Assembly: GCA_030374765.1 (NCBI GenBank)
Contig: JARGXX010000016.1
Coordinates: 1,116,001-1,180,000 of the forward strand
Reading direction: 5' to 3'
DNA length: 64,000 bases
DNA from: Agarophyton chilense
Taxonomy: Eukaryota > Rhodophyta > Florideophyceae > Gracilariales > Gracilariaceae
This document shows, piece after piece, positions 1 through 64,000 of the stretch. Numbering within the stretch: the stretch's first letter is position 1; each line of letters starts with the position of its first letter. The notes under the pieces were generated by a model, which searched no databases, was not told the origin of the DNA, and saw only the letters and a program-made list of their open reading frames with translations. Both the position numbers and the translations under genes were made by a program.

Positions 1-603
1 GCGAGGGGCGGATAATGCCGTGACTCTTAGGGGTTCGGTAGGGGTTTGCCATATGGAGACCGCATGGTTGATTTGTGGTGGAGTGGTCCTAGGGACCAAA
101 TTGCCTGCCTGGCGGGTGACTGCTCCTTGAACGGCCTGTAGGAGTGAGTCTATGAATAATTCAGACTCCATTACCTAAGGGGCGATTCCCGTGATGAGGT
201 AATCCGTATGGTCTGCGATCGCCGTAGCGAGTCGCACGTCTATAATGAAATCCACATGGCCTGAGCAGAGCTCACGGAGTCGGGGCCAGAGAAGGTTGGC
301 AAGCCCTGCGGGCATGTTTTCTCTAATGCCTTCGGTCTGGTGGGTTTCTCCTTGAACTGTCCCTGGCCTCGAGGTGGCCCTTGAGAGGCTTTCTCGCAAA
401 CGCGCTGCCATCGTGGGTTCTTGGCGAATCCTTTCAGGGTTATCCAGGGGGGTCAGTACTTCTTGCAGCTGGCTCCTCGTGCTCCTGAAGTCGCTAGCAG
501 TGTTAACCTGAAGGTCAGGCGACATCGCCGGCGTTGTAGTTGCAATTTGTTCTGCGGTAGGAGTCCTATGGTGTGGTCTGTTTGGTGTGTTTTCGGCATC
601 CAT
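1..603 (-). pseudogene. gag N-terminal part of element A1 (cut by window edge)
   Basis: Reading leftward, an open frame follows the LTR at 728-1171 and runs off the window. The likely start is the ATG at 601-603 (MDAENT...); the frame is also open upstream to about 702. An in-frame TAG at 175-177 breaks it. The translated stretch (RLATAIADHTDY, then MESELFID) is nearly the same as the gag of copy A2 (61914-62777), where the codon at the stop position is a lysine. Gag of these elements forms the virus-like particle in the cytoplasm; no catalytic motif is expected here. The protein has a polar, Pro/Thr-rich N-terminus. Identification rests on similarity to A2 and on position next to an LTR and primer-binding site. 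Confidence 0.75.
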
Positions 604-708
604 AATGGCGGTTGCCTCTGTACTTTTGGTCCGTTGGGGAATCAAGCCAAAGGTTAGAATCGAGATAATTCTTCGTTCCAGTGGTCCGTTCCAAAATTCC
701 AAAGGTTT

Positions 709-727
709 CTAAGTCAGGAGAACAAAA
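709..727 (-). other. primer-binding site region of A1
   Basis: The bases just inside the LTR read, on the minus strand, TTCTCCTGACTTAG. The same CTCC-GACTTAG core sits at this place in copies A2, B1 and B2, so it is probably the tRNA primer-binding site. The primer tRNA is not identified. Confidence 0.5.
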
Positions 728-1171
728 TGTAACGCAATGACTGTTGGGTCAGCGTACGGGTCTCGACCGGTGGTAGGGTGGTAGAGCGGGTCCTAAGGAT
801 CGAATCCTTGACGGCGGAACTCCCAAAGTACTTGGTGCAATGGGCTAGCGTTTACTGCGTAGTCCTACAGGTTGGAGCTACGGAAACGATGGCTTGAAGA
901 CCAAAGGGTGGAACTAATATACCAAAGGGGGGTTATTTAGTCTCGTAATGGTGCCTGCCTTACTCTAAGGGAGAAGCGTCACTCGAGCCAAGTAAATAGT
1001 ACTGGCAAGGCACTGGGATCTGTTTGTCACTGTTATGCTAATCTATTACACTAATAAAAATAATTCAATAATCTACATAATTCCATCTGCGGTCGACCCG
1101 TCCACGTGTCATCTGCAAGATCTAGGGCCCGGCGGCTTACAGAGCTCAACCGTTGTCATCGCTCCTTCACA
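728..1171 (-). repeat. 5' LTR of element A1
   Basis: About 444 bp beginning TGTAACGC and ending TTCACA on the plus strand, with TG...CA ends. It matches the LTRs at 55838-56283 and 63248-63694 and, inverted, the solo LTR at 44841-45286. Since gag lies to its left on the minus strand, this is the 5' LTR. It sits inside an older zinc-finger gene, whose frame ends where the LTR begins. Confidence 0.85.
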
Positions 1172-1534
1172 AACATACGCGGCACCAGACGTCAGTGTCT
1201 TTGTAATAAGCACGTCGTACCGTGTTTGGATGCTTACGGCCGCCTTGGTGTATCTTAAATTGGCGCTGACTCTGCACTGTGATTCTGCAGACGGTACATC
1301 GCTTTAAGGAGATTTTACGAGATGGAAAACGGCTGGGACTCTTCTCTGTTAAGGAATGACACGAAGAATATGAAGGGCCCACGGGATGCTAAGGGGTTCG
1401 GGAGAAGGTGAAAAATCGGTGAGGTATATATTTTTTCGGTGACGCTGACGGCTTCCACTTCCGAATCGGAATTCTGCACACTTTAATATTCGCCCGAAGA
1501 TATCGCAGACGTTTCCATCTTGAAGGAATTCCAA
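1172..1534 (-). pseudogene. U1-type C2H2 zinc-finger gene relic, cut by A1
   Basis: Two minus-strand frames hold zinc-finger motifs of the U1/matrin type (C-x2-C-x12-H-x5-H). The clear one is CTVC, twelve residues, H, five residues, H (around 1235-1300). A decayed finger precedes it (CDIF..., with one Cys and one His changed, around 1440-1510). A third finger begins (WCRVC) exactly where the LTR of A1 was inserted. U1-type fingers usually bind double-stranded RNA or U1-like RNA. A paralogous relic with the same finger order lies at 20271-20627. The frame is broken by frameshifts and stops. Confidence 0.5.
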
Positions 1535-2998
1535 ATGGCCGTAGAGTTTGAGCTCTACGCCGTATTATGCGGTTCTGTTAAGAACAGGAGGTGCAAATCA
1601 GTCCCCCGTGATTGACGGCTTCCCAGAAAAGAACGACGCAGTCGTCGTAGAGAGCGGACCCAACCCCCAAGTAAAGAAAGGAAAAGGCGGAAAGTTGATG
1701 ACAGGACAGGCAAAGACTGTGCTTCGAGATGGTATTGGCGTCAAAGGAGGGGGGGTGTGCCACTTTAGTCAAGCTGACTTGACCCGAGTTGGTCAACACC
1801 CATCGGGGCGGGTCTTATATAGACAAATTGGAGGCAGGCCGGCGGCACAATTCGTGCGGCTTCCAGTTCGGCACCAGCCAGCCTGTCTCTAACCGCGCGC
1901 CTTACTCGACGTAGAACACATTTCCGTTGCGTGCTAAATTTGTGGTTCTGAATAAATTTTCTTTCTACAGTGCTATGTCCCAATAATACCTTAATTAATA
2001 TATTGGTTCATTTCAATTGTAGGGCCGATGTGCGTTTCTTGCACTAATATGCCTGAAGGGACACGTGTTTTACTCGTGTGTTTTGCAGGCTTCACAAGTA
2101 TCATCGTGATAATAGTGACCATAATAAACCATCTCCAACTGTGCAGTTCTACTCTAAAATTGAAATATTTTTCAATCTTTGGCAGCCCACCGGGGAATTC
2201 CGTCGATCCCAACCATTTTAGGTTGGAACGTCTCATATTTGGAACCCCGAAATGTTGGTTAAAACCGCTCCATTCGAAAGGACAACAGTGCTGATCCATA
2301 TGCTGATCCATATGCTGATCCAACTCAATATGGCACATAACCTGGATCAGACCAGTCCGAATCCGGATCTATTCTACCGCCAAAACACCACAAACCGTAA
2401 CACCTTCCGCTTCTGATACTTTTGTGTTCTGTACGTGCAAAACCGCTCGCAGTCTTGCAAAAAGTCTACACCCTTAACTATTTCTACTTTGTAAAAAATC
2501 TACTATAACCGTAACTTTGTAGACTGTCTTGATGGGTGCAGGCGAACGATGGTCAGTTCATGAGAACTTACTATGCTGCAAGGCATTCTTGGATACATCA
2601 AAAGACTGGAAATACGTTACGAATAGAAATTGGAGCTGTTTGAAGCGCATATAGCCAAGTCCTATAGCCGTTTGACTACAATACACAAACAAAACAGGCC
2701 GAATGACATTTTTTTGGATCGCAGTGATTCCTCAGTTTCACAACGATTCAAGCGTATCAAGATATTTTTTCTTGTATATGAGGGGTTATATCAAATTCTG
2801 AAGAGTAACACACTTACAGGGAACCCAAATGTCGGTAACTACATCCGAGCTACTACTGCAGCATACAATAATCGCCTTGATATATAAGGCTCTCTATCTA
2901 CTATCTATCGGTATTTCGGGTCTTCTCCAGCTGATCCGGGAACACTCTTACTTTTTCTATATTTCTGCGCTTGGATGCAGGATACTTTCTTTTGGGAA
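1535..2998. other. non-coding decayed sequence
   Basis: No ORF here shows a recognisable motif or a paralogue in the window. The only structure I see is a short tandem repeat near 2289. Confidence 0.5.
2289..2324. repeat. 12-bp tandem repeat, three units
   Basis: TGCTGATCCATA occurs three times head to tail; a simple minisatellite. Confidence 0.85.
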
Positions 2999-2999
2999 A

Positions 3000-3486
3000 A
3001 TGTTGCGAGTTTCTGATTCTTCTTCTCCGAAAACGAAAACCACCGTCTCTGCTAAAAGAACATCCACGTCAACGTCTTTTTCAAAGGCCTGCTCTGTCAA
3101 AGACCATGTGATATCAGCTCTACAGTCGTCACTTGCGGAGATAGATATCCCAGTTGGTGTAACTGGAGCTGGGTTCGTAAATGAGACCAAAGGAGCAGAA
3201 AAAAAGTTTCAGCAGCCAACTCTCGGAATGGACAGAAAAAAACCGTCGACGTCTGAAAGGTTTAAAGAGAGCACTAGAATATTCTAAGGTGAATTCTGCC
3301 ATTTCTGGCGGCGCGCAAGGAAATGAAAGTAGTGTTCTGCAGAGCAAAAAGCGCAACGAAATATCCTCGCAATCTCTGGCTGTGCAGGAACAAAATTTTC
3401 GCATTGGGTTGTTTTCTATGGATGGCACAGCTTTGGGCCTCACTAAAAAATTTATGCAAAAGGAACAGCAATCAGTCTTGAAATAA
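3000..3486 (+). pseudogene. unidentified frameshifted ORF
   Basis: The frame from ATG 3000 encodes a Ser/Thr/Lys-rich stretch (MLRVSDSSSPKTK...). It shifts at a run of seven A (3198-3204) into the frame that continues with FSSQLSEWTEKNRRR and ends at TAA 3484-3486. The two frames read as one polar, basic protein, so a one-base indel in the A run is likely. Further plus-strand coding-like sequence with a Pro-rich tail follows to about 3820. I recognise no family. It could be the first ORF of a decayed DNA transposon or a dead host gene. Confidence 0.3.
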
Positions 3487-4189
3487 ATATTGGAATCGCA
3501 AACTGACCTGGAAGGGCTCTTCTACGGGCTCTCCAGCACCGCAACCCGTAGTACCAATGCCATCCCGTCATCATGGGGCTTCTTCCTCTCCGAGTACGTC
3601 ACAGCCTCGCGTTTAGAAAAGCGGAAACTTGAATGTTTCTCTCAGCGACTTCCCCAGTAGTAGCCCTGCTGAGCCCGTCAAAATCAATACCAAGCGACCA
3701 TCTCAGACTCTGACCGATTTGTCTCCAACACCCATCCCAATTAATCCAATTCTTCAACCGGCTCTTGATGAGCAAAAAAGTGGCCAGCCTCCGAGCCCGA
3801 AACGCATGACGCTTTTTTAATGATGTAGGGTACATAATGGGCATGTCGTTGACTGATCTAACAGGAGACATGTTACCGTTGTGTTTGTTTTGTTCTTGAT
3901 ATGCTGTGGAAGACATACAACCCCCCCCTGATCCCGTTCCCAAAGAAATAGTCCCATCTTTTCTCCACGAGCATGTTTTGAATAATGTAGCACGTCTTCA
4001 GTAGCGTTTGCATATCTTCACTGTACCGGAATCGGGAAGGAAGGTAAAGCATATCGAACCTTTTAAGAAATACACCGAAAACTCGTTCTACATATTACCT
4101 TGAGCCTTCCTGGAGAAAAGTGAATAGCTTCGTCTTTTCTGTTGTTTTCCGGGTCTGCTCTACGCGATGGAATAGGGACGACCCCTAGT

Positions 4190-6390
4190 GGTTCCCTCAC
4201 TTAGTTTCCCGACTGAGGCGGGTTGTCCGCCCTTAGGGCGTTGCTTCCAACTTGCTAATTAACCTGCGGTGCTTCAGTGTTCTGAATCACGGGAGCTCCA
4301 GATGGCCGTCCCGGACGGTAACTAAGCCATGCTTTCACCTTCCAGTAGGTACCAGCGGGCACTTGGGTTTAGTACTCCACTGAGAGAGCCTCGTAGTTTT
4401 TGAGGACGTGAACTAAATCCTTCGCCGGGAGGGTACATTCTGAAAACAGATGATGACTGCCATAGAACAGATAGAAAATTAACGCTTCACGGCGTTCTAC
4501 CGACATCGGTTGTGATCGATACGCTATTCTCGTGTCCATCCATCCAGGTTTTTCATTCTTGAATCCTCCATCCGGGGGTTTCATGTATGCACAGGGTACT
4601 GGGCGTCTGCCCTTCATAACCATTAGAGCTTCTCCCTCATGGGATTCTGAGTTAGTTAGATCCTTTGTGGGCACCGATGAGTGCCAATAACTCATAAGGT
4701 GAATAGAATCGTGTTGCGATTGGTTATCGTGTCTAACGAACGACGACTCTCGAGAGTTCCCTGGAGATTCCAGGTGGAACACTTTTCGAGTGGGTTTCGC
4801 GGCTTGTTTGCATCTTTCCTCTGCTTCGGATGAACCAATCGCTATGGTGTTCCGCGTAACTCCACGAGCTCTTACTGCGTCACCTTTAGCTTGCCCAAAC
4901 TGAACCAACTCCAGAAATGGGGTTCTTTCATGCTTCTCTAGAAACCGAGCCACCAAAGATTTGATGTTGGGATGGAGCCCATCGATGAACAAGGTAATCT
5001 TGTTCTCCGTTGAGTGAACGTTTCCACAGCGCGTGGCAATTTTGTTAAGCATCGAGCTGTGCTCTGCTTTTCCCTCACCGGGTTTCTGGGTCACATCACA
5101 AAGATACAGGATAGGCTGTCAGATTTCGTATAATGTCGCATAGCTTCGCAGTAAGTACAGCACTGCCTCCAGCGAGGATGTTACACCTTCTTGGACAGCT
5201 GTCAGGGATCCGCAAACGGAACGTTACTGCTCGGACGCAAAAACCGTCAATAAATGTGGTAATGAAACCCAAGCTTGAGATTCACTCATTCTTAAGGTGT
5301 CCGTTTCGGCATCGAAACGAGTAAGGAACTCGATATCGAGAATAGGCGTTTTTCCATCAAAGACTAGATCATTCAGTCCAATCTTCAACCGCTTAATGTG
5401 GTCCTTACTCTTTGCGGTTTCGCGACCCGATCGCTTCTTTCCTTCTCTCTTTAGGCGATAATACCTGTAGTCCAGGACTGTCCGATACAACGGATTAGTA
5501 CAAGGAAGTGGCCTGAGACGCTTGCACTTAGGACCTTTCTTCCTTAATAGCCAAGATGACTTGTTCATCTTCCTAGAACGGGAACTAGGACGATCATCAT
5601 CACTGGAATCGTCAGTGGACGTATTCGACGAGTCACACTCGTCAGCACTGAAGTCCTCATCCTCCGATCCTGATGAATCATCACTAGTGTCCGGCTTGGA
5701 CTTTCGCTTCTTGCGACGTCTTAACTTCGATTTCTTTGATCGCTCTTCCCTCAAGGGGACTTCATTTTCGTCTTTCACGACTTGGGTAGCAGTAGCGTGC
5801 GCATTCACTACTGCCTCCAGGCGTTCCAGAAGAGGGCTAACTCGAGTGAAGATTTCCTCAAGTTCAACGGTCAGGCCCGGTAAAGCCTCCGGAGCATTAC
5901 TATTACTTTCCATTATTTGATTCAAATCCCCTCGCAGGGTTCTCACAACCGCGGAAATCGGATCTCTTTCTTCTAGCCGAGCCAGTACGCCTTGTCCTCG
6001 GCGCAAGCGCTCGATATTTTCGGCAACGACCTTCATCTGCGATTCAAATCCAATGATTTCCTCAGGACAGGCGTTTGACTCAGATTTGAGACTAACCACC
6101 TAAGCGCGTAAATCATTTTCCCCAGCATGGATTACGACGTGTTGGTTTCTAGGTTAATCATGGGAACCATCTGCATCCGTGGCTGGTTCAATAGCCAACT
6201 CCACGGGCGTGGGTAAATCCGAGAGATCTTGTCTATTGGTTACCGAACGAGATCGTGTCATAGTCTGACGGAATGGTCGCTCTCCGGCTTCTGTAGGTGA
6301 GGCGAGCTTCGGTCGCAGACGTGGTTCTGGAGGACCCGGGGCACCAGTACTAGACTGGGTATTCTTTTTCAGCATTCCGAACAAATCCAA
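4190..6390 (-). pseudogene. gag of element B2, degenerate
   Basis: Minus-strand frames at 6390-6154, 6099-5224 and 5094-4369 are all in one register and align end to end with the B1 gag. Their order is: start MLKKNTQSS (or an upstream Met), coiled region, Lys/Ser/Asp-rich linker, core with YRTVLDYRYYRLKREG, and a C-terminal knuckle region. At least four in-frame stops interrupt it (6154-6156, 6100-6102, 5224-5226, 4369-4371), plus one near 5110. The zinc knuckle is lost: where B1 has CYSC, this copy has FYLF, though the following His and last Cys remain. B2 reads through the position where B1 has its gag stop, which shows that the B1 stop is secondary. Confidence 0.8.
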
Positions 6391-6572
6391 TGTTCGAAGA
6401 CGAAATAATTGAGGTTTTAAATTGAATACGACAGCGTAGTCAACTACGGAATTCCTTAATAGCTTGACGTGTTTGGAAGCCGTTCACGAGATCGTGTTCC
6501 ACTCGAATTAAAGATCGGTATCGATTCCACTTTCCAGATGCGAAATATTTGGAGTAACCAACCACGGTGTCT

Positions 6573-6590
6573 CTAAGTCGGGAGACCTCT
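6573..6590 (-). other. primer-binding site region of B2
   Basis: On the minus strand, immediately inside the LTR, it reads AGGTCTCCCGACTTAG, one or two changes from TGGTCTCTCGACTTAG in B1. The TGG start and the position next to the LTR are what a tRNA-primed element needs. Confidence 0.6.
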
Positions 6591-7243
6591 TTTAGTATCC
6601 GTTCTACGGAGAGAACAGGCATCTGCGACAGTGTTCGGGACTGCCGAATGGGTGCTTGCGGCTAAGGGAAAGATGTGGTAGAGCACAACAGTAGCGAGCT
6701 AGAATGCGGGTTATAAGGTCCCACTCGCCAATGAGGGTGGTTGGTACTATGGAACGGAGAACTACTTCTTGTAGCTCGTCCAGATTTCCGGTTAAAGAAT
6801 CCTGGACAAGGAACAAAATAGTTTGTAAACCCGTTGTTGTCTTCTCTACTTTGCAGTCGGTGCTCACCTCTGTCCCATATATACTGTGCACAGGGGTGAG
6901 CGCCGCACATAATAATATATAGATATAAACTTGGTTAGCCAATTAACCCCTTTATAGTACGAGATAAATAGCTCTAAATGGGCTTCCGCCTACGAAGGGT
7001 AGGCTTCGTTGCCACGTGGCTACCCACTTTATAAGCCGTTGCCAATCTGGTATTTCCCTACAAAGGGTCGAATCGAATGCGCCGTTGCAGACCAAGATCC
7101 CACGTGTAACATACCACCTCGCTGGCTATCTGCGGGTTGCCGCTTCATAACTTCATCCCAGCAGTTGCACTCACCTATGAGTATCATTGTACTTAGACAG
7201 AAAATTAGTTTATCTGCATTCCGGTAGTAATAAAAGACTACCA
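6591..7243 (-). repeat. LTR of element B2
   Basis: About 653 bp, inverted relative to the LTRs of B1. It runs from TTTAGTATCCG (TGTAGTATCCG in B1, reversed) to GACTACCA. It carries the conserved hairpin of this family at about 6862-6903 (GCTCACC ... GGTGAGC around ATATATA). Small ORFs inside it are not genes. Confidence 0.8.
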
Positions 7244-7642
7244 ATGGGGTGTATTTTAGGGCTTCTACCGGACGCTACGGCTGGTGGGGTATGCATTTGG
7301 GGACGAAACAGAGCCGAGTGCTGCAGGTGGAAAGCGCCTTCTGGTTGAAACGCACCGAAATTTTTGGGGCTGAATTAAGGTTGTTCGCGTTTGTTGAAGC
7401 GACAAAAAATGCAGACAGTACAGAGCGGGAGCGTGTGTTTATGTAAGTGAAGGTGAAGAACAGGGTCCCTGAAGTGTTTGGCGACAGAGTACACGAAGAA
7501 GTGAAGTAGAGAGTTCAGGTTGCGAGCGTTAGGGAAGTAGTGGATGTGACGGAAGTAAATGAGAACGAAGACGCACTTAACGCTGTAGTGCACGACGTGG
7601 CTGAAGTGCAGGAAGCAAAGTAGAGACTGAACGCCGGGGGGG
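7244..7642. other. spacer between B2 and B1
   Basis: About 400 bp with a degenerate GAAG/GTGA-rich run (7435-7620) and a run of seven G (7636-7642) just before B1. No gene is supported. Confidence 0.4.
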
Positions 7643-8309
7643 TGTAATATTCTACTATGTCGGGGAATCCAATAGGCTGATTTTTCGCGAAGTCGTGGTT
7701 GGAACTCATAAGTGAGTGATATCATCAGACTTGTGATATGAAACGGCACACCGCGTAGGATGACAGGAGGCAGGGTACATTGTTGGAATACATGGTATCA
7801 CGAGTGGAGTGGCTTGCAACGGCGCATGTAGTGGCGATCCACGTGGCTGGTTTTACTACTCTTTGTAGCTAGACGTCCATTAGGGACCGTACCCATACAG
7901 TGGTTTGGCTAAGTGGCTGACCACTGGGTATTATTTATATGTTTATTTGGGCACTCACCCTGGTACACAGTATATAGTGTACCAGAGGTGAGCGCCGACT
8001 CCGAGTAAAGGAGACAACATGGGCATCATGACTATTCTGTTCCTCACTTAGGATTCCTTAACCGGAGATCCGGACGAGCTATAATAGACAGTCAGCCCCC
8101 AACCACTTCACGAGCAGTCTCGTACCTACGTTCCATCAACGTTTTACAGTTGCACTGTTCACCCTCGCTGGCGAGTAGTGGCCTTACACCCCATTTCCAG
8201 CTCGCTGGTGTTGTAGCTCTACCACCCCTTTTCCTTCGCCGCAAGCGACCCATCGGCAGTCCAAACGCGGTCGCAGGTGTCTGCTCTCTCCGTTAGAGCG
8301 GATACTACA
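7643..8309 (+). repeat. 5' LTR of B1
   Basis: Begins TGTAATATTCTAC and ends GATACTACA; matched by 17667-18333. It contains the inverted repeat with a TATATA core at 7951-7994, the likely core promoter. Confidence 0.93.
7951..7994. promoter_or_regulatory. inverted repeat around TATATA in the B1 5' LTR
   Basis: Arms GC-CTCACC-TGGTACAC and GTGTACCA-AGGTGAG-GC flank the loop AGTATATA. The arms pair over about 17 positions with a few mismatches. The same structure is in the 3' LTR (17975-18018), in B2 (6862-6903) and in the solo LTR (45592-45636), although the sequence differs between them. The TATA-like loop suggests a core promoter; this is inference. Confidence 0.6.
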
Positions 8310-8310
8310 A

Positions 8311-8523
8311 ATGGTCTCTCGACTTAGAACCACTGTGGTCAACTGCACTGAACAATTCGTTCCTGGAACGTGGAATCGATATCGATACTTGAAAGAAGTG
8401 GAATCACTACAGTTATTTTTTATCGAACCACCTCCGGCAATTGCGGAATTCATCGTGGTTGAACACGTGGTCGAGAAGTCGAAGACACCACTTGGTTCGC
8501 ACCTGGACTCAGGTTTGGTCTAG
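8311..8523 (+). CDS. leader ORF upstream of gag in B1
   Basis: A 70-codon frame covers the untranslated leader and ends with TAG one base before the gag ATG at 8525. Its first half (VSRLRTTVV ... GTWNRYR) is matched by the leader of B2 (VSRLRDTVV ... GKWNRYR). It may be a real upstream ORF that controls gag translation by re-initiation. Equally, it may be conserved only as the primer-binding and packaging RNA. In B2 the frame does not end beside the gag start. Confidence 0.25.
   Translation: MVSRLRTTVVNCTEQFVPGTWNRYRYLKEVESLQLFFIEPPPAIAEFIVVEHVVEKSKTPLGSHLDSGLV
8312..8327 (+). other. primer-binding site of B1
   Basis: TGGTCTCTCGACTTAG starts two bases after the LTR. TGG pairs with the CCA end of a tRNA. 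The core is shared with B2 and, in part, with family A. Confidence 0.65.
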
Positions 8524-8524
8524 G

Positions 8525-10678
8525 ATGCCGAAGACCCGAAGCCAGTCGAGTATTGGTCGCCCCGGTCCTGCGAGACCACCCCCAAAACCGAGGCTCGCCT
8601 CATCTGTTGAAAACGGAGAGCGGCTGTATCGTCAAGCGATGTCGCGCTCACGCTCGGTGAATGATGAACGAGATCTCTCGGATGTACTGGCCCCTGTGGC
8701 AGCGGCAGTTACGCCCACCACAGAAGCCGTAGTTGACCCTGAGGTCGTCGGACCTCAAGAACAGGATGATTTGCGCAGGGAAGTGTGTTGTCTCAAGTCT
8801 GAGTCAAGCGCTTCGCGTGTGCGCATGGTTGCGTTGGAATCGCAGATCGCTGCTCTTATCGCTGATGTCGAACAATTACGCAGTGCGCATCAAGCACTCG
8901 TTCGTCAAGACGATGGGGAGCAGGTCTCTGCATCAGTGAAAACACTACGTGAGGATTTGAAACATCTACTGGAGAGGTACGGGAATACGCTCGATGCGCT
9001 ATCCGGCTTAACCGTGGATGTAGAGGAAGTCCTCACTCGAATTAACCCTCGTTTAGAACGCCTGGAGGCGGCAGTTCATGCACAGACTGCTGCTAAACCA
9101 GTCGTGCTGGAAGAGAGAGAAGCTGCTTTGAAGGAAGCTCGTTCGAAGAAGTCGAAGTCACGACGTAAGAAGCGGAAGTCTGCACGTGATTCGAGCGATG
9201 AATCGTCAAGTACGGAGGGCTTCAGTTCCAGTACTGATGATTCTGATGATTCAGATACGTCAGATGACGACGACTGTGATGATGGTCATCGAAGGTCCCG
9301 ATCTCGGAAGAAGAACACGTCTTCGTGGTTAATGAGAAAAAAAGGCTCACCTTACAGAGGATTGAAGGTGCTCCCGTGCACGAATCCGCTTTATCGGAAG
9401 GTCCTGAATTACAGGTACTACCGTCTGAAGGTGAAGAGCAAGAAGCGCTCAGGACGCGAAACCGCGAAGAGGAAGGATCACATCAAACGTTTGAAGATCG
9501 GCCTTAATGATTTAACATTTGATGGGAAAACCCCCATTCTCGTTATCGAGTCTCTCACTCGATTCGTTGCCGAAGCAGACACTCTAGAGATGAGTGAACC
9601 ACAGGCATTTGTGTCTCTACCACACTTCCTGAAGGGTTTTGCTTTGGAGCAATATCGTTCCGTATGCGGATCATTGACAGCCAATGAAGACGGCGTTACC
9701 TCTGGGCCAGAGGCGGTGCAGTATTTGCTGCGCAGTTACGCGACTTCAAACGCGATACGTCAGGCGATCCTGGACCTAAGGGATGTGACCCAAAAGCCTG
9801 AGGAGGGCGAAGCTGAGTACAGCTCAAGGCTTCACAAAGCTTCAGTCCGCTGTGGAAACTTCCACTTGACGGAGGACAATATTACCTTGTACATCGACGG
9901 GCTGGACCCGAGCATCAATTCGTTGGTAGCTCGATATCGAGAGAAGCATGGAAGAGTGTCTTTTTTGGAGTTAGTTCAGTTTGCAAAAGCTGAAAGAGAC
10001 GTGGCCAGAGCGCGTGGTAGTCCCCGTCGTTCAGTGGCTTTTGGAACCTCAATCGGTAAGGAGAAGATCTCCGCCAGAGTTAATCAGCGCAGCAAACTGC
10101 TACATCTGGAATCTCCAGTGCACTCACGAGATTCGTCGTTGGCACCCTAAGGGAGTGACTCGCATGAGGAGGCGGTCCATTTAATGGAATATACGGACTC
10201 TTCTGTACCTACAGTGGATCTCCCATACTCGGAGTCTCAGGACGAGGAAGCCCTAATGGCTATGGATGGCCGTCGCCCTATGTACCGTCCCTACACGGCG
10301 CCTCCACAAGGAGGTTTTGAGAACCGGGGACCCGGATGCGTGGATACTCGCACGGCATACCGTTCACAACTTATGTTGACCAACCGTCGTGACGGTTTGA
10401 TCTGTTATTCATGTTATGGAAAACACCATTTGAGCGCAGAATGCACGCTTCCTGCAAAGGATCTGAGTCGTATCATGACGAATTATGAAGCACTCTCAGA
10501 AGAGGAAAGGAGCCGCGTACCGGCGGGCATGTATTGGAAAGCCAAAAGTTGGTTTTCTCAGACACCAATGCGCCGGACGGACAAGCCGGTTGCTCAGAAT
10601 GCTGAAGTGTTACAACCCGGAACCCCGGTAGGAAGAGGCACCTTTGAGGCGAATAAGCCGGTGCAACCGGAAAACTAA
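8525..10678 (+). pseudogene. gag: gag of element B1 (one in-frame stop)
   Basis: Structural protein of the particle. I start it at ATG 8525 (MPKTRSQSS) because B2 has the matching start. Layout: basic Pro-rich N-terminus; a predicted coiled region (about residues 75-200); a striking Lys/Arg block followed by Ser/Asp-rich acidic repeats and a second basic block (about 205-275), like a nuclear-localisation or CK2-target tract; the gag core with LYRKVLNYRYYRL; and one CCHC zinc knuckle, CYSCYGKHHLSAEC (10402-10443), for RNA binding. A TAA at 10148-10150 interrupts it, but frame and homology continue to TAA 10676-10678 (about 718 codons). B2 is open at the position of the inner stop. Confidence 0.85.
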
Positions 10679-13600
10679 GTGAGGGAACCCCTAGGGGGTC
10701 GGCACTAGTCGATCTCGTAGTGCTGACCAGGGAGAGCTCGCATCCCTGCTCCCGCGCTTGGAAGCCCAAGATTCTCTTGATGCCTCCCAAATTTCCGCTG
10801 TACGGAATCAATCCACCGGACGGAAAGCGAGTACAGTTTGACTGTGAGTTACATCGTCCTTGGAGATGTTATACTAGTCCGTCAAAACGGGAAAGTTATC
10901 TCATGGTAATGTCTAAAAGAAACTATAAAGTCTATGCCGACATCGGCTCTGACAGGAATCTGTTATCTCGTCGATTGATTATCATGGACACAGGTGCTGG
11001 TCTGAACTTTATACGAGAATCGGAGCTCGCTCCTGCTGACTTAGAACGTATTCGATTCGGTCCAGTACTGGACATCCGGGATGCCAACAAAAATGCTGTG
11101 AAGACACTGGGAACAGGTCGACTCGTGGTGCGTTTGGGACGCTTTGTAGTCCTAGTCGACTTCATCGTCTGTAAGACGTTAGCTGCACCAGTGGTACTGG
11201 GATGTGATTATTGGAACAAGATTGTCGAAGCCATTCGCCCGCGAAGAAAACTGGTGGAACTAGATGAAGGATCAATGGTACCAATTGTTCGCAAGCCAAT
11301 GCGTCGTTGCCCCGAAGCACCTCCACTTCCACCATCTATGGAATACAGGAAATCCCGAGGACGTGTCTCGCCGAGGATTCGAGTAGCGAAGAGTGCCATG
11401 CTGAAGGCGCAAACCCAACCGGGGGTTCAAGTAAGAACAGAACGACACAGACTCGTGGTAATTCAACCGAATACTCGGATGTACGAATCCCGTGGATTTC
11501 TAGTCGCTAACGGCATTGTTCAGGTTGATCCTTGTAGCCCCTTTTGGATACTAGTGAGTAACTTCACCGATAACGATTATCAGATATCGAAGAATCAGGT
11601 TGTTGCAACAGCTTTGCCTCATCCCACAGTGGTGGGCCGTACTCATATTTCTACTGCAGAAGTATTGGGACTAACCCATGTCGGTGACACAGACGAAAAA
11701 CTTCAAACTCCGTCCGGAGATCAATTGCAAACGGCAAAGGATCCAGAGAGCCTGGTCGATGAGCTAGAATTAGCACATGTGTCAGAACACTACAGAACGA
11801 AGATCAGGTCTATGTTGAAGAAGTATACATCCATGTGGAGTGGAAAACTAGGAGAGATCTCCGCTACGGAACACCACATTGATTTGGTCCCAGGGTCACG
11901 ACCCATCTCCCAACCACCCTACAGAGCGGGACCGCGAACTCGCCAAATCGAGGAGGAGAATGTCAGCAAAATGCTGGAAGAAGGAGTAATCGAAGCAGCT
12001 CAATCTGCTTGGGCCTCACCAGTGGTGCTGGTTCCAAAACCTGATGGTTCTTTACGATTCTGTATCGATTATCGGAAACTGAACGCAGTTACAGTTCGAG
12101 ATACATACCCGTTGCCTCGAATGGACGAATGCAACGAAAGATTGGGAGAAGCGAACGTGTTCACCACGTTGGACGCCAACTCTGGCTATAAACAGGTGCC
12201 TGTAGCGGAAGAAGACCAAGATAAAACCGCATTTGCGTGTCACGCCGGTCTCTACCGTTTCAAAAGGATGCCATTTGACTTCACGAATGCACCGGCTACT
12301 TTCCAGCGTACTCTGGACATCTTGCTCTCAAGATACAAGTGGAAGACTTGTTTAGTCTATTTGGACGATGTGATCATCTTTTCCCAGGATGTGGAAAGCC
12401 ATTTACGGCATGTCGAGGAGATCCTCAAAGCACTACAGAGAGCAGATATCACCTTGAAGTTCAAGAAATGCGAATGGTTCGCTGGCACCGTCCGGTACTT
12501 AGGACATGTGATCAAGCCGGGACAGCTTGCCATTCAAGAGGCAAAAATGGCGGCTCACCACGAAGTACAACCTCCGTCGACACAGAAGCAATTGCGTTCT
12601 TTCCTCGGCTTGTGCAATGTCTACCGACGATTCGTGCCGCGATACTCGCATATAGTGGCACTGCTCAACGCAAAGCTGCGCAAAAGACAACCAGTACAGC
12701 TGGAACAATTCAGACAAGCGGAAGCGGAAGCGTTCGACACGCTGAAGACAAAGATTATTACAACCCCAGTCTTGGCGCTGCCCATCCCCAACCTGCCATA
12801 CTCAGTGGATACCGATTCTAGCGAGTACCAAGTAGGGTGTGCCCTTTTTCAAACACACCCTGATGGTGAACGCAAACCCACTGGCTACTGGTCAAGATTG
12901 CTGAACGCAGCTGAGAAGAAGTATTCAGTTTCAGAAAAGGAATGCCTTGCAGTCGTTTGGGCTCTAACCACATGGCGACCGTATCTCCAAGGAGAACGTT
13001 TTACCGTCAACACGGATCATTCGTCTCTACGATGGTTACTGCCCAGTATAGACCCGTCTGGTTGTCTCATACGATAGCGATTACTCCTTTCTGAATTCGA
13101 TTTCGAAGTGAAGTATTAAGAAGGGATTGGCCACTGTCCAAGCTGATGCGCTATCGCGACTCAAAACACTGGGCGAAACCCAAGGCGAAATCGATGAAGA
13201 GATACCTTGCTTCTACATGGAGACCCATTCGCCATCTTTTGAAGAAGAAGAAGAAGAGACCCTTGATGATTATTCGGATGCAGACCCGTTCCTTGCATTA
13301 GCGGACACTGACCCTTCAGTTCAACTCGAGCGAATCTCGTGCACTGAGCTCCTCAATGAGCAACAAGCCGATACGTTTTGTGCTTCGATACGCTCTCGTC
13401 TTAACGGGGGGGAGGAGCTCCCCTTTTAACTCGATTCACAAGGAATACTGTTAAGACATGTCGAAAAGCATGATCAAATCGTGATTCCACACGTCTTGAA
13501 GAGTCGAGTACTCCATCTGGCACACTACAGCAGGCTGTCTGGTCATCCAGGAGGAATGAAGTTGTTCATGACTCTAAAAAGAGATTTTAACTGGCCTACT

Positions 13601-15499
13601 TTGGCAATGGACTGCCATGATACAGTGAGGTTGTGTGCAACATGTGCGAAGAACCGCATGAAGCTTTACAGGAAGCGGAAACCGATGACGTTATTCCAGG
13701 CGAAAGCGCCTTTACAATACGTCAGTATTGACATCCTAGGGGAATTGATTCGCTCAAGGCGAGGTTATCGCTACCTATTGGTAATCACCGACCGCTTCTC
13801 GAAGCTAGTGCGGACTGTGCCGCTGAAGCGGATAACCGCAGCCGTAATCGCACAGGCGTTTATCAATCACTGGGTATTTATATATGGACCCCCAGAAGTT
13901 CTGTTATTAGATAATGGGAAGCAATTCGTTGCGAAGTTCTTTCAGAATGTTTGCCGCATTATGGGCATTCGACACGTGTTTACCACGACCTATCATCCGC
14001 AACGCAGCGGTCAGGTCGAGCGTTTCAACCGCACGCTGATAGCAGCATTACGACACTACATCACGGACCACCTGCAAGAATGGGACATGTTTACAGATAC
14101 TCTGTGCTACGCGTACAATACGCAAGTGCATACCTTTACAAAGAGGGCACCGTTCGACCTCGTGCTCTCACGTAACCCTTCGGCTTTACCGGTTGCGCTC
14201 GACAACGAGACAGAATTGGACGCGCCGACCCCGGCTAAGTACCATCTGAAATGGAGGAATGACCTGAAGGCCAGAGCGGAAGGAGCCGCTAAGGAGTTAT
14301 CTAAGACGCAAGCTCGCTATAAGCGAAACTATGACGCCAGAAGGCGAAGAGGAAATCCGGCAATCCGAGTAGGAGGTCACGTCTTCGTGCGAGTCCAAAG
14401 ACCTGAGAAACAGGAAGAATCTCGTCATAAGTAGTTGCCGATAGCGGCTGGACCCTTCAAAGTCGTGGATCTTAAAGAAAACACAGTGGTCATCAACACA
14501 GGTGAGGACGTTGAACGTGTATCGCGCGATCGCGTTGAAGTCGCGCCTGACCCGCAAGTGGAAGTCCAGGTATCTGGTAGAACTAAGAAGGCAAGTGCGA
14601 CGGAACGTGAAGGCAAAAGCCCAAGTGACTCTGGGGAGAGTGAACCGCCACCAATGGCTCGAGCGGAGGAGAAAGCTCCTGATCTCCCACCGCAAGCGAT
14701 TGCGTACGCCAATCACGGACAGCTTCCGAAATATCGGGATATGCCCCGTGGACCGCGCACACCCGTAAGTACAGAAATGGAACCTGAAAGCAGGAAAGAT
14801 GTTTTGGACTTTGGCCCCAAGGACTTGGAAACGAGTGCACGCGAAAACGAGCCGTTGCCGCTTCTGGCTGAACCGTCAGATGAAGCGCCACTTGCTGTTC
14901 CGCCGATATCGGCTCCCATACCTCGTAGGCAGTAAGAAGAAGAGGTATCGCCTCCTGTCGTAGTGCAAGCACTATCGCCCACCGAACAGCGGTCAGAATT
15001 GGAAAAACCAAAGGAAGTTCATCCACGAATGGAATTGAGAAGTAGCAAGAAGTACGCTTGTATGGAACCTGGAAAACAGGATAGCTCTTTATCTGGGAAA
15101 GGTTCGCAAGGAATAAGTACAGTGTCCCTGCAGGCAGAACGACAGTTAGTCGACGAGCGAACGCTTAGCGACGCTGAGACTGCTAACACAGAGACGCTCG
15201 GGTCAGCCCTAAGGCATTTCAAACCTGTTAACAGGAGTCTCGCACCAACAGCGAAAGCATTGGGAAACGCCCAGGAATATGTTATGGATCGCATATGTGA
15301 ACATGGCGAGCATGAAGATACTAGATAATTACTGTATCGAGTCCGTTGGTACGGTTTTCCTTCGGAAGCGGATACGTGGGAACCTATAGCTCATATCCTC
15401 CGTTCGCAACTCGTGCGATATCATCGACGCATTAGATTACCACTCCCCAGGGAGATCGACTCCTCGGTAGTCGGGCTCATGGGCATATCTCATTTCTAA
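10657..15499 (+). pseudogene. pol: pol of element B1: protease, RT, RNase H, integrase, chromodomain
   Basis: Polyprotein for reverse transcription and integration. The frame opens at 10657, overlaps gag by 22 bases and lies in the -1 frame relative to it. Aspartic protease DTGA is at 10987-10998. Reverse transcriptase has YLDD at 12358-12369. RNase H follows (DTDSSEYQVGCALF and later ECLAVVWAL). Integrase has a His-His-Cys-Cys zinc site (HYSRLSGH, CATC) and acidic residues at 13730, 13910 and 14018 (35 residues between the last two). A chromodomain ends it (YVMDRI ... YRVRWYGF ... DTWEPI, 15280-15440), which may steer integration to marked chromatin. Damage: TAG 13075-13077 (normally Trp), a one-base shift near 13115, TAA 13427-13429, TAG 14432-14434, TAA 14933-14935 and TAA 15326-15328. 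Confidence 0.92.
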
Positions 15500-15522
15500 G
15501 TATGGGCTACAAAGGTAGTAAA

Positions 15523-15758
15523 AACTCGAAAGGCGAGAAGAAAACAATAAATCATGAAGAGGAAACGTGAAGACACGCAAGCAAAGGACATTTACTGATT
15601 ATCACCTATGCCAATCTCGAGAAGCGAGAAGAAGGATTGAAGAACTCGAGAAGCGAGAAGGGAAGTATGAAACTCGAGAAGCGAGAAGAAGAAGTTAAGA
15701 ACTCGAGAAGCGAGAAGAGATGAAGACTAGAAGATAAGAATAGAACGTGAAGACACGA
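15523..15758. repeat. cluster of five CTCGAGAAGCGAGAAG repeats
   Basis: Copies of CTCG-AGAAG-CGAG-AAG lie at about 15523 (variant), 15615, 15644, 15672 and 15701, with unequal spacing. Two copies of AACGTGAAGACACG (near 15563 and 15743) bracket the cluster. Each unit could form a small hairpin. The cluster falls between the converging ends of pol and the antisense ORF, so a role in 3' end formation is possible; that is inference. Confidence 0.8.
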
Positions 15759-15827
15759 AGTCACCGGAGTTTATTAGTATCCAGATACCACCGCAAGGGT
15801 GTTGACTAGGAGTCTTTTCTAGGATCA

Positions 15828-17642
15828 TCAAAGAGACGTGCGAGCACGCAGGTTCGCAAAAAGCTGTGCGCGATCACCCTCAACTTGGTCCACGGGAAAG
15901 ACCGCGTCTAAGAGGAACTGCCTCAGCGGATCCAAGTCTAGATCTTCGACTGGCACTGCACTCGGTTGTTGGGTAAACCCATGAGAGTACTCTTGAGCAA
16001 CTCCCGCCGCTGCGGATTGATCGACGGAAGTCGTTACGCCTGCCAGCTCTGGCTCGTCCTCGTAACCGAGTTCAGCCTCAGCTCCCGGCGCTTCCTCATA
16101 CGGTTCCTCTCCGTTCTCGGATGGAGTACCATCGTACACGTATCCAGTAAGCTGGTTCGGTGGCATGTCATGCGGGTTCTCCCGAAGAAAGCAAGCCTGC
16201 TCGGAGGCGATCAACTGGCGCGTCCAGGGTTCGTACCAAACGAAATCTCCAGCACTTGCTGTTCGTCCAGGAGAATGGTCGTGGCGTCTTGCACGGGTTC
16301 CGCGAGCGGATTGATCAGCTGGCACTCCAGACCAATCGACAATGTCTATCAAATCCACAAGATGGAGGAAGTCGGCATGGTTCGCACGGGATCCCAGGAC
16401 AAGGGAAAGATCGAGTTCTCTCGCATACTTTCGCGCTGTGGCCGACATGTACCAAACTCTAAAGGTATCATAAGCATCCCACAGGAGGAAGACGGCCATC
16501 TTGGCGATAAACTCGGTATAAACCACCGTCCAATAACCCGAGAGCGGGTCGTTAACCAACGCGGAACAAATGTAGGAGATCGTCGGTGGGAGCTCCACAG
16601 GGCAACCACGAAGACTCTCGATCGCCGCCCAATGCTCCGGAATACCGATGTAGCGCCCGAAGCGCGCGTTCCGCCGGATGCGGTCAATCTGGATCATTTG
16701 ATACGGCACCAAATAGCCCAAACGCGACCGAGTACGACGTTCCAAACAGGGATAATCCCAATAGGGAATGTCACGCTTTCGAAGGAAGCGAAAATCCGCA
16801 CGGAGAAGAGGATGCTGAAAGCAGAGAGCTGCATCACGCACACCGCGAACACCGCGCCAACCGCTAACATCGACTTCAACGAGAGTCTCGATATACGAGT
16901 AACCTTCACCGTCGGTACGGGCTAGTTCCCAGTCCTGCGGGAGGAGAACCGTACTGATGAATCGGTGAAGACGCTGGTAAATCAGCTTGGTGAACCGCGT
17001 ACGGGCTTCGGACAAGGTTTCCGTTGAATATCGTGCAATTGCGTTGTCTGGCAAAGCAATATGGCTCGCCCAGTCGTCGCTATAAATCGCGTGTTCCGGA
17101 ATACCGTCAGGGAAGTACCCACCGTGTACATACTGTTGTATCAACGCGTCATCACGGATAGCAACTGGATCAAACGAGGGCGCTTGCGCGAAAAGTTCAA
17201 CGTTGTCGAGAGGATCTTGTCCATAGAAATCCGCAGGGTGCGGGTAGCTCCGCTGAGCACGACGAGAAGGAGCTCGGATCACACCCGCAGAGGCGAGGTA
17301 AGCCGCGTTCGGCATCGGAGCCACGGTTGGCTGAGGTAACGGTACCGACCGGAATCCGGTGTAAGGTGTGGGGAACGAACGGTATGGACCGAGTTGAGCA
17401 GTGGACTGCGTCGCATAACCCGCAGTGTTAGACGGAGCCCCAGAAGGCACATCCTCGGAGGAGGGCTGAAACGGGTTGGACCCGGCGTTCGGATCCATCG
17501 CGAGAGATCGAGCTGAAGAGCGGTGAGGAACAGAATGCTGTTGAGAACTGTAAGAGTTGGTCGGGCGGCGAGGAATTCGTGATGACGATGAGTACCCGGA
17601 ACACCGGTCCGACTGCGTATAAACGCTTCTTGCGTCCCCCAT
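15828..17642 (-). CDS. antisense accessory ORF of element B1, 604 aa, unknown function
   Basis: A single uninterrupted minus-strand frame from ATG 17642, 25 bp inside the 3' LTR, to a stop at 15828. The first ~130 residues are rich in Ser, Pro, Gln and Tyr and probably disordered. Residues about 130-430 are a folded-looking core rich in Trp, Tyr, Arg and Leu (NAIARYS, TLVEVDVS, LLRADF, YQMIQIDRIRR, HWAAIESL, GYWTVVYTEF, DIVDWS). The tail is acidic and Pro-rich. I see no zinc finger, protease, methyltransferase or envelope features and no signal peptide. The core aligns in blocks with the opposite-strand relic of A2 (56755-58536). It would be transcribed from an antisense promoter in the 3' LTR. 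Plant LTR elements with antisense accessory genes are known (Grande, for example), but I cannot link this protein to them. Confidence 0.75.
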   Translation of the reverse strand: MGDARSVYTQSDRCSGYSSSSRIPRRPTNSYSSQQHSVPHRSSARSLAMDPNAGSNPFQPSSEDVPSGAPSNTAGYATQSTAQLGPYRSFPTPYTGFRSVPLPQPTVAPMPNAAYLASAGVIRAPSRRAQRSYPHPADFYGQDPLDNVELFAQAPSFDPVAIRDDALIQQYVHGGYFPDGIPEHAIYSDDWASHIALPDNAIARYSTETLSEARTRFTKLIYQRLHRFISTVLLPQDWELARTDGEGYSYIETLVEVDVSGWRGVRGVRDAALCFQHPLLRADFRFLRKRDIPYWDYPCLERRTRSRLGYLVPYQMIQIDRIRRNARFGRYIGIPEHWAAIESLRGCPVELPPTISYICSALVNDPLSGYWTVVYTEFIAKMAVFLLWDAYDTFRVWYMSATARKYARELDLSLVLGSRANHADFLHLVDLIDIVDWSGVPADQSARGTRARRHDHSPGRTASAGDFVWYEPWTRQLIASEQACFLRENPHDMPPNQLTGYVYDGTPSENGEEPYEEAPGAEAELGYEDEPELAGVTTSVDQSAAAGVAQEYSHGFTQQPSAVPVEDLDLDPLRQFLLDAVFPVDQVEGDRAQLFANLRARTSL

Positions 17643-17656
17643 GGTTCGCGCTTAAC

Positions 17657-17666
17657 GAGGGGGGTA
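17657..17666 (+). other. polypurine tract of B1
   Basis: GAGGGGGGTA directly before the 3' LTR; the usual start site of plus-strand DNA synthesis. Confidence 0.7.
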
Positions 17667-18333
17667 TGTAGTATTCTACTATGTCGGGGAATCCAATAGG
17701 CTGGTTTTTCGCGAAGTCGCGGTTGGAACTCATAAGTGAGTGATATCATCAGACTTGTGATATGAAACGGCACACCGCGTAGAATGCCAGGAGGCAGGGT
17801 ACATTGTTGGAATACATGGTAGCACGAGTGGAGTGGCTTACAACGGCGCATGTAGTGGCGATCCACGTGGCTGGTTTTACTACCCTTTGTAGCGAGACGT
17901 CCATGAGGGACCGTACCCATACAGTGGTTTGGCTGAGTGGCTGACCACTGGGTATTATTTATATGTTTATTTGGGCACTCACCCTGGTACACAGTATATA
18001 GTGTACCAGATGTGAGCGCCGACTCCAAGTAAAGGAGACAACATGGACATCATGACTATTCTGTTCCTCGCTTAGGATTTCTTAACCGGAGATCCGGACG
18101 AGCTATAATAGATAATCAGCCCCCAGCCACTTCACGAGCCGTATCGTACCAACGTTCCATCAACGTTTTACAGTTGCACTGTTCACCCTCGCTGGCGAGT
18201 AGTGGCCTTACACCCCACTTCCAGCTCGCTGGTGTTGTAGCTCTATCACCCCTTTTCCTTCGCCGCAAGCGACCCATCGGCAGTTCGAACGCTGTTGCAG
18301 GTGTCTGCTCTCTCCGTTAGAGCGGATACTACA
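17667..18333 (+). repeat. 3' LTR of B1
   Basis: 667 bp, TGTAGTATTC...GATACTACA, about 96% identical by eye to the 5' LTR. It contains the TATATA inverted repeat at 17975-18018, about 340 bp upstream (in antisense direction) of the start of the antisense ORF. Confidence 0.93.
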
Positions 18334-18711
18334 GGAGGTGGAGGTGGAGGCAGTGCAAAAACAAAAAAAGATGCTTAGCAACGAGAAAATCAAGGTGATC
18401 AAATTGCAAGGGGGTGTGAATAAATTGGGCGCCTGAGAGGTTAAGTTGCTCAGAGTGCAGGACGGTAAGGAGGGTCCGGGCGCCGTGAAGGTAGATTTGG
18501 CGGCAATGGCAGCGGACTCTGGTGTCTCGACCGGCGCCTCCACTGAGGAAAGGCGACGGTGGCGCGGAAAAATGGAGTTAAGTCTGCAAAAGCGGTGGAG
18601 GCACAGCACCTATCGGTGAGCTCAATCTGAACACCAGACTTTCAATCTAATTTCAGTTGCAGCTTCAAAATCGAGGTAATTTCAGATTCTCAGACGTCCA
18701 ATGAAACGGTT

Positions 18712-20170
18712 CTACATTTTGGAGCTTTCACTTTGTCGGACCCTACCGTCGGAGATGCTCTTACTTACTGCACACAATCGGTATTCACCAACCTGCTTGG
18801 CCCATTTCAGGAAGTAAAAGTAGACTGAAATGAAACAGGCAGAATCCTGTAGAGATTGCTTTACAAAAGATGCTAGAAGATGGTGCATTAGTATAGGTGC
18901 TTCAGGATTTTGTGAGCATTCCGACCATGCAACTGGTGGGAATTTGTTGTCTCTCCTTCTCAATTAAATTCTACACCGATATCCTTTAGCTTCCAAGGAA
19001 AGAGTTTCCGAGTTCAATCGGCTAATTGGATTCCTAGCTCATGAATGTCTAATAACTGCTTTCATAAGATAAGATATCTTGGTCGCCCCAGTACGACATT
19101 GCAGTGGCCTTGAGAAGCTAATTTCGATATTTCTGAATCCAATTTCTCAATGACCTGAGTTTCCGTTCATTCCTCTGATTAAAAAGTATTATTTCGCATG
19201 TTCACCAAACGAATTTCAATGCGCTTCTGTTTAGAGGTGGAATGAAAATGTGCTTCAAAAAGCTTTGTAGCATAAGCGAGAGATTGAGCTTTCTGAACGT
19301 CATGGTCATTGAAGCAACGCTTTGCATCATCCCTTAGAATATTATGCATAAGCTGAACATGTTTGTAGTCAGGTACCATGTAATCTTCAAATACAATACG
19401 ATATTCTTTATAAAAAACCATCCATGATTCTCCAATGGCTTCGGAAAACTTAGAGTCTTTGTCTTTGAAACGCATTGCCAGATTGTGTGAGATCTTGGAA
19501 AAATCTACGTTGTGCCCACTCTGATCGTTTGCGAAGGCATATTAGAATGATTATTCAGAGTTGGAATAGGGTCCTCGACTTATTGGTTTACTTGAAAGAC
19601 AGGTATTTGCTGGGAATATGGAGCAAAGATTAAAGACTTTTTTGATGCCTGAATAGCTTCTTCAACAAAGGTACGGTCTTCGTTCTTGACGTATTTGGTA
19701 AATGCGAGACGTTTTATACTTCTTCTTGAAGGATGGTGGGCCAATTCGACACCCACTTTCTGTAGAAGACGAGCAGTAGAGCTGAACAAAGCCACATTGG
19801 ATGGTATTTGGCGCTTGATAAATATATCAGGTAAAACTTCTATTCTAATGAGATTCAAAAGCTGATTACCAGTGATATCGGGTAAATCGGCTAATTAACT
19901 TCGAATATTGTCCAACAGAATGTTCTGAGAAAAATGACGGATCACCAGAGAACTTCCAAACGCATTACTTGCACCACCGGAAATGTTGCGAACAGTCAGG
20001 GACGCTGCCAAATTAAAACCCGGTATTAGAGAAGTAATCAAGAATTCTGCAGTTAAATACGGAAGCCTACTGTTGGCTGGCGTCTGGAATGGCGTATAAG
20101 AAACAGACGGTTGATCACCAGAGATATTCGGTTGGTCCCTTGTAGATTCTTGAGATCTAGTATTAACCAT
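18712..20170 (-). pseudogene. degenerate retrotransposon gag of a further family
   Basis: Minus-strand frames starting at ATG 20170 (MVNTRSQES...) run to 19895, then 19858-19580 in the same register, then 19475-19179 in another. The last part (FSEAIGESWMVFYKEYRIVFEDY ... LMHNILRDDAKRCF, described here by its pattern) has the helical gag pattern W..Y...Y......L....LHN.L...AKR.F that I associate with retrotransposon capsid proteins. Coding-like sequence continues with stops to about 18712. No LTR or pol belonging to it is visible nearby, so it is a fragment. It is unlike the gags of A, B and C. Confidence 0.5.
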
Positions 20171-20270
20171 ATGTTAATGTATGCATATTTTCTACTATGC
20201 CTTCAACAATCGCGCAAAAAAAGTACTTTTGCTAGATAAAATATTTTCTTTATAAGAATGCACTTTTTAC

Positions 20271-20627
20271 TCAAATAAGATTTTTCTTATTCCTAAGAGT
20301 AGAACGAAGACTGCGACTACGAAGATGAGCGCTGAGGTCGTGAGCTTCAGTAACCGTAATGTTGCAAATGCGACTGTGAATATTTTCACGCGAGTAGTTA
20401 GTCCGTGGAAGCTTGCGCTGATGACCCTCGCATTTCTGATTCGATTCGAGGTGCTGAATACTGCGAACAGAAATTTCACAAACAGTACAAAGCTGAAACG
20501 TACGTTTCGGCGGAGGGGACTTCATCATACGGTGTTCGGTTTGAGTAGAAACGCGGAGAATATATCGCGAACATCTTTCGGAGAGAACGTTTTTGAAATA
20601 GAAACCAGAAATGATAGGCATATGCAT
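20271..20627 (-). pseudogene. U1-type zinc-finger relic, paralogue of 1172-1534
   Basis: The frame contains CTVCEISVRSIQHLESN then KCEGH: the first Cys pair and last His of a U1-type finger are intact, the first His is Asn. It is followed by RICNITVTEAHDLSAHLRS, a second finger lacking its first Cys and last His. Order and spacing match the relic at 1172-1534. Missing ligands suggest a dead copy of a multi-copy zinc-finger gene family. Confidence 0.45.
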
Positions 20628-20629
20628 AG

Positions 20630-21720
20630 AAATAAAAAGATGTCCAGTGTTGCTGGTTTGTTGTGCGCTTTTGTCGCTTGAGCTTTCATCAGCTTCAAAT
20701 GCTTCATTTTTGACAACACTCGGAAAGGCACGGTATAGCTATCCCGATTGCTATTTTTAATGCGGTTGCTATCGCCCACGTGCTCTGCTTCAGAACCGGA
20801 CAAAGACTCGGAAAAAATGATTGAAACCTTGGCGCTGTATGTAAGAAAAAATCGGTTAAAAATTGTTTCACACAATACCAAACAGTCACCATAACAACTA
20901 ACTTATTACTGCCCCACTCTTGGCTAAAAAAACTTTTTAAAATTATCAACTGTATCATCTCCAAATACTAGCAACAAAGAATGTAAATTATCTATAAGTG
21001 AGTGACAGAACAGCACCAAAAACACAAAATAAAGAAAATAGTACACGTATTAAACTTCAAAACCACTTTTCGGATGTCAAAATTCGAAAGAAAAAAGTTG
21101 AAAAACAACGTTTGAAAAAAGTTCAAAAAAGTCTAAAGAAATTCCAAAAAACAACTCTTCAAAGCGCACACATAAATTTCGTTATGTTTTGCAAAAGGCG
21201 ATTCGAAGTATGCGATGTAGAATGCAGCAGTAAGGCAGATACGCTATAGGCGGTGTATAATACGACAGTGCGGCTGATACGGCGTAGGCGGAGTCTTAAT
21301 GCGGCGGAGAAGAAACACAAATAGGAAGGAAAATGATGATTATGAAGAAGTTGGAGTTAAAAAGGTTGAAGGTTTTCCAATGGATGCCGGACACGAGAAT
21401 TAGATCTTTTGTTCCGAGCTCTTTCATAGTGACTTGGAGTTTGGGGCGGGTCTCTAACGTGCCAAGTAAGCAGCTTCATTATGATTCAACGTTTACTAGA
21501 TTAAGCTAGTAGTTCAAATTACTAAAGATTATATTTTGTATGTATCTAAGGTTTGCTAGTGTTGACTGTAGTGCAACATACGCAACCCACTCGAAAGAGA
21601 TTGCGTTTCTAAGTCAATATTTTTCTATTGCAAGACGTCGTCAGCAGAAATAACTAAAATGGGCAAAAAATAAGTTTGATACAGTTTATGATTTGTAACA
21701 TTTTATCAAAGATTCATGAG
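20630..21720. other. AT-rich sequence left of element C1
   Basis: A Lys-rich frame at 20998-21249 has no motif and reflects the A-rich composition. No gene is supported. Bases 21721-21725 (AAAAG) are the target duplication of C1. Confidence 0.5.
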
Positions 21721-21725
21721 AAAAG

Positions 21726-23148
21726 TGTAGACGCCATTTTCTGGGCTGCTAATGGCGAGGGTGGTGACAGACCCAGTAGAACGAAATGCCAGGGGGTACC
21801 AGTCTATAACTGTAGACAAAACGACAGAGGCCGGCGGAAACGGCCAACCAGTAAAGGCCCAGGGAGCACTAACAAACGATACAACCACTCCGAAGAACAC
21901 CTACGAGCGCCTGCAAGCCACTGCAGGGCTGCACTCGTAGTGGGGAAAGGTTGATGCTAAAAACGGCGGGAGACCAAGCCGCCAAGGAAAGTGAAAGGGG
22001 GAAGCAGGGCAGAGAGAGAAACGGTTGATGGCAAAAGAGGCCCGGACAGGGCTGAGAGAAGTGAGGGTGCCCCAGGAGCTTCCGGGGAAAAGTGGTCTCC
22101 CCCCGCAGAGTTGGCGCCGAAGCGCTCGGCTCGGGGGTTTATATAGACGATCAGAATATGGCATAAACTCCACTCATGCATAAGACAAAGCCCAAAAGCT
22201 ACACCCGTAGCCTTGAATTTGGGACGTCTTATAGTAGACCTTCCTAGGAAAGGCTCTGTCTATTCTGATGACGTCTATATAATACGTGGTTGGAATCTGG
22301 AATCACCAGTTCTACCGTTTCATCCAAACATGAATCCTACAACCTTGATTCGAGAGATGACCTGACGACGATACCGACTCATCCAGCCGCGAGCCGGTAT
22401 ACGCGCCGGTGTTGGACCTTGAAGCAGAATAATTGGACAGTGAAGTGGACCAGAGCGTCACCCATGCGTCCGTGGAAGCGGTCGTAGACCAGTTCCAACT
22501 GGTCGTGGACGACGCTATGGCTGGCCACCCTCAACCTGACAACGCGGTCGAAGTCGACGCAGTGCGTTGCGGCGACGCAGCCTGCTTGGGCGACGCAACG
22601 CGGTTGGGCAGACGACGCTGTGAGAGGGACGGAGGCGGTGGAGGCGAAGGCCGCGAAGGCGGAGGCCATGGAGGCGGACAACAAAGAGGCGGAAGAAGCT
22701 GCTGGGGCGCAGACTAGGGAGAGGGCTCATGCGGGCTGCGACGGCAGAGCGACGATGGGGCGCTTAACGAAGCGCGGCAGGTTGGTGATGCGGGCGAAAG
22801 GGCGGGCAAAAGCTGCGACGACAGCGGGGAGCCAGACGGTGCTGGGGGGCGGCGGTGGCCGAGGAAGAAGGGGCAAACGGAGGAAGACGGAGATGGCGCC
22901 GCGGATGGTCGCGGCGCCGTCTTGAGTGATGGAGACCGGTAAGGGCGTCTGGCCGGTTTTGGAACGGGGTGGTGTGTTTTGAAGCGAATCTCAATCTTGA
23001 GATTCGCTTCCACTTCCACCATCCCAACTGGCCGTTCCACACCAGCCAATCATCGGTGTTGAAGTCCCAGGTGCAGGGAAAGGGGGATTGCTCCGGTCCA
23101 CAGGACAGGTACCGGGAGACATCCCCCTGTCCTTGCTGGGCGGTTACA
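21726..23148 (-). repeat. 3' LTR of C1
   Basis: About 1423 bp, TGTAGACGCC...GGTTACA on the plus strand, GC-rich in its middle. It contains a perfect hairpin at 22981-23010. The many overlapping ORFs in this LTR occur identically in the other and are not genes. Confidence 0.95.
22981..23010. repeat. perfect 14-bp hairpin in the C1 3' LTR
   Basis: Arm GAAGCGAATCTCAA, loop TC, arm TTGAGATTCGCTTC. The 5' LTR copy (30403-30432) has two changes. Function unknown. Confidence 0.9.
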
Positions 23149-23160
23149 CACCCCCTTGCT
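23149..23160 (-). other. polypurine tract of C1
   Basis: On the minus strand, AAGGGGGTG abuts the 3' LTR start. Confidence 0.6.
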
Positions 23161-23245
23161 CAGCGGTCGCTTCGCCGGGGCGACCGAAAAATAACGACTA
23201 GTGTGTCGTGGTGTGAGCCTTCTTTGGTTCCTGGCCATGATCTTC

Positions 23246-26200
23246 TTAATGTTGTGGTCGTTTGTTGTAGAGCTTCAGTCTTCGGGCATGAATTCCTTTG
23301 CGAGACACTCTCCTAGCTGACGACACTAGTTGATATCGCGGATGATTCGCCTTAATGACACGGCATGGCCCATAGAACCTTGTGACATAAGCAGGCCATT
23401 TGAAAGAAGGATTGAGTGCTTCTCCTTTCATGACTAGGACCAGATCTCCAACTGAGAACCTATGGCCGTAGCGAGAGTCATCTTTCCTAATCGGCTGGCG
23501 AGCTACTCGCATCGCCGTACCGACTGTAGCGGCCTGAACTTCGATCCTTCGATGTTCTTCATGAGGAAACTTTACTAATTCACGAGGGTCACTGCGATGC
23601 ATGCGTGGAGGACATCCATACATCAGTTGGAAGGGTGAGAATCCTTCCCTCAGTTGTCGGCTTCTATATCCAAACAGAACCTCGGGGAGTGCGTCGTCCC
23701 ATTCCATATTTTTTCCATGTACGATCTTCTCAAGGGCCTTCTTGATAGTCCCAACCATTCGTTCTGCACGCCCATTCGACATCGGGGCGTAAGCCAGCAC
23801 AGGCTTCAATTCAATGCCGTTCTTGGTCAAATATTCCTGAACGGACTTGGCTAGAAACGAAGTTGCATTGTCTGACACGATAGTTCGCGGGTATCCAAAC
23901 GGACTCTTGATCTCGCTTCTAATGAATTTGAGGACCTCCGTTGCCGTAGAGTATCTAGAGGCTACTGCTATAGGCCATACAGTCAAGTGTTCTACTCCAA
24001 TTAGCAGGAATCGGTTGCCACTCTTCGTCGGACGGTACGGTCCAGCAAAGTCGATGGAGAAGTTGTGAAACACATCCGTAAGAGGAGTTCTTTGACCAGC
24101 GCGGTAAGATGGATTGGGTCCCATGAACTGGCATGCTTTGCAGCTTTTGACATATTCCACGATATCGGACACGACGTTTGGCCACCAGAATCTTTCACGG
24201 ATAAATCTACGAGTGGTCCGCAAGTCCCAATGTCCTATGTCATCATGAAAGGTCTTCAGCAACCTAAGCCTTTCAATCACGGGTGGAACCCATCGAAGAC
24301 CGGCACCGGTTCTTCGATACAACAACCCGTTCCACACCATGAAATTCTTGCTACTTCTCTTCGTGGCTGCTACCATCTTAGGGTCACTTTCCTTCATCGG
24401 CATCATACTCAAATGTCGACCAATGTCCGCGTAGAAGTCTTCAATCTCCTCAAACGTGGTATCGGTCTCGACGGTCATGGTCGTGGCAACATCTTTTTCT
24501 TCTCTTTCAGTGTTTTGGGCAACGGAGTATCTAGACAAGTAGTCGGCTGCCCTGTTCTTGGCTCCTGGTCTGTAGACAATCTCGAACTCATACTCAGCGA
24601 GATAGTCCAACCACCTAGCCAGTCGGCCATGAACATCCTTCTTCTTGAATGCATACTTGAGGGCTTGATGATCAGTGAGCAACTGAAAGGGCTGAGTTCC
24701 AAGGAGATACATCCTGAACTTTTTCAATGCGAAGATAACTGCAAGCGCTTCTTGTTCACAGACTGCATACCTTCTTTCTGCCGCCGTCATCGTTTTACTG
24801 GCGTACTGTATCGGATGAAACATCCCATCCGATTTCTTCTGCGCGAGGACCGCTCCCGATGCAACGGAAGAGGCGTCGGTCTCAACACGAAAAGGTACAC
24901 TGAAGTCCGGGAATGCTAACACAGGCGGGCTGGTAAGTTTCTGCCTAAGTGTATTGAAAGCTTCCAGCATCTCATCGGTGAAATTCAATTTGCGGTTGCC
25001 AGTTATTGAAGCATGAAGTACAGCAGCCGTGTCGGCAAAGTGGGTGATGAATCGTCTGTAGTACCCAGCCAATCCTAAAAAGCTTCTGAGTTCAGTGGTA
25101 TTGGAAGGGATCGGGGCCTGTTGAATAGCTTCAATCTTCTTTGTGTCAACGGCCACGCCGTTCTTATCCACTACGTGCCCCAGGAGTTCTATCTTTGGCT
25201 GACCGAAATGACACTTGGATATCTTCAGCTTCAATCCATGTGACGCTACAATTCTCAACACGTATTCAACATGTTCGACATGCTCTTCCAATGACTTGGA
25301 GAAGATCACTACGTCGTCGATGTAAACGCGGGCGAACGGTACCTTGCTGAGAATGGAGTCCATCATTCTTTGGAAGGTTGACGGAGCGTTCATCAGACCA
25401 AAAGGCATGACTTCAAATTGAAACGTTCCCTGTCTGCAAATGAATGTCTTCATTTCCTTGCATTTGGGCGACATCCTTATCTGCCAATACGCAGAGAAAA
25501 GGTCCAAGGTGGTGAAAAATTAACAACCTCCCAACTCGTCAAATATCTGCTCCATGTGCGGCGGAGGCCAGCGGTCAGCTTTCATCCCATTATTCAACGG
25601 TCTGTAGTCAATGCAAAACCTTGGTCTGCCATCCTTCTTGGTAGCTATGACCACAGGAAAAGACCAGGGGGTAGTGCACGGCTTGATTATGCCGGCTTTT
25701 AGCATCTTGTCCACTTCCTCTCGAACAACTTGGTCATATCTGGGCGGGAGTCTTCTAACTCTTGAATGGAGCGGGGCATCACATGTCACTGTGAACTCGT
25801 GCATGACAGGAACATTGGTCGGTCTGAGATCATACAAAGACCATGCTACAACATCGAGGCTCCCCAGAATGGAACGGATCCGGTCTTGTACCTCATTAGG
25901 CAAATGGACAAGTCTTTCAACAATCAATTCTTTCTGACTCGCATCTGGCGCAGAGTTCTCGATGACAGTCGAGCTCTCATCTCGTTTCATTTTCGTGGGC
26001 ATTTGCCATGAATACTCATCTTCGGATTGTGGGCACACAATGTCACCCTGACTCATGCAACCAGCCACACATATTTTCGCGGACTTTTCCCAATTTATGT
26101 CGGGGTTCGTATCACCTCGGCCAATTCTTGCTTCCGAATCTTCCCCCTTCTGTTGATGCAATCTTTCGCCAGTTTCTGCGGGTGGTCTGTTCGGATCCTT

Positions 26201-28039
26201 GACTTCTCCACCCACGGAGAGCGGGGGCCGACTCGTATTCTCTTCAGGTGGTAGTTCTTCTTCAAATGAGATCACATAATGACCATCGTCATCTTCCTCA
26301 ATCATTCCAGTACGATTAAAAGGAAGGTTGTGAGCTCCCAAGTGAGGCGGATGAGCAGGTAGGGGAACAGGGTATCGAATCCGGATACAAACCTCCAGAA
26401 AATCGTCTATTGGTTCTCCTCCCTCTTTTGGCAGCAATTGAACCTCATCCTTAATCGGGATAGTAAGGATGGGATCACGGTAAAGGGGGGTCTCGGACAT
26501 CTGCATTTCTTCAGGAGAGGAATGGGCACTAACGTTCTCTTGGTCAGCATCGTCCATCAAGACGAGGCCCACCGTGTCTCTCGGCTGAACGCTAGTGTCC
26601 GTAGAAGAACTGTGAAACGATGACGGGTTCGGGCCTTCAAGGGCTAGCTCACCACCACCCTCGCGTTCTGCTGTTGCTACAGGTGGCGCGTAAGACAAGT
26701 CTTCATCTCCAATCTCCGGGATAGGCCATCCGGCTTCAAACCGAACAATCTGTTCTCCCTGGTCGTCAAGCTCTAAGACGCTTATATTTCCATATGGTAG
26801 ATCTCCAGTTTCAGCATGTATCGGGTCACCTGGCAACAATTCGGGGTAGCGACGATAGACCCTGAAAATGAGGCTATCTGGGTTTCCATCAATGTCTTCA
26901 GGATGCAGAAGAACAACGTCATTTCTTACTGGAAGAATGAAATGAGGATCAGGTAGAGGAGAACCATCAGAAATTTCATGGTCCGTCTGCTCATCCAAGG
27001 CTTCTTGCACTTGTACTTGCTCAGCGACGGCCTATTCTATCTGCTCCAGCTCGACAGAAGGCAAGGCGGGCTCGTCTTCTAATGTCCAAGTTGGACACAA
27101 ACTCTCAATCTCGGCCATGTCTAAGGGACGCACTGTAGCCAAATCATGCCAGTAAGTAATTTCTTCTGCTGCGTCATAGTCTGGGAGTCTGCTCAGAAAT
27201 TCCCTGCTTCAAGAAGGTGGGAAACCGCTGTCTTGAATGGTCGCCAACGCGTAAGCTGAAGTACTAAGATTCTTCTTCTTATCGTGAATGGGTTCCTCTT
27301 CTTCCTCGGTGCTGCTATCAGAAATCAAAGCATCAGTGTCGGAAGTGAAGTATGCACTATCTGTAGATGACAGTTCGACGAACAAATCGGCTCTGGGCCG
27401 ATGGTAGTCCAGCGGCAAAGTCGTGGCCTCGTCATCGAACTTCATCGATACTTGTTGCGTTCAAAGGCCAAGACAAGCTTGTACTGCTTCTAACGTGGGG
27501 CATCCAACAATCAAATGAAAGGGTGGATTTTCTACCACCAAAAAATCCAAAGGTACTCGCAGAGAACCAAACTCAATCGGCACGTTCTTCAATCCACCAC
27601 GAACCAACGACTTTGCCCCGTCTGCTACCACTATTCTTCTATTGGAAGGCCTCATCTCTAGACACAGTCTGTGACACAACGCAACGGACATCAGATTGGG
27701 TATAGCCCCTGAGTCTAACAAGGCCTGAGCCTTGGTTCCATGCACGGAGACATTGACAACCTTCAAAGACGGGGGCAAGGCCTGCGCGTGGGCGTAATTG
27801 ATTCTTCGCCCGGAAAAGCTTCCAGCTAGTATGCGACGAAGGTCTTTCTTTGCTTGCTCAGCGTCTCCACGAGCTAACTGACCAAAGGTTAATCCTGAAG
27901 GAGCCTTTGCTAGCTCCTCATAAGCATTGTATTTCGCGATGTTCCTGAATTTTGACTTTCTTCGACTTGGCTTTCGTGGTCTTCGAAGAGGTTTTTCGAG
28001 CTTTGGAGGAAGCTCGAGGGGTACTTCTTCCAGTTGGTG
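23246..28039 (-). pseudogene. pol: pol of element C1: protease, RT, RNase H, integrase
   Basis: The frame opens after TGA 28040-28042 and overlaps the end of gag by about 120 bases in the +1 frame. Protease has LLDSGA (near 27720). Reverse transcriptase spans about 25850-25100 with YIDD near 25320. RNase H carries DTDASS-like ETDASSVASGAVLA and the HQALKYAF region. Integrase has a His-His-Cys-Cys site (HDDIGH ... CKACQF) and the acidic residues in SIDFAGPY, VSDNATSF and NGRAERM. The C-terminus has a short basic tail and no chromodomain. In-frame stops: TGA 27461-27463, TGA 27209-27211, TAG 27032-27034 and TAA 25520-25522. The last falls just before the conserved FFTTLDLFSAYWQI block of the polymerase. 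Apart from these the frame is continuous, so decay is recent. Confidence 0.93.
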
Positions 28040-29144
28040 TCACTCCTTTGGTAACCTGGCTTTCGGGAAACATCACCGGTGAAATACCAGAGAGGGGCGC
28101 AGTCTTTTGCTGCTTTGGGAGCGGAGCTCCCTGCGCATCTCTTTTCGTCGTTGCCACCAGTTCCTCTTCGTCGGAGGAGTCATTGACGACAACCGAAACG
28201 TGATTCGTCTCATTCTTTTCTGCAGGACGATCATTCTTCAGAGCCTCTTCACGAGCGGGCTCTGATTTGGGCTGGGCGAATGAAACCCTCTTAAACGCTT
28301 CGTCAACCGGTTTCTTCCAACAAGTTGCCGAAGAGTGTCCTACCCTTCCACACGAACCGCAGCGCATGTTTCGGTGGGGATTCGTCGGACACCTATTCGC
28401 GTAGTGCCCCGGTTGCTGACAGAATGTGCACAATCTTTCTCCTGCTGACTCCGAGCGTGCGCCACCTGATTGGGTTTTCTTCATCATCAGATGGAGCTCC
28501 GCCATTTGTTCGACAAGCTTCTCAACCTTATCTTCAAGTGGGGCCGATGTGGGAAGTTCACTCTTCCTCGGTTTTTGTAGGACCTTCTTTGCTGCCGGCA
28601 GGGCGCTCAAAGCACCATAGGACCCTAGGGCTTTCTTTCCACCAACGAAATCTTTGACTAACGCCTTCAATGCTTGATAGTCATCTGCACCTCGGAAAAT
28701 AACCAACTGGGCCAGGTCCGCATATTCCATTACAGCGTTTCGAAGCAACCCGAACTTGGCTTCGGGATTGAAACTTGCCTGTTCGAAGAACGAGTCCATC
28801 TTCTTCAAGGACCTGAGGAGGTCAGCATACTCTAAACGTGCTGAAACCGCCCGACGGTTTCTTTCCGCCGGTTCTTCGACAGAGCCGAAACGCTCAATGA
28901 GAGCGGACTTCACTTGACCATAATCTTTCGCTTTTTCCGAAAGCGTACCATCAACAGCATAATTATCATAGTAGAAATCGAAGGCTTCACCCTCAAGGTA
29001 GCCTAACAGCTTGACAGCCTTTTCACCTCCATCGGTGCCAGCTGCCGCAACATTCTCAAAGTAGAACAGAAACTTCCTGATATCAACGTTGGAGCCATCA
29101 ATAGAAGAAACAGACTCACGCGGGACGGAGCCCTGCTGGGGATA
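27918..29144 (-). CDS. gag: gag of element C1
   Basis: The open frame starts right after the 5' LTR (TAG at 29145-29147) and ends with TGA at 27918. It encodes a helical capsid-like region (KFLFYFENVAAAG, KLLGYLEGEAFDFYYDNY, ALIERFGS). A basic linker follows, then two CCHC zinc knuckles, CTFCQQPGHYANRC and CGSCGRVGHSSATC (about 28440-28330), for packaging RNA, and a Lys-rich tail. No ATG exists in the frame upstream of the capsid region. Translation may start at a non-AUG codon (a GTG lies at 28913), or the original ATG has mutated. The knuckles confirm the call. Confidence 0.85.
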   Translation of the reverse strand, partial: YPQQGSVPRESVSSIDGSNVDIRKFLFYFENVAAAGTDGGEKAVKLLGYLEGEAFDFYYDNYAVDGTLSEKAKDYGQVKSALIERFGSVEEPAERNRRAVSARLEYADLLRSLKKMDSFFEQASFNPEAKFGLLRNAVMEYADLAQLVIFRGADDYQALKALVKDFVGGKKALGSYGALSALPAAKKVLQKPRKSELPTSAPLEDKVEKLVEQMAELHLMMKKTQSGGARSESAGERLCTFCQQPGHYANRCPTNPHRNMRCGSCGRVGHSSATCWKKPVDEAFKRVSFAQPKSEPAREEALKNDRPAEKNETNHVSVVVNDSSDEEELVATTKRDAQGAPLPKQQKTAPLSGISPVMFPESQVTKGVTPTGRSTPRASSKARKTSSKTTKAKSKKVKIQEHREIQCL

Positions 29145-29147
29145 CTA

Positions 29148-30569
29148 TGTAAACGCCATCTTCTGGGCTGCTAATGGCGCGGGTGGTGACAGACCCAGTA
29201 GAACGAAATGCCCGGGGGTACCAGTCTACAACTGTAGACAAAAAGACAGAGGCCGGCGGAAACGGCCAACCAGTAAAGGCCCAGGGAGCACTAACAAACG
29301 ATACAACCACTCCGAAGAACACCTACGAGCGCCTGCAAGCCACTGCAGGGCTGCACTCGTAGTGGGGAAAGGTTGATGCTAAAGGCGGCGGGAGACCAAG
29401 CCGCCAAGGAAAGTGAAAGGGGGAAGCAGGGCAGAGAGAGAAACGGTTGATGGCAAAAGAGGCCCGGACAGAGCTGAGAGAAGTGAGGGTGCCCCAGGAG
29501 CTTCCGGGAAAAGTGGTCTCACCCCGCAGAGTTGGCGCCGAAGCGCTCGGCTCGGGGGTTTATATAGACGATCAGAGTATTGCATAAACTCCACTCATGC
29601 ATAAGACAAAGCCCAAAAGCTACACCCGTAGCCTTGAATTTGGGACGTCTTATAGTAGACCTTCCTAGGAAAGGCTCTGTCTATTCTGATGACGTCTATA
29701 TAATACGTGGTTGGAATCTGGAATCACCAGTTCCACCGTTTCATCCAAACATGAATCCTACAACCTTGATTCGAGAGATGATCTGACGACGATACCGACT
29801 CATCCAGCCGCGAGCCGGTATACGCGCCGGTGTTGGACCTTGAAGCAGAATAATTGGACAGTGAAGTGGACCAGAGCGTCACCCATGCGTCCGTGGAAGC
29901 GGTCGTAGACCAGTTCCAACTGGTCGTGGACGACGCTATGGCTGGCCACCCTCAACCTGACAACGCGGTCGAAGTCGACGCAGTGCGTTGCGGCGACGCA
30001 GCCTGCTTGGGCGACGCAACGCGGTTGGGCAGACGACGCTGTGAGAGGGACGGAGGCGGTGGAGGCGAAGGCCGCGAAGGCGGAGGCCATGGAGGCGGAC
30101 AACAAAGAGGCGGAAGAAGCTGCTGGGGCGCAGACTAGGGAGAGGGCTCATGCGGGCTGCGACGGCAGAGCGACGATGGGGCGCTTAACGAAGCGCGGCA
30201 GGTTGGTGATGCGGGCGAAAGGGCGGGCGAAAGCTGCGACGACAGCGGGGAGCCAGACGGTGCTAGGGGGCGGCGGCGGCCGAGGAAGAAGGGGCAAACG
30301 GAGGAAGACGGAGATAGCGCCGCGGATGGTCGCGGCGCCGTCTTGAGTGATGGAGACCGGTAAGGGCGTTTGGCCGGTTTTGGAACGGGGTGGTGTGTTT
30401 TGAAGCGAATCTCAATCTCGAGATTTGCTTCCACTTCCACCATCCCAACTGGCCGTTCCACACCAGCCAATCATCGGTGTGGAAGTCTAAGGTGCAGGGA
30501 CAGCGGGATTGCTCTGGTTCACAGGAAATGTACCGGGAGACATCCCTCTGTCCTTGCTGGGCGGTTACC
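29148..30569 (-). repeat. 5' LTR of C1
   Basis: About 1422 bp, TGTAAACGCC...GGTTACC; the last base differs from the TTACA end of the other LTR. It matches 21726-23148 throughout. The candidate primer-binding sequence inside it (minus strand TAGTATCCCCAGCAGGG) lacks the expected TGG start. Confidence 0.95.
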
Positions 30570-30574
30570 AAAAG

Positions 30575-31320
30575 ATTAACAGTACTGCTATAAATCCTTT
30601 TATCAAATCAGTTTTAAGCTTTATTAGCGTGATACAGACTAAAGAAGAAAAAAATGTTTGCTGAAATCGCCTTACAGTAAGAAAAAAGAAAAAAAAAGTT
30701 ATGTTTTTGAAAAAGTGGTTTTACTTGTAAAGTTTTTTAACTCTGATTTTTTAAGCTTTAATGTAACCAAAACGTCGATTTTCGGAAATTTTGGGCAAGG
30801 GGTATGGTTTTAGAACAGACTTTATATGTTGCGTTACCGTGAGTACCATTTGGATTGATCTTCTCAAAAACAAGGCATCATAACGTTTAGGGACCCAATC
30901 TTCGTGAGTCACGTTTCAAGAGTTTTTGCTGTTTGGCTTTGACGAGTGGGTTTGCCCTTTGGTTTTGAGAACTGCTTCAGCGCTTCATTTCTGCACAGTT
31001 TTACTGATACTTTTAAGCTACTGATGGCGCTCATATCGCGTGAAAGGGAACAGAAACGCCGTAATTACAATTTAGGGGGGTGGCGCAATGTATAAAAAGG
31101 CGCAGTGTAAGTAGTGTGTGAAGTATCACACATTACTCCAGATGTGAATGGTCACCTTTCACCTCTAGCTAGGTAGCGATTGGTCAAAGTGATGGTTGAT
31201 GTGAAGTTTATTCCTACGCTGATTCATTTTGTACCGTCATCCGTGTAGAAATGCACATTGGGAGATCATTCTCTCGATAGCACTAGTTGCGAAATAGCCT
31301 TTCAAATTCATTTCAAGTCG
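30575..31320. other. intergenic sequence right of C1
   Basis: AT-rich sequence downstream of the phosphoribosyltransferase gene. It holds a TATA-like TATAAAAAGGCG at about 31091-31102 with nothing recognisable after it. No gene is supported. Confidence 0.5.
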
Positions 31321-31324
31321 CTCA

Positions 31325-32929
31325 TCATTTGATACAAAGAAGTTGATACAAAGAAGGGGAAATCAGTACAGGATATTTCTTGCCTTCGCAGATTTGCCCA
31401 ATCACGTCAGGGTCAAACTCTGCGGCATCTACTGCTAACCGACGTTTTGCACGTTGCGTGCACTGCCTCGCGTCAAGTTGTTCACTGCAAGCTTCCCCGT
31501 CCCACACCAAGTGTAAAAGCTTTCGTATTCGGTGCGGAAATACGGTGACGATTAGATGTGGCTGATCTCTATCTCTCAGCGTTAGTTTGTTTTCAGCCGT
31601 CTCTACTCGTTCATGCTCTAATGCGAGAATGTCACACATAGCTTTACCACCGTGGTCGTAAGCACGATAAGCTACCTTCTCACCAGGTGTGGAGGTTTTC
31701 GTGTGATCATCAGAAAACTTAATCCGCGGTTCATGGGCAATGCTAGACAACTTGAACACAGCACCAAGCGCTGGTTGTTCAAAACATGTCACAAGATGCG
31801 TTCCAATGCCATAGGCCGATATTTTATGGTCCAAATTTCGAAGCTGGTGCAGCTTTGGAACGGTGATGTTATCGCTTGCTACAATGGACAAAGCTGAGAC
31901 CATGCTGTTCACCTGATCTGCATCTGCTCCATAACGTTGAATGTAAGCTTTTGCAATGTCATGAAAGAGGGAATGGGCGCCAATGGACAGGCGGCCCAAG
32001 TCGCCGGAGTCCAGTCGTATTCCAAGTGGAGTGAAAGCGTGCTCGTGCAATGTTAAAGCGACGCACATGAAATTGGGCACGCCCGATTGAAGCGAATTGT
32101 ACGTGTCTACTAAGGCGACAAATGAATGAGGGTGCACAACGGCATAACACATAAAGGCAACGAGTTCAGCGTGTACAGTTTTGTAACTTGACGCCACACT
32201 ATCTCGAATGTGCAATACGCGATGCCTGAAAGCATCAAAAGAAATTTGGTTGCCCGAGGAAGAGGTGAGGAAGAGGTGATCGGGGCTAGCATCATGGGAG
32301 GAAGAAAAGCTTTGAACGAAAGAGTGGGCGTGAGTGCCAACGACAGGAATGTCAAACTCTAAACCAGCGGCCAAATTGCTGGTGGCATCAAATCCAGCTT
32401 GAAAAGTGTAGCGCGAGGCAGACATTGCGCCATCAGGGCCCTGGGCTCTTCTGAGACCGAACTCAAACAGACTGGCATGGGGCCCGGCGGCGAGGCGGAA
32501 TCGAAAGGCATTGGTAGCAACCAAAGTTGCGTAGTTGACCAAATTGAGAAGAGTGGTTTCCAACAGTTGCACAATAGCCAAGGGACCGGAAAGACGCATC
32601 AAGGGAACATTGGCAAACACAAATGAGCCTTCTTTCTGCGCCATTACGCGAAGCGATTTGCAATGGACGGCTTGCAGCCATGCGAGAAAGCGCGGATCAC
32701 AGTTGGGAATGAGGGTGGAGATGTAGTTGGTATGTCGCGGGGTGAAGCGGAAGGAGTGGATGAAGCGAATGCACTGGTGAAGGCCGGCGAAAACGGCGAA
32801 TGGCAGATGGAAGGGTGCTTTCCTGAAATAGAGATCGAAGCAGGAGGCGGTTTCGTGGGTAGCGGCCTTCCAATAGGTGTATGCCATGGTGACCTGGTAC
32901 TTGTCGGTGAGCAATGGGGACAGGTGCAT
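31325..32929 (-). CDS. NAPRT: nicotinate phosphoribosyltransferase
   Basis: Converts nicotinate and PRPP, with ATP hydrolysis, to nicotinate mononucleotide, the first step of NAD salvage (Preiss-Handler pathway), in the cytosol. The frame is open far upstream, but I start at ATG 32929. There the protein begins MHLSPLLTDKYQVTMAY, the conserved N-terminus of the family, and the length becomes 534 residues, about that of the human enzyme. Signatures: EFGLRRAQGPDG (156-167), GTHAHSFV (198-205), the phosphate-binding RLDSGDLG (305-312) and YGIGTHLV (373-380). No intron is seen. It is transcribed away from the zinc-finger gene at 33916, with which it shares a GC-rich intergenic promoter region. The coding-like extension upstream is Pro/Ala-rich, lacks similarity and is probably 5' leader. 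Confidence 0.93.
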   Translation of the reverse strand: MHLSPLLTDKYQVTMAYTYWKAATHETASCFDLYFRKAPFHLPFAVFAGLHQCIRFIHSFRFTPRHTNYISTLIPNCDPRFLAWLQAVHCKSLRVMAQKEGSFVFANVPLMRLSGPLAIVQLLETTLLNLVNYATLVATNAFRFRLAAGPHASLFEFGLRRAQGPDGAMSASRYTFQAGFDATSNLAAGLEFDIPVVGTHAHSFVQSFSSSHDASPDHLFLTSSSGNQISFDAFRHRVLHIRDSVASSYKTVHAELVAFMCYAVVHPHSFVALVDTYNSLQSGVPNFMCVALTLHEHAFTPLGIRLDSGDLGRLSIGAHSLFHDIAKAYIQRYGADADQVNSMVSALSIVASDNITVPKLHQLRNLDHKISAYGIGTHLVTCFEQPALGAVFKLSSIAHEPRIKFSDDHTKTSTPGEKVAYRAYDHGGKAMCDILALEHERVETAENKLTLRDRDQPHLIVTVFPHRIRKLLHLVWDGEACSEQLDARQCTQRAKRRLAVDAAEFDPDVIGQICEGKKYPVLISPSLYQLLCIK

Positions 32930-33915
32930 GGTGTGAGGCGGAGAGGCGGAGAGGCGACGCAAGGCGCACGGTGCTTTTTGTGCGCGTGAGAGCAGGCAGA
33001 GGTACAAAGGGCCAGGTAGAGCTACGACGGGCCAAGGGTGGAGAGGGAGCGGGCAGGCGCGAGCAGCAAGGACGCGTGGGAAGACGTGCCACTCGCGTGC
33101 AGGGTGGTCATTCACGAGCACAGCGGCGGCGGCATGGGGGTTGAGGGAGGGCACGAATGTTACAACGGCGGGGCGGCGAAGAAACGGGCGAAGAGCGGGA
33201 GGTGGGGGGGGGGGGCAAGGGGTGTGACCCGACAGCAGCCACAGCGGGCGCTTGAGAGCACAAGACGTCTCGGAAAGGGTGCGTTGGTACAGACAAGACG
33301 CACACAAAGCGAAACGCAACCGACCACGGTTGGTCCTCCTTGTGTTGCTGTTCATGTTGTTACACGGAGGTGCATGTTTTGGGCTGAGCAGCCGCACGCC
33401 GCCGCAGACCACTCCAGGGCCACCCAGCGCGTGGCCATAGGCCGTGCCGCCATTGGCCGAACCGCAGGGTTGCGTTCCGTCCAACAACCAATGCGCGCCG
33501 CGCCTCGCGGCAAGCTTCGAAATGAAGGGCGTGTCATTCTGACAGCCAGCCGCCCTAACCATTCCCCCCCTCCCCCCCCCACGCTCTGCCGCAATGCCGC
33601 ACTACTTACATTACGCACGCGTCGCGCACGCGCGTGTTCGCCATCTGCCCCATCTCAACACTCCGCTCCCCCTCGTATAAAACTGCCTCTCCCCCCCTTT
33701 GCTCTTGTTCAACTCGTCCACTCTTCTCCCCCACCGCGCACCCCCCACCTGCCACTCCTCACCTCACCCGTCTCCTTTCGCGCTTCTTTCTTCTTCCTAC
33801 TCCTCGTTTCGGCCCTCCCGCCGCGCTTTTCACCATTACGGACACCCCCAATCGCCGTGCCTCCCCCTGTTCTTGCGCCCTTTCCACCTGCAAGTCTTGT
33901 TCACAACCTTCCCCA
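32930..33915. promoter_or_regulatory. divergent promoter region between NAPRT and the C2H2 gene
   Basis: About 1 kb of GC-rich sequence. It has an inverted CCAAT (ATTGG, 33452-33456) and a CCAAT (33488-33492) within 40 bp, followed by GCGCGCCGCGCC. A TATA box at 33676-33682 faces the plus-strand gene. Runs of twelve G (33204-33215) and of C (33545-33580) occur. The CCAAT pair could serve both genes. Confidence 0.5.
33676..33682 (+). promoter_or_regulatory. TATA box of the C2H2 gene
   Basis: TATAAAA, about 235 bp before the chosen ATG, followed by a C/T-rich stretch as in many leader regions. Inferred from sequence alone. Confidence 0.45.
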
Positions 33916-34596
33916 ATGGTGCAGCTTTGCTCCGAAAAAGTGTCCATTGGGTTTTTGCTCAACAACAGCCCTTCATCCTCACACGATGCTCGTCAGGCGC
34001 TGCACAGGCCCCTCCCCACGCACCATGGTCATCACGCACATCACGCTCACTACACGCCTAATGCTGCGTTTGACAAGTTGCTGTCGGCCGCCAACATGAT
34101 TCGAAAGCGCGACGAGCGCTGTATGTCTTCGTCTTCCTCGAGCTCCTCAGCGTCGACTCATCTGCAAACAAACTCCGCAAAGAGACGGAAGCGTCAAACA
34201 CAGAGCTGCAACATTTGTGGGCGCACTTTTGGTGACGCATCCTCCGTCAAGAAACACACACGCGTTGTACACCTCAAAATCAAGGATTTCAAGTGTGAAA
34301 TCTGTGGAAAGACTTTTGCTGAGAAGAGTAACAAGTCCAAGCACTACATCGCAGCTCATCTTAACCAAAGAAGCCACAAGTGTGACGAATGCGGCAAGGA
34401 GTTTAACTTTTCTGACGGCTTGCGACGACACAAGAACAATGTGCACCTCAACCTCCGCCCCTACCCGTGTGAACAATGCAACACGGCGTACAAGCAGAAG
34501 ACGCATCTCATCAAACATCGTCAATCTGTTCACGGAATGTACACGCCGTCGATGCGTGTGACGAACCCCCGCTCCAACACCAGTGATAGCAACTAA
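33916..34596 (+). CDS. four-finger C2H2 zinc-finger protein
   Basis: Probable nuclear DNA-binding protein. The frame is open from 33634, but the part before ATG 33916 is a low-complexity Pro/Ser/Thr stretch downstream of a TATA box. I start at MVQLCSEK (context CCCCAATGG), giving 226 residues. Layout: His-rich patch 37-46, Ser run 71-80, basic nuclear signal AKRRKRQ (88-94), then four fingers of form C-x2-C-x12-H-x4-H beginning near 98, 127, 156 and 185. The linkers between fingers (LKIKDFK, LNQRSHK, LNLRPYP) only partly match the classical TGEKP linker. No other domain is present, so the target and role cannot be told. No intron. Family members of this kind are usually transcription factors. 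Confidence 0.88.
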   Translation: MVQLCSEKVSIGFLLNNSPSSSHDARQALHRPLPTHHGHHAHHAHYTPNAAFDKLLSAANMIRKRDERCMSSSSSSSSASTHLQTNSAKRRKRQTQSCNICGRTFGDASSVKKHTRVVHLKIKDFKCEICGKTFAEKSNKSKHYIAAHLNQRSHKCDECGKEFNFSDGLRRHKNNVHLNLRPYPCEQCNTAYKQKTHLIKHRQSVHGMYTPSMRVTNPRSNTSDSN

Positions 34597-36469
34597 TTGT
34601 TTTGCATTGAGCATTGGTTTGTTTTTGTTTATTTGACTAAGCTAGAAGCTAGAAGTAGACTCCCCATTGTCTAATGTAAATTGTGAAACGAATGAAAAGT
34701 ACGTTCGTAACTTAACGTTTTGTATATATGTGCAGCAGCAGCAGCAAGCAACGGGCGTACGTAACGCACGCCGAGCGCGTAGCAAAGTGCGGCCAAGCGG
34801 GGCGCACAGATCGCGAGCGCGACAGGCGTCGGGCCCATTTTTGTGACGTGTTGGCGCGTCGCAGGTGACGCTCGTGTGACTCGCACACTTTGGTCACTCG
34901 GTAGTTGCACGTGAGTGAACGACGGAGGCGCTTTGGGTATAACGGACGGCCGCTTTTTGTTTCTTTTCTTCTGTAAGGGGCACACTCTACCTGTGGTTAA
35001 TGTACTGCCGCAGTGGAGGAAGCGTGTCCAAAGTTGTTTGTGCTTTTTCGTCGTCGTGTGTCCCATCCCCCTCCCGTGCCGCCTTTTTTTCTCTCTTCGT
35101 TGCGCGTAAGCTGCTTGTAGCGCGTTTGCTTTGCGATGGCGTTGCAGAAAAACCCGAAACGATCCCTCCTTCCCTCCCCTCCCCTCCCCCCCCCCCCCCC
35201 CCCCCCCCCCCCCCACGCTGATGTGTAAGCGCACACACTCCCAGACGTCACCAACAAAACACGTTTCCGCCGCGAGCAAACAACAAGCCACGCCACACTT
35301 CCGATCTTCACCAAAGAGAAGACGCCGTGTGTGCTTTTCTTGCTTTTTCTTCTTTTTGCACTCTCCATTTTTCGAAAAATAGATCACCTAATTTTTCCAC
35401 TTACAGAATGCCCCATGTTGAGCCAAGAATATCTGCCACCAATGTGCACCACACAAAGACGTGGCTTTGTCCAATTGCACTGGAGGCAACACACTCGTCT
35501 AGAACCAAAGTGCAGGGTGTGGTATTTCGTCTGTAAGCGTTTGACGTGTTCGTTGCTGTAAAAGATCAGGTGCTTTCGAGTGGAGGGCGTGGCAGGAGCA
35601 CCTATCTACCGATATCTACTCTAGCTAGCTATGTACACATTGAGACACACAACTGCAGCGTGACACCGCCTCGTCACATTTTCGCACACCAATTCCAAGA
35701 GAGGGAGAGAAAGAGAGCGCAAGGCACCAAACCTCGTTGGAACAATACCTCGACCCATCACTTGGGTTTAGGTTTTCTTGGTTCACAGCCACCATCACCA
35801 CGAGACGAGAGTGCTGCGCTGACCGCAGCCATTAGCAAACTACCCTTGCAAATTTGCCACCCACAAGGAACAGTCCGCTCGCACTCCACCTCGCCACCGC
35901 CAACCGCCCAATACATATACCTGCCAGCGCACCCAATTCGGGAAGGACGCGCCAGCAAAGCTACTCTGCATGCACCACCGTCTCCAGACGTCGTCGTCCA
36001 TCGAGGGAGGCGTCTTTGACCTAAGTGCTTCGCGCCGCCCACCCTGCCGATCGGCCTGTCCCCCCTGCTTCTAGAACCGCCTGACGTGCGCTCCAGCACG
36101 ACTCGCTTACAGCATCCACACACAACTACAGTTTGACCCCATTTACACGTCACATGCGTGTACACGCCATCCACGTTGTAAAATATTTTAAAAAATTATG
36201 TACTGTACAAACAGAAAAAAAAAAAAAAAAGGAAAAAAAGTTGTGGCTCTCGCTGCGAAGCCCCGAAATTGCTGCGCACGCAGGCACGTCGAGAAACGTA
36301 GCCAGCCCACTGCGTCGTATGCCATCAGGTGGCGCGCGCCGCCGACACTCGCTTTCTCTTTGCCCGGCCCCCCCCTTTTTCCACGCCCCGCCCTCCCCAC
36401 CCTTTTCGCGATCGCGCTGCTTTTTTGCTCTACAATCGCTCACTTGTATGCATTATATGCGGGCTTGAA
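34597..36469. other. intergenic region between the C2H2 gene and Miro
   Basis: About 1.9 kb with homopolymer-rich sequence: a 29-base C run (35186-35214) and an A run near 36215-36231. ORFs of 138-238 codons on both strands here are driven by those runs or by base bias, and show no motif. The right part is presumably the Miro promoter and leader. Confidence 0.6.
35186..35214. repeat. poly-C tract of 29 bases
   Basis: An unbroken run of 29 C, preceded by C-rich CCCTCCCCTCCCCT repeats. Length is likely variable or prone to sequencing error. Confidence 0.9.
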
Positions 36470-38550
36470 ATGAAGGACTCGGCCAGAATCGTCGTCGTTG
36501 GTGATGGTATGCTTTGTTTTATCCCCTGCGTTTTTGAGCTCTCGCCTCGTACATCCTAGATGTTATTACGTCTGTGTCAACTGACTGTTTGTTCCTTTAA
36601 AACCTTTTTTTGCTCTCTTTGTTGGCTCTTTTAGAGAATGTTGGTAAAACATCAATCATCGAGGTTCTCATCACTGAAAAGTTCCAACCCAATGTACAAC
36701 CTGTTCTACCCGTTGTAATCGTGCCCAAGAACGTAACCCCAGAACGCGTAAATGTGTCCATTGTCGACACACCTGGAGACCCCCTACAAGTTGAAAAGGT
36801 AGATGAAAACCTCAAATCAGCAGACGTAATCGTTCTTGTCTACGATGTCAACAACGAATTATCCACCAGACGAGTGTCCTCACATTGGTTGCCCAAGTTT
36901 CGAGCTTCCCGACTCAACGTTCCTGTCATTCTTGTCGGAAATAAGATTGATCTGAGGGGCGGTATAGCAGATCCCACCGCCGCAGCCAAGATGGAGGAAT
37001 TCATCAAGCCCATCATGGACGATTTCAGAGAGGTTGATGTTTGCATAGAATGCTCGGCGAAAACTGTGTCAAACATTTCAGAGGTGTTTTATTTCGCCCA
37101 GAAAGCTGTGCTCTATCCCACGGGCCAGGTGTACGACGTTGACAAGCACTCTTTGAAGCCCGATGCCAACACCGCCTTACGTCGAATATTCAATCTTTGT
37201 GACAAGGATGGCGATGGCGGACTCAACGACAAGGAACTGAACGATTTTCAGTATCACTGCTTCAATGTGTATCTGAAAGAAGAAGAATTAGATGGCGTGA
37301 AGAAAGTTGTCAGAGAAAGCTGCCCACAAAGAGGAATCAATTCGGATGGATCGCTTTCTGAGGAGGGCTTTATCTTTCTGCACACCCTGTTTGTACAGAA
37401 AGGAAGGCTAGAAACCACGTGGATTGTTCTCCGCAAGTTCGGGTATGACGACTACATGCGATTACAATTAGACGAGTCTGAAATTCCGCCGTGCAACGAC
37501 GATCAAACCATCGAGTTAAGTGCGGAGGGAAAGAGCTTCCTTGGCAATTTGTTCGCAGCGGCTGATTCAGATGCCGACGGAATGCTGTCGCCCAATGAGC
37601 TTCGCAAACTATTTGCTGCATGCCCTGATGGACCGTTTGCTGTGAAAAAGAAGGTTTTGGGCGACAGATTGACGAACAAAAGTGACGAAACTGGAAAGGA
37701 GGGCTACATGACGCTAGAGGCATTTATGGCGCGATGGACCATGTTTCTGGTGGACAGTGTGGCAGATTGCTTGCTCAGTTTCAAGTACCTCGGGTATAAC
37801 GATGAGAAGAGTGCGCTCAAGGTGACGAAGGGAAAAAGACGGGACCGATATAATCGTGCTGTCAGCAAGGATGTTATTAGCGTTTCTGTGCTTGGGAGGG
37901 ACGGCAGTTTGAAGACGGACATAGTGCGCGGTCTAGTGGGAATGGGTGGCAATGGTCTGGACAGTGGTAATGCAATGTCCTGCGCAGACGTGTCATACAT
38001 GGAACGGGATCGAAACGACGTGCCGACTGAGATTAGCAAAACGGTAGTGCTACGCCAGATACCTGAAGAAAGCATGAGCTCGTATTTTGCTTCAAGACGT
38101 GAGCTGGAGAGCACTGATGTGATGTGCATTGTGTTCAATGGCGGTGATGAGGACTCTCTGGAGAAGGCGCGATTGATCTGGCAGGCGGTGGATGCGAAAA
38201 AGCCCGCGATCAAGATGCCGTTCGTGCTGGTAGCGTGTGTGACGCAGGAAATGATAGCGAACGGGAGTGAGGTGCTGGATCGGGCGGATAAAATGTGCGT
38301 GGAACGCGATCTGCCTACGGCGACGCGTGTGTCGGTGGAAGAGGGCGAGTACGGATCGCTGTACGCGGACTTGCTGGGGGTGGCGCTGCACCCGGAGGTG
38401 ATCTGCGAGGACTACTACGAGGGGGTGTCAGACAGACGCTCGTCGCTGGCGACGGCGGCGAAATGGACGGCTGTGGCAGTGGCGGGGGGCGTTGTAATAT
38501 ACGGGGCAAAACGAGCTTATGACTACTACACGACGAAGACGTCGTCGTGA
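36470..38550 (+). CDS. MIRO: mitochondrial Rho GTPase (Miro)
   Basis: Outer-membrane GTPase of mitochondria with calcium-binding EF hands; couples mitochondria to transport and shape control. The gene has one intron. Exon 1 is 36470-36506 (MKDSARIVVVGD). The intron 36507-36634 has GT...AG ends, and exon 2 is 36635-38550. Splicing joins the P-loop as GDENVGKT (residues 11-18) and gives 650 residues. Further motifs: DTPGD (58-62), NKID (115-118), ECSAK (151-155), EF-hand loops at 202-213 (DKDGDGGLNDKE) and 323-334 (DSDADGMLSPNE), and a C-terminal membrane anchor (WTAVAVAGGVVIYGAK) with a short tail, as Miro proteins have. The second GTPase domain is degenerate: its P-loop reads GRDGSLKT, without the Gly before Lys. 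Confidence 0.95.
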
Positions 38551-39012
38551 GCTGTTTGTTAGAATTTTGTGAGGAAGGGGTGGAGTGGAGGCGTAAAGCT
38601 ATTTTTGCGGCGTGTTGCGCAAGCTGCGAGTGGGGCGAGCGCACGCGCAGCGTAGGGCTCCTTCCACCGCGTGCGCGTGCGGCGGCGCTTACGCCAATGG
38701 GCGCCGCGCGGCGCGCATTTGTTGCGTGCTCATTGGCCGCCTGCGCCGCGTGCCGAAAAACCATTTTAGAACAAGCCGTCTTCAAAAGGAGGCGCCGCGA
38801 CTGCGTATCTATCGCAACGACGCGCCGCTCATCTGACTCGCGCTCCTTCGTGCTGTCTGCAACCGAAACAGCAACAACCGCTCGCCCCGTCTGACCGCGG
38901 ATCCGCGTCTTTCCTGCCTTCCTCCCTCCTCCGCCTCTTGTGCTTGCCTTCCACCCTATTTACTCCCCCTCCCCCCTCCCGTCCCCTCTGTGCTTTTCCC
39001 TTTCCTTTCCCC
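38551..39012. promoter_or_regulatory. intergenic promoter region upstream of the BuGZ-like gene
   Basis: GC-rich, with a CCAAT box (38694-38698) next to GGGCGCCGCGCGG and an inverted CCAAT (ATTGG, 38732-38736). The spacing of 34 bp between the two and the GCGC context resemble the NAPRT/C2H2 promoter. A C/T-rich stretch precedes the ATG. Confidence 0.45.
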
Positions 39013-40086
39013 ATGGGTCGTAGGAAGAAGCGTGCTGCGCCCAACGCGCGTGAGCGCATTTTTTGCTACTACTGCGACCGCAACTTTCAGCAAGAGCAGG
39101 AACTGCTTGCCCATCAGAAGGAAAAGCATCTTCGCTGCCCCTTCTGCACCAAACGCATGCTCTCCATTCAGAGCCTGCTTGTGCACGCCGACCAAATGCA
39201 TAACACCCGCGTCACCAGCGTGCCCAACTCTATTCCGGGCCGAGAATCTGTCGCTGTGGACGTGCTGGGCATGACCGGCATCCCCGACTCCTTCTATGCC
39301 TCTCTCGATGATCCGCACCTTCCAAAGCGTTCGAGAAACGCCCATCTTTCCCCAACCGCCCTCCCAAACACCTTTCCCACCAACGCCTACGTCGACGTGC
39401 GTTCCGCCCATGCAGCATCTTCTCCCGCGGCCTCTCTGCCGCCCTATTCAGCCCCTCACTTGTATTCGTATCCCCCGCAACCCGCCACGCACGCCGTTTC
39501 ATATTCCCAACATGGTACGCATTACAACTACTCACAACCGACATCCAACCATCCTGCTCCAAATTATGCCTACCCCTACAATGCCTCCCAACCGAATTAT
39601 AACGCGGCACAGGCGCTGTACCCGTCTACATCTGCGCCGCAGCCGTATAATGCTTCACTTGATGCTTCTCAGTACGCCAATTACACGCAGCCAACCTCGT
39701 ACAACTACCAATCAGCCACAAGGCTTCCACCTCTTAGGGCAGCATATCCAACCACCGCGCTGCCAAGCTACACACAGTCGCAATTGCCAACAACAAATCC
39801 GATTGCTCCCTACACATCTGCCGAACCGGCGCGCTCACCATCATCTCATTTCAATAATTACGCACCGCAAAAAGGAATCAATACACATCAATATCAAACG
39901 CATGCAGCAGCGCAACAACTTTATCCTTCTCAACCAGCTTCAGATGTTGTTACTCCCCCCCCCGCAAGCGCCCCTCCACCTGTGCCGCAAAGCAAGCTCA
40001 TATTCGAATCTACGTGCAGTCCAGAAGAGGAACGAGCACAACTACCCAGGTATATGACGAAGCCACGCTGTGCAAGCACCTCATAG
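39013..40086 (+). CDS. BuGZ/ZNF207-like zinc-finger protein
   Basis: The animal relatives bind microtubules and the mitotic checkpoint protein Bub3; the plant relative SUF4 acts as a transcription regulator. I start at ATG 39013 (MGRRKKRA), as in the family. Two closely spaced fingers follow, C18-C21-H34-H39 and C42-C45-H58-H63, then the conserved VPNSIPGRESV and VLGMTGIPD block. The middle is a long Pro/Tyr/Ser/Asn/Gln-rich disordered region, as in BuGZ. Near the end, PEEERAQLPRY resembles the conserved C-terminal block of this family. The frame then ends at TAG 40084-40086, 357 residues in all. No Bub3-binding GLEBS motif is obvious. A two-base change near 40053 would open a longer tail (see findings). 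No intron is evident. Confidence 0.88.
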   Translation: MGRRKKRAAPNARERIFCYYCDRNFQQEQELLAHQKEKHLRCPFCTKRMLSIQSLLVHADQMHNTRVTSVPNSIPGRESVAVDVLGMTGIPDSFYASLDDPHLPKRSRNAHLSPTALPNTFPTNAYVDVRSAHAASSPAASLPPYSAPHLYSYPPQPATHAVSYSQHGTHYNYSQPTSNHPAPNYAYPYNASQPNYNAAQALYPSTSAPQPYNASLDASQYANYTQPTSYNYQSATRLPPLRAAYPTTALPSYTQSQLPTTNPIAPYTSAEPARSPSSHFNNYAPQKGINTHQYQTHAAAQQLYPSQPASDVVTPPPASAPPPVPQSKLIFESTCSPEEERAQLPRYMTKPRCASTS

Positions 40087-42360
40087 AAACCGTTAAACCC
40101 AACCCAACCGCAACGCCTCTCGAAATTCTGCCTCATTCTGTCCATCGCCGTCACATATGTCGTCGTCAACTTGCGCTTCCACCGTTAATCTCCCGCCTGC
40201 TGCTTCCGTCTACACCAGTTGGCTACTTCTGTAACCGTGTCAGGTAAACGTTCAGGGCGTTCTATCCATAGCCCCCTATTTTATAAACATGGACTTACCG
40301 TCGTCATCGAAACGGCCAATTGAATTCCACATCGGATGGGAGTTTGTACATGCGTATTATTTTAATTAATTGAAGCATGTTGACGCGCCACCAAACCGGC
40401 CGACAATTGGGCTCGTCGAGTGAAACCACGTACCACAAGAAATTCAAAAAATGAAGTGGAATCTATAATTCACTAATTTCCAACGTTTCTTTACAAGTAA
40501 ACACGTTCCCCACAAGGTTACACCCAATCAGACATCTTTTTAATAACATTGAGCTTGTCGGTCTCTCCGTGGGGCTGTGTCCACGTGGGGCGCTGACGCA
40601 GCCCGCTCGCGAGCTGAAATACCAAACCCCTCCCTCCAGAGCTGGAAGGGCCCAGGGGCTGCCCTCTTTCAATTCCGACACGGCGCTCAAACTCCGAATT
40701 TATCCGAATTTGGTAAGCAAAAGAACCCGAATTAAATATTCAAAAAGTGTCACATTTTCCCGCCACTTTGTACTTGTTTCCGGTCCAAAACACGTACAGA
40801 TTGCCGCCAAAAACAACAAGAACTGTTCACCACTTGAAGGAAATCATTCATTGTTTTCATCTCACTTGAACTCTTCTATGATCACGATTTGTCATTTTTT
40901 CTTTCTCTGCAACTCTCACATACTCTGCTTTCTACGCTACTATGTTTTACACATCACCAATCAAAAAACAGAAATGTCCGACCACATTCAAACTAACCCA
41001 TTTGCAACAGTTAAAACTACGCATTGCCTCTGGAAATTTTCACAATAGCTGCATAACATTTGTTCCCTTCCGATTTTGTCACACATTTTGTCGAGAGCAT
41101 TTCACATCAACAAAAAATTCTAATAAAAATACAATCATGTCGAGCATTTTACACCTTCTTTCAAGACGAAAATCTTTCTATCTCATCTCAGAAACAAACA
41201 AGCTACCAAGTGAGTGCAGTACTAATCTCTGTATGGACAAGAAAAAAAATTAGTTATTTTCGAAAAAAGTCCTATTCGTGAGCACATATTCTGCACATTT
41301 TTAACAGTACACTAAACTACGGTACACTATTTTAAAGGATTATTTCCAAGAATTTATGCAGATTTTGATTGAAAATGACACCAAGAATTGCAATTCAAAG
41401 CTCTTAAGAAGTTTCAAGTACATCGAAGATTGAATGACGAATGAAGTTGTATTGGATGAAAAGTTCATTTTAATATGTTAGTTGGGAATACTGCCCTTTG
41501 TATGAGTTTCAAACAGAGGTGGTAGTCAATCCGTTTTGCAAAACTTTAAATTGGTATGTCATTTTTAGTTAAAGTTCCTGTAGCATTCTGGATGCACCTG
41601 AGTTCGAACGTTCAGAATACTTTACTTCATGTAGAGGTTTGAACAGGAGAAAGTTAAGTAAGTACAGTACTTAGTGTACACTGTAAAGTGCCATCACCAA
41701 ATATTTTAGTTGGTGTTATTTTAGATATTTGTGTAGTTGCACGCCACGTGTATGCATTACTGTACAGTACTTGCTTTGCCTCTTGGCACATTAAAGGGCA
41801 CAAGGCCCAGGTGAGGACGGCCAAAGGCCAACCAACAACGGACCTAAATACCATCTTCGTGAGTCCTAGAAATAACAAAGTGGTTCACCACAAAGGGGCT
41901 CCTATAGTATCAGTTCTTAACCGTCCTGAGCTCTAGCTCTTGTTTCGAGGATACCCCCTACTGTTGCGCATTTGCCACCCTTTTTCTACAGCTTTCTGTG
42001 TGTGTGTGTGCTTTTTTTTATTGTCTCTACTGTAACCTAATTATTTGTGTTATCAAAAGGGTTGTTGAGCATATTTCGCGTGCATTATGTACCGCCGTAT
42101 CTGGACATCTGCATGGTGTAAATACGTATTATCTCCACTGTTCAGACACACCTGGTTGCTTTCCGCACACTCTCTCTTCTTATCTATGAACCGTCGCTCG
42201 CAAGGCGACACCCGCTCTTCGCAGTTATTTCTGTGGATACCTTTAGGACAAAGCTTGGAGCGGAGACCCCACGAATATGTTTGGGATCTTTCTCTCTTGA
42301 GAGACACGCCTCAGGTGAAGGAGACGCGTCCCAGCAGAGCACAGAAACAGAGCTACTCTA
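40087..42360. other. AT-rich intergenic sequence
   Basis: No gene is supported. Frames up to 159 codons on both strands lack motifs. A TG dinucleotide repeat lies at 41997-42010. Confidence 0.55.
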
Positions 42361-43250
42361 GAAAGGCATGAGGGAGTCGGGTTTAAGACCGAGTCCAATC
42401 CGGCGGGATATATCTAGAGTGTTTAGGTGAGCACTGCACAGTTCGAGGTGTGACCAATCCTAGGCGGAGTGGTACCACGGCGATTGTCGGAATAGAAGCG
42501 AGGAAACACTCGTATGAGATGGACAAGCGAGGTGAGTGAGGCGGCCACTCACGAGAGCCAAAAAGGAGAACAAGAGGAAAACAGGGGCGAAACCCTATAC
42601 AGGGGCGAGACTACGACAAGTGTCGGCGATTAAATATGAACCCACGGTGGTGGTGTCACTCTGCTCGACAGAGGGGTGGGTGAACTAACGTGCAACGGGC
42701 GCTCACGCAGTATGCGGTGAAGACGCGCCGAAGGCGAAGAGTTCAGAGCCAAGACTTCCTCCTTGGGATCTCCCAAGAGGGTGTTTACTGGGGAGCAGTG
42801 CTCAACCTCCTAAGTAGTGTGGCGCGCGGCCCCTGACAGTGGGCATGCGCCCGAAAAATAGACACTAAATAGCGATAGCGTAGCTAAATAAATACTAAAT
42901 AATACTAAATAATACTAACCATTAGGTAAAATCCGGGCCACGTGTGGCACGCCTCGCACTCGAGCGTCGGCATCCGTGCAGTCCACGTGTTCCACCAGTG
43001 TGCAGTTCCGGTCCTAACCGGCCGTCGGCACGCAATAGCGGTATAGCTTGTCATAGACCAAGCTAGTCCTCAAGCGAGCGAAATCTTTAAATCCTGGGAA
43101 TAAACCTTGAAGAGCATTGCGCTTCACAGCCATACAGGCCATACCTTTTTTTAAGCAATTTGTTTGCTTACGTATGCTCTTGGAACAAATCTGTAGATAG
43201 AACGATTGATTTCAATTGCCACTGACGGTCCCAGCAATACTACAGGATGA
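42361..43250. other. GC-rich block, possible element remnant
   Basis: Base composition changes abruptly from the flanking AT-rich DNA. It includes the palindrome GGGCATGCGCCC (about 42841-42852), a short AATACTAAAT tandem (about 42889-42920) and several CACGTG. It may be a leader or LTR of an unrecognised element. I find no target duplication and no matching copy. Confidence 0.3.
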
Positions 43251-43259
43251 TATCAAGGT

Positions 43260-44830
43260 GCTTGCACTAGACTTGAGAAAGAAGCCCTACCTGTTTCTAA
43301 TAGAATACGGTGTGCTGCCCATCATATTGACCTCATAATTCAAGATGTTAAAGAAAGTGCAATGCACGACACATTCTACAGCATTCTTATTGATTTCAAA
43401 GCCTTCCTGAGATGACAATATATTTTACCCGATGATGTGCGCTCAATATGGCAAGCAGTTTCAAATACCCGATGACTCTCGCTTGGGAGAGTACTTTCGT
43501 GGTTGGTTCGCCATCGTAGTCATGTGGTAGAATATTGGAAGTAGAAAAGTTACTGTACGGCTGGGGCGTTGTGTTGGGTTTTGAAGAGCAACATCCTCCA
43601 GGGAGGTTTTTAGGGACTTAAGATTTTTCCGGAGCCTCCGGCGTGCAACCTCGTTATGAGTAGGAGTAATCCGTTTTCACGGCGATGGCCGGAACGCCGG
43701 TGATGCACCGGCGGGACCGGGTGCCATACACGTGGCCGCAGCGCCCGTGCGACACGTGGCCCCCAGATTGGCCCCTTTTATTAGACGGACATTTAGCTAT
43801 TTAGGATAGACTTTATTTATTCTATTCTACGGTGACTACAGTACTTAGGCCGCCGGGCTCGCGGCCGCCGGTCCAGTAAAGTCTGCCCAACAAGGGTGAT
43901 CTTGGTCTTCCAGATCTTGTACCGCGCCGGTTACCTCGTGAGAGGAAGATCCGGACGTCTTCGTAGGTTTTCCCCCTTGGGGGCATTGTCCTACAGGTTT
44001 TTCTGGCTGCTATAAGGGACTTCATGAAAGCGGTTATATTGTGCTTTCGATTAATTCAGGGCAAAGACACGCTGGTTTCTGAACAGAAAAAAAACTGGAG
44101 CAACTTGCAGAAACTAATAAGAATACTGCAGGGCTGCCTAGGACGTTGAATGGAATGGAACTTCCCTCGGTTGTTATGGACTCCGAGTACACTTCACACT
44201 GTTGAAACTATGCCGCTTCCAATCAAAGTGTCATCGAGTTTTTGGAAGATCAATGATCACAAACATGTGGCGAACTTCAACACCTAACCACAACACACCG
44301 TATGGCAGTACTTTTCTACCAAGGAAAACTCTTCATGTGGATGTACACGAGGGTCGACAAGCTCCAAGCTGAGCGTCATGAGAAAAATGCGCCTTCCAAT
44401 TCTCGGCTTCTCCATGTTCTTCCTGCTGCATTAGTGAAGCTTCGCCTGAGTTCTTTCAGATTGTGAAAGAACACAAAGAGAGGCTTTTGAAAAGACATGA
44501 CTCTACGCACCTCATTGATTTGGAGCAAGAATTCGTCGTGCTACGCAGTTCGGTAAGGCGATATGATCTCACGCATATCCCCAAACATGATTCTGGTAGT
44601 ATGATGATTGCAGGAAACACTTTCATGAACGCATGGAAGCCGCACATAGGGAAATTCCCGAAGTTGCATACCTTTCCTGGAAATCTTTCTAGTGTCTTCT
44701 CTGGGACTATCACCGTAGAATCCAATTTTTCCGTCATGAATTAGGAGAAAGATTAGTATCTCTAGGACCTAACCCACGTTTAGATTGAAAAAATAATGTA
44801 GGACAAACAGTGGCAAAACATTCAAAGCCT
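43260..44830 (+). pseudogene. hAT-like transposase relic
   Basis: Plus-strand frames, full of stops, contain two marks of hAT-type transposases. One is CAAHHIDLIIQDV near 43315-43353 (pattern C.AH.l.li..di). The other is a C-terminal stretch, FSGTITVESNFSVMN (about 44699-44743), continued after stops by EKD ... DLTHV ... DKQWQNIQSL. That matches the C-terminal dimerisation block with its ES.FS signature. The middle is interrupted by a GC-rich segment (about 43570-43995) that looks foreign. A clear 93-codon piece is at 44463-44744. It is dead, with no terminal repeats found. Confidence 0.5.
43570..43995. other. GC-rich insert within the hAT relic
   Basis: It begins TGTTGGGT and ends GTCCTACA, and contains a perfect 8-bp hairpin CGCCGGTG-ATG-CACCGGCG (43695-43713) and CACGTG motifs. 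TG...CA ends suggest a solo LTR, but the 5-bp flanks do not match and no second copy is in the window. Confidence 0.25.
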
Positions 44831-44840
44831 CCTACGTTAG

Positions 44841-45286
44841 TGTAAAGGAGCAACGATAACGGTTGAGCTCTGAAAGCCGCCGGGGCCTGAGGTATTTTAT
44901 AGACGTCACGTGGACTGGCCGACCTCAACTGGACTCATTTAGATAATTATTTTAATTTGATTAGTGTAATAGATTAGCATAAGAGTGCCAGGGAGATCCC
45001 AGCGCCTTGCCATTGCAATTTACTTGGCTCGAGTGACACTTCTCCCTTAGAGTAAGGTAGGCACCGTTAGGAATCTAAATTACCCCCTTCAGTACATTAG
45101 TTCCACCAATTGGTCTCCAGGACATCGTTTCCGTAGCTCCGACCTGTAGGACTACGCAGTGGACGCCAGCCCCTTGCACCAAGTATTATGGGAGTGCCGC
45201 CGTCAAGGATACGACTTATAGAACCAGCTCTACCCCGCTACCTCAGGTTGAGACCGGTACGCTGACCCACCAGTCATTGCGTTACA
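44841..45286 (+). repeat. solo LTR of family A
   Basis: 446 bp, TGTAAAGGAG...GCGTTACA, the inverse orientation of the LTRs at 728, 55838 and 63248. It is flanked by GTTAG at 44836-44840 and GTTAG at 45287-45291, an exact 5-bp target duplication, with no internal element sequence on either side. This is the outcome of recombination between the two LTRs of an inserted element. Confidence 0.92.
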
Positions 45287-45306
45287 GTTAGTCCTCCGAT
45301 GCGTTT

Positions 45307-45929
45307 TGTAGTATCCGCTGTAACGGAGAGAGCAGACACCTGCGACAGCGTTTGCACTTCCGATATGAGTGCTTGCGGCGAAGGGAAAAGGGAGTAATAG
45401 AGCTACAGCACTAGCGAGCTAAAAGATGGGGGTTGTAAAGCCCCGCTTGCTAATGAGGGTGGTTGATAGACTACGCTCGTTGTTGAACGGAGATCTACTT
45501 ATTGTTACTTGTTCGGGTCTCGGGGTAAGGAATCCTGAACAAATAACAAGTCAGTTGTGAACCCGTTGTTGTCTCCTTTACTTTGTAGTTTGCGCTCACC
45601 TCCGTTACATGTGTAGAGTGCACTGAGGTGAGTGCCACAAATTAATATCTAGATATAAAACTTGGTGAGCCAATTAGCCCCTCTACAGTATAGAGTAATA
45701 GGGTCTAGCGTAATCGGCTGTTATGGGCTACGGTCTACGAAGGGTAGACTTTCCTACCACGTAGCCATCCACTACATGCGCCTTTGCAAGCCAACTCGCA
45801 CGTGAAACATACAACTTCTGCGGGATGCCGCTCATAACTCATTCCATGCCGCATCAGCCTTGTATGAGTATCTTCGTACTTAGATGAGAAAAAGGATGTA
45901 TCGGCTGCTGGAAGATTTCGAATACTACA
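45307..45929 (-). repeat. solo LTR of family B
   Basis: About 623 bp, TGTAGTATCCGC...GAATACTACA, inverted relative to B1. Flanks are CGTTT and CTTTT, a 5-bp duplication with one change. It keeps the family hairpin (45592-45636). It lies 20 bp from the family A solo LTR. Confidence 0.8.
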
Positions 45930-48060
45930 CTTTTCGACTAAACATGTTGTTCGTAAAATTGTACGCCTTTATCCGTTTTTTATTGAGCCCGCGCGAGCAG
46001 AAAACAAATTCATTGCAATATACAACATATAATTGGATCAATGTGCATTTTTCCCATAGATGAAATCATCGACGGAATCATGAGAGCCGGAAAGAATTCA
46101 CTGCCATTTGAGCGATAAAATACTCTCACTGCAACTATTCTCATCGGCGACAGCCTCTCGTCGACAAAGCCATATATCTGTCTGTCCAATGGTTTGGCAG
46201 TTTGAAAATTTCTGTACCGCCGGACACATGATCGTGATGGTCATTTTTGGACTTTGCTTCGGAGAGCCTGTAGCCAAGTATGCAGGTTCTGCTGTCCTGA
46301 ACGTTGTCTGTGGTATCCTGAGAGTGGGTGTCAGCAGAAATGGTCAACAGATCATAAAAGTAGCCAGAGTGTCCCAAAAACGATTGAAATGGGTCTCGTT
46401 TCTCGATATCAAGGCTATATAGCAGATCAAAGATGCCTTGTTCACACTATGGACTCTGTAATTGTCCAAAGTCCAGAGTGTGCGCACGTACAAGATCGGC
46501 CGTCTACTGAGTTTGAACGGACTCCAATTGGTGCTCAATTACCGCCGGGACAGTAATCACTCGTGTTAATGGAGACGTGGTAATACTCCAAACGTTACTT
46601 GTAACTTTCACGTCAATTTGGGAACAATCGAGCCATTTAGGGCGCTGATGTGGCCGCATGGTGTCCACAGCATGTGTTGCACTGACCCCAGGGGCTCATA
46701 GGACAATGGTGTCTACCGGACTCAAGCAGACCGGCACACAGATTGAGCGTACAGGGCTGCAGCTCCAGGGGTGTGAAGGAGGTGAATGAGATTGTCATTG
46801 AAAACGGGCTGAACTTGGCTCTAGATAGTGGCACAAAAAAAAGAATAAGGGTTGGAGGTGGGCGTAAAATGAATTTTAACGTTGTGATGGAGCATAGAGG
46901 GGAGAATGAAGTTAAGAAAACGGTGCTGATTGCTACACATTGTTGACCAAAAAACCCATCATGTCGTCAGCGCGCGAAGCGAAAGCGACAAACCGGGTTT
47001 GCTCATGCGCTTTTCGTTAGAAGCGAAATGGCCAGGGGCTACGGCGATGGCGCCGGCTGCGAAAGCGTCCGCATCTGCGGCGGTGGCGACTGCCGCAGCC
47101 GCAACGGTGGCGGAGACGGCTGCAGCCGTGGCTACGCAATCCGTTTGCAGCTTGTTGTATGCTGGAGGAAAACGAGGTCGACCGAAGTTGGGAGGTGTGC
47201 CCGGGCATAAAATTTGGAGTTCACACACCAGCGAGGGATGAAGAAGCGAGCGTGAAGTTCTGGAGCATTCTCCTATGTGGCTGAGATGCAGGACAGCTGG
47301 AGGGCGGGCATGGAAAAAGAAGTGAAGTTGTGGCGCGTTTTGGTGAGTTCTGACATGCTTCTAGGCGCCAGAGGGCCCTGAAAGGCAGCCGGCTGCAGCA
47401 AAGGCTCAGGTAATGGACGGGTGGTGCGAGAGTAGCCAGCAATTCGGACTTTTCGAAGCATTTCCGAATTTGGGACCGAATTGTTTCCGAACCTGCCCGA
47501 ATTTGGATATTTATTATGAATATGCGAAGTCAAAGAGGCCTGGCCGGGGAGGAGGGGGGAAAGGGAAGGAGGTCGAAGAAGAAGAAAAAGTAAACAGAAT
47601 TGTAGGCCTGCCCGTGACAAGCCCTGCATGGTACCGCATCCCAAGTCTTAAAATACGAAGATGTCTGAAGCTAATACTACTTGCACTATTTTCGATGGCT
47701 CCAAAAAAGAGATTATCGAAAGTTGCTTTTTCGCCATATAATATGTCGCCATAACGGGAAAGACAGGCAAAAAAAGAAAATTTCTCGGTCCCTTCGCGAG
47801 GTCTACGTTCGACTTCTTTTACAAAACATTTCAAGAGAAAGGTTCTTTGATAAACCAAACAGTGCACTACACCGCTGTGAAGAAGCAGATTATGGCGTAT
47901 CTTAAAATGAAGAGCCAGTCATCAGAAGATGTAAATGGATTAGTTTTTGACCGCTTAATCCCGGAGAATCTGTTGTTTTCTTTTTTCACATTGGACGCGT
48001 TCTAAAATGATTTAGGCTTCAATGATACGCCTATTTTTAGATTGCTAAAAAATCTCCCTT
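45930..48060. other. decayed unique sequence
   Basis: Several frames of 60-120 codons overlap on both strands without recognisable motifs. The only one with a nameable feature is at 46930-47241. Confidence 0.45.
46930..47241 (+). CDS. Ala-rich ORF with AT-hook-like motif (doubtful)
   Basis: A 103-codon frame with a long Ala/Thr/Val run encoded by GCN-rich repeats (47040-47140), then GKRGRPKLGG, which fits the AT-hook core RGRP. AT hooks bind the minor groove of AT-rich DNA. The start codon is CTG or a later one. The repeat-driven composition makes a chance ORF likely. Confidence 0.2.
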   Translation: MLHIVDQKTHHVVSARSESDKPGLLMRFSLEAKWPGATAMAPAAKASASAAVATAAAATVAETAAAVATQSVCSLLYAGGKRGRPKLGGVPGHKIWSSHTSEG

Positions 48061-48085
48061 ATAATGATTGTCATCAGTATGGGGG

Positions 48086-48202
48086 GGGGGCCCCTTCGCG
48101 CCAAATCTCCCTACACGTCTGCCCCGTGGCACGCAAATGCATGAGAGGGGGCCCCTTCGCGCCAAATCTCCCTACACGTCTGACCCGTGGCACGCAAATG
48201 CA
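48086..48202. repeat. 61-bp direct tandem duplication
   Basis: A unit containing CCCCTTCGCGCCAAATCTCC and CCGTGGCACGCAAATGCA occurs twice with a 61-bp period, preceded by a run of ten G. Confidence 0.88.
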
Positions 48203-48284
48203 CTCCCACCCAATAAAAAGCCAAATCACCAAGATAGTTTGGAACCAATGCATTCTCGTGCTACAAAGAGATATCCGGCGCCAC

Positions 48285-48570
48285 TGTGCGTGCCGCGGCC
48301 GCTGCTAAGGCGCGCAGCGCCGCTAGCGGCCGTCAAGTTGCAAAGTACTTGCCTGTACGTCGCTAGCGGCCGTCAAGTTGCATAGTCTGTCACTTTGAGT
48401 CTACACTGCAAGTAATAGTATTGGCGGCAGTTTAAACGGAAATATGTGCGTGCCGCGGCCGCTGCTAAGGCGCGCAGCGCCGCTAGCGGCCGTCAAGTTG
48501 CTAAGTCCGTTCCTGTACGTCGACACTGCAAGTTACAGTTTCGGAGGCAGTTTGAACGGCATAATATGCT
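48285..48570. repeat. GC-palindromic repeat, two copies 160 bp apart
   Basis: TGTGCGTGCCGCGGCCGC, then GGCGCGCAGCGCCGC, then TAGCGGCCGTCAAGTTGC occur at 48285 and again at 48445. They are followed by similar tails ending in GGCGGCAGTTTAAACGG and GGAGGCAGTTTGAACGG. GGCGC-GCA-GCGCC can form a hairpin. A partial third tail is near 48727. Confidence 0.85.
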
Positions 48571-48870
48571 ACAACTGCCCCATTGCTTTTAAAATAAAAT
48601 GTCCTCAACCAAGCTCACCATACATTTCAGAGCTCGTTTCATGATATATCTTTAATATATCGTGCACCAGCTAATGCTAAACGGCACAGCGCTCCTATTA
48701 GCCGATAACCTGCTAGGATCCATCACTGTACGTCGACACTGTCAATAATATAATCTTCAGCAAGCTTGGCCTTATATCTCTGCAAAAGGCTACGCTTAGA
48801 GCTACAAACGCTACTAAAAGCTCAAGCACAGTATAATAAGCTTCATAGAAACGAAATAGTCGAGCAGAAC

Positions 48871-48905
48871 GACCGCGGCGCGCAGCGCCGCCTGCGGCCG
48901 AAGGC
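48871..48905. repeat. paired GC hairpins
   Basis: GGCGC-GCA-GCGCC followed directly by GCGGCC-GAA-GGCCGC, related to the repeats at 48285. Confidence 0.8.
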
Positions 48906-49055
48906 CGCTTTCTCTTGTGCGTTTGTATCTATTTCTTACATGTCGTAGCTTTTCAAGTACAGAGCGTATCAACATCAGTCATTGACGAAAGGTATCATTG
49001 AGTATCATTTTGGTCAAGTGTTGGAACTTGTTCTACATCCTCCCCGAAGCGTCGT

Positions 49056-49319
49056 GTGAGGAATAATTTACCAAGACCGGATGCTAGTTCCAAGACTACC
49101 CGGAAGCCCAAAAGTCACGTCGAACAGTTGACAAAATACTTTTCCGGGGTGCAACTTGTGCTGAAAAAGAACTTTAACATCAGGACTTCAGAAACGGCGG
49201 AAGAGGACTGGACTTGCAGATGTTGTAAAAAGACGGTACACGGTACAACCCATTGTCCTTCGAATCCGCACCCTGACACGAAGTGTTTTGCAAACTTCGG
49301 TTGGCAACGTACGCTGTAA
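49056..49319 (+). CDS. small Cys-rich ORF, unidentified
   Basis: An 87-codon frame: basic N-terminus (KTTRKPKSH), a helical middle (VEQLTKYFSGVQLVLKKNFN) and a Cys/His cluster with WTCRCCKK, then TTHCPSNPHPDTKC. The cluster C-x2-C ... H-C ... H-x5-C could bind zinc. No family recognised; possibly the tail of a decayed element protein. Confidence 0.3.
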   Translation: MRNNLPRPDASSKTTRKPKSHVEQLTKYFSGVQLVLKKNFNIRTSETAEEDWTCRCCKKTVHGTTHCPSNPHPDTKCFANFGWQRTL

Positions 49320-49423
49320 TAACAAAAAAAAGAGCGAAACAAAGAACAAGTACAAGGTTTCGAAAAGATTAGTTCTTCGAATCGATTTCAGAGTGTAACG
49401 ACCGGAAAAATATTGTTAGCTAT

Positions 49424-49903
49424 CTACTCGCTAACGACGGCAGTAGTTGCGCGCAACGCATCATTGATCTCGGCGAGTCTTTTGGCCGTGCCTTGCGACT
49501 GCTCTTGTTCGAGAGTCGAGGGCTCTACCAGGGCAGCACGATCGGCTTCCAGCTGGGCAGCTTGCGCGTTTTCTCGCGCATTGCTGACACCTAGACAAAG
49601 GCGCTCAATCTACCAACTGAGTTGAGTGGATAATCATGGATAAGTAGTTTCCTCGCACACAACGTCAAGATCACCGGCTGCAAGGGCTATGGCTCGTGCG
49701 GAGGAGGCCAGACCAGTAGAGGTGGTCGCAGTCTGTAAACAATTAAGAGCTTTCCTGACCAATACGACTTCTGCAGGGAGCGCCATAGGTGTCACACAAC
49801 CAACTCTAAAGTCCTGTGGGAACCTTGTATCGCTGTCTTCTTCATTGACCCCTAGCGATCGATTCTCCTCCCCCTTCTCTCTACCACTGACAGCGTTAAA
49901 AAT
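49424..49903 (-). CDS. probable two-exon gene, coiled-coil C-terminus, unknown function
   Basis: Two minus-strand open segments join cleanly by a 51-bp intron (49610-49660; donor GTGTGC, acceptor TTGGTAG, CTCAAC upstream as possible branch point). Exon a (49661-49903) reads about 81 codons, including NEEDSDTRFPQDFRVG, ALPAEVVLVRKALNCLQ and SSARAIALAAGDLDV. Exon b (49424-49609) continues IERLCLGVSNARENAQAA, an Ala/Gln/Glu/Leu-rich coil, and ends ALRATTAVVSE. Both are in phase 0 and protein-like. An alternative donor 3 bp upstream also keeps phase. The frame is open to TAG 49904-49906, so the first exon or start is unresolved; the only in-frame ATG is at 49786 (103 residues). I recognise no family. 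Confidence 0.45.
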
Positions 49904-50014
49904 CTACTTTTTTAATTCATCCTTTCTTTAATTATTCCGCATTTTGCCTGAATATCTTCGGTGCTTTGTTCTCTCTCTCTCTACGGTTCATATATCCGTC
50001 CTTTTGATCATCCC

Positions 50015-50155
50015 ATGTACAACAAATCAGCCGGCCACGATCATAACATGCAAGGTAAAAAGCCCGACTCTTACTCGTCTTTCGCCACCTCTGACCCGCT
50101 TAACTATCATACAAACGCGTACCAAACCCCTCGTGAGACACAAACGCCTTCATAA
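50015..50155 (+). CDS. small Asn/Ser/Tyr-rich ORF (doubtful)
   Basis: 46 codons from ATG 50015, MYNKSAGHDHNMQGK..., polar throughout, starting about 110 bp from the open frame of the divergent gene at 49424-49903. It may be the first exon of something longer (GTAAAA follows ATGCAAG at 50050-50056) or chance. Confidence 0.2.
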   Translation: MYNKSAGHDHNMQGKKPDSYSSFATSDPLNYHTNAYQTPRETQTPS

Positions 50156-50399
50156 AACTCCAATTCCATTTCAATAAGCAAACAGCTACAGTCTCATTCT
50201 TCGTATGCCCGGCAACGATTTGTGTCTTCCCCTACCTCTGCAAACTCCTATTTTTTTGAAAAGCTTAATCTTCTGTTTTCTAAGCTTGCGCTTCTTCTTT
50301 CACCAGGGCCATTTCTTTCAATTAATCCCTAAAGTAAATATCATTTTCAACTATGTTTCCCTCCTTCACAACTGTCTTCGCGTGTGATATGTTCCCTTC

Positions 50400-51545
50400 C
50401 TATGCCGCCAACCAAGGCAGCTTTTTCGGACACCACTCATTATAAGCCTCGCAGTGGTTTGCATACGCATTATCTCCGCTCATTTGAATCACTTCCATTA
50501 CCATCTCATCTTTCAATAAGATCGATCTCCGCAAGTGTACGCTAGCAAGATTTAAGGGATCGCCCTTCAATATTTCAAGATGACATCTACGTACCCTAAT
50601 TTGCGAAGGACGCTTCTGAAAATCACAACTGAAGCTCTTGCACGTCCAATTCCTTGACACATTAAACGCATCTCCTCCATTTGTGCTCTTGGTTTCAAAA
50701 AATAGAAAACCACTCGTGTTATCTCTGATGCCCAAACACGGAAGTAGTGCCTCACACAGATCCATCAACAAAGAATTGAAAACTCCACTATAACTGTCCC
50801 ACTCTCGAATCGTGTACTTTCTTTGAACTTCTGAATTCTTTATGGCCCCACAGAGAGTCATAGTTATTCAACAGGACCGTACGGAAACGTTTTCAATTTC
50901 AAGCTCAGATATCTCATCGTATCTCAAACCCAAATTAAAATCTAAAACCATCACACCGTGTAGAGCGATATCAGTTGCACATGGTGGATTACCACTTCCG
51001 TATCAAAACTTTTCAGGAATATGGCAGATATATTCTGGCATTATAGGCCTCGCACGAATTGTAACTGCTCCAAAACGCAATAAATTCCCACGATGTGCTC
51101 TTCTCAAACAATCGAGATATGGACAATATTTTATCGAACTACCCTTTGCACCTCTATTGTCATGAACCGACCAGATTTCACCATGACCTTTTTCGCAATA
51201 AGCAATCCATAATCCTTGAAAACCCCTCCTCAAAGATTCATTTGTGGGTGCTTGCCGGGTTCCAAATCTGCAAAATTCGGCCATCAGGTTAAGAACCAGG
51301 ACAGAAATTTTTTTGTTGATGGTTATTGGATCAGTGACATTCTTCAGCGTTGCATACTTCTCAATAAGTCTCTTGGCTAGCTTGATATTCGCTTGCGTTG
51401 ACTTGTTATGTGCCCAATGCAAAAGTTCGTAGCTCTGTCTGAGCAGAGCGCTGTCAAAGAGGTGGTCCTTGCATCTTCTCACCCACTTCCTACGCCCTGG
51501 ATTATCGAACTCTTGCAATTCTAACGTGCTTTGAGAAGATAACAT
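50400..51545 (-). pseudogene. tyrosine recombinase relic (Crypton-like)
   Basis: From ATG 51545, one continuous minus-strand register of about 380 codons is interrupted only by TGA 51003-51005 and a second TGA near 50874. The C-terminal half shows the tyrosine recombinase layout: LGLRYDEISELEIENV with the first catalytic Arg (about 50900-50945); a beta-hairpin with Lys (GAIKNSEVQRKY); VHLRRS, the H-x-x-R box (about 50525); then IQMSGDN and NHCEAY with a candidate nucleophile Tyr. These enzymes cut and rejoin DNA through a 3'-phosphotyrosine. Eukaryotic relatives are found in Crypton and DIRS elements. No reverse transcriptase is adjacent, so Crypton-like is the better guess. Confidence 0.55.
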
Positions 51546-54535
51546 GCTTATTTACCTTTAAATTATAAACTAAGATCGCTATCTTATGAAAACGTGAACA
51601 AGTTAGTCCGAGGTTTCTTGACACTCATCAGTTAGTGTTTAGAAAAAAACCAAGCACAAAAGGTTTCAGCGTTTCTTGGATCAATATCATCTCTAAACTG
51701 GTTTTAAAACTATCATACTACTACTGTAATTTCGAACATACGGCATACTTTCAGCAATATATGAATCTTTGAATGGTTCCATATCCTACAGTAGAACGAA
51801 GATGATCATCCCTTCCCTTCACAGTGGTCGATGATAGCTTGTCAGGTTGATTCGAATCGTTGAGCGCCTTGGGGTGGAAAAAGATCTCCGAGAAGGAGGA
51901 GCTGGATCGGGTTTTAAACTGCCACGTCAGAATAGTAGTACGGAACCTGCAACTTGGATTCAAGCATGCCACTCGCTTTCGTCAAGAAAACATAATGGTT
52001 TCGGAAAGGGTTGCACGGAGAGTGAAGATGATATCAAAAAAATGGGAGTTTGCCCGAAAGAACTGAGAAACAGCTTATTTCTTCTTGAGAGAAGAAAAAA
52101 TCTTTTGGAGAGATCCATTCTGACATCGATTTCTATTTTAGTGACACTGGGATTGACAAAAGTGAGATAACCAGAACCAGTACCTGCAGCTTAACCACCG
52201 CAACGTACGGCTGTACTCAAAGAAAAGTTTGCGCCAGAGCTCCCTATGAGTTTGGTTGAGCTTGACATATTGTGGGGGGTTGATTCTCGTATTTGTTTTT
52301 TATATTGTTCACGTAGGTTATGGTGAACTGTTCTAAGAAATCTCTGAACTTGACCAGATTTTGGTAGTTAAGATGATGAAGGTAATAGAAAGTTCTTAAT
52401 TTATGTAAAAATATCCAATATTGCTTTATAAATAATGCTACATTGCCAATAAGTAGTCTTGCTATTATCCGCGACGTTTGACATTTTCTGTAAGACGAAA
52501 GACACCCTACAAGAAGAGAACCAGTAAGTCACGCTATTGCGGGTTCATAGAGAGAAGTAATCCGCCATTTGGAGCGAGCTTCGGAGAATGGGCGCTTCCT
52601 GAAAACACAAAAGCACAAATTGCGTGTCCTTATTCCTCACACGTGTAGACAAATGCGAAGTTCGCTACACAAAGACTCGGCCTTGATTGTTGACGACGAG
52701 AAACGTGCGAAGTAGACAAGTGCATGCACAAAATTGTTTTGTAAAAAATAACTAAATCTCTGTCCAACAGTACGACCGAGAAAAAGTAATATCGGTCGTT
52801 GGATGCTCCTAGCTAATTGTGCGTAAAGAGCATATTGTAGTGTAATGACTTCTTTTCTGTGTAGTCTATCACGGTCAGTTTCAAGTTTTGTGCATACAAA
52901 AATTGTGTTTTCAGGAAGCGCCCCACAACCCAAAACCTCGGCAACTTCTGCCGACAACGTGGTAAGGCGGAGTAATTTAAACGCCCTTGCTGCCAAAATC
53001 TTCACCCGGCAAGATCTCCTGCACGCGATAAAAGCTCGATGTTTGCTACGCGCTCCTCCCTGCAGCGGACTACTTCACCACTCTAAGATCCCTTGGGCTC
53101 TGTGATATTATGCGAAGACGCTTCCACAACCACAGATACGAGCCCACCCTCTGTGATAATACTGAGAGTATCCCATCATCAGCCACACGGAGCACGCTAG
53201 TTCTCACTGCTTCAAAGTGCCATTGTCAAACAACCGTCATGAGATATTGGGTTGATATTATCACCATGTCGTACATCAATAGTCACATCCTTTGTCGTTA
53301 ACGATTACACATGACTATGTATCACTCAGTTGCTATGTTACATAGATACTTCCAATTTACCGGTGACATCAAGCTACTACGCAATGCTTCGGCGCAGTGG
53401 AGACTGACGGAGTAACCGTCACAAAAATTTTATCCTCAAAGAACCAATTCTGATCTTCTTCAATAGGTTCTTTTGCTCCACTTAAAACGTTTGCCACATT
53501 AATGCCACCAAGTATTCTAAGTTTCTGAGCGACACCATTATTTGATTCATCATCCCCAGTCAATTTTGCTTCGGATTCGAGCATATCATTTAAATTCGAA
53601 ACGTCCTGAGCTCAAATTGGAGCATGTGGTCGGTTCATTCCACCTCCTTTTAACCCGCTCAAGCTCTGAATAGAACGAGATATTTGTAAATAGCGATGGT
53701 TAAGAATTGCCAGTACACATCAAACATTCATGGGATAAGAAAGAGTGAGGCACAAACCTTGACAGGTATGAAGCAGAAACTGAATGTGCCCATGCCTACC
53801 GTATTAGTTTGAGTACAAGATTCTGGAATTTGTGGAAGCGTCTAAACTACTGCCGAGCCTTTCAAGTTGTTCAAATCAGATTTCGCAGTCGCGATACCGT
53901 CAGAGAGCGCAGTATATATCGCAGATATCCACTAATCGCGGAATGTAAACTGTTCTTTGTGTTGGCCCGTAGTGGTTAGCTTCAGAGCACACTGGCGCTT
54001 AACTTCCTTATTTGAATTTGACTTCGAGTTCAATAGACATCTTGGGGGCGAAGAATAGGCAAAAGACTTGAAACTTGAAAAAGTTAGAGAGATATAAATT
54101 GCAGAGCAGCGACAATGTACGAAGTTACCATCATTTTTTTAATGCTTTCGTGAGATATACTCTGAGCTTATGCTACGTAAGAGTATACTGTGATAGATTC
54201 CCCACTTTTCCGCTTGATCACATCCATATCAGAAAACGGAAACTGCTTCACTTTGTCGTCACCTATAAAAAGTTTTGTGCCATTCCACAGCCAAGAATTT
54301 CCTGAAACGTCTGTACTTCTTTCGTAGTTATCGACGAAAGCTCTGCAGAGTTGGTCACCTCTTCACCTATCAAGAACCCAACACAGCACATGCAGCAAAT
54401 ATTTTCCTGTGTTTCTTGTTAGTTAGAAGAAAAATTGCTTTGCAAGGCAAAACTGAAGTAACTCAGATGTACCAATTCTGAATTCTGAACAATATACAAC
54501 GCTCTAACGGCTGAAAACTACTATCATAAAGAAGC
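51546..54535. other. AT-rich decayed sequence
   Basis: It holds coding-like fragments without identifiable motifs: a plus-strand basic helical stretch (51857-52066, then stops) and a minus-strand acidic stretch at 53369-53584 (ESEAKLTGDDESNNG, LRILGGINVANVLSGAK) whose frame is open further upstream after a stop. Nothing can be named. Confidence 0.4.
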
Positions 54536-54539
54536 TATC

Positions 54540-55150
54540 ACATATTGCACCATGAGAACTTGGGCTTGGTACATCCTACTTTCTTCAGTGTCTCGACGGT
54601 ATTGTCTTCCGCCCGCTTCTCAAATTTATTTGGAAAATCAGCGACGAATTGTTGTCTACTAGCCACAAGTGCTTTCAAAAACTGGTTAGAATCCTTTTAA
54701 AATTAATTACAAACACCTTTGATTTGTTCACACCCCTTCTCCTTGAACTGCGTCATTTTATTATTGATTTCCCGCAAGCGTTTATGTAACTCTTTGAAAA
54801 TCTGCGTTGAATTCTCATTTGCTGCGCGAAACGCATCCACAGCAATGCTGCGCCTCTGATTCATATCTGTCGGTCGATTAGATGACGGCGGTTATTCATG
54901 TGCTCTAATGGGTGTACTGATTTGTCCACCTGTCCCATGCTTCCATCTTGAAACTGCGCAATTTCATGTTATGCTGCGCGTTTGTTGCCGGACTGTCGAT
55001 TGCGGAGGAGCTAGTACAGGAATGCATTCCAGGTTCTCTGTTGAGCCCTGGGTCGTCTGCGATGTTATGTGCTGGGGTGCTGCCGTATTGATGGTAAAAT
55101 TATTCTGAACGCCAGACGCTTTCAGGCCCCCCGTTCGTGGCCTGGCAAGT
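54540..55150 (-). pseudogene. unidentified coding relic with coiled-coil region
   Basis: About 200 codons in one minus-strand register with four stops. A Thr/Gln/Pro-rich N-terminus is followed by MNQRRSIAVDAFRAANE and a helical KELHKRLREINNKMTQFKEK region (54864-54720). The stops fall within otherwise protein-like sequence, so this is a decayed gene. The polar N-terminus plus coil resembles the accessory ORF of some DNA transposons; that is a guess. Confidence 0.3.
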
Positions 55151-55459
55151 CGACGATTGGAACCCTACATTGGATCAGAACGTTTCTTGGTCATCTTATC
55201 TGAAATAGGAAGGAGTTTTTGTGCCCCAAAAAGCCGCAGAGCCTATGGATGGTGCAGTGTTTTTACAAAAACTGAGAGCTGGTCCACTTCGAAGTGACAT
55301 TTCTCTTCGTCATTTGGATCAAAAATGGGTCTTTTGGTTTGATAGAATAATAATGAATGTCTTCTATTCCATTTTGCAAGCTTTCATTGCGATAATCGTT
55401 GTTGTAGATACCAATGCTCTCCTCTGGTCCCATATGAGACACACAAAAACTCAACCATA

Positions 55460-55660
55460 ATGTTGAAATGTCGTATCTGTGGCCTTTCGTTTCAAGGTCA
55501 GGGTAATATCATTCGACATGAAAGAAGGTCTCACCCAAAGCGAGCCAAGCTCTCGGATAAAAAGATCCGAAAACAACAATTGTCTTCATCACAAAACATA
55601 CCCATGCAGGACTTTGAACCAAAAGACGCCGATGAAATCTTTGCATCATCTGAAAGTTGA
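55460..55660 (+). CDS. single C2H2 zinc-finger ORF
   Basis: 66 codons with one textbook C2H2 finger, CRICGLSFQGQG through HERRSH (C-x2-C-x12-H-x4-H, residues 4-25), followed by a basic segment (HPKRAKLSDKKIRK) and an acidic tail. Too short for a complete transcription factor. It may be a remnant or an exon; coding-like sequence continues in another frame to about 55740. Confidence 0.4.
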   Translation: MLKCRICGLSFQGQGNIIRHERRSHPKRAKLSDKKIRKQQLSSSQNIPMQDFEPKDADEIFASSES

Positions 55661-55837
55661 CTTCCAAGAAGTGATGCATCAACTGACATTAATTCGTCGT
55701 TAAGACGGATCTCAGACGAAGATTTGGACTTCTATAAATGCTATAGAGACTCGTCGTTGCTAATGTTTTGCGTTAAAGAACAAAATCCCCCACAAAATGG
55801 CATTCATCGATCATCTGCCAATGTGCTAGGGCATTGC

Positions 55838-56283
55838 TGTAACGCAATGATTGGTAGGTCAGCGTACTGGTCTCAGCCTGGCGTAGCGTGATAGAGCGGG
55901 TCCTAAGGTTCGTATCCTTAACGGCAGCACTTCCAGAGTACTTGGTGCAATGGGCAGGCGTTGACTGTGTACTCCTATAGGTCGGAGCTACGAAAACGAT
56001 TGCTTGAAGACCAATTGGTCGAACTAATGTACCAAATGGGGTTTTTTAGTATCCTAACGGTGCCTACCTGATTCCAAGGGAGAAGCGTCTCTCGAGCCAA
56101 GTAAATATCGATGGCGAAGTGCTGGGATCTCCCTCGCACTGGAAAGCTATCCTATTTCAATAACCAAAGCACAACAATTATCTAACTATGTCCAGCAAAG
56201 GTCGGCCAGTCCACGTGGCGTCTGTAGGATAGCTCAGGCCCTGGCTGCTTACAAAAGTCAGCCCTAATCGTTGCTCTTTCACA
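55838..56283 (-). repeat. 3' LTR of A2
   Basis: 446 bp, TGTAACGCAATG...TTTCACA on the plus strand; pairs with 63248-63694. Confidence 0.92.
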
Positions 56284-56297
56284 TATCTCCCTCCTTA
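56284..56297 (-). other. polypurine tract of A2
   Basis: On the minus strand TAAGGAGGGAGATA abuts the 3' LTR. Confidence 0.55.
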
Positions 56298-56754
56298 GGA
56301 GTCGACTGTCACGGCGAAGTCCAAATTGCCTCACACCTTTCTGGGGGTCTGGCTCTAATTGGACATATAGGTGAACCTCCAATCTTTCCTTCGGGATCGG
56401 AACGTCTTCATCCTCAGCCTCTCATTGTCCTGGACACGAGCGGTGCCTTGTTCGACACGTCGGTGTCTTGTGACCAATCCCGGGGTTAGTTGCTCTCGTT
56501 ACCAGTGGGCACGACGGGGAATTGCATCGCCACCATCCTCGGGGGTACCAGTGCGTATAAGCTGACCTTTGGCGCCAGGTTGGTAATTAATTCACCTCAG
56601 GTACTGTACGCGCACCGAAGGGGGGGGGGCCCTTGCCACTTTTCCTATCTTTCGCTATTCCTTTGGCGACCCTACGCGCGTCGTCCGCCGTGAGCCATGT
56701 TGCGCGCTTCGTCCATTTGGGGTGACGCCGGTCATCCTGCCCGATTAGGTTTCA

Positions 56755-58536
56755 TTGTCTCTCCGTCACGTCGTGGTATTTCTCCATTGGTCGCGCGCGA
56801 TGCCGCACTCGTCTTATAAGCCCGTTGGATACGCAACTTTCTCTCCGGACTTTGTCGCTTCCGTTTGTTTCCCTATCCATTTACCGGCGGACCAACCTGT
56901 GGGCAGCGGCGCCATGGCTTCAAAAAACCAAGCGGGGAGTTTCTCGGGATAAAAATTGGTTTATAAGCGCCCTAGGGACTGCTATGACCATATCATCGGA
57001 CGAAATACGCGGGCCGTGCGTCATGCCATTCTGCCGTTCTCTGTGGAAAGATACCAGAGGTTTTGTCATGGGTATATCTCTGCCCAAAGGTTCGCCAAGA
57101 TCCCCAATTTCCAGAAGAGCAGTAATAAGGCGCGCAACGTCTCTTGCTAGAACCATTGGGTGCATTGTCTTGTGGATCCGCGTTCGGCGACGCGCTGTCG
57201 CACCCTCATCCAAGCGGACATGACGTAAGTTCATTGTGAGGAGGAAGCCGAGTACCAGTTCAGGGTGAACAAACACCTTTCAGACCTACACGCGGACTTC
57301 ATCTCACCCCATGTGAGATTTACGTCGGCGGGTCACAACTTCTTTGCGCTCATTTGCTTCCGACCGCCGTATTACCGCCTGCTTTGGATGTTCAAAAGGG
57401 TCTATTGGAACCAGATGCACAAGCCCGATGGTCGTTTGCGTCAATCCATGGAGCTCTTGTTCAGTTGGCACCAGGTGGAGATTCACAACATGAGCGCAGA
57501 CAAACGTCCTTCGTTATATCTCTCGCTTCCCCACGAGGATGAGAACCAATGAGCCCTGAACTGGCGTATCTCGCCGCTCTTTTTGGTTCCCACGCCGTAC
57601 GTAGTGGCGTATCATTCGTCCCAACTCATGGGCGATGACAATGAACGAAGGTATTGGTTGTCCTGGCAGGGACTCTTAATCGAGTTCGGCGTGATACCCC
57701 TTATGGCCTTCCTGGATACCGGGAAGTACGGAGTCCGTGGTAATTTCCGTTCGGATGAGTGGAGGGTATGGCACGACGGGCACCTACCTGGTCCTCGATG
57801 TCGTCTGATCCCGCTTCCGGACATCATGATTCGTTTCCTAAGGAACCTGGGCATCCAACATATCATCCGTGAAACCAAGTTCGCCGTCAAGGAGGCCTAG
57901 CACCTTTTGGATCATGTCCTACAGGTGGATTGGAGCAAGACTCCCAGGTTTCTTTGGCATGACCACGATACCGACTCGTTCAGACCGATTCCGCTACATC
58001 CCCGAGGTCAGGATGACACTCGTCCTTATCCATCCAAGCCTTTGAGTAATCAACCATCGGACATTCCAAGGCGTCATGTGCCTGAGTATTATCCTAAGGG
58101 CATTGGTTTCGATACCATTGACTTCGAGCCTAACTTGGAAGCCTCGCTGTTAGTTTCTGCTGGTATGTCCGATGGAGAATACTTCGTTGAAGAACCCTTC
58201 ATCCTACCCGTGGAGGGCGTCAATCCTCCGATCGAGTCTGCCGTTGTGTTGCCGACCGCTTCCCCTCCTCCAGCTCCTCCAGGCGCTGCTCCTCAGGATG
58301 AACTCTCAAACGAGCCGCCCGTCGCCCAAGTGGACATCCCTTCTGGAGAGGTTACTGTCGAAGCCAAAAGCCCTGTAGGTGATGAGATGGCTCAGACGTC
58401 CACTGTGGGCGTCGATGTCGCTCCGTTCTCTCCATTGTTACATTTTCCCGCTTCGGTCACGGCTGCAGCCGCGGATTCCGTCATATCTGCCGTACCGTTG
58501 GTATTACTGCCTCGATGTAAATTGCGAAAGTCATGA
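56755..58536 (+). pseudogene. antisense accessory ORF relic of element A2
   Basis: Plus-strand open segments from 56755 to 58536 are all in one reading frame (about 594 codons), interrupted by TAA 56950-56952, TAG 57148-57150, TAA 57226-57228, TGA 57550-57552 and TAG 57898-57900. The core aligns in order with the B1 antisense protein: ILPFSVERYQRF with LPDNAIARYS; TLIQADMT with TLVEVDVS; LHADF with LRADF; WNQMHKPDGRLRQ with YQMIQIDRIRR; RYWLSWQGLLIEF with GYWTVVYTEF; VDWS with VDWS. The tail is acidic and Pro-rich in both. It lies in the same place and orientation as in B1. The N-terminal part toward the LTR (56284-56754) is too decayed to frame with confidence. Function unknown. Confidence 0.7.
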
Positions 58537-59214
58537 GTGAAGCTTGCTCTTGGGCACGTCGTTCGGCGCGCTACACCGTAAATGTCCAACAGAGTCAAAA
58601 TCTGAAGACCGCTATGGTCAATTTCATCTGGAAAAATGCACAAATGTTGTCCAAGAGGGTTACTGCCGACTTGGATGCCCGATATGGTCTGAATTTGAGT
58701 GACTGGAGGCTTCTGAGGGTGAAAATAGTTCCTCAGGTGAATCTCCGCCAAAAAAGCGTGCTCGTCTTGCTAGTGCCAGTCCTATTGGTACAGTGGGACC
58801 CTCGTTTGATCTTAGCCCTGATTTCGATTCTGCAGGTTCCAATATGAACGACGGAGTTACTCCGGCTCCGCCCGACTGAGCCTTGTTGGTGTTCGGAGCG
58901 CTTTCGCGAACCTTCAGGTCATGGCGAGGGCTGCTAGGTGGCTGCTAGTTAGTTATATAAAGTAATGCTTGTGCTTTCCCAACGTTTCTCTTGTATTCAT
59001 CCAACGTGCGTGCCCCGAGACGGTGTCCGAACCTTTAGAGCTTCTCAGGTCTTCCTCAGGTATCGCTTGAGGATTGACGTTGTTCCCTGATACGGGAGCT
59101 ACGACGAACCGTCGTGTCGGGAGGTGTATCGAGAGGCGTTTTTGGAGGCGTTTTGGTATTATTCGGACCAATGGTTGCCCGCCTTCTGAAGGCTGCGCTC
59201 CGTGCTGCCGATTT

Positions 59215-61910
59215 GGCCCCAATAGCAAGCGATAAAATTAGGTGGAATGATCTGAGGCTGTTTCTAAGTGACTTCATCGGGAGAATAGCCGGACCAATGG
59301 ACGCGATAGCGCATTATCTGATCTTCTCCTCAATTGGCGGAGAAGAATCGTTCAATCACGTATTCCTGTTGGTGTTTCTCCTCTGGAAAGAGAGTGTGGG
59401 CCAGAGGGGCGAATTCATCGGAGTCGGTTGGGAGAGATGGGTCATCGTCATTGGCTTTGACTAATGGGTCCATAGGGACAGTCGGGTACGCGGATATTGC
59501 CCTAGAAGATGTTGGGACTGGAGCCTCGACCTGAGGACGTGGTGATTTCGTCCGGCCAAGGGGCTGGGATATTGGTGGTCTGAAGGAACTGAAAGCTCGT
59601 GTCACTCGATCAATAGACATGGTCTCCTGTAGGCCGTCATTTAGTATCGTAATTGTGTGTTGACCGGCCTTAAGGACTTTATATGGTCCTGTCGAGCGAG
59701 GTAAGAGTTTCCGCGTAGTATCCTGGAGGTCATCACTCTCTTTCAGTGGCCGGTCCAGGTAAACCAAGTCTTCTCTCTCTGTGTTCCATACGGTTTTGTC
59801 GAAATTGACCTTGTCGCGCCGTTGGGCTTTGGTCAGTACAGCTCTAGCCGATTGGATAATGCTGTCGATACGTCGGCGCGAATAGCGCTTCACCTGAGTA
59901 GGAGTCATTTCTTAGGGTATGTCCTGGGGTATAATGGACTCCTGAACTTCTACGGCTATCGGCGGTGGCGATCTCATTAGCGTTAAATCGAAAGTTGTTG
60001 TCCCCGTGGAAGCGTGTACTTGCGTGTTGTAGGCATAAACCTGTGGTTCAACACAGTCGTCCCAATCAAATTGGTGCTCCTTTACGTAATTTGCCAATCG
60101 GTGCAGAAGGATACGGTTGAAGCGTTCGGCTTGGCCAATGGTTTACGGGTAGTACGCCGTGTGAAAAGAATTTGTATTCAAACTGGCTGACATTATACGT
60201 AAGGAGGTAGAGTGGCATTCTACATGGATATAATCAGTGGGACAAGAAGGCAGTGGCCACATCCGTGGCTGTTGTGTTCTTCTGGGGTAGGGATCCGGTA
60301 ACTTTAGAAAACCTATCGGTTATTACCAAGACGAACCGTTTCGCATTGGACGACTTGGGCAAAAGGGCCAAGTATATCCATTTTGACAAATTCCATCGTG
60401 CCTGCGGTGCGGAAAAGTTTCAATTTGGCATGATGGTTGAAGCGAGACCCTCGGATTTGTGCGCTCGAAGCGCAGCTCCGTGCGGTCTGCCACAGGTCTT
60501 GCGCAATTAGTGGCCAGTATAACAACTTCCTTAGGGTCTTGTACATTTTTCAGCCTCCAGAGTGACCAGCGAAGCGAGGGAAATGGGCGAGGTATAGGAA
60601 TAGCGCCCTTAGTTACCTTGGTTCTGTACAATGGAGTGCGCCATCCAGTGGTGAGCGGCGACACAGTAGTCATAATTGGTTGTAGTCGAATAAGAATCCA
60701 AGGATTCCTACGACTCAGGCCGTTTTCTTGCAGTACTCGTCTTCGACCTGCGCCTGTAGGAGTTTCTCAATGGTTATAGAGAGAAGCTCTTTTTTTGTCT
60801 GGGGTTATTGCATTAACCTGAGGTGGTGTCAAATTGGTGGTACTGTCTCCCAGTCCAATTGGTATTCTTCGTTCTCCTTTACCTTAGGATCCTCCGATTG
60901 CATTTTACCCATAAAGTCACTCGTTTCCGTATAGCCCTGAGGTCCATCATCTGTGAAGGGATTAGGAATGAGGTCGTCCAATGGAGTGTCATCAGTTCCG
61001 TCAGTAATGATTGGCGACAGGGCATCTGCTGCCTGGTGCTTGATGCCTGGCCTATAAGTTATATCATAGTCATACTCTGACAGCTGAACGCGCCATCGAG
61101 CGATGCGACTTGATGCATCGGCGAAATTGAGTAACCAGCAGCGTGAATCGTGGTCTGTCCTATTGGTGAACCTAGTTCACTCGGGGTATGGTCGGAGTGT
61201 TAATACAGACTATACTATGGCGAGACATTTTTTTCGGTAGTACTCTAGTTTCGCTCCGTCCTGGTAAGCGCTCTGCTCTAGTATCCAATAGGTCGATAAT
61301 CCTTTTGTGACTCTTGTTCTTGTAGCAGTTCACATCCCACTTGGACATCAGAAGCGTCTGTGTCCAAGACAAATGGCCTATTGGGTTTTGGTTAAGCCAG
61401 TATGGGTGGGTTTAGCAATTTGTCCTTTAGGGTCTGAAATGCCTGATATTGGTCCTCGGTAAGGCATTCAAACTCCGAAGGTGTTTCCATCTTCGAAATT
61501 GCGGTTAGAGGGGCCGAGAGGTTAGCCAGTTCTTGGACGAAATGTCGGTAGCCATTGCACAAGCCCAAAAAGGATCGTAGTTCCGTGTGGGTTCTGGGGG
61601 GTTTAGCCTGGCGGATCGCATCGCTGGTCCGTTTGGCTACCTTTAACTTTCTTTATAGGACGACGTGACCGAGATAGTGCACTGAGGCCTGAAAGAAGGC
61701 GCATTTGAGGAGTTTCAGTGTTACTCCAGTGTCCTGTAGGATTTTGAGCACCGTTCTCACGTGGCGAAGGTGTTCCATCATGGTTCGGGAGAAAACTTAT
61801 ACGCCACCTAAATAGACCAGGGCGAATTTCCATTTGACTCTGGACTGACGCATTATTTAAACCAAAAGGCATACAAGTAAATCTGAACCGATGTTCTTGG
61901 GTGCTGAGGA
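59215..61910 (-). pseudogene. pol: pol remnant of element A2
   Basis: Scattered minus-strand frames read as one decayed polyprotein. The RT starts mid-domain at FTCMPFGLNNA (near 61870). An RNase H piece is in shifted frames around 61370-61200. An integrase with a damaged Cys pair (SCASSAQIR) and the first acidic residue in FVKMDILGPFA lies at 60546-60313. The region with YAYNTQVHAS (60097-59912) follows, then a 192-codon C-terminal piece (59908-59330) ending EYVIERFF. Beyond its stop the frame continues with RYRVHWSGYSPDEVT, a chromodomain in which the conserved Trp after DEVT is TAG (near 59243). The N-terminal part of RT and the protease are deleted. Confidence 0.8.
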
Positions 61911-61913
61911 TTG

Positions 61914-63165
61914 TCAGGGCTCTGGAATTCTCAGGTCACGTGCCTTTCCTGTGAAAATGAATTGGTAAAGGTACATAGCGGTGCCCTCGTGGACACCGTT
62001 CTGATCACAGGCTGCACAGAACAAACTAAGAAACCTAAGGACAGTAATAGGATGGTAACCCGAGAATTTGTCCATAATGATTGGTTGCATCCGTTTGGCA
62101 CATTTGGCGACTCTTCGAGCCACCGAACCAGAATATTTCGGGGACTTTTCGGCCACGCGATACTTCTGGTAGTCTAGAACCTTAAGTAAAAGTTCATTTG
62201 TCGTTGTCAGTGGTTTGGCGCCTCGAACGGCAGCCTCATCCATTTCCGAGTCGGTCGTTTTGGTTGAGTCCGAATCAGAATCACTCGTGTCCGAACGATC
62301 TCTTCTTTTACTCTTTCTGTTCTTCTTTCTCCTGCGGTTACTTCTTTTCTTTCCAGCGGGAGGGGGTCCTAACGGATCGATCTCTCTATCAGATCCGATG
62401 CGGCCCTGAGGTCGCTGTACCTCATATTGTCCTTTAGGTCGAGCAATCTGTCTGTCTTCTAGATGTGGAGCCTCTCTTCTGCTCCTTGATTGTCTTTCCA
62501 TTGGATTTTTCTGATGGTGTTCACGGCGAGGGGCAGGTAGTACTGCCACTCTTGGGGGTTCAGTAGGGGGTTGCCATATGGAAACTGGATGGTTGACTTG
62601 TAGAGTAGTCCTAGGGACCACATTGCCTGACTGGCTGGTGACTGCTCCTTGAACAGCTTTTAGCAGGAAGTCTATGAATAACTCAGACTCCATTAACTTA
62701 GGGACTATTCGCGTGATAGGGAAATCCTTATGGTCAGCGATCGCAGTAGCGAGCCGCATGTCCAAAATGTAACCCACATGGGCTGAGCAGAGCTCACGAA
62801 GACGGGCCAGAGAATGTAAGCAAGCCCTGTGGGAATGTTCTCTCTAATTCCTTCGGTCTTACGGGTTCTCCTTGGGGTGTCCCTGGCCTAGGGGCGGCCC
62901 TGAAGAGACGTTCTCATAAACGCGCTGCTACCGTGGGTTCTCGGCGAATCCTTTCAGGGTCGTCCAGGGGAGTCAGTACTTCTTGCGGCTGGCTTTTCGT
63001 GCTCCTGCGGTCGCTAAAAGTATCAACCTGTGGTTCAGACGACATCGTCGGCGTTGCAGTGGAAACTTGTCCTGTCGTAGGAGTCCTCTGGTCTGGTCAG
63101 TTGGATGTGTTTCCTTCATCGATAATGGCGGTTGCTTCTATAATTCTGGTCCTTTTGGGAATTAA
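61914..63165 (-). pseudogene. gag: gag of element A2, 5' part decayed and 3' part deleted
   Basis: A clear 287-codon frame covers 62777-61914: a helical start (RLATAIADHKDF, LMESELFIDFLLKAVQG), a polar linker, a Lys/Arg block with Ser/Asp repeats (KKNRKSKRRDRSDTSDSD), then a core with LLKVLDYQKYRVAEKSPKYSG. That is the same architecture and core motif as B1 gag (KVLNYRYYRL ... SKKRSGRE). Upstream, to about 63165, the sequence matches A1 but is frameshifted, and the start codon equivalent to A1's ATG reads ATC. The frame ends at the deletion junction, so the zinc knuckle is missing. Confidence 0.8.
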
Positions 63166-63229
63166 ATCAAAGGCTAGGATCCGTATAATTCTTTTTTATA
63201 GTGTTCAGCTCAATTATTTCTAAAGTACT

Positions 63230-63247
63230 CTAAGTCAGGAGAAAAAC
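63230..63247 (-). other. primer-binding site region of A2
   Basis: On the minus strand, TTTTTCTCCTGACTTAG directly follows the LTR; same core as A1, B1 and B2. Confidence 0.5.
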
Positions 63248-63694
63248 TGTAACGCAATGACTGGGGGATCAGTGTATGCGTCTCGACCGGGGGGTGGCGT
63301 GATAGATCAGTTCCGAAGGTCCGTATCCTTAAAGGCGGCACTCCCAGAGTACTTTATGCAAAGGGCTGGCGTTTAATGCGTGGTCCTACAGGTCTGAGCT
63401 ACGGAAACGATGGCTTGAAAACCAATTGGTGGAAGTAATATACCAAAGGGGGTAATTTAGTATCCTAACGATGCCTACCTGATTCTAAGTGAGAAGCGTC
63501 ACTCGAGCCGAGGAAATATCGATGGCGAGGCATTAGGATCTCCCTGGAACTGTAAAGCTATCCTTTTACACTAAATAAAACAAAATAATGATCTAAATAT
63601 GTCCAGCGAAGGTCGGCCAGTCCACGTGGTGTCTGTAAGATACCTCAGGCCCTGGCAGCTTACAGAACTCAGCCTTAATAGTTGCTCCTTAACA
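63248..63694 (-). repeat. 5' LTR of A2
   Basis: 447 bp, TGTAACGCAATG...CTTAACA on the plus strand, followed by ATTGC, the right copy of the target duplication. Confidence 0.92.
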
Positions 63695-63699
63695 ATTGC

Positions 63700-64000
63700 C
63701 AAAAGCAGCAGCTATCTATTGAAGAGACAAAAGACGTTGGGACAATGGTTCTCAAGCTGGAAGAAACCCTTCCAAGCCCTTTGCAACACTCTACACAACA
63801 GTTTCAGTCTGCTGATGCATTTAGCTTTATTTTAAGATAATTAGACGATGGTCCTCGGGTCGGGATGGTCGGTGTACGGCTGTATTTAACACAAAGCTGG
63901 AAAGAAATGAAACTGGTCCCTTCAGGTCCTCCTTGAAACTGCTCATGGAAAAGTAGGAAAGAGTAGGAGATGCTTCAGGTATGCAACAATTTGCAAAGTA
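63700..64000. other. flank right of A2
   Basis: 300 bp without a supported gene. Confidence 0.5.

Follow-up and report, generated by a model that had tools for sequence, protein, structure and literature searches.

An antisense accessory gene carried by chromodomain-bearing Ty3-type retrotransposons of the red alga Agarophyton chilense

Introduction

Accessory genes that run antisense to the rest of an LTR retrotransposon have been described in flowering plants and in a fungus, and their function and origin are not agreed (PMC7264820). Those lying between pol and the 3′ LTR include, according to passages of PMC7264820 and PMC11963269, genes of the plant elements Grande, RIRE2 and Retand and of the fungal element Boty. 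GENE23 of Grande is described in such a passage as nuclear and as having its own promoter (PMC7264820), and TRP28 of Retand as having predicted DNA binding and as near-universal in its lineage (passages of PMC7264820, PMC11963269).

We analysed a window of 64,000 bp of the Agarophyton chilense genome (contig JARGXX010000016.1, positions 1,116,001 to 1,180,000, forward strand) that holds two chromodomain-bearing Ty3-type elements, here called B1 and A2, of which the first carries a long open reading frame (ORF) antisense to gag-pol and the second a relic of one. The arrangement that defines the aORF-3R class, antisense to gag-pol within the interval between pol and the 3′ LTR, was found at 28 of 28 B1 loci, 9 of 10 loci of the B1b subfamily and 11 of 12 A2-type loci. 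This class of antisense gene is shared with the plant Ty3 elements Grande (GENE23), RIRE2 and PvRetro13, as presented in passages of PMC7264820; in contrast to these, the host here is a red alga, the elements that carry the gene possess a chromodomain, and no Pfam family matches the protein above cut-off. Place and orientation are also those of the antisense TRP28 gene (PF04195) of Retand in passages of PMC11963269. However, Retand belongs to a non-chromovirus lineage of flowering plants, whereas here a chromodomain is present and PF04195 was not found. The gene brtn of Boty, from Botrytis cinerea, is an additional gene that a fungal LTR element carries in antisense (passages of PMC7264820; title of Zhao 2011); we liken it by description only, and no fungal-named entry is among the protein-database matches of the B1 protein and its profile. 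Env-like accessory ORFs follow pol in the sense orientation, whereas the gene considered here is on the opposite strand.

In titles, abstract beginnings and passages of the open-licence literature we found no such antisense gene described in red algae, which agrees with the view of the initial annotation that none was described for elements of this kind. Passages of PMC12477816 report red-algal DNA transposons with accessory genes, and a brown-algal one in which the accessory gene is opposite the transposase strand; these are different elements. What looks new is the protein family, its occurrence in red algae and its carriage by chromodomain-bearing elements; the slot that it occupies is already known.

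Results

Structure of element B1 and its antisense ORF

A 604-codon minus-strand ORF between the B1 chromodomain and 3′ LTR, as initially annotated, is present at 15828–17642, and both PF00385 and the LTR were located. The features of B1, in window coordinates, are as follows.

7643..8309, + strand: 5′ LTR
8441..10150, + strand: gag-like ORF, assigned by position only
10720..13077, + strand: protease-like region (below cut-off), reverse transcriptase and RNase H (Pfam)
13481..14434, + strand: integrase, H2C2 and rve (Pfam)
about 15278..15421, + strand: PF00385 chromodomain, C-terminal in pol and interrupted by one in-frame stop (Pfam, E 8.5e-9)
15616..15726, no strand: tandem array of period 29 with 4 copies, separating the chromodomain from the antisense gene
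15770..15775, − strand: AATAAA, about 55 nt past the antisense stop
15828..17642, − strand: antisense accessory gene, 604 aa (ORF list, at least 73 genome matches, homologues, dN/dS)
15828–15830 and 17642, − strand: ends of the antisense gene, stop codon and ATG (context GCGAACCATGGGG), respectively
17667..18333, + strand: 3′ LTR, with the purine tract AACGAGGGGGG immediately before it

B1 shows the chromovirus order, with reverse transcriptase (RT), RNase H and integrase followed by a chromodomain C-terminal to the integrase, all inside the LTRs; no Pfam gag match was found for the gag-like ORF at 8441..10150. The stop codon of the antisense ORF faces pol and its ATG is 24 nt from the 3′ LTR. 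A 19-base stretch around this ATG (GAACCATGGGG) was identical in 16 of the 28 B1 loci and one base off in the other 12, two of which were without the antisense ATG. The two LTRs agreed in 639 of 669 alignment columns (2 bases before each LTR included), and the outer flanks, GGGGG and GGAGG, matched at only four of five positions, so that the target duplication is degraded or absent.

Elsewhere on the same contig, an element at G000:C16:1590561-1591199 and 1587162-1588349 has an RT that shares 99% identity with the B1 RT, and an antisense match where expected; the second-closest RT was 92% identical. A second gag in the window (4735–6459, − strand) is 54% identical to the B1 gag, and no B1-like pol match was found near it in the window.

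Copies of the gene and their linkage to elements

Searches of the 79.8 Mb genome returned at least 73 matches to the B1 protein, at 88–100% identity and nearly all full length. Among those listed, 15 of the 73 were without stops inside the match, four of which score alike and may be duplicates of one another. The A2 relic had at least 97 matches (6 without stops in the match), the other 96 being 63–73% identical to it. With a B1b protein (P0007) as query, at least 33 of 99 matches had 71% identity or more, and the remaining 66, at 64–67%, were B1-like. About 200 matches were thereby listed over the three groups (73, 97 and 33, each a lower bound), and most copies of the gene are broken.

The antisense genes sit in elements: of the loci retrieved via the antisense protein, all 28 of B1 (the window copy among them), 9 of 10 of B1b and 11 of 12 of A2 type had integrase and/or chromodomain matches on the opposite strand, L044 and L010 being the two misses. 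Linkage in the converse direction was assessed from the best 75 matches to the B1 RT, and covers B1-type elements only. Downstream and on the opposite strand, at least 41 of these 75 had an antisense match (at least 43 with four rows added from other lists), a count that rests on the best 150 of 1,417 antisense candidates; 32 of the 75 had none among the matches listed. No antisense match was upstream of, or on the same strand as, these RTs among the matches listed, and the spacing was tight, with the core fragment of the gene mostly lying near 3.6 kb from the RT. Absence of the ORF from most family members, raised at the outset as a result that would count against a conserved gene, was not seen: at least 41 of the best 75 B1-type RT matches had it. 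An earlier count of 67 of 110 RT matches (the first 75 as listed, with 35 more selected by eye for seeming matched) was set aside as biased and replaced by this one.

Coding status and selection

Comparison of B1 with B1b (280 pairs) gave a dN of 0.265 and a dS of 2.07, and hence a dN/dS of about 0.13, which is approximate because dS is saturated (about 2); the shifted frames gave 1.5–1.6. On the opposite strand, the frame with the same third codon position had a value of 0.28, as frame geometry predicts. Codon-position counts agree with the low ratio, with differences of 0.26, 0.21 and 0.56 at positions 1, 2 and 3 between the window copy and 10 B1b loci. Antisense protein dN was 0.25–0.29 in 8 of the 10 B1b loci, compared to 0.33–0.56 for the integrase tail and chromodomain (L044 and L047 were dropped for too little sequence).

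Within B1 (325 pairs from 26 of the 28 loci, L004 and L038 having been dropped by the length filter), dN/dS was 0.67 for the antisense frame, 0.79 and 1.04 for the shifted frames, and 0.75, 0.70 and 1.13 for the other strand. The B1 copies diverge in a star-like pattern, with a mean identity of about 95%, and their changes are mostly post-insertion decay. This makes the test a weak one, and we therefore relied on the contrasts between subfamilies. The integrase of 16 B1 copies gave 0.55 (shifted frames 0.87 and 0.98). The ratio was 0.60 within B1b (shifted 0.84 and 1.04). The 12 A2-type loci, compared among themselves, gave 0.41; their shifted frames had 0.95 and 1.34, and one frame of the opposite strand had 0.49. 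A dN/dS near 1, which the initial annotation held would refute the gene, was thus not seen within B1 or between subfamilies. That the protein is kept by selection suggests that the elements need it.

A remote homologue in element A2

The A2 element lies on the minus strand, with its antisense relic on the plus strand.

55838..56283, − strand: 3′ LTR, with target duplication ATTGC at 55833–55837
56800..58870, + strand: antisense gene relic opposite gag-pol, with stops and a frameshift near 58482
59267..59413, − strand: chromodomain relic (tblastn with the B1 chromodomain, E 0.001)
59798..60621, − strand: integrase relic
61096..61844, − strand: reverse transcriptase/RNase H relic
about 63247..63694, − strand: 5′ LTR, with target duplication ATTGC at 63695–63699

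Pieces of gag are likewise on the minus strand, and the A2 relics also show the chromovirus order inside LTRs. The ATTGC duplication is found on both outer LTR sides, as had been claimed in assigning the relic to this element. Place and orientation of the relic stand as first annotated. Its extent of 56755–58536 does not, as homology runs from 56707 through the frameshift to 58870; the earliest in-frame ATG, at 56800, is separated from the LTR by about 516 nt.

Direct local alignment of the A2 relic with the B1 protein scored 85, above all 500 shuffles (mean 41, maximum 62), and profile–profile alignment (hhalign) scored 64.5 with a probability of 93, compared to at most 25.3 over 60 column shuffles. 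The profile alignment spans B1 residues 271–441. Of the blocks initially reported to align in order, YW...EF and VDWS were retained, LHADF/LRADF was out of order, and TLIQADMT/TLVEVDVS fell outside the profile alignment. The intact A2-type protein L010 was also compared with six B-type proteins, and scored above all 200 shuffles for P0001, P0008, P0009 and P0010 but not for P0011 or P0012, reaching 112 with P0008 (shuffle maximum 61) and 96 with P0010 (maximum 58). An identity of only about 25%, together with success in only four of the six raw comparisons, is what chance likeness between ORFs of unrelated origin might look like, but the margins of the profile score and of the P0008 and P0010 scores over their shuffles leave this reading with almost no credibility. 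Judged from these alignments, the relic in A2 and the B1 antisense protein are truly, if remotely, homologous, and the failure against shuffled controls that the initial annotation named as a refutation was not seen.

Further families and joint descent

Flanks were read after 9 of the 150 chromodomain matches listed, picked by eye and mostly for long open frames. A B-type antisense relative was found at both loci of a C family, with one in-frame stop in L053 and more damage in L055, and an A-type relative at both loci of a D family (L057 and L058, E 1e-18 and 4e-17), where the match is restricted to the C-terminal part of L010 (residues 414–647). A conserved antisense gene had been proposed for two chromodomain families; it is indeed common to both, and has relatives in these two more. 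L059 was a B1 copy, and L051 is, by our reading, a host CHD-like remodeller gene. Flanks of L052, L054 and L056, three of the seven non-B1 flanks, yielded no clear antisense relative. A 31-residue sense-strand match at L052 (E 0.002) was taken as chance. A further pol, on the opposite strand, comes next at L056, and the L054 flank is preceded by an open frame of 1823 aa that matches the one of the L053 element in length.

The RT tree grouped ((B1,B1b),C) apart from ((A2,A2),D), with supports of 0.998 for C with B1 and B1b and of 0.82 for D with A2. It comprised seven rows of RTs from this genome, with one C, one D and two incomplete A2 sequences (158 and 203 of 213 residues), and its outgroup was the element at 24–26 kb of the window. 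The latter is a Ty3-type element (23246–27010, − strand) that encodes RT, RNase H and integrase and shares about 37% identity with B1 pol; neither a chromodomain match nor a homologue of the antisense gene was detected in it. The tree suggests that RT and antisense gene descended jointly, and because the two gene types follow the RT tree, the gene was most simply present in the common ancestor of its carriers. GC content was 0.59 in the C loci and 0.58–0.59 in the D loci, and B1 and A2 are AT-richer in the same genome, suggesting different mutational histories of the GC-rich families and of B1 and A2.

The window also includes host genes, namely a nicotinate phosphoribosyltransferase (31325–33562, − strand) and a Ras/EF-hand protein (36610–38550, + strand), whose make-up we take to be Miro-like.

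Properties of the antisense proteins

In the protein database, the B1 protein had 11 matches and its 12-row profile 15, down to 27–38% identity, and the motifs YW.V, LLW..YD, DW, GDF..YDP and LR.NP..MPP...GY were kept in most homologue rows. Close annotated homologues of the B1 ORF are from Agarophyton chilense (Gracilariaceae). P0015 is annotated as hypothetical in Gracilariopsis chorda and encoded on a 145 kb contig, and the database matches of L010 were two A. chilense proteins only.

Pfam returned no family at E ≤ 1 for P0001, L010, P0009, P0011 or P0012, and two unrelated matches below cut-off for P0008; the TRP28 domain PF04195 was not found by Pfam in the antisense proteins. There was no match in PHROGs for the five proteins searched, none among PDB sequences for P0001 (the sole query), no fold match, and no capsid or env match for the antisense proteins. 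Searches of viral contigs and of prokaryote genome contigs, with one peptide pattern each, found no relatives.

The proteins are about 550–750 aa long. A low-confidence structural model predicts a disordered N-terminus, a helical core at about 136–434, a small strand pair near 467–478 and C-terminal helices at 570–603. Maxima of Kyte-Doolittle 19-mers were 1.22 for B1, which is below the usual membrane threshold, 1.82 for the A2-type L010 and 2.08 for P0018. A KKRAR stretch is located close to the C-terminus of L010, no classical NLS match was found in the B1 protein, and basic motifs matched in 4 of the 19 proteins scanned.

Discussion

We are confident that this ORF genuinely encodes a protein and belongs, as an accessory gene, to chromodomain Ty3-type elements; that the gene or a relative lies antisense from the chromodomain towards the 3′ end, between the two, in four families (B1 including B1b, C, A2 and D); and that it is under purifying selection and occurs as two types that follow the RT tree.

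The anatomy of the locus points to a separate transcription unit. The distance of 24 nt between the antisense ATG and the B1 3′ LTR suggests an antisense promoter in that LTR, and transcription would most likely start in its U3 part. An AATAAA within about 100 nt past the antisense stop was present in all 28 B1 loci, the window copy among them, and one followed the stop in all 10 A2-type loci tested of the 12 (L009 and L015 were left out), which fits a separate transcript; in the B1 and A2 families this signal would end the transcript short of pol. Across 10 B1b loci, the 110 nt following the stop never contained AATAAA, and two loci had AATAAA or ATTAAA at 125–141 nt; neither of two C loci had AATAAA within 200 nt, one of them being too broken for placement of the stop. 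The signal is therefore not universal in the gene family.

By analogy with Grande GENE23, Retand TRP28 and HBZ of HTLV-1, the product may be a nuclear accessory protein that affects chromatin, transcription or integration of the element encoding it, a reading that we favour tentatively and at somewhat less than even confidence. Possible roles proposed in the initial annotation were those of a silencing suppressor, an RNA-binding partner or a nuclear import factor. HBZ is encoded by an antisense gene near the 3′ LTR of HTLV-1, is expressed from an antisense LTR promoter, and is a nuclear regulator. HTLV-1 belongs to an unrelated virus group, and we liken it by description only. An antisense promoter in the HTLV 3′ LTR is also mentioned in passages of PMC7264820.

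The product could instead have a structural role or associate with particles, being translated from a transcript of its own and serving packaging, assembly or spread. It is large and has been kept long-term at the env position, and 19-mer hydropathy maxima of 1.7–2.1 occur in A-type and some fragment proteins. However, the antisense orientation speaks against a structural protein, as do the low B1 maximum, the KKRAR stretch of L010 and the lack of any capsid or env match in our searches, and we regard this role as unlikely. Still less probable is a host gene that was captured independently by different elements or that remains a host gene beside them. P0015, annotated as a hypothetical protein in Gracilariopsis chorda, would suit such a gene, but the many copies of the antisense gene, the agreement of gene types with RT clades, and a tight spacing from the RT that is always downstream and on the opposite strand among the matches listed would not. 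Passages of PMC7264820 and PMC4007536 consider control of retrotransposons by antisense RNA, but an RNA that tunes the element via double-stranded RNA, with the ORF incidental, is extremely improbable and as a sole explanation largely refuted by codon-level constraint, seen in the ratio of 0.13 between subfamilies and in motifs kept in homologues at 27–38% identity.

A bolder form of the nuclear-regulator reading, which we consider speculative and rather doubtful, is that the gene is an ancestral, nearly lineage-defining part of red-algal chromoviruses, of unknown fold and perhaps of viral origin, and that a 3′ LTR antisense program would control host silencing via chromatin.

The gene adds an independent case to the antisense accessory genes of LTR elements, with a different protein, chromodomain elements as carriers, a red alga as host and clear codon-level constraint. 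Since place and orientation recur here with a protein that matches no known domain, a slot served by an antisense LTR promoter may be a general opportunity in LTR elements. The family is deep and diverse, and provides a starting alignment for work on structure and function. If the bolder reading given above is true, these elements would possess both a targeting module, the chromodomain, and a dedicated regulator of chromatin encoded in antisense.
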